IMG/VR virus record: IMGVR_UViG_3300025168_010309
Coordinates: 1 to 22,990 of that record
DNA length: 22,990 nt
From: a virus
Strand: one strand, 5' to 3'
The notes beneath the pieces were generated by a model. The model was not told where the DNA came from. It saw only the letters and a program-made list of their open reading frames with translations, and ran no database searches. The first letter of the stretch is position 1. Every line of letters begins with the position of its first letter. The position numbers were made by a program, and so were the translations under genes. Below, piece after piece: positions 1 through 22,990 of the stretch.

Positions 1-66
1 ATCATGCTCGGCAGGGTCAGCCGACACTTTAACTGTAAGCGTTACTCTGTGTACTACGATACTCAT
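1..66 (-). CDS. Start of a further gene, truncated at the window edge (22 codons)
   Basis: An ATG at 64-66 overlaps the preceding TGA stop as ATGA, and the frame stays open to base 1. It encodes MSIVVHRVTLTVKVSADPAE and two more residues, starting with alternating hydrophobic residues like a beta strand. The same overlap geometry at the two preceding junctions argues it is real. Identity cannot be judged from so few residues; in T7-like genomes the large terminase gene lies near here, but nothing in this piece supports that. Confidence 0.55.
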   Translation of the reverse strand, partial: MSIVVHRVTLTVKVSADPAEHD

Positions 67-293
67 GGGCGTGGGTTCCGAGATATTTGCTCTCGAATCC
101 AACGAACGTCGTTGGCAATTTCGATGAGCAGGTTTTCGTTTTGGTTTATCCTTACCTCAACCTCGGCTAACTTAGCTTCGTGCCTGTTGAGTTGATGCTG
201 AGACACTCCGTAGCTAGCAGAGATAGAGGCCAGGATAAAAAGGACAGTGATTCCAAAACCCAACGTTTCGGCGTTAAATCGCGGAAGGGTCAT
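63..293 (-). CDS. Membrane-anchored coiled-coil protein, putative spanin-like, 76 aa
   Basis: After a short basic head (MTLPRFNAETLGFG) comes one transmembrane helix at about 13-30 (ITVLFILASISASYGVS). A periplasm- or cytoplasm-facing amphipathic helix follows with hydrophobic heptad positions (AKLAEVEVRINQNENLLIEI, then VRWIREQI). This single-TM plus coiled-coil layout is that of inner-membrane spanin (Rz-type) or of other small tail/lysis-linked membrane proteins. ATGA overlaps link it to the holin-like gene upstream and to another gene downstream. No nested Rz1-like lipoprotein frame is evident here. The spanin call rests on topology and position only. Confidence 0.55.
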   Translation of the reverse strand: MTLPRFNAETLGFGITVLFILASISASYGVSQHQLNRHEAKLAEVEVRINQNENLLIEIANDVRWIREQISRNPRP

Positions 294-454
294 TTACTAC
301 TATCCTTCGCAAACAGCAACCCAACGCTAGCTGTGACTGCTGCAATTACAACGGACCAATCGACCGGGGTTCCATTTAACGTGCTAATGACGGCTGAACT
401 AACAACCACCACAGCAGTTAAGACTCCAGATATAGTTGTCTTCCAACTGCTCAT
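290..454 (-). CDS. Small two-helix membrane protein, putative holin, 54 aa
   Basis: The 54-residue protein starts MSSWKTTISGVLTAVVVVS, has a first hydrophobic helix at about 7-24, a short turn (NGTPVDW), a second helix at about 31-48 (WSVVIAAVTASVGLLF) and a charged tail (AKDSSK). A short N-terminal 'WKTT--G' stretch, two transmembrane helices and a 'LFAKD' ending recur in small phage holin-like proteins. It would form lethal membrane lesions that release the lytic enzyme. ATGA overlaps at both ends (451-454 and 290-293) support expression as one unit with its neighbours. A non-holin small membrane protein cannot be excluded. Confidence 0.65.
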   Translation of the reverse strand: MSSWKTTISGVLTAVVVVSSAVISTLNGTPVDWSVVIAAVTASVGLLFAKDSSK

Positions 455-555
455 TTTTTGCCTTTCTTGGCTGGCTTTTTTGCAGCCTTGGGCTTAGTGG
501 TTTTCTTGGGGGGTCGCCCCATTGTTTTTCCGTAGGTTCCTGTTCCAGATGGCAT
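451..555 (-). CDS. Very small Lys/Pro-rich basic protein, 34 aa
   Basis: The 34-residue frame starts MPSGTGTYGKTMGRPPKK and ends in alternating Lys/Ala/Pro (KAAKKPAKKGKK). The GRPPKK core resembles an AT-hook and the tail resembles histone H1 tails, so nucleic-acid binding is possible, though such tails also occur in membrane- or capsid-associated peptides. It is real in my view because of the perfect ribosome site and because its TGA overlaps the next ATG as ATGA, as do the next two junctions. Its function is unknown. It is a small separate protein between the peptidase side and the lysis genes. Confidence 0.7.
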   Translation of the reverse strand: MPSGTGTYGKTMGRPPKKTTKPKAAKKPAKKGKK

Positions 556-559
556 AGAT

Positions 560-570
560 GATCACCTCCT
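560..570 (-). promoter_or_regulatory. Perfect extended Shine-Dalgarno site AGGAGGTGATC
   Basis: The 11 nt on the minus strand are fully complementary to the usual 3' end of bacterial 16S rRNA. GGAGG is 9 nt from the ATG at 555. This is the strongest ribosome site I see in the window and heads the four-gene ATGA-coupled chain. Confidence 0.85.
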
Positions 571-625
571 CTCTTGGGTTAATAGTCTTTTAAATAAACG
601 CCTCGACCGAGACTTAACGGGTTCG

Positions 626-781
626 TCAAAAGGACTCCGCAGGAGGCTGTATTTCGCTTCCTACGGCTCCTATCGGCTCTGTGGGTGTGACTTTAGCTGG
701 AACTGGCTTTGTAGGCTCAGGGGCCTTGTAAGCAGCCACAGCGATAAGTGCAATTATAAACAAACTTATGTAGTATTTCAT
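626..781 (-). CDS. Short secreted or membrane-anchored Pro-rich peptide, 51 aa
   Basis: The N-terminus (MKYYISLFIIALIAVAAY) is a short positively charged start followed by a hydrophobic helix of about 14 residues, fitting a signal peptide or membrane anchor. The remainder (20-51) is Pro/Glu/Val-rich. There is no lipobox Cys, so it is not an obvious outer-membrane lipoprotein (o-spanin). The ATG at 781 was chosen over an ATG at 913 because the longer version would overlap about 100 bases of the peptidase gene and place its hydrophobic segment internally. The ribosome site is weak (GGGAAG about 10 nt upstream). Near a holin-like gene, an envelope-located lysis accessory is possible. Confidence 0.6.
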   Translation of the reverse strand: MKYYISLFIIALIAVAAYKAPEPTKPVPAKVTPTEPIGAVGSEIQPPAESF

Positions 782-809
782 AATAAAAAAGGCTTCCCTG
801 CCCCCGCTT

Positions 810-1631
810 TCAATCCGTTGATTCTGCTGGCTTAGTGGGATCATGGGGAGTTGTGGTGGACCTGATAATATACCCACCGCCCCATAATCTTTCTGAATCA
901 TACCGAAATACATTATACGAATCTTTGTACTTCGATAAATACCTTCCGCTTTCCTTGACTAGCTTCATGTGGGGGATGGAATGACCGTTTCGACCGTTTA
1001 CCACCACAAACCCGTGAAGAAGTGCTGAAGCGTGAGCGTCTCTGTTTGGTACGGTGTAGACTTCTAAAGCCCTGAAATGTTCGGCGGTTTCTTCCCATCC
1101 ATTGGGAAGCTCTTTTGGCTTGATCCAGCCTTTTGTGGGCCACCAGTCTTCTTTCCTGCCCGCAGTCTGGTGTACCGTGTGCTTAAACTTTTCGTATTGG
1201 GTGTTCTTCCCAGCAGGTCCGTCATGCTCAGGAAGCATCCCACTTTCAATCATCTCATACATGGAGTCGATGACACTTGACCCACCCCACTGGCGACCGT
1301 TGGTGATTCTGGTGTAAAGGGCCAGAGGAGATAGCCAGACCTCATGCTCCAGCCCACCAAGCTGACGGTTGTACGCAACCATAAACGCCTGATGAGCAGC
1401 ATGACACACACATTCATGGGAGTTTCCCTGGTGGGTAAACCGTCCAGAGAAGTCCTCGGCTGAACTCTTATGCTTTTCGTGTTCGCTGATCCGGTCATCC
1501 CACTCACTACGATCAATAAAGAACTTATCGGGGAAAGGTTTAGCCCCCGCGTAGTGCATCTCGTCCAACGTAGGGTCAGCAATCAACCCGTCAAACTCAA
1601 AGCGAACGTCGATTAACTTTTTATTGATCAT
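810..1631 (-). CDS. Putative papain-like cysteine peptidase, 273 aa
   Basis: The order of motifs matches the papain (C1) fold. Gln68 in THQGNSHEC is followed six residues later by Cys74, the papain Gln19/Cys25 spacing; Cys76 is an alternative nucleophile. WLSPLALY at about 99-106 and GRQWGGSS at about 112-119 match the 'LS-Q-L' and 'GG' elements. GHSIPH gives His217, KDSYN gives Asp237 in the usual Asn position, and LWGGGYII matches 'WG--GY'. There is no signal peptide or propeptide of normal size. The gene overlaps the giant's end by 11 nt (ATGATCAATAA) and has no clear Shine-Dalgarno, so translation is probably coupled. It sits next to lysis genes, so it may be a peptidoglycan or virion-processing peptidase; the substrate is unknown. 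Confidence 0.65.
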   Translation of the reverse strand: MINKKLIDVRFEFDGLIADPTLDEMHYAGAKPFPDKFFIDRSEWDDRISEHEKHKSSAEDFSGRFTHQGNSHECVCHAAHQAFMVAYNRQLGGLEHEVWLSPLALYTRITNGRQWGGSSVIDSMYEMIESGMLPEHDGPAGKNTQYEKFKHTVHQTAGRKEDWWPTKGWIKPKELPNGWEETAEHFRALEVYTVPNRDAHASALLHGFVVVNGRNGHSIPHMKLVKESGRYLSKYKDSYNVFRYDSERLWGGGYIIRSTTTPHDPTKPAESTD

Positions 1632-4338
1632 TTTTTAACCATATCGGAAATTCTGAGAACGGATCGTCAGGAGGTAACCTGTGTTCAATTGCGGCACGCA
1701 CTCCACGCGCTTTAGCAAGTATTTGCCTAGCAATAGCTTGACGGCGTTTGTTGTTAGGTGCTTCGTAATAATCTGCCCACATTTGCCTAAACTCTTTGTA
1801 AGATTTCTTTTGGGTGTGTCCGTTTCTGTTTGCCCAGTCTACTACAAATTGAATGTCTCTGGCGCTTGTGCCTCCACCATCACGAACAATTCCAGTGAAA
1901 AGACCTACAGTGCGTCCCCAATTATTAAAGTTATTTCCTTTATTCATGTTGGAAACTTCTACTACAGCGCGTCCTGTACTTCCGAATATACCAACTATCA
2001 GGTGATCGACGTTCCTGGCATCAATTTTATCTATGGAAAGGCTTTGTATTAATCTCCCTACGCCAGAAGCCCTTTCTGTGCCTTCTCGCTTAGAAACATC
2101 CAATCGCTTTTCGTAAGGAGGAACTATTGCTCTACCTTTAAAGCTGTCTATATTATCCGCCACATCAATCCAAGTTTTATACGGACCTCTCATTAAGAGC
2201 GAAGGGTCAACTGGAGAAAACGACGTCGCTAAATTTGTCAAATATCCTTCAGACGCTTGCTTGCCCGTAGCACCTCCTGAAACGTAATCAATAAATCGCG
2301 TTACTCCTGTTGCCGCAGCACCAAGCTCGTATGGTTTAGGAATTGCAATCCACACATTAGGGGCAACTCGTATGTTGTAATAAAGGTCTTTTCTCCAAGC
2401 CGGAAGCTGCCTGTACTCGTCCCGCTCTTCCTCGCTTCCACTCATATTCCAAGCGTAAACCATTAGCTCTGGAACAAGGCTGTATTTCAACCAAGCTTTG
2501 AAAAATGCTCCTGGGTGTTTTCTGACTCTGCCTGCTGTTCGCCTAAGCGCTTGAACTGCTGCGTTAGTAAAAGGAATCATTTGGTTTACAAGTTTAGTAA
2601 AGCTCCCGCTAACAGCGAAATCTAACAAGTCCCTGGCTTGGTAAGAAGCGTATAATATTGCATCGCTTTCGCTTAACCCCATATCAAGCGCTTTCTTTTT
2701 TGCGACTTTAAATTCGGCCATTCTGTTAAGTTGTTCCGACCCTTCGGCCAGCTTTTGATATCTGTTCCAAGCGTTTTCTAATCCTTGTTTTGTTAGAACC
2801 ATTACGTTTTTTTCTTTGACTAGATTTCCAGTCAAGTGATGTAAATGCGTTGCGTAATCTATTCGGCTTTTTAAATAATGACCAAATTGCCCGCCGCCTC
2901 CAAGCATAAACTCTGACGCAAGGTCAGCGTCAGCGCCGGTTAACGATCCTTTTGCTGCTTTAGCTACGTCCCGAAGCTGGCTTCCGACATGCGTTAGTTG
3001 CGGTCGCGTAAACGTGTCACGAATAATATTTCTAGCCATAAATGCTGGGAAATACGTGATTGTATTACGCAATAACTTGGCTTGAACCGTAAGAAACCAC
3101 GGAAGCGGTGCCGCAGGAGCCATGTTGTCAAATGCTTCTTTAATGTCTGCGTGAAATTGCCAGAATGTATCTTCGCCTTTAATTACTATCTTGACAGCAT
3201 TAGCGTCACCCTTTTCGGTTCGTCGCATAATTTGAGCAAGGTCTACAGGAACGCCTTCGTACATTCCCCTCGGATCACCCATAGCCAAACCAACCATCAT
3301 GGCTAGCGCATTGTTTCGCTGCGCTTCGTACTGCGCAATTTGACCCATTTGCAGCATTGAGACGTAAATATTAGAGACAGGCTCCGTGCTACCAAAAAAC
3401 CGCTTAATTACTTCCTTAGTAGACGTTACAGACGACCGGCTTTTAAGGTCAATTGTGTCAGCAAACACAAGGTTGTTTTCGTCAAGCACTCGCTGCATAG
3501 TTACATAAAACTGATTGTCTTCTTTAATTTTGTCGTACTGCTCTTGGGATATTCGTCCGAAATGCAGCAATGGCTTTAAGATAGTGGCGTCTGCAAATGC
3601 TCTGTACCGCTTTGCTGCCTCTTTAAGTCTAGCAATATCTTTTGACGGAAGAGCGTTAATCTCATCTAACGCTTGCTGGGACACATCAAGGTCACCCACC
3701 AACCCACCACCAGAACCTACCATCTTATTTCTTTTGATGTTGTTGGCGTTAATCATTCGCTTTGCTTTTTTGCCAACAGCTTCCTCGCCTAACTTAAAGT
3801 AAATAATTCGCAAGCCTTCCATGTACTTGCCTTCGCCAAACTTAGCGTCTGCAACTGCTTGTGTTGCTTCCATAAAAGCTTCTGTATAAAGCTTTGTTTC
3901 GTCTGCTAGCTCTTGAGGTATTTCGGTTCCGTCTTCTTTGTGCGAGTTAACTGCTAACTCTAATTCAGCAACAATTAAATCAATGTCTTCAAATAGCTCT
4001 TCTAACGCTTTTTTGTCTATAACTTCGCTTCTTTCAATATGCCGTTCTGAAATCATAAAAGCGTGAACACGTTCTAAATCGCGTTGAAAAGTTTCTTCTG
4101 TTGTAAAATCAAAAGGAGCAAACAGATACTCTAGGTTTCCGACCCCTTGCGCTGACCCGAGACGAACAATCCCTTTGCCTTTATTCCACGCTTCCCAGTC
4201 AATGGGGCCGTGTAATAGCTGGTCCTCGAATTGCGTCATCTGTCCTTTCAGGTTCCTGATTAACATCTCAGGGTCTTTGAGTGGATTTACAACGCCACCC
4301 CTGCGGGCTTTAAGAACGTCAATTGCGTGAAGAGCAGG
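1621..4338 (-). other. C-terminal polyvalent-type region of the giant protein (residues about 3001-3905)
   Basis: The last 900 residues are mostly helical. They include the motif YFPAFMARNIIRDTF (about 3427-3441), close to an 'F-P-F--RN--RD' signature I associate with C-terminal domains of large polyvalent proteins, then YASYQARDLLDFA, an IPFTNAAVQALRR stretch and a late VGIFGSTGRAVVEV element. It resembles the large polyvalent protein-associated domains that mark this class. The exact domain number cannot be assigned by eye. Confidence 0.5.
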
Positions 4339-7300
4339 GTCAAGATTGTCCCCGAACCACACCTGCAATTTGCTATACAAGCCAGGGTTAAACTCATGCC
4401 CAGTTTCCGATTTAATTCTTGTAACTATTTCCTGGGCAAAATGAGCCGTGTTGTTTAAAGCAAGTTTAATAAGACTTTCTTTGTTGCCGCCAAAACCTTC
4501 AAACTTTACATTCGCAATTGTTTTATCTATGCCCGATAGTCCGGCGTGCTGCCGTATCTTATTGCCAAAGTTTTCAAGCTTCTGAAGCGCTTCAGGCGCT
4601 CTTGACTTTAAACGGTCCAAAATGAATTTAGAAAACGTCGGTGCTTGATCAAGCGTAGCATCTGGGTTTACCAAGTAAGCCCTGATCCATTCTGCAATAG
4701 CTTCGCCTACAACGTAATCTTGTTTTGACTGCGGGCCAGTAGCTTGAATGGAACCATACGCCGCAAAATTCATAATTTCTTCCAGCATCCCCTTGGCTTC
4801 GTCGCTGAAATCCATGATTTCTATTTCAACGTCTTCAATTGTGCCGTCAGCGTGCGTAACTGTAGAGGGATACTTATCCACTTTGATAAGCTCTGAGCCA
4901 ATCTGGGTAGCGTCGTCTACATAATGACCAAGCTCGTGCGCAGCCGTATCGAGGTCGCCCCCGTACTTAATTTTAATTTGACCAGTGCGAGGCTGGTAAG
5001 AACCAAGAACATTTTTCTTAGTCTTTGCTTTTATTGGAGTTCTTCCAACATCTACGGTAGCTATAACTGACCCAGGAGTTGGGGGAGTTTGCCCTTCTGG
5101 GAAAGGCAAAGGCGAGACTTTTATTCTGGGAAGAACAGTTGTTTGCGGCCTAGCCTGAAGCGGTGCTGATTTATCCATTCCGCTAGCTGTTTTAAAACCC
5201 TCGAACTTCTTTCGGGTGTCAGCCTCAGCAGTTTTAATTGAACGTAATACGTTTTTAGTTACAGATTTTGCCACGGCCATTTGAATCTGAGCTTTAGTTT
5301 TTCCTTTTGTGTCTATGCCTCTAATTTTGGCTTCGACCTTTAAAGCAGAGTCATCAAGAGCGCCTGCCCACTCAAGTTCCTTCTCGTACACCTTTGCTGG
5401 GTCAAGGTTTCCATACCGCTCTTTGACTTTTTGTATAGCTTCATCTAAAGATTTTCCGTCCTGAACGTACATCGCAACAACTTTGTAAAACGATGTTTTA
5501 AATTTATTCAGTCGAGAACGCTTTTCCTTTTGTTCCGTTGCAGCCTCAGTGGGGGTGGGAGCAGAGATTTTTTCCCATATAGCTTTTAATTTTGCGGATG
5601 GTTTTCCTGTTAAAACCCTGTCTTCTAGCTCTAGCTTGCCAGTTGACTCTAGCTCGGCCATTTGGCTTGGAGTTATTTTTCCTAAATCAACGATTGGAAC
5701 AGAGTTTATTGACGTTTTTCGTTTTTCGCTTTTATCTAGCTTTGGCGATGGTTGGTTAGTTTGGTTGCTTGGCGGGATGTAAACGACAACGTTTGTTGAA
5801 ATTCCTTTTCTGCCGCCGCTCGATTTTGCTATATAAACAACGCTGTCTATGGGGTTGTATTCTACGCCTGTCTGCTCGGCCATTAACGCTTGGTCTTCGT
5901 TGTTGTCAAATAATCTGTCTAGAGCTTTGGGGTCAACTTGAGTAAGTTCCATCCACTCCTGCTCAGACACAATCAATGGATTTTCTATAGTTACATTCCA
6001 AGCAGCCGTTTTGCCGTATGTTTTGGCAAAACTTTCTGACGAAATAAAGTAATTACCTTTGCCCGAATAAAGTTTTTGTGGATTGCCTTCTCTTGCGCCC
6101 CGATAAACAACCCCTGCGTTTATTTTGTCAGCAATTTCCATTTTCACTGACTCGTCTGCTCTTTGTTCCGGCGTACTTACGTCTATTCCAGAAACGTCTA
6201 TTGGCCCCTCAGCAGCCTCAGTGGGGGCTTGGGCTCTTAGGTCTCGCACAGGGAAAGGAACCGTGTGCCTGTTGTCTTGCCCTTGCAGCGTTGACGGCCA
6301 CGTTCCCGTTAATTTGTCCCAGTTGCCTTCATCTTGCTTTGTCCAAACTATAGCATCGCCTGGAGTGGTGCTGTCACGGCGACCTTGAATAGACCGAAGA
6401 TTTACCGGCATAGACGTTACGCCTTGCTTAATTAACGCAAGGGCTCGATGGCGTCCTTCGTGCGACGTAACAACAGCATTGCCTTTCCCATCATGATCAA
6501 ACTCAAGCAATGGAATTTGGTCAAACTGCTGGCTTCCAGACATAACCGACGAAACCGTTGCTGTTTTTGTTTTATCTGGTGTTTTAACGTCATCGGCTAA
6601 CTGTAAAAATTGTTCTGGAGACATATAAACTATGGCGGATCGTGAGCCGTGGCTAAACGCACCAGTTTCTTCAAACGCTTCGTCAGTGAAATACTTGTCT
6701 CCGTCTTTGTTTGTTTGTCTGCTTCTGACCAGAACCCCCTCAGCAGCCTCAGTGGGGGTGGCTTTGTCCATAACATTTCGCAGGTCGGTTGCTGATTGCG
6801 CCGCTGCTTCATCTGCTCGCGTAGATAAATCACGCTCTACTGCTTCGCGTGCTTCTTGTTTTGGCGGGGGAACACTTGGCCCTGGAGGAGGGTCTATCCC
6901 GATGGGAGACTTGGCTTCTGCGACAGCATCCAAGATACGATTAACTATGTCAGGCTTATTGCCTGTAGTCCTGACCCCAAGGTCTTTAGCAATTTCTTTT
7001 AGCTCGTTTTTGGTTTTACCTTCAAGCTGCTCTTTTGTTTCTGTGAACTTAGCTCGCCGATTAATCTGGTTTTCTTTCTCGGTCCTCTTGCGGTCACCTT
7101 TGGCTTTCCTTGAGTCTAAAGCTGCTTGAAAAAACGATTTTGGTCGAACCTTAGCGGCAGCATCTACAAGATTTTTTTGCGTAGCAGTTAGCTCCGTCCC
7201 TTCGTCCTGGGCTATAGCTAAATCAATGGCCTCTCTTATCCACGTTCCACCCTTTTCTCTTGTCATTGCAATTGTAGTTGCTACGTCTTTGTCAATTATG

Positions 7301-10300
7301 TCGCTGACAACGTCGCGTATTTTGTTTATCTGCCCGCTTTTAACCTTAACGCCAGTGATGTTTGTGTGCGTAATAGGTGCTTTGGTTTTGCCTTCTGTGC
7401 CAGCAATAGGCTGACTTACATACGCTCCTACGCTTCTGTTATTATTAACCAGGCCGCTTGTAAAACCTGCCCCTGGGAAAAGCTTGTCTAACGCTTTTGG
7501 AAGATTGGTTTTTTCGTCTGGGCCTGCTTTAAAAGCAGCTCTTAATATTCCTGCGTCATGCTTGCCGATAAACAGCGGCGTTCCGCTTCGGCCAGCAACG
7601 CCACCAAACTTTATAACTACTCCAGGTGTTTCTAATGCTTTTCCGTCACGGTCTTTGTAAGTTAATTTCGCAACCCAGTTTGCGTCACCGCCAGCTTTTG
7701 CATACTGTCCTTGTGTGTACGATCCGTTAGCCCATAAAACAAACGCTTGTTGACGACGAGCCTTTTTTTGCCGTGGGGTGGTCCCCATTATTTCGTCGTA
7801 CTTATTAATTACGTCTTGCGCTTTATTCTTTCTGTTGTCGGCAAATCGTTGTAATTCAGCGTGCTGTTCCGATGTCATCCTAACTGGATTGTATAAAGGA
7901 AGAGAAGCATTGGGTGACGCAGCAGTCCCTACCTCGAAGTTCTCATCATTCGCGGGAACGGTTATGTTTTCCTGCGGCCCAAAGGTTTCAGTTTTAGTAG
8001 TTACATCTGTTTCAATTCCCACAGACTTGTAAAAATCTGCGGCGTTTTTCGGGGACGTTCCACCCGTAAATTTGGACAAAAAACTTAACGCATCTTTTTC
8101 GTTAACTTCAGAGGGCTGCTTACCATCTAAGTCTCTATCAATTACACGCTGGCGAAGTGCTTCATGGCCTTCGCCGCCCTTTTTAATAAAGCTGTCTGGG
8201 ATTGCTGCTGAACCTTCTAATATTTCGTTTGCGTTTTCTATAGCTTCGATGAGCGCTGCTTTTCTCATCGTCCCAGCGTTCTTAATACCAAGCTCTTTAG
8301 CTATCCCTTTAAGCTCGTTGACATTCATAGCGTCGAGCTTTGGATCACCTTCGGTTGGCCCTGGTGCAGCCTCAGTGGGGGCGGGCTGTTCTTGTGGATT
8401 GAACTCAACTATTTGCGAATGTCCAAAAACTCGCCGCAACGCTCTTACGTCTTTAATTCCTGCGCCTTCATCAAAATCTCGCAGCTTGCGAACATTCACA
8501 ATGACTCCATCGTGTCCCCGTTTAGCAAGCACAGACCGTATTTTTCTTAATGCCATCGCCCAGTCAGAAGCAGGTGCCCCTTTGTCTGGGATGTTTATTT
8601 GTCCAGCTAGTTCAGCAAGTTGTTCGTCTGACTCAAGAACATATGGGTTTTCAAGCGTAATGTTCATTTCGCTTACATTTGGCCCGTAACGCTTTGCGTC
8701 TTTTTCTGACAACGCAGTGTAACGACCTTTCCCTAACGCTGGGCCTTCTACTCCCTCGGCGTACACTGATGACTTGTCAGTACGTCCTTTGCCGTGAAAC
8801 GTAGTAAAAGATGTTGGCTGACCAGTTTTGACGCCTCCCCATATGTCTGGTGTCGCACCAAGCTCGGCCATGCTTTGGCCTTCAATTTCATCCATGCTCA
8901 GGATTGGCTCGGCTTTAACAACGTCTGCTTTAGGTGTCGGCTGAGGTGTGGGTTGCGGAGCAGGCTCTGGTGTTGGTTGCGGTGTAGGTGTGGGTTGAGG
9001 AGTAGGTTCTGGAGTGGCTTCAGCGTCTTTAGGAAGGAAGCCAGCTTTTTGTAGCTCTTTAGTTATCGGGTTTTCAAACTCTATCCCTGCGTCAACAAGT
9101 GTTCCTATAGATTGAATCAACTGACGCTGGGGAAATTCAAAAATTTTGGCCCATCTTGGGTCTGTGAGTATAGCTTGAACCGTGTCGCCGGTAATGTTTT
9201 CAAGCATTCTTACTAACACTTTTGCTTGAAGCTCGCTAAGAGTACCGTCTTCAATTGCATGATTTATGTTAGGTATTATTACTGCCGCCGAACCGTGCTT
9301 GTTTTTGTCATTGTCAGGCAAAAGATTTTTATTAACTATATTGAGAGCGTCCTGGGTTTTTTTATCTGTAGCGGGTGCAGGCGTTGGTTGCGGAGTAGGC
9401 TCTGGGGTAGGTTCTGGCGTGGGCTGGGGCGTGGGGTCTGGGGTTGGTTGAGCAGGGCCAATAGCAGCCTGCCTCTTTTTGGCTATAGCAATTCGTTTTG
9501 CTATCTCATCTCTCTGTTTAATATCATTTTGCAGTCCTTCGTCCGTTGCAATCCCTTCAACATAATCATTATCACGATAACTTTTTTCCGATGATTTAAT
9601 ACTTTCTTCTAATTCATTAAATTCACGTTCAGCTTCTGTTATAGTTGCAGGCCAACCTCCAAACTCATCGGGAATAAGGATTTCTATTCCTTTAGGGCCA
9701 AATCGCCCGGACGCATCTTTGCTCGACCTTCCTTCTGTACTAACTCCGCTTTCGTCGAATCGCTGAAGGTCTTCGGCTCCACCTTTAATGGGCGCTTCTG
9801 TAAACCCAAAAGTGTCGTGTTGTTTTTTATCAAACGAGTCAACTGTTTCGGGGGTAATGGCAGGTACAACTTGTACCCCGCGTACTTCGTTCAGTGCTTT
9901 CTGCTCTGCTTCTTGCTGGTTAGCTGCTTGAACACTAATCACTCTCTCACGCCCGTTGTGCATAACTGTTACGGAATGCCACCTTGGTGCATTACGAAAA
10001 GCGTTTAAACGCTCCGCAAATGGACGCAATGAATCAGCAAGCTGTTGCCGTTGAGGACCGCTTAACTTACCGCCAGGAAGTATTTTTGCCAGCTTTGTTC
10101 GAGTAGGTGAATTAACAAACTCAAGCACGCCGTCAGGGTTAGACATCATTATTGCTTGGTTCATTAGGAATGATGTTTTGCCGAAATCCTTTAACTCTTT
10201 TGTAACTTGATTTTTTATTTGGCGGTTGAACTCAAACTGATTTATTACTGCGCCTTGCGCACTCACCACTTCACCAAAGCCAGCACCAATGACTGCACCT

Positions 10301-13300
10301 TTAATGGCTTCTGACACGGCTGTTGTGATAGCCGACTTAGACATTCGCTTGTGGTCAATGAAGTAACCAGCGGCTATAGACTCACCTATAGCAGTCAACG
10401 CTTCTTGCCAAGCTTCACTAGCTACTGTCGCAGGTAGTAAAGTAAGTGACGCCATTCCCTGTCTTACAGCGGACTTCATTACTCCAGAAACTGGACCTTT
10501 AGTTCCTAAGAAACCTCCAGGTTTAAAGTACCGAAGAATACCTTCACTACCAGGAATAATCTTTCCTAAATTTGCTGCCATTACCATCGGGGCAGTTTCA
10601 GCCATTGCCAACAAAACACCGTAAGCTACTGAATGCTCCTGGCCGTGACCTGCTTTGCGTGACTCTAGGTAGCCATCCCCAAACGACGTTGCACCAGCCA
10701 ATGCTGTAACGCCGCCCATGCTCTTCATTACAGGAGCCAGATTGCCTGTAATTGCTGCTGCTAAAAGAAACGACATAGCGTTTCGGGCAGGCGCAGATAT
10801 TTTTGCAATGTTAGGGGAAAGAAATTGCTTTTCTAATTCTTGTACAGCAATGCTGTGATTGTCGATGAGTTCTTTAAAGCGAAGTCCGGCAGTTTCTGCC
10901 CCTGGAACTCCAACAGCGCCAGCAACACCGTATACAGCCGTACCAAGCATTCCAACAGCTTCTTGGCTAACAGACAACGACCACAGTGCAAATTTTGAAA
11001 GAGAACCTCGTTTCGGCATGTTTACCATGTCGGCAATATGCAAAGCTAATTCTTTACCCCGAGATGCTTCCAGCTTGCGTAGCGCTAAAACGTAATCTTC
11101 TTTGCTGGTTTTTTGAAGCGACAACTGCTTAACAACTTCTTGATCGCCTTTATGTTTAAACTGGTCGTAAACAATAGACGCTAATTTAGCACGCGCTGTC
11201 TGCCAATTAGTATCGATATGAAACTTTTCAAAAACTTCATCGAGGTCTGTTACAGAACCCCAGTAACCTTGTTTTTCTAAATGATCCCTAAGCCTGGAAT
11301 AAGATTCAGCGTTAGCTTTTCTTTGTTTGGCAGCTTTAGATAATATTTTAGAGCGTTCGCTTTCCGGTATAACGTCTAGCTTATCTTTTATGAATCCTGG
11401 TAAAAAATTAGCTTGGTCGATTATGTATTCTATTTTGTTTATGTTGTCTAACGCACCTTCGCCCAGCGTTTCTGGTTGCGCACCGCGACGGTCAGCTTTT
11501 ATGAGGTTTGCTTGGGAAGCGGCAAGCTGCTGATCGAACTTATTTAATGTAATTTTGGCTTGTGTTGTGTGTTTAAAAGCATGATCAATTAAAGCGTTTA
11601 CTTTTTCGTCGGTTAACTCGGGGTGGTTTGTTTTTAAGAAGTGGCCTAAGTATCGGCGCTTTTCTTCTTCAGGTAGTTCAAATAACCGTATCTCTTGTCC
11701 GTTTTCTAAAACAATTGCTTGGCGATTCTGAATGTGATCCATCATCACTTGGCGAATTTGAAACAGCGGGTTTTTAGCCTGGCTTTCAAACCACTGCTTA
11801 CGCCGCTCTGCATGCGTTTTTTGTAGCTTTTCGTAAGAACTTGGGCCTTCAAACGGAACGGCTGTTCCTCCGTACCCTGGAGTAACTGCGTGCATTAACT
11901 CAGCCAGAGCGTTTATGCCATGCCGAGCGCCTTCCATGCCTTTGTGTCCGAGACTTTCGTACCACGGCATGTCATCGCTAATGTCTTCTGAAGGTCGTCC
12001 TCCGACGCGAGGATCGTATTCGCCTCTCGCTGTATCTACGGGATCAGTTTCATAATCTCGGTCAACTAATCTTGCTTGGCTATCAACCCAATCTCTAGCT
12101 TGTGCCTCTCTACCCTCTGACAGTGCAAAACCAATTTCGTCAAACTTCCGTGACTTTCGCGGACCAGGGTCTTTCCTAGCCATTTGCCCAAGACCCATAA
12201 GAGACGCGCTGGTAGGATCAAGTCCTAGCATTTCTTCCGCACCAGCCGCTAGCACATTGGGATCGACAGCGATGTCTTGACGCCGCTCTTCGCGTGCTTG
12301 GTTTAGACGAGCTTCTTGCTCGTTATGCTGCTGTCGTTGTTGCTCTAAATACACCTCGGCATCAGGACGAGGTTGCCCCGCAGCCCTAGCGTCTGACCGC
12401 TCCCATTCTCCGTCAAGCCTTGCTTGAATGCGGCTTAACCGTGTTCGCCTGTCGCGTCTTTGGTTGATTAACTCGCTAAACGCTCGCCCTTCAATGCGGT
12501 CGCTCCACGCAGCGCCTTCAACCAATGGGTTTTGGGTGTACCACGTTTTGAAACCTTCGTGCAGGTTTTGACCGTGCAACTCAGGAAGTTCATGCGCAGA
12601 ATACCTGCCAAGCTTTTCGTCGGTGTATTTATCAAGAAGCTCATCAACTATTTTAATAGCGTCAGGGCTAGTGAGAATTGCCTGCTTTCTTTGTTTTTCA
12701 AAATCTTTTTGTTTGCGAACGCGCTCGTCTCTTATCTGAGATTCTTCTTCTTCTTTAGAATGACGAGCAGATTCTGCTTGCTGAATAATTCTGCCAGTGG
12801 GCGTGTTCTCTGCACTGCGGTTAGAAAACCCCATGTACGGTCGCTCATCCAATACTTGAGGAGCCCGAGGTCGTTCTGGTACTCCGGCATCTTCTTGGCT
12901 GGGTTGATAACCAAATTGTTTTACAAACTGTTCTTCGGTGCCGCCTTGTTGCTTCCAGCTACCAAGATGCTTTTTGTATTCTTTAACGCTTTCCATCCAC
13001 TGGTCCATAGCGGATGACCAGTTCCTATAAGCGTCTGTTTGTTGTAGATTTTTTTCGGCTTCTTTTTCCCTTTGGTAGCGTTCTCGTTCAAGCTGCCGCA
13101 TGCGTTCATTTTCTTCTTCGTTTAAAAGAAGATTTGTGAACTCAGTATTTTCGCGGTCATAGACAACTGGTTGCGCGCGTTCTATTGGCGCGCCGCCTGG
13201 AACCGGAATAGGTTCTGTTAAATCAGCAACCGTAGGTTCGTCGAAAAGAGAATCTTGGTGGGGTATATTAATCCCCTGCTCTTGAAGGGAAGGTACATAG

Positions 13301-13338
13301 ACTTCCTGTCCCTGAGCATTTCTTACAATGCGTCCCAT
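1621..13338 (-). CDS. Giant multidomain polyvalent protein, 3905 aa
   Basis: One uninterrupted frame of 3905 codons. In order: a charged, Gln/Arg-rich helical N-terminus (1-700); a hydrophobic Gly/Ala-rich region (about 785-1035); a Pro-Thr linker (about 1295-1322), a short domain and a second such linker (about 1440-1470); an ADP-ribosyltransferase-like domain (about 1510-1648); a SAP/Rho-N-like module (about 1665-1708); an unknown domain (about 1760-2090); a second SAP-like module (about 2104-2143); a ParB-like domain (about 2235-2320); a second ART-like domain (about 2405-2525); a possible third SAP-like module (about 2661-2690); an HELGH zincin (about 2745-2910); and a long helical C-terminal region. 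This is the layout of phage polyvalent proteins, which are delivered with the DNA. The ATG has AAAGG ten bases upstream. Its stop overlaps the peptidase start by 11 nt. Most domain calls are by motif. Confidence 0.85.
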   Translation of the reverse strand: MGRIVRNAQGQEVYVPSLQEQGINIPHQDSLFDEPTVADLTEPIPVPGGAPIERAQPVVYDRENTEFTNLLLNEEENERMRQLERERYQREKEAEKNLQQTDAYRNWSSAMDQWMESVKEYKKHLGSWKQQGGTEEQFVKQFGYQPSQEDAGVPERPRAPQVLDERPYMGFSNRSAENTPTGRIIQQAESARHSKEEEESQIRDERVRKQKDFEKQRKQAILTSPDAIKIVDELLDKYTDEKLGRYSAHELPELHGQNLHEGFKTWYTQNPLVEGAAWSDRIEGRAFSELINQRRDRRTRLSRIQARLDGEWERSDARAAGQPRPDAEVYLEQQRQQHNEQEARLNQAREERRQDIAVDPNVLAAGAEEMLGLDPTSASLMGLGQMARKDPGPRKSRKFDEIGFALSEGREAQARDWVDSQARLVDRDYETDPVDTARGEYDPRVGGRPSEDISDDMPWYESLGHKGMEGARHGINALAELMHAVTPGYGGTAVPFEGPSSYEKLQKTHAERRKQWFESQAKNPLFQIRQVMMDHIQNRQAIVLENGQEIRLFELPEEEKRRYLGHFLKTNHPELTDEKVNALIDHAFKHTTQAKITLNKFDQQLAASQANLIKADRRGAQPETLGEGALDNINKIEYIIDQANFLPGFIKDKLDVIPESERSKILSKAAKQRKANAESYSRLRDHLEKQGYWGSVTDLDEVFEKFHIDTNWQTARAKLASIVYDQFKHKGDQEVVKQLSLQKTSKEDYVLALRKLEASRGKELALHIADMVNMPKRGSLSKFALWSLSVSQEAVGMLGTAVYGVAGAVGVPGAETAGLRFKELIDNHSIAVQELEKQFLSPNIAKISAPARNAMSFLLAAAITGNLAPVMKSMGGVTALAGATSFGDGYLESRKAGHGQEHSVAYGVLLAMAETAPMVMAANLGKIIPGSEGILRYFKPGGFLGTKGPVSGVMKSAVRQGMASLTLLPATVASEAWQEALTAIGESIAAGYFIDHKRMSKSAITTAVSEAIKGAVIGAGFGEVVSAQGAVINQFEFNRQIKNQVTKELKDFGKTSFLMNQAIMMSNPDGVLEFVNSPTRTKLAKILPGGKLSGPQRQQLADSLRPFAERLNAFRNAPRWHSVTVMHNGRERVISVQAANQQEAEQKALNEVRGVQVVPAITPETVDSFDKKQHDTFGFTEAPIKGGAEDLQRFDESGVSTEGRSSKDASGRFGPKGIEILIPDEFGGWPATITEAEREFNELEESIKSSEKSYRDNDYVEGIATDEGLQNDIKQRDEIAKRIAIAKKRQAAIGPAQPTPDPTPQPTPEPTPEPTPQPTPAPATDKKTQDALNIVNKNLLPDNDKNKHGSAAVIIPNINHAIEDGTLSELQAKVLVRMLENITGDTVQAILTDPRWAKIFEFPQRQLIQSIGTLVDAGIEFENPITKELQKAGFLPKDAEATPEPTPQPTPTPQPTPEPAPQPTPQPTPKADVVKAEPILSMDEIEGQSMAELGATPDIWGGVKTGQPTSFTTFHGKGRTDKSSVYAEGVEGPALGKGRYTALSEKDAKRYGPNVSEMNITLENPYVLESDEQLAELAGQINIPDKGAPASDWAMALRKIRSVLAKRGHDGVIVNVRKLRDFDEGAGIKDVRALRRVFGHSQIVEFNPQEQPAPTEAAPGPTEGDPKLDAMNVNELKGIAKELGIKNAGTMRKAALIEAIENANEILEGSAAIPDSFIKKGGEGHEALRQRVIDRDLDGKQPSEVNEKDALSFLSKFTGGTSPKNAADFYKSVGIETDVTTKTETFGPQENITVPANDENFEVGTAASPNASLPLYNPVRMTSEQHAELQRFADNRKNKAQDVINKYDEIMGTTPRQKKARRQQAFVLWANGSYTQGQYAKAGGDANWVAKLTYKDRDGKALETPGVVIKFGGVAGRSGTPLFIGKHDAGILRAAFKAGPDEKTNLPKALDKLFPGAGFTSGLVNNNRSVGAYVSQPIAGTEGKTKAPITHTNITGVKVKSGQINKIRDVVSDIIDKDVATTIAMTREKGGTWIREAIDLAIAQDEGTELTATQKNLVDAAAKVRPKSFFQAALDSRKAKGDRKRTEKENQINRRAKFTETKEQLEGKTKNELKEIAKDLGVRTTGNKPDIVNRILDAVAEAKSPIGIDPPPGPSVPPPKQEAREAVERDLSTRADEAAAQSATDLRNVMDKATPTEAAEGVLVRSRQTNKDGDKYFTDEAFEETGAFSHGSRSAIVYMSPEQFLQLADDVKTPDKTKTATVSSVMSGSQQFDQIPLLEFDHDGKGNAVVTSHEGRHRALALIKQGVTSMPVNLRSIQGRRDSTTPGDAIVWTKQDEGNWDKLTGTWPSTLQGQDNRHTVPFPVRDLRAQAPTEAAEGPIDVSGIDVSTPEQRADESVKMEIADKINAGVVYRGAREGNPQKLYSGKGNYFISSESFAKTYGKTAAWNVTIENPLIVSEQEWMELTQVDPKALDRLFDNNEDQALMAEQTGVEYNPIDSVVYIAKSSGGRKGISTNVVVYIPPSNQTNQPSPKLDKSEKRKTSINSVPIVDLGKITPSQMAELESTGKLELEDRVLTGKPSAKLKAIWEKISAPTPTEAATEQKEKRSRLNKFKTSFYKVVAMYVQDGKSLDEAIQKVKERYGNLDPAKVYEKELEWAGALDDSALKVEAKIRGIDTKGKTKAQIQMAVAKSVTKNVLRSIKTAEADTRKKFEGFKTASGMDKSAPLQARPQTTVLPRIKVSPLPFPEGQTPPTPGSVIATVDVGRTPIKAKTKKNVLGSYQPRTGQIKIKYGGDLDTAAHELGHYVDDATQIGSELIKVDKYPSTVTHADGTIEDVEIEIMDFSDEAKGMLEEIMNFAAYGSIQATGPQSKQDYVVGEAIAEWIRAYLVNPDATLDQAPTFSKFILDRLKSRAPEALQKLENFGNKIRQHAGLSGIDKTIANVKFEGFGGNKESLIKLALNNTAHFAQEIVTRIKSETGHEFNPGLYSKLQVWFGDNLDPALHAIDVLKARRGGVVNPLKDPEMLIRNLKGQMTQFEDQLLHGPIDWEAWNKGKGIVRLGSAQGVGNLEYLFAPFDFTTEETFQRDLERVHAFMISERHIERSEVIDKKALEELFEDIDLIVAELELAVNSHKEDGTEIPQELADETKLYTEAFMEATQAVADAKFGEGKYMEGLRIIYFKLGEEAVGKKAKRMINANNIKRNKMVGSGGGLVGDLDVSQQALDEINALPSKDIARLKEAAKRYRAFADATILKPLLHFGRISQEQYDKIKEDNQFYVTMQRVLDENNLVFADTIDLKSRSSVTSTKEVIKRFFGSTEPVSNIYVSMLQMGQIAQYEAQRNNALAMMVGLAMGDPRGMYEGVPVDLAQIMRRTEKGDANAVKIVIKGEDTFWQFHADIKEAFDNMAPAAPLPWFLTVQAKLLRNTITYFPAFMARNIIRDTFTRPQLTHVGSQLRDVAKAAKGSLTGADADLASEFMLGGGGQFGHYLKSRIDYATHLHHLTGNLVKEKNVMVLTKQGLENAWNRYQKLAEGSEQLNRMAEFKVAKKKALDMGLSESDAILYASYQARDLLDFAVSGSFTKLVNQMIPFTNAAVQALRRTAGRVRKHPGAFFKAWLKYSLVPELMVYAWNMSGSEEERDEYRQLPAWRKDLYYNIRVAPNVWIAIPKPYELGAAATGVTRFIDYVSGGATGKQASEGYLTNLATSFSPVDPSLLMRGPYKTWIDVADNIDSFKGRAIVPPYEKRLDVSKREGTERASGVGRLIQSLSIDKIDARNVDHLIVGIFGSTGRAVVEVSNMNKGNNFNNWGRTVGLFTGIVRDGGGTSARDIQFVVDWANRNGHTQKKSYKEFRQMWADYYEAPNNKRRQAIARQILAKARGVRAAIEHRLPPDDPFSEFPIWLKNDQ
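4609..5106 (-). other. Zincin-like metallopeptidase domain of the giant protein (residues about 2745-2910)
   Basis: HELGH at residues 2801-2805 follows a strand ending IKIKYGGDLDTAA, as the edge strand precedes the HExxH helix in zincins. A later GEAIAEWIRAY helix (about 2877-2890) offers a Glu as third zinc ligand. All three expected elements are present, so an active peptidase is plausible. It may process the giant itself, other virion proteins or host proteins. Confidence 0.7.
5540..5555 (-). repeat. 16-nt junction repeat, copy 4 (PTEAA linker)
   Basis: Identical 16-mer between ART-like domain 2 and the segment that leads to the third SAP-like module and the zincin. Confidence 0.85.
5764..6126 (-). 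other. ADP-ribosyltransferase-like domain 2 of the giant protein (residues about 2405-2525)
   Basis: The domain is paralogous in appearance to ART-like domain 1: VVYRGAREG (Arg2413), then GKGNYFISSESFAKTYG, a strand ending VTIENPL, and a last strand VVVYIPPS. The first motif carries Arg where domain 1 has His, and Tyr2520 lies where domain 1 has Glu1645. It may use a different catalytic class or be a non-catalytic binding copy. Confidence 0.55.
6212..6227 (-). repeat. 16-nt junction repeat, copy 3 (PTEAA linker)
   Basis: Identical 16-mer between the ParB-like domain and ART-like domain 2. Shared identity with copy 2 spans 6205-6227. Confidence 0.85.
6379..6636 (-). other. ParB/sulfiredoxin-like domain of the giant protein (residues about 2235-2320)
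   Basis: The domain begins IVYMSPEQFLQLADD and contains SHEGRHRALALIKQGV followed by MPVNL. In ParB-N-fold proteins a Gly-x-His-Arg(x)-Ala helix followed by a 'PV' strand forms the nucleotide-binding core. The spacing here is compatible. It could be a nucleotide-binding, nuclease or modifying domain; activity cannot be read off. Confidence 0.5.
6743..6758 (-). repeat. 16-nt junction repeat, copy 2 (PTEAA linker)
   Basis: Identical 16-mer just before the ParB-like domain. The identity with copy 3 extends to 23 nt (6736-6758), so these two copies are the closest pair. Confidence 0.85.
8366..8381 (-). repeat. 16-nt junction repeat, copy 1 (PTEAA linker)
   Basis: GCAGCCTCAGTGGGGG on the plus strand, identical in all four copies. 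It encodes a Pro-Thr-Glu-Ala-Ala linker between ART-like domain 1 and the first SAP/Rho-N-like module. Confidence 0.85.
8395..8811 (-). other. ADP-ribosyltransferase-like domain 1 of the giant protein (residues about 1510-1648)
   Basis: The domain shows an HG motif (TFHGKG, His1515), then GKGRYTALSEKDAKRYG, a strand ending NITLENPY, a RGHDGVIVN strand and a closing SQIVEFNP with Glu1645. This order (first-strand H/R-G, G-x-Y, 'A--YG', 'NP', then the last-strand 'QI-E/F-P') is characteristic of ADP-ribosyltransferases found in polyvalent proteins. Targets are not visible. His1515 and Glu1645 are candidate NAD-binding and catalytic residues. Confidence 0.65.
8930..9022 (-). repeat. Pro-Thr linker repeat 2 in the giant gene
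   Basis: This is a second run of the same unit (PEPTPQPTPTPQPTPEPAPQ), placed just before the first ART-like domain. With linker 1 it brackets a segment of about 120 residues, suggesting a removable module. Confidence 0.8.
9370..9455 (-). repeat. Pro-Thr linker repeat 1 in the giant gene
   Basis: The minus strand encodes a run of Pro-Thr-Pro-(Glu/Gln/Asp) units (PTPQPTPEPTPEPTPQPTP). It separates the Glu/Lys-rich N-terminal half from a short globular segment and is probably an extended, protease-resistant spacer. Confidence 0.8.
10234..10986 (-). other. Hydrophobic Gly/Ala-rich region of the giant protein (residues about 785-1035)
   Basis: Several stretches are long and apolar enough to enter a membrane: AVGMLGTAVYGVAGAVGVPG, SFLLAAAITGNLAPVM, YGVLLAMAETAPMVMAANLG and KGAVIGAGFGEVVSA. 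They are separated by short charged loops. In ejected virion proteins of short-tailed phages such segments may help DNA cross the envelope. That role is inferred here; they could also be a packed hydrophobic core. Confidence 0.5.
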
Positions 13339-13351
13339 TAAAATTTAACCT

Positions 13352-14563
13352 TTAAGCAGGTAACTCGAACATCCCTTGATCCATATCTAAGGGATTACCA
13401 CTCATGTCTTCCATTACATCATTTTGAGCAATCATGTCCTGCTCAGGCTGGTAGTCTACTCGTTGGTCATTGAACTCTGGGTCTAGGTCTTCAGGCTCCA
13501 CTTCTAAATTATCAAAGCCTCCCTGACGTTCATCTATGTCCCCTCGCGGAACAGTGTATGGGTCTTCTTCTCCATAATACGCTTCCTCGTGTGCTTGATT
13601 TTTCATTTGCAAAAATTCACCACTGCCAGACGTTGGTGGTGTGTATTTTGTTTCAAGTTGCGCTCTAATCCTCGCTTCGTCGGCAGCGGGATGGTTCGCG
13701 TTTCCGTGGGCTGCTTGGTACTGATTATCTATCCAGTTTTGTTTGTGTTCTGAAAGTAAACCAGCAAGGTTTTTGCTTTCGTTATGATTGGCGAGGTCTA
13801 ATTGTTCACCACGTAAAGTTCCATGGCGTTTGCCTCGGTCTGTTGCACGCTGCTGAACTGTCTTTCGATCCGATTGATCAAGCTCTCTATCTTTTTGATC
13901 AGTCTTTCGAGTGCCGTCCTGTCGAAGCCAGCCATTGTGCGTTTTCTTTTCGTCGAACTCATCTCTTTGCCGGTCTTCTGAAACACGCTTGTTGTAATTA
14001 TCAACACCGTCAACAATTTTTACTGACGTTCCTTCGGGAGTTAGCTGCCATCTGTCAAATATAGGGTTGCCTTCTCTGTCGGTTACTCCAGTATCAATGT
14101 CGTATGTCTTAGGTTGATTTGGAGCAGCATCGATGTCCCACAGCTTTCCGTAAAGCTGATTCATATTCCATTCTCGGGTGTATGGATCAACTTCTGCATT
14201 GTTTTTCCATTGCTCTATTTCCCCTAATATTTGCTTTTGTTCTTGTTCAGTTTCCTGCTGGGCTTGCTGCGCTTTGTAATTTTCGAGCGCTATAGCGTTT
14301 TGAAACTCTTGAGCCTCTAAGAACCTTTGCTGTTGAAATCTTTGGTACTGTATCTGAGAGCGGCGTTGGTCGCTCATTTGCTCTCTGTAAGCGCGACCGT
14401 CTGCCAAGTGTTCTCCAGAACTGTCGCCATAATACTGATTGCCGCCTCCATATCCACCGCTATCGCGGATTTGAATATAGTCCATCCACTCGCGCTGGTT
14501 AGAGGCTATCTGTCCTCGTTGAGCCATCGCCCTTCGTTGAGCGCGGCTCATGTTCAGTATCAT
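13352..14563 (-). CDS. Gln/Asp-rich hydrophilic protein, candidate internal virion protein, about 403 aa
   Basis: Family not recognised. After a basic N-terminus (SRAQRRAMAQRG) comes a Gln-rich helical block (about 60-120 from the start, such as QQQRFLEAQEFQ and QAQQETEQEQKQ), then a charged middle with many Arg/Asp/Lys repeats, and an acidic C-terminal part (EVEPEDLDPEFND). No Cys or membrane segment is apparent. The start is uncertain: ATG at 14563 has no good Shine-Dalgarno, while a TTG at 14590 would give 412 aa and an 8-nt overlap with the Arg-rich gene like other junctions here. It ends 13 nt before the giant gene and may be its partner or chaperone; its acidic tail could pair with the Arg-rich protein next door. 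Both ideas are inference. Confidence 0.75.
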   Translation of the reverse strand: MILNMSRAQRRAMAQRGQIASNQREWMDYIQIRDSGGYGGGNQYYGDSSGEHLADGRAYREQMSDQRRSQIQYQRFQQQRFLEAQEFQNAIALENYKAQQAQQETEQEQKQILGEIEQWKNNAEVDPYTREWNMNQLYGKLWDIDAAPNQPKTYDIDTGVTDREGNPIFDRWQLTPEGTSVKIVDGVDNYNKRVSEDRQRDEFDEKKTHNGWLRQDGTRKTDQKDRELDQSDRKTVQQRATDRGKRHGTLRGEQLDLANHNESKNLAGLLSEHKQNWIDNQYQAAHGNANHPAADEARIRAQLETKYTPPTSGSGEFLQMKNQAHEEAYYGEEDPYTVPRGDIDERQGGFDNLEVEPEDLDPEFNDQRVDYQPEQDMIAQNDVMEDMSGNPLDMDQGMFELPA

Positions 14564-14582
14564 GTCACTTTGTAGTCTAGAT

Positions 14583-15521
14583 TCAGGCAATGTTTCGTCG
14601 TCCCATTCCGCGATTTATGTCTTGCTGATTTTGGTTAATGTTGAACTGCATTCCACGCCGCCACATATTACGCAAATTTGGCAAATTGTTAATCCTGTTT
14701 CCAAGCCCTTGAACTGTCTGCTGTCCTCGTTGAGCTTGACCTAATCTCGTGTGAAACCGGGGCGACATATACCTGTAACCGCCTAAGCTAATGTTTCTTA
14801 ACGGAACCTGCCTGTTTCCTCCACCCAACCACGGTATTAGCGATGGACTTTGCATAGTTGGGTTTCGCTGTCCCCACCGATACCTGTTTGTCGCGCCTTG
14901 ATGCCTTGTAGTGTTACGGTTCATACGGTTTCTCATGCCTGCGGTAGTCGGAGTTGTAAATCTTGTGGCTCCCCTAAAATTGCCGTACTCGCCTCCATGA
15001 CGAGACAATGTAGTTACTCGCCTATGGGATGTTCCGGTGTGAGGATTTCTGTAATTTCCGGCGTATTGACGCCGAGCTTGAACTCTTTCGCGGCGAGCTT
15101 GGCGTCTTGCCGCTGTAAACTCAGTACGGCTTCCAAAATCACTGCGTCTCCGGCCCCCCATAAAATTTGAAAAAGCATCTCGACCAGCACCAGAAAGACC
15201 CCTTCGGTAATGCCTAAGTTGTCGGCTAGAACGATTTACGTTTGCGCTAGCACGCATACCCAAGTTTGTTCCACCGCGACGAGCTTGATTAAGCATTGCT
15301 GCGTATACGTTTCCTCCGTGACCTGCGTGAGCAGTCATTGCTTGATGCCGACCGCCAAAATCAGCACCGTAGGAAGATACTTGAGTTTGAAAACGCCTAT
15401 GAGACCTCCTGCGTGGACGAAACCCTGAGTACAGTTGAGGTGCATACCCACCGCTTCGACGGTTAAACATTCGCCCCCGAGAAAACCGAGACATATTACG
15501 TGGACGTCTAAACAATGCCAT
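14583..15521 (-). CDS. Extremely Arg-rich, Lys-free basic protein, candidate internal DNA-binding virion protein, 312 aa
   Basis: By my count about 61 of 312 residues are Arg, with no Lys, no Cys and only about 7 Asp/Glu, so the net charge is strongly positive. The N-terminus is almost protamine-like (ALFRRPRNMSRFSRGR, then RPRRRSHRR). The rest is rich in Gly, Asn, Gln and Tyr, with further clusters such as ARRQARRERVQARRQ at about 138-152. No catalytic motif is visible. Between two other low-complexity genes and just upstream of the giant protein, a packaged DNA-associated or ejected protein is plausible; RNA binding or a structural scaffold are alternatives. I do not recognise a family. The stop overlaps an alternative TTG start of the next gene. 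Confidence 0.75.
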   Translation of the reverse strand: MALFRRPRNMSRFSRGRMFNRRSGGYAPQLYSGFRPRRRSHRRFQTQVSSYGADFGGRHQAMTAHAGHGGNVYAAMLNQARRGGTNLGMRASANVNRSSRQLRHYRRGLSGAGRDAFSNFMGGRRRSDFGSRTEFTAARRQARRERVQARRQYAGNYRNPHTGTSHRRVTTLSRHGGEYGNFRGATRFTTPTTAGMRNRMNRNTTRHQGATNRYRWGQRNPTMQSPSLIPWLGGGNRQVPLRNISLGGYRYMSPRFHTRLGQAQRGQQTVQGLGNRINNLPNLRNMWRRGMQFNINQNQQDINRGMGRRNIA

Positions 15522-16222
15522 TATCCCATTACTCCCATGCTTCTAAGATGATCCTGAAAATTACCCGCCCCAGTAGAGTAGTTAGCAGTCATGCCACCAC
15601 CGCTAAATTGTGGGTTTGCAATTTGTGTTCTGCGAATGTCTGCTTTTATTCGCATTTGAGCAACTTGTATTTGCGCTCGTGCGTTTGCTGAGTTTGCTGC
15701 AATGCCTGCTCTTTGTGTAGCATTATTGGCAGCGTTCATTGCTGCTGAGTGTTGCCGATCCAAAGCCCTTGAAGCAGATTGAAGTTGTGCCAGCTCTCTT
15801 TGCAACTGTTCTTTTCGTTCCATAGCTGCAAACTGCATTCCTGCTCCAGTTGCCTGAAGGTCCATTGCGTCAGCCCGAGCATCACGGGATTGCTCTGCTT
15901 GAGCTTGCTGTATTCCTAACTGAGAGGCGGCTTGGTTATATCTCTGACCACCCTCTGCTACAGCTTGACGAAATCGTTGTTCGCCAGCCATATTTCCACC
16001 AAGCATTTCCATGCCCGTATCATGAGACATTGCTTGCTCTTGTCGTTGCGCTTGAATTTGCTGCCGATTAAGAGCTTCCAGTTCTGAAGCTCGACCGTGA
16101 GCCATTTCACCTGTCGCTGCCGCAAACGGAGCAGCAACGTCACGCCCCCTGGCTCGTTCTGCTGCTTTACGATACTGCTCTTGAATATCTTGCAGGCTAG
16201 GGATATTAGAAGAAGGGTACAT
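15521..16222 (-). CDS. Ala/Gln-rich helical protein, candidate internal virion protein, 233 aa
   Basis: Most of the protein (about 10-205) is predicted long alpha-helix, very rich in Ala, Gln, Arg, Glu and Met (for example QQIQAQRQEQAM, ERKEQLQRELAQLQSA), compatible with coiled coil. The last 25 residues are Gly/Ser/Asn-rich. No signal peptide, Cys or enzymatic motif is seen. Ala/Gln-rich helical proteins in this position, after tail-tube genes and before a very large protein, occur in short-tailed phages as internal core or ejection proteins (T7 gp14 is a positional comparison, not a detected homolog). The stop overlaps the next start by one base (TAATG). Confidence 0.75.
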   Translation of the reverse strand: MYPSSNIPSLQDIQEQYRKAAERARGRDVAAPFAAATGEMAHGRASELEALNRQQIQAQRQEQAMSHDTGMEMLGGNMAGEQRFRQAVAEGGQRYNQAASQLGIQQAQAEQSRDARADAMDLQATGAGMQFAAMERKEQLQRELAQLQSASRALDRQHSAAMNAANNATQRAGIAANSANARAQIQVAQMRIKADIRRTQIANPQFSGGGMTANYSTGAGNFQDHLRSMGVMG

Positions 16223-16226
16223 AAGT

Positions 16227-16478
16227 TCACCATTTCTTTTCAGGACAGTGGGCCGTTGCCCAGGCTATTTTATTGAGGGTTTTTCCCTCTTTCTTTAAAC
16301 CACAACCACAAACCCCACACGATCCAGTAGCTTCGGTCTTTGATTTGTAATGCTCACAAGGTACGCAGATATGGGTAAATATAGCATCAATGCTACGATC
16401 AGAGCGATATGGTTTTCCCGCAGACATCCAGCGAACTGTTTCTGTAGCTAATTTACCCACTTTACCACAACAAGCCAT
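16227..16478 (-). CDS. Small zinc-ribbon-like protein, 83 aa
   Basis: The protein contains spaced cysteines typical of a small zinc-binding fold: CVPC, then CGVCGC about 16 residues later, and a terminal HCPEKKW. A C-x2-C ... C-x2-C-x-C ... CP-x2-KW layout is recurrent in short phage proteins, but its function is not known to me. I chose the ATG at 16478 because GGAGG lies 8 nt before it. A GTG at 16493 would extend the protein by five residues and overlap the upstream gene by 14 nt. An N-terminal ACC motif adds more Cys. It ends 4 nt before the Ala/Gln-rich gene. A structural zinc protein of the virion, or a small regulator made with it, are both possible. Confidence 0.75.
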   Translation of the reverse strand: MACCGKVGKLATETVRWMSAGKPYRSDRSIDAIFTHICVPCEHYKSKTEATGSCGVCGCGLKKEGKTLNKIAWATAHCPEKKW

Positions 16479-16479
16479 A

Positions 16480-17322
16480 TTACATTCCTCCACTTGGGCA
16501 GGCTAAACCAGCACCAGAATTGTAAAGTTTGCTAGCTCTAGCTTCCATGCACTCTTTAGATTTGATAGACCGACAAAACCCTACGTTGTCTATAAGTATA
16601 GGTCGTGCGCCCCCAGGCTGCTGTTCTCCTAACTTTTTCCCGCCTGTATTTTCTCCAATATGCAAAGGCTTGTCGCTGGTAAGCGTTTGGGTTCCAGTTA
16701 AATTTGTTGTATTGGCTACTCCGCCATTCTCACTGACATACATTTTTCCGTCTGCAATAGACACCCAAAAGTAAAAAAACATCCACGGTTCGTAAAGCTC
16801 AGGATTGTGATTACCGTTTAGTCCCCTGAACGTAAAATCAACGTTTCCTAAAGGATCGCCACCGGCGTTGTTATTGTTTACCACAAAATTTAAAGCACCA
16901 ACAAAACTTGGACTAGGCGAGCTTAGGTCAAGAAATATGCCCCACTCTCCATCAAAGTCATATTTCATATTCGGCGGGGTTCCAGTTTCTTCTATTGACC
17001 CTTTCATTATTACCCCCTCGGGTAAAAAAACGGGACCGCCGACACCGCCACCATACGAATAACTTGCGGCGTAATCGGCTTTAATCCAAAACCACACCGC
17101 TATTCCATCCGGCCCTAACCTGTAACAACAATGGTCTTTATGCTCGTAGGATGATGACCCATTAAACTTAGCGGCTTTATCTAGCTTTCCCGTGACATAT
17201 TCTGCACTAGTTGCCGTTAAATCTCTATTGCCAGCACAATCATTGGCGTCATCGTCAAACTTGTAACACGAACAAGGACAGTTGCAACAAGGACATCCTG
17301 GGTTTCCTTTTTTAAAAACCAT
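16480..17322 (-). CDS. LamG/concanavalin-like domain protein, putative tail appendage, 280 aa
   Basis: The N-terminus contains a striking cysteine cluster (GCPCCNCPCSC, about residues 9-19). From about 20 to 265 the sequence follows a LamG/ConA-like lectin pattern: YKFDDDANDCAGNRDL, then KLDKAAKFNGSSSY, an AVWFWIKAD strand, and later MYVSENG and LIDNVGFC strands. Such domains bind carbohydrates or proteins on phage fibres and adhesins. At 280 aa it is about one domain plus the Cys head, with no long fibre shaft. It follows the Gly-rich gene by 2 nt and precedes the zinc-ribbon-like gene. Host-surface recognition is a reasonable inference; the Cys cluster could cross-link it to its Cys-bearing neighbours or bind metal. 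Confidence 0.65.
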   Translation of the reverse strand: MVFKKGNPGCPCCNCPCSCYKFDDDANDCAGNRDLTATSAEYVTGKLDKAAKFNGSSSYEHKDHCCYRLGPDGIAVWFWIKADYAASYSYGGGVGGPVFLPEGVIMKGSIEETGTPPNMKYDFDGEWGIFLDLSSPSPSFVGALNFVVNNNNAGGDPLGNVDFTFRGLNGNHNPELYEPWMFFYFWVSIADGKMYVSENGGVANTTNLTGTQTLTSDKPLHIGENTGGKKLGEQQPGGARPILIDNVGFCRSIKSKECMEARASKLYNSGAGLACPSGGM

Positions 17323-17324
17323 TG

Positions 17325-18296
17325 CTATTCATCATCCTCGCAACACCCACAGGACTCTACTATGACGTATAAATCATCTTCGCCGCAGCCAGATGGTTCT
17401 ATAATTGTCCCGCTTACAACTACTTGAGTACCCGATTCTATTTTTTCGCAACTTATGTTTTTTGCTTCAGCTATTCCTATATCTTCAATTTTTGCGCCAG
17501 CTACTACTTCATTGCCTACTTCATTTTTATTGTCTTCTTTTCTGCAGTCAGACAAACACTGGTTAAAAAGTTTTTCTTGTTCAAACTTTAATCTTTTAAG
17601 CTCGTCAATTTTGTCGTTTGATGATCCAGTTAAATTTATTGTGCCTGTCGGATTGGCGTTAAGAAGGGGAGTTGAGACAATTGCTGACGACAATGTTACT
17701 GTGCTTCCTACACCATCAAGAACTGTGCCGAGTGCTTTTTGATTTGCTGCTATTTGTTTATCAATTTCTTTAATGTCTTTACCGAAATCGTCTACGCATT
17801 TTTGATTGCATTCCGTTAGCTTTAGTTGATTTTCCGGCACGGCTACTTGAAGTTTAACACTTCCTATGCCTGGGATTCCATCTTTGGCTGCAGGTATTTC
17901 TTCTGTTGTTTCTGCTAAATATGTGACATTTACTGGAATTGCGCCGACGCATGGATCACCACCGCCGCCGCCACCGCCGCCACCACCTTCTCCGCCACCG
18001 CCACCGCCTCCACCACCGCCACCGCCAGGAGAACCGCCTTCAAATCCATCCGAAGGATCAAACGAAGGCACGTCTCCACCGCCTAATGGAAAATCAAACG
18101 GTTCGTCGTTTGGAAACCCAAACTCTCCTGAGTCTATTTGCGGAAGTTCTGGAAGAGCTATGTCGTCAAACACATTCCCTAATATGTCTGCTAGCTGACC
18201 CATTACTTCTGGTAAAGCAGTTGGGTTTTTTGGGTCTGAACATATACCCTTCATCGCTTGTAACGCAGCAGCAACTTTATCTTTACGTAAAGCCAT
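17325..18296 (-). CDS. Gly-rich, Cys-containing virion-region protein, 323 aa
   Basis: Family not recognised. The N-terminal part (1-45) is helical with one Cys. An acidic, Pro/Phe/Gly segment follows, then a near-pure glycine tract at about residues 88-113 broken by single Glu residues. Next is a beta-rich part, a Lys/Glu/Gln-rich helical stretch flanked by Cys pairs (CNQKC at about 168-172; CLSDC at about 246-250), and a tail with CGCC close to the C-terminus. The spaced Cys pairs bracketing a helix suggest a disulphide-pinned helical hairpin or metal sites. The start shares one base with the preceding stop and the stop lies 2 nt before the LamG-like gene. A tail appendage or fibre-linked role is plausible from neighbours only. 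Confidence 0.75.
   Translation of the reverse strand: MALRKDKVAAALQAMKGICSDPKNPTALPEVMGQLADILGNVFDDIALPELPQIDSGEFGFPNDEPFDFPLGGGDVPSFDPSDGFEGGSPGGGGGGGGGGGGEGGGGGGGGGGDPCVGAIPVNVTYLAETTEEIPAAKDGIPGIGSVKLQVAVPENQLKLTECNQKCVDDFGKDIKEIDKQIAANQKALGTVLDGVGSTVTLSSAIVSTPLLNANPTGTINLTGSSNDKIDELKRLKFEQEKLFNQCLSDCRKEDNKNEVGNEVVAGAKIEDIGIAEAKNISCEKIESGTQVVVSGTIIEPSGCGEDDLYVIVESCGCCEDDE
17957..18031 (-). repeat. Glycine-codon low-complexity tract
   Basis: The minus strand reads as a run of GGT/GGC/GGA codons, about 26 glycines interrupted by Glu. The plus strand is correspondingly C-rich (ccgccacc units). It is likely a flexible hinge, and a plausible site for replication slippage or assembly error. Confidence 0.85.
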
Positions 18297-20737
18297 TACG
18301 TTCCTGCGCTTGTTATCTTGACCGTTGCAAAAGCCCCCCTAGCTTTGGGATGGGCGCGGTACTGTAGTCCGGTCCCTGCGTACCCTGTCCACGTTCCGGT
18401 TTCCCTTGCAGCAGCGTCTACCGCATCTTCGGCGGTCTGGCCCACATGAACGGACCACGTAACATTTCCGCTGTTCTGCCCTAATGCTGCACATATCGAA
18501 CTCAGCTTTCCCTCAAACATTCCTGAACTGTCGCCCAAAGCAAAAGGACCAAAAACAATATGAGAACTGATAGCGTTGCTTCCATCGTCTTCGTCTAAAG
18601 AGGGTTTAAGATGCCGCAAGTATCCGTCATGAGAACCAAATACCACAGGAGACTCGTTAGACGTAAAGTCCCTCCGAGTATGACAAGCCGACGCTACGTG
18701 GTCTGCCTGATAGGACACAGGCCAAAATGCTGCTGTTACCTTGTCCCCATCCATGCGGGTTTTAATGTCAATAAACCAATGAGATGTATTCGACCCACCG
18801 TGGATGAACAAATGTACACCTCTGTAACGCATGTCATACGCCATCGTTACGGTTTTAGTGGAAGTGTCGATATTGAGTAGTTCTTCAGGAAGAAGCTCTC
18901 TAGATACGCTTGTAGGGGCTGTACCGCACCCAGGAGGCATGACGTACAAACCATCGCGGCTCATAAACATCATGTACCCACCTGCTATAAGGCACCAGGA
19001 TTTAGGACCAAGAATACCAATCTGGTCGTCAAGCCTTCGGGCCGTCCCCCCTAGTGCTGGGTCACCAGTCATAATCCACAAAGACGAAGTACACCCAAGA
19101 ACCAAGCAGTTCTGGTGATAGGGGACCAACGCGATGATTGGTTCGCTAATCTGACCTGCTGACGTAAGACTACCTACAATGGATCGCTGTGCGTCATCTG
19201 CCGAGTAATCCCAATCCGTTGTGTCTCCTTGACGAGACATTTTAAAGTTTTGTGGGTTACTTGCCTCTACGCAGACAAGACGGTTTCTCCACGCTGCTAT
19301 TGTAGTGCAGTTTGTGGGGACAGAACCCTTTAGCCAATCCTGAAACAACGGGTACATCTTGTTGTCTACGGGATCGTAAACTTTAATTGTTCGAGCAATG
19401 CGGTACTTTAAACCTGTTACGTTTTCTGCATTGGGGGCAGTAGCAAGTGTAATGTCTTCGCCGTCTACCTCAGTTATTTCAAACGCACCTGTTACGGTTC
19501 GTCCTGTTTGACCTCGGGTAGAACGAGACACACGCATGTCAGTGTTTATACCTTTAGTTGTTTCAGCAACAGTTACAAGTTTAGTTCCACCTGTTAAACC
19601 AGCAGAATCAACTGCTAGTATTGCTACATCTCGGCTACCAAGACTTTGTACAAACGTAATGATTACTGTGCCATCACTTAAATCTGTGGCCGAGTTTGTT
19701 CCGCTAACATTACTAGTAGGAACAATTGACAACGCTTCTATTCTTGCTTGTACCGTTGCTGCATTAGCGTTCCACGCGATAGGGGCAGTGGTTTCTACCT
19801 GTCCATCAACAATGACTTTTAAGTTAAACGTACCGCCTGTAGCACCTTGAGTAAGTGTCTGGACTTCGTCTGTTCCACCGCCTGTTAGCTCATGGCTAAA
19901 CGCTGTAATTAACGGAACCCGCTGTGCTTCGAGGTCGTTTTGAAACGTCACCGTTACGGGAGTTCCAGGTAACGCGCCTCCGCTGCAAGCTACGTTATCG
20001 GCTCCAGCAGAGTTTTTTCCAATGGACGATAGCTGAACTAAAGCGTTTTTAATTGTCGTTGCGTCAGCGTTAAACGCTAAGTCAATAGTACGTGACCCGT
20101 TAAACTCAAGAAAATATGTACCAGCTAAAGGAGTACCGTCTACTGCTATTGTTTGTATTTCATTAACGCCTGCACCACGAGAAAGTATGACCACACAATG
20201 GTCGTCTTTGTCTACACCGAGAGTACCAAAGTTTTTTCCGCTAGCTGTAAACCCAGTACCGCTAGCTAATACGCCGTTGGTTCCAGAATCAACCAAGGTA
20301 TCACTGCCGTCACCATTATCAGCAATGTATAGCTTTTGTTTCAGAGGAGCCGAGACTAGCGAGCGGTCGCTTGCTAGCGTAGGAAGAGTTCCAGATGAAC
20401 CATCTGCACCGTTAGCTACCTTTGTCATAGTGCTGGCGTTAGACTGATACCAGAACTCACCGCCAGCAGACGCTACAAGAATGGTTTCTCTTTCACCGTC
20501 TTTGATGTACTGAATTGTGTCTACAAGACGTACACGGGCAGACGAGCCAGAGATTTGCTGGCTAAACGTCTTGCCTAATCCCGGCCTGCTTCCACCACGC
20601 TCTCGCCCTTCTGAGCGGTCATCTGTCCAGACGTTGAGCGCATCGGGTGTGGAATACGGAGCCTGTTTTTCGTAGGAACCCCGTTTGTCCAAACCCTTGA
20701 CAGGCCAGGACAACGATAGCTGACGTTGTTTTGCCAT
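18296..20737 (-). CDS. Tail tube / stabilisation-like protein (T7 gp12 / P22 gp10 type), 813 aa
   Basis: The N-terminus has the arrangement seen in tail tubular B and P22 gp10-like proteins: a 'GLD-R' element, then PDALNVW at about 31-37 and SRPGLGK at about 50-56. Residues about 193-300 and 301-396 are two copies of a repeat (a strand, 'F/W-NA-A-T---AL--L', 'VTF/ITF', 'LTGG'), which looks like an inserted beta-sandwich. After about residue 480 come repeating strand blocks (RLVCVEA, CLVLGCTSSLWIMTG, YMMFMSRDGLYVMPP, VHLFIHGG) suggesting a beta-propeller. In the virion such proteins form the short tail or close the portal channel. The stop codon shares one base with the next start (TAATG). The family call is by pattern, not alignment. 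Confidence 0.7.
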   Translation of the reverse strand: MAKQRQLSLSWPVKGLDKRGSYEKQAPYSTPDALNVWTDDRSEGRERGGSRPGLGKTFSQQISGSSARVRLVDTIQYIKDGERETILVASAGGEFWYQSNASTMTKVANGADGSSGTLPTLASDRSLVSAPLKQKLYIADNGDGSDTLVDSGTNGVLASGTGFTASGKNFGTLGVDKDDHCVVILSRGAGVNEIQTIAVDGTPLAGTYFLEFNGSRTIDLAFNADATTIKNALVQLSSIGKNSAGADNVACSGGALPGTPVTVTFQNDLEAQRVPLITAFSHELTGGGTDEVQTLTQGATGGTFNLKVIVDGQVETTAPIAWNANAATVQARIEALSIVPTSNVSGTNSATDLSDGTVIITFVQSLGSRDVAILAVDSAGLTGGTKLVTVAETTKGINTDMRVSRSTRGQTGRTVTGAFEITEVDGEDITLATAPNAENVTGLKYRIARTIKVYDPVDNKMYPLFQDWLKGSVPTNCTTIAAWRNRLVCVEASNPQNFKMSRQGDTTDWDYSADDAQRSIVGSLTSAGQISEPIIALVPYHQNCLVLGCTSSLWIMTGDPALGGTARRLDDQIGILGPKSWCLIAGGYMMFMSRDGLYVMPPGCGTAPTSVSRELLPEELLNIDTSTKTVTMAYDMRYRGVHLFIHGGSNTSHWFIDIKTRMDGDKVTAAFWPVSYQADHVASACHTRRDFTSNESPVVFGSHDGYLRHLKPSLDEDDGSNAISSHIVFGPFALGDSSGMFEGKLSSICAALGQNSGNVTWSVHVGQTAEDAVDAAARETGTWTGYAGTGLQYRAHPKARGAFATVKITSAGT

Positions 20738-20746
20738 AACCCATGA

Positions 20747-21103
20747 TTAGCTAAGTGCTGCGGTGTCGTTCGCCGTAATGATCCACTTGTATCCACTGGT
20801 TCCGTTGGGAATGCTTGTAAGCACTACCGTGTCGCCAGCGTCACCAAAAGTAATCACTGTGTTTCCTGCGGTATTGCAAGCAGTAGCGGCTGTAACCGCA
20901 CAATCGCCACCATCAGTTTTGAGGGTGAGGACAATAACCTGACCTGATTTAACAGGGTCTTTCAAAGAACGAGCTTCCGATGCGGCTGTTACAATTTCTA
21001 CCACCGTCCAGTTGCCTTCTGCGGTAATGCTACCACCAGCACCAGGATCGGCTTGGTCGAAATCCGCTTTCAATAAATCCGCTGTAATTCTGTGACCGCT
21101 CAC
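20747..21103 (-). CDS. Small beta-rich structural-type protein, 118 aa, GTG start
   Basis: Family not recognised. The N-terminus (about 1-20) is polar. Residues 25-118 are a run of predicted beta strands rich in Thr, Val, Ala and Gly, including NTVITFGDAGDTVVL and a closing YKWIITAND. This kind of strand pattern, with a final aromatic-rich strand, is frequent in phage decoration or appendage proteins whose subunits trimerise, but I cannot assign one. The GTG start is chosen because AGGAGA lies 5 nt upstream and no ATG is available nearby. The gene ends 9 nt before the start of the 813-aa tail protein. Confidence 0.75.
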   Translation of the reverse strand: MSGHRITADLLKADFDQADPGAGGSITAEGNWTVVEIVTAASEARSLKDPVKSGQVIVLTLKTDGGDCAVTAATACNTAGNTVITFGDAGDTVVLTSIPNGTSGYKWIITANDTAALS

Positions 21104-21108
21104 AATAG

Positions 21109-21114
21109 TCTCCT
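21109..21114 (-). promoter_or_regulatory. Shine-Dalgarno site AGGAGA deciding a GTG start
   Basis: AGGAGA on the minus strand lies 5 nt before a GTG at 21101-21103. It overlaps the TAG stop of the preceding gene. The spacing makes the GTG the likely start of the 118-aa protein. Confidence 0.7.
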
Positions 21115-21445
21115 AATTAAAAGTTAATCGTATGCCAGCAACGGCGTCTGATGCTGTAATAATTTTTAGCCATTTAACCCCATCCAACGCACTTGCTGGA
21201 ATTGGGTATGCTTTCGCTTGTGTTGCGCTTGTAATTTTAACGACCGTTGTAGTGGCCGAACACAACTGATTGTACGTTCCTGTTTCACTGTCAGACACGT
21301 AAAACTGAATGTCTTGCTGGGTCATCGAGGCAGGCGAAATAAAAGTGCCTGTTTCAAACGGACCAGCCGGAATAGGGCTGACGTTTGCTATTTCTGCAAC
21401 TACGTCTGCGCTATATGTTTGTGATGCGTAATGATTGTTTGCCAT
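21113..21445 (-). CDS. Small beta-rich structural-type protein, 110 aa
   Basis: Family not recognised. The sequence is short, rich in Thr, Ala, Ser and Val, and alternates hydrophobic residues like a beta-sandwich. It ends in a strand pair (WLKIITASDA, then GIRLTFN), a layout common in small phage head-decoration, neck or tail proteins. The ATG start one base after the connector gene's stop is preceded by AGGAAAG. Its TAG stop overlaps the ribosome binding site of the next gene, so the two small beta-rich proteins form a pair between the connector-like and tail-tube-like genes. A neck, decoration or tail-completion role is a guess from position. Confidence 0.75.
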   Translation of the reverse strand: MANNHYASQTYSADVVAEIANVSPIPAGPFETGTFISPASMTQQDIQFYVSDSETGTYNQLCSATTTVVKITSATQAKAYPIPASALDGVKWLKIITASDAVAGIRLTFN

Positions 21446-21446
21446 A

Positions 21447-22466
21447 TTACTTTCCTGGTATTACGCCGTTTACTTTGACGTAGTAAAAGTCTCGACGACC
21501 CGTACCTGTATGGGAGTCATAAGTGTCCTGCAAGGTACTGGGGTCGCTATTGGTTCCTAATGAATCAGGAGTGAATTGTCGCCTATCGTGGTGGACTGCT
21601 GCAATCAATCTTTCTACAAACTCCTGTTTTAACGTAGGTTTGTTACCATCGTCTAGACGTTTATTTGCTTCCCACAGACAGGCTGAAAGGATCACTTCCC
21701 CTAAAACCTCTCCACCCAACGGATAAGGGTTGGAATCATTGATTGTTTCAGGGGATCGGTTGTATCGGTATCTCAGTATGTATGCAGCATCAGGGATGGG
21801 ATGGAACGTTAGCCTCCACCTTTGACCCTCTACCGTACTCTCTACTTCTGCCTTCGGAACGATAGCAAAATAGAAAGGTTTATTGGCTGTGTTGTCATTC
21901 TGCCGTGCTACCCGTATATCTGCCTCTGCTCGCTCTTCTATGCCTTGGTATCGCGTAAAGTCCGAGTCATAGGTAATCGGGCCATTGATTCCAGCGAAGT
22001 CGTCAGGGAGCAAATACCAGACTCTACGGAGGGTGTAAGAAGAACCCGCTGCTGCTGTCACTGAGGTGTCAAGCAAGGTAATCTGGGTAGCACTCTGATA
22101 GCTTGCTACAGGGTAGGTTGACCCACCCACTACTAGCTCTGCTTGCGTTGCATCCTCGGAAACGTAGGTGGGCCATGTACCCGTTGCCAACGTCACCACA
22201 CCAGAAGCCACTGTTACAGTCCCAGTAGTGTAAGGGGCTGTAGTGGTAATAGTAGTGACGGGTCGAAGAAACGACCATTCATGGGCAAGATTTGCTCCAG
22301 GGATAGGAGCAGGTCGGTACACTGACCGAAGTGCTTGCCGAATAATGTGGTCTACGTCAGCGGTTTGTTGAGTAGTCCAGTTATCGGAATCACGGTCGTA
22401 ACCAACCTCCATGCCGATTTCTCGCTGAAGGTCTGAATATTTAATTGAAAGACTTGATTCAGCCAT
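21447..22466 (-). CDS. Putative head-tail connector / tail tubular A-like protein
   Basis: A 339-aa protein, soluble, with no signal peptide or membrane segment. The N-terminal part (about 1-75) is helical. An inserted beta-rich segment follows (about 75-150: Thr/Val/Ala-rich strands), then a hallmark WYLLPDDFAG at about 150-160, a beta-strand region ending in LRYRYNRSPE at about 240-250, and a helical C-terminal part. Proteins that join portal to tail in short-tailed phages (T7 gp11-like, P22 gp4-like) often show a helical N-terminus, a 'Y-LP-DF' motif and an LRYR strand, and this gene sits upstream of a tail-tube-like gene as in T7. It overlaps the upstream gene by 8 nt. The assignment rests on motifs and order, not alignment; the inserted beta domain could be an Ig-like or surface-exposed module. 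Confidence 0.6.
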   Translation of the reverse strand: MAESSLSIKYSDLQREIGMEVGYDRDSDNWTTQQTADVDHIIRQALRSVYRPAPIPGANLAHEWSFLRPVTTITTTAPYTTGTVTVASGVVTLATGTWPTYVSEDATQAELVVGGSTYPVASYQSATQITLLDTSVTAAAGSSYTLRRVWYLLPDDFAGINGPITYDSDFTRYQGIEERAEADIRVARQNDNTANKPFYFAIVPKAEVESTVEGQRWRLTFHPIPDAAYILRYRYNRSPETINDSNPYPLGGEVLGEVILSACLWEANKRLDDGNKPTLKQEFVERLIAAVHHDRRQFTPDSLGTNSDPSTLQDTYDSHTGTGRRDFYYVKVNGVIPGK

Positions 22467-22761
22467 TTATTGCCATTTTCTTTTTGCGGGCTATAGTCTT
22501 TTTCGGCTCCATGACAGGCTCCATCTTTTTAGGAGTGTAGTTATTGTACTCCATATAAGAAGAAACCGTATCTGAGGTTTTGCCAGCAACCTTCCACATT
22601 AAACAAAGGTCCGCCATTCCTTTATGATTTAAGTACCCACCGCCGGTAACAAACTTTGTCAGTTTATTTCCGTACTCTACGTGCTTCAGTAAATCTACAG
22701 GCACGTTAGGAGTCTGTAACATTTGTTGTAGCTGTTCAAATTGTCGCATCTGCACTTCCAT
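22459..22761 (-). CDS. Small hypothetical protein, 100 aa
   Basis: I do not recognise this family. The N-terminal part (about residues 1-45) is Gln/Leu-rich and predicted helical. Then comes a Gly-containing segment (FVTGGGYLNH), a helical stretch, and a basic tail rich in Lys, Pro and Met (RKKKM near the end). The ATG is well supported by AAGGAG five bases upstream. Its last codons overlap the start of the connector-like gene by 8 nt (ATGGCTGA), so the two are probably translationally coupled and expressed in similar amounts. The position between a head-side gene and a connector gene suggests a small structural or assembly factor; that is context only. Confidence 0.75.
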   Translation of the reverse strand: MEVQMRQFEQLQQMLQTPNVPVDLLKHVEYGNKLTKFVTGGGYLNHKGMADLCLMWKVAGKTSDTVSSYMEYNNYTPKKMEPVMEPKKTIARKKKMAING

Positions 22762-22766
22762 AATTT

Positions 22767-22772
22767 CTCCTT
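22767..22772 (-). promoter_or_regulatory. Shine-Dalgarno site AAGGAG
   Basis: On the minus strand AAGGAG lies 5 nt before the ATG at 22761. This supports that start for the 100-aa protein rather than read-through from the preceding gene. Confidence 0.7.
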
Positions 22773-22776
22773 AATA

Positions 22777-22924
22777 CTAACTTCGTTGACGAACACCGGT
22801 CCTTCTTGCCATTATTACAGATTCGCTTGGCCTTCTATCCATACCTCTATGACTTCGTTGACGAACACCGGTCCTTCTTCCCATTATTTCAGCTGCGCTT
22901 CGCCTTTTATTCATGCCACCCATA
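22777..22924 (-). repeat. Imperfect 72-nt tandem repeat, two copies
   Basis: The segment from 22781 recurs from 22853, a period of 72 nt (24 codons). About 40 nt at the 5' side of each plus-strand copy is nearly identical (cttcgttgacgaacaccggt and on), and the rest is diverged but alignable. In the minus-strand protein the copies read as two basic 24-residue units, the second terminating at the stop codon. Confidence 0.8.
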
Positions 22925-22990
22925 CTACTACTCATGCCGCCCATTTGGTTGCCGTATGCTGGTGATGGGCTGCCGTATGCTGGTGATGGG
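22777..22990 (-). CDS. C-terminal part of an unidentified structural-region protein with tandem repeats (partial)
   Basis: An open frame enters from the right edge and ends at a TAG at 22777-22779, giving 70 complete residues. It is low-complexity and basic. It begins with a doubled Ser-Pro-Ala-Tyr-Gly unit, passes a Met/Gly/Ser stretch (GGMSSSMGGM) and ends with two copies of a 24-residue unit whose conserved core is RRTGVRQRS, the second copy ending the protein. The frame ends 16 nt before the next start, and a clear AAGGAG lies in that gap, as expected for consecutive genes in one operon. Its place upstream of the connector gene suggests a head or portal-region protein with a flexible tail, but nothing visible identifies it. 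Sequence to the right of the window is needed for identity. Confidence 0.75.
   Translation of the reverse strand, partial: PSPAYGSPSPAYGNQMGGMSSSMGGMNKRRSAAEIMGRRTGVRQRSHRGMDRRPSESVIMARRTGVRQRS
22950..22990 (-). repeat. 21-nt direct repeat encoding a Pro/Tyr/Gly unit
   Basis: The 20-mer tgccgtatgctggtgatggg occurs at 22950-22969 and again at 22971-22990, a 21-nt period that keeps the reading frame. It encodes repeated Ser-Pro-Ser-Pro-Ala-Tyr-Gly. The window ends inside the array, so the copy number is unknown. Confidence 0.85.

What the first reader, a model, noticed from the sequence alone, without database searches (positions are those of the whole stretch)
1621..13338. A 3905-residue virion-type polyvalent protein combining two ART-like domains, a ParB-like domain, SAP-like modules and a zincin
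The frame is uninterrupted for 11.7 kb, half the window. It strings together motifs for ADP-ribosylation, nucleotide binding, DNA binding and proteolysis, with a hydrophobic region that could assist ejection. Polyvalent proteins delivered with phage DNA are known as a class; the particular domain set and order may be new. The position after tail genes suggests it is packaged and injected to disarm the host.
Basis: partly seen in the sequence, partly recalled or inferred. Interest (0 to 1): 0.85.

Follow-up and report, generated by a model that had tools for sequence, protein, structure and literature searches.

The report
Giant phage protein with swappable domains
This phage encodes a giant protein, probably carried in the virus particle and injected into the host, whose middle section is a string of interchangeable effector-like domains separated by a near-identical short DNA sequence, and relatives appear to swap those domains at exactly that sequence.

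Summary
The 3905-residue frame is real (minus strand, 13338 to 1621). It is a phage-type polyvalent protein. Conserved N- and C-terminal parts (the latter a zincin-like HExxH region plus LPD38) flank a variable payload: two mutually homologous ART-like domains, two SAP domains and a ParB-like domain. SAP and LPD38 pass Pfam thresholds; ART, ParB and zincin rest on motifs and relatives only, and two AlphaFold2 runs were uninformative.

The unexpected part lies at the DNA level. Payload modules are separated by an in-frame 16-base element, CCCCCACTGAGGCTGC (encodes PTEA): four exact copies here, none elsewhere in the window. Six related phages carry 14 copies of its 13-base core in the same gene, between modules that often share no other homology. 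PTE is encoded CCC-ACT-GAG in 15 of 27 cases against 2.5% expected. In one pair, third-position identity is 92-100% exactly between two elements against a gene median of 46%. The element therefore marks the edges of recently exchanged cassettes. Giant genes of eight more distant relatives lack it.

Virion packaging and injection are inferred from synteny and a published relative (JC1 gp69, found in virions). Whether the element is a dedicated recombination site or only shared homology is open.

The parts
1621..13338 (-). giant polyvalent protein gene, 3905 aa, ATG start
   Evidence: third-position-biased divergence from G002 homologue
9727..13338 (-). N-terminal chassis, residues 1-1204; Gly/Ala-rich stretch around 780-1050; 51% identical in G002, absent from G003/G004-type proteins
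8929..9456 (-). Pro/Thr/Glu-rich linkers (residues ~1295-1330 and ~1441-1470) around a short module without known family
8383..8829 (-). ART-like domain 1 (residues ~1504-1652; candidate residues H1515, Y1540)
   Evidence: homologous to ART-like domain 2; homologue L047
8366..8381 (-). element copy 1, CCCCCACTGAGGCTGC, encodes PTEA
   Evidence: before SAP module shared with G002
8230..8337 (-). SAP/Rho_N-like domain 1 (residues 1668-1703)
   Evidence: Pfam
7384..7971 (-). module M3 (residues ~1790-1985), no known family; its homologues in G002 and G001 sit elsewhere in the protein, directly after an element
6922..7026 (-). SAP domain 2 (residues 2105-2139)
   Evidence: Pfam
6743..6758 (-). element copy 2 (residues 2194-2199)
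6385..6651 (-). ParB-like domain with HEGRHR motif (residues ~2230-2318)
6212..6227 (-). element copy 3 (from residue 2371)
5779..6138 (-). ART-like domain 2 (residues ~2401-2520; candidate residues R2413, Y2430)
   Evidence: (sub-threshold ART-PolyVal)
5540..5555 (-). element copy 4 (from residue 2595)
4519..5061 (-). zincin-like region (residues ~2760-2940; HELGH at 2801-2805, downstream Glu in GEAIAEW)
   Evidence: motif conserved in G002, G013, G014, G015
1942..2421 (-). LPD38 (residues 3640-3799) within a ~950-aa C-terminal chassis
   Evidence: Pfam E 4.7e-20; podophage homologues
13352..16222 (-). three small candidate ejection/internal virion genes (412, 312 and 233 aa) just upstream
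   Evidence: position only
18296..20737 (-). conserved tail-region protein (813 aa) used to find relatives
810..1631 (-). papain-like cysteine peptidase gene just downstream
   Evidence: G004 homologue is Pfam Peptidase_C1

Best explanation
The gene encodes a virion-carried polyvalent protein built as a delivery chassis with an exchangeable payload. Inferred: the N-terminal region and the C-terminal zincin-LPD38 region handle packaging, ejection and perhaps self-cleavage, and the central payload (two ART-like domains, SAP domains, a ParB-like domain) acts on host targets or DNA on entry. Shown: payload modules are bounded by an in-frame 16-23 bp DNA element (core CCCCCACTGAGGCTGC, encoding PTEA) kept identical at the nucleotide level, and at least one whole cassette was recently exchanged between diverged phages with breakpoints at two copies. 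Inferred: the element works as short shared homology for in-frame recombination between co-infecting phages, giving swaps that keep frame and linker. The phages encode a NinG/Rap-type junction endonuclease that could assist. The payload is thus a shuffled domain library on a more slowly changing chassis.
For: Element: 4 exact copies in the window, all in frame in this gene, 0.11 expected even at 3 mismatches. It is the most repeated 13-mer across six giant genes, 14 copies, one frame. PTE encoded CCC-ACT-GAG in 15/27 against 2.5% expected, p about 1e-17, so the conservation is of DNA and not only of amino acids. In 2.9 million viral contigs an exact 16-mer scan hits 10 stretches; six lie in five contigs of this clade, all in frame in the giant gene, and four are chance hits elsewhere. 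Cassette exchange: G003 against G004, identity jumps from unalignable to about 95% or more exactly at one element and falls to 55-80% after the next; windows inside have third-position identity 0.92-1.00, median 0.46, best window outside 0.73. The window/G002 SAP1 module also differs at only 16% of synonymous sites against 53-58% for chassis. Left edges of homologous blocks lie within 10 aa of an exact or near element in 9 of 13 cases, 1.3 expected. Module order changes: M3 sits between SAP1 and SAP2 modules in the window but elsewhere after an element in G002. Chassis: zincin-LPD38 region homologous over about 1000 aa in distant relatives (G013 E 8e-69), with helicase/methylase payload there. 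Virion precedent: JC1 gp69. NinG/Rap in G002 and G004.
Against: No virion, injection or enzyme data for this phage. ART and ParB assignments are below Pfam thresholds and the AlphaFold2 models are poor (pLDDT 42 and 37.5). The element is shorter than usual RecA-dependent homology, and no dedicated recombinase is tied to it. Only one pair shows a sharp two-sided recent exchange. Some module edges (for example window residue 2142) have no element nearby. The breakpoints used in the test are not independent of each other.
Confidence: 0.72

Rival explanations
1. An ordinary polyvalent protein. The linker is just a repeated flexible PTEA spacer spread by internal duplication, and module differences reflect usual phage mosaicism with no special role of the linker DNA.
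For: PTEA-type linkers with other codons also occur; P/T/E/A-rich spacers are common in multidomain proteins; polyvalent proteins are known to accrete domains (PMC5512222).
Against: Codon identity across phages as diverged as 50% in the tail protein; exchanged cassette ends exactly at two elements; giant genes of eight distant relatives have no such repeat.
Confidence: 0.2
2. The element is a dedicated site for a site-specific recombinase or a homing-type nuclease, an intragenic cassette system.
For: Near-invariant 16-mer restricted to one gene and one clade; exact two-sided exchange; HNH/NinG nucleases in the genomes.
Against: No integrase or transposase recognised among the genes examined; no inverted-repeat or attC-like structure seen; plain homologous recombination explains the pattern.
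Confidence: 0.08
3. The element is conserved as an RNA or translation signal (pausing between domains, or -1 slippage that would meet a TGA just after the C run), and its recombination footprint is secondary.
For: Codons conserved; the -1 frame reads CCC CAC TGA at every copy (sequence shown).
Against: No canonical slippery heptamer; does not explain the exact exchange boundaries.
Confidence: 0.05
4. The mosaic is an artefact of metagenome assembly joining reads at a short repeat.
For: All members are metagenomic contigs; one (G005) has a gap and a duplicated end.
Against: Records from different datasets, all joins in frame; the exchanged cassette differs at about 3% of bases and by an indel, so it is not the same molecule; the element is shorter than usual assembly k-mers.
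Confidence: 0.06

Closest known systems
Phage-type polyvalent proteins with MPTase and LPD38 (Iyer et al. 2017, PMC5512222)
   Same: giant multidomain protein of a tailed phage, late-gene context, zincin motif, LPD38, ART-like, ParB-like and SAP/Rho-N-type nucleic-acid-binding modules
   Different: this domain set and order; near-invariant DNA element between payload modules and exchange at it, neither mentioned in the sections of that paper read here
Bcep22-like giant virion protein (JC1 gp69, Bcep22 gp75; PMC9144972)
   Same: C-terminal LPD38, 4515 aa, after virion genes and before the lysis genes; found in purified virions
   Different: JC1 carries lytic transglycosylase, methylase and helicase domains; no ART/SAP/ParB payload reported
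N4 virion RNA polymerase (gp50; PMC12633501)
   Same: same layout: N-terminal region, payload, HExxH domain, large helical C-terminus; about 3500 residues; encoded next to ejection proteins
   Different: payload is an RNA polymerase; no significant sequence similarity of the C-terminal regions
Short conserved boundary sequences between phage modules (Susskind/Botstein-type linkers; general knowledge)
   Same: short DNA homology at module edges that promotes exchange
   Different: here inside one open reading frame, in frame, repeated up to four times per gene, bounding protein domains

Membership tests
Polyvalent protein (phage type) | several domains of disparate activity in one polypeptide | tested here: met
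   SAP x2 and LPD38 above Pfam thresholds; ART-like, ParB-like and zincin by motif and homologues
Polyvalent protein (phage type) | phage late-gene/virion gene context | tested here: met
   follows tail and small virion-type genes in the window and relatives; same slot in podophages
Polyvalent protein (phage type) | packaged and injected with DNA | not testable with these tools
   only by analogy to JC1 gp69 (PMC9144972)
LPD38 | Pfam PF18857 above gathering score | tested here: met
   72.9 bits against 27
ART-PolyVal / Tox-ART-HYD2 | profile match above threshold | tested here: not met
   domain 2: 13.8 bits against 31.2; domain 1: no match
ART-PolyVal / Tox-ART-HYD2 | H (strand 1), Y (strand 2), D (strand 5) | tested here: inconclusive
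   domain 1 has H1515 and Y1540; domain 2 has R2413 in place of H, and Y2430; third residue unclear
ART-PolyVal / Tox-ART-HYD2 | ART fold | tested here: inconclusive
   AlphaFold2 pLDDT 42
ParB/sulfiredoxin-like | conserved Arg motif (GRHR) and fold | tested here: inconclusive
   HEGRHR conserved with NCTB homologue; PFIN sub-threshold; fold not resolved
Zincin-like metallopeptidase | HEXXH helix plus downstream Glu helix | tested here: met
   HExGH and Glu conserved in five diverged proteins; fold model poor
N4-type virion RNA polymerase | T7-like RNAP module | tested here: not met
   no RNAP family match
N4-type virion RNA polymerase | homologous C-terminal domain | tested here: not met
   hhalign probability 0.3% (shallow profiles, so a remote relationship is not excluded)

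The most novel reading that the evidence does not exclude
The 16-23 bp element is a purpose-kept intragenic exchange site: the phage clade maintains an evolvable cassette library of injected effector domains inside one gene, swapped in frame between co-infecting phages with help of a phage nuclease such as NinG/Rap.
Probability: 0.3. Interest if true: 0.9.

Novelty: new variant of a known kind. Interest (0 to 1): 0.74.

Why it matters
Polyvalent proteins were known to gain and lose domains, but how such changes stay in frame was not visible in the sources read here. Here a short DNA linker, identical down to silent positions, marks the exact ends of an exchanged cassette. That makes the question testable and gives a handle for finding module boundaries, and so new effector domains, in giant phage proteins. 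It also suggests that a conserved delivery chassis (zincin plus LPD38) could accept new cargo.

Tried and rejected
AlphaFold2 on ParB+ART2 (4 sequences, pLDDT 41.9) and on the zincin region (2 sequences, pLDDT 37.5) was uninformative, so no fold search was run. Whole-protein and ParB/ART2 single-sequence scans of viral contigs found nothing. Both genome scans found no prophage or host link. Phmmer against PDB and tblastn against plasmids gave no match for the payload. The hypothesis that the C-terminus is homologous to N4 vRNAP was tested and not supported. An HMM from the ART-like trio did not reach the Roseovarius podovirus vRNAP that carries the prototype ART. Element hits in L033, L035, L036 and L038 were judged chance: different genes of unrelated phages. 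Frameshift slippage at the C run was considered and left as a weak rival.

Full report
Check of the observation. The frame is real and lies on the minus strand, ATG at 13338 to stop at 1621, 3905 residues; the plus strand of the same interval is riddled with stops. The window is an IMG/VR record of 22,990 bases with all main genes on the minus strand. Compared with its closest homologue the codon-position divergence is 0.39/0.27/0.61 for the N-terminal part and 0.31/0.20/0.56 for the C-terminal part, as expected for a protein under purifying selection.

Domains. Pfam gives LPD38 at 3640-3799 (E 4.7e-20) and two SAP/Rho_N-type domains (1668-1703, 2105-2139). The two ART-like domains of the finding are homologous to each other (18/42 identities, E 3e-6 in a single comparison); the core is GKGxYxxxSExxAKxYG followed by N[IV]T[LI]ENP. 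The second has a 40%-identical homologue inside another giant phage protein, L047, and a sub-threshold ART-PolyVal match. The ParB-like domain has HEGRHR, a 36%-identical homologue in phage NCTB and a sub-threshold match to the plasmid fertility-inhibition family PFIN. The zincin-like region has HELGH and a downstream Glu, both conserved in G002, G013, G014 and G015, the last three only about 26% identical to it. Two structure predictions were of low confidence, so ART, ParB and zincin are named as likely, not proven. In the active-site pattern stated for polyvalent ARTs (H, Y, D; PMC5512222) domain 1 keeps H and Y, while domain 2 has R in place of H.

Context. Upstream lie an 813-aa tail-region protein and three small proteins in the place of ejection proteins; downstream a papain-like peptidase (its G004 homologue matches Peptidase_C1) and small holin/spanin-like genes. 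Residues about 3230-3797 match giant proteins of podophages Pondi, PTXU04, CF418P1, Palmer, Pascal, several Vibrio phages and a 504-aa stand-alone protein of HTVC010P. In Pondi, CF418P1, Palmer and Vibrio 1.232.O the giant gene follows tail/virion-type genes; in CF418P1 and Palmer lysis genes follow it. A relative with C-terminal LPD38, JC1 gp69 (4515 aa), was found in CsCl-purified virions with 51 unique peptides (PMC9144972). N4 vRNAP has the same layout of N-terminal region, payload, HExxH domain and large helical domain (PMC12633501), but no sequence homology to its C-terminal domain could be shown. Distant relatives G013 and G015 carry helicase and methylase-like payloads on the same zincin-LPD38 chassis.

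Relatives and mosaicism. The 813-aa protein found relatives with 62-93% identity. In the same slot they carry giant proteins B (G002, 3616 aa), C (G003, 3217 aa), D (G001, 2347 aa, cut by the contig end), E (G004, 2939 aa) and F (G005, gapped). W (the window) and B share N- and C-terminal parts (51% and 62%) but differ in the middle. C and E share another pair of ends (63% and 66%) and differ in the middle. W has no detectable homology to C or E although the tail proteins are 84% and 63% identical. D carries a DnaJ-like domain, SAP domains and a zincin-like domain of another kind. Module M3 of W lies between the SAP1 and SAP2 modules, which are adjacent in B, where M3 lies elsewhere.

The element. 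These payload modules are punctuated by PTEAA-type linkers whose DNA is nearly invariant. CCCCCACTGAGGCTGC occurs four times in the window, all in this gene and in frame, with 0.11 expected even allowing three mismatches. Among 27 PTE tripeptides in the six giant genes 15 use CCC-ACT-GAG, where codon usage predicts 2.5% (binomial p about 1e-17); the 13-base core is the most repeated 13-mer of the set, 14 copies in six genes, all in one frame. An exact scan of 2.9 million viral contigs returned ten stretches: six lie in five contigs of this clade, always in frame in the giant gene, and four are unrelated chance hits. Giant-gene frames (2173-3974 aa) of eight phages with capsid proteins at most 45% identical have no 14-mer repeated three times and no element; the 13-base core is likewise absent from their contigs apart from one single-mismatch site in G014.

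Exchange at the element. Between C and E the DNA goes from unalignable to 94-100% identical exactly at one element, stays so for about 560 bases (apart from one indel region) and falls to 55-80% directly after the next element. In 60-codon windows the cassette has third-position identity 0.92-1.00, the gene median is 0.46 and the best window outside it 0.73. Synonymous difference is 4% inside against 45-52% in the flanking chassis. The W/B SAP1 module (16% against 53-58%) begins just after a W element, at a place where B has what looks like a decayed copy (by inspection). Near copies with up to two mismatches sit at other module edges, such as D 1639, C 1021 and E 1027. Nine of 13 left edges of homologous blocks lie within 10 residues of an exact or near element, 1.3 expected at random. 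These edges are not independent, so the p value is only a guide.

Mechanism. Shown: modular architecture, nucleotide-level conservation of the linker, and one clear cassette exchange bounded by two copies. Inferred: homologous recombination at the element between co-infecting phages, possibly helped by the NinG/Rap-type endonuclease that G002 and G004 encode, keeping frame and flexible spacing. Inferred from the family: packaging, ejection, possible zincin self-cleavage, and action of the payload in the host.

Comparison and novelty. By features tested the protein belongs to the phage-type polyvalent proteins with LPD38. It is not an N4-type vRNAP. The ART and ParB labels fail or miss formal thresholds. 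The paper searches made here found no description of a DNA-conserved in-frame linker bounding exchanged domains in such proteins; the library holds only part of the literature. I rate it a new variant of a known kind, with interest resting on the element rather than on the domain list.

Noticed in passing
window 1-1631: The papain/holin block directly downstream reads on the same strand as the giant gene, whereas in G002 the same block (23057-25070) is on the other strand and further genes lie between; G003, G004 and G005 likewise have opposite-strand genes next to the giant gene. The last codons of the giant gene overlap the papain start. Either an inversion or an assembly join.
   Followed up: partly
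window 810-1631: A papain-like cysteine peptidase gene in a phage late region, conserved in G002 (86%) and G004 (35%); role unknown, possibly processing or lysis.
   Followed up: partly
L014 (G001) residues 1080-1235 and 1640-1945 of the giant ORF: The relative's payload includes a DnaJ-like domain (E 9.5e-6) and a second kind of zincin-like domain with a weak, sub-threshold match to the lethal-factor-type peptidase family.
   Followed up: partly
L011-L013 (G002) and L030-L032 (G004) contig ends: The ends overlap in sequence, suggesting complete, circularly permuted genomes of about 45.5 and 47 kb.
   Followed up: partly
L012:1603-2013 (G002) and L031:3597-4016 (G004): NinG/Rap junction endonuclease homologues, candidate recombination helpers for cassette exchange.
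   Followed up: partly
L015 (G003) residues 1436-1613 and G004 residues 1087-1272 of the giant ORFs: The recently exchanged module itself has no recognised family in the whole-protein Pfam scans.
   Followed up: no
L044/L045 (G005): Giant gene interrupted by Ns with a duplicated end; the C-terminal part appears as a separate 881-aa frame.
   Followed up: no
window 17325-18296: Glycine-rich tract in the 323-aa late protein just downstream of the tail gene; its length and sequence vary among relatives.
   Followed up: no
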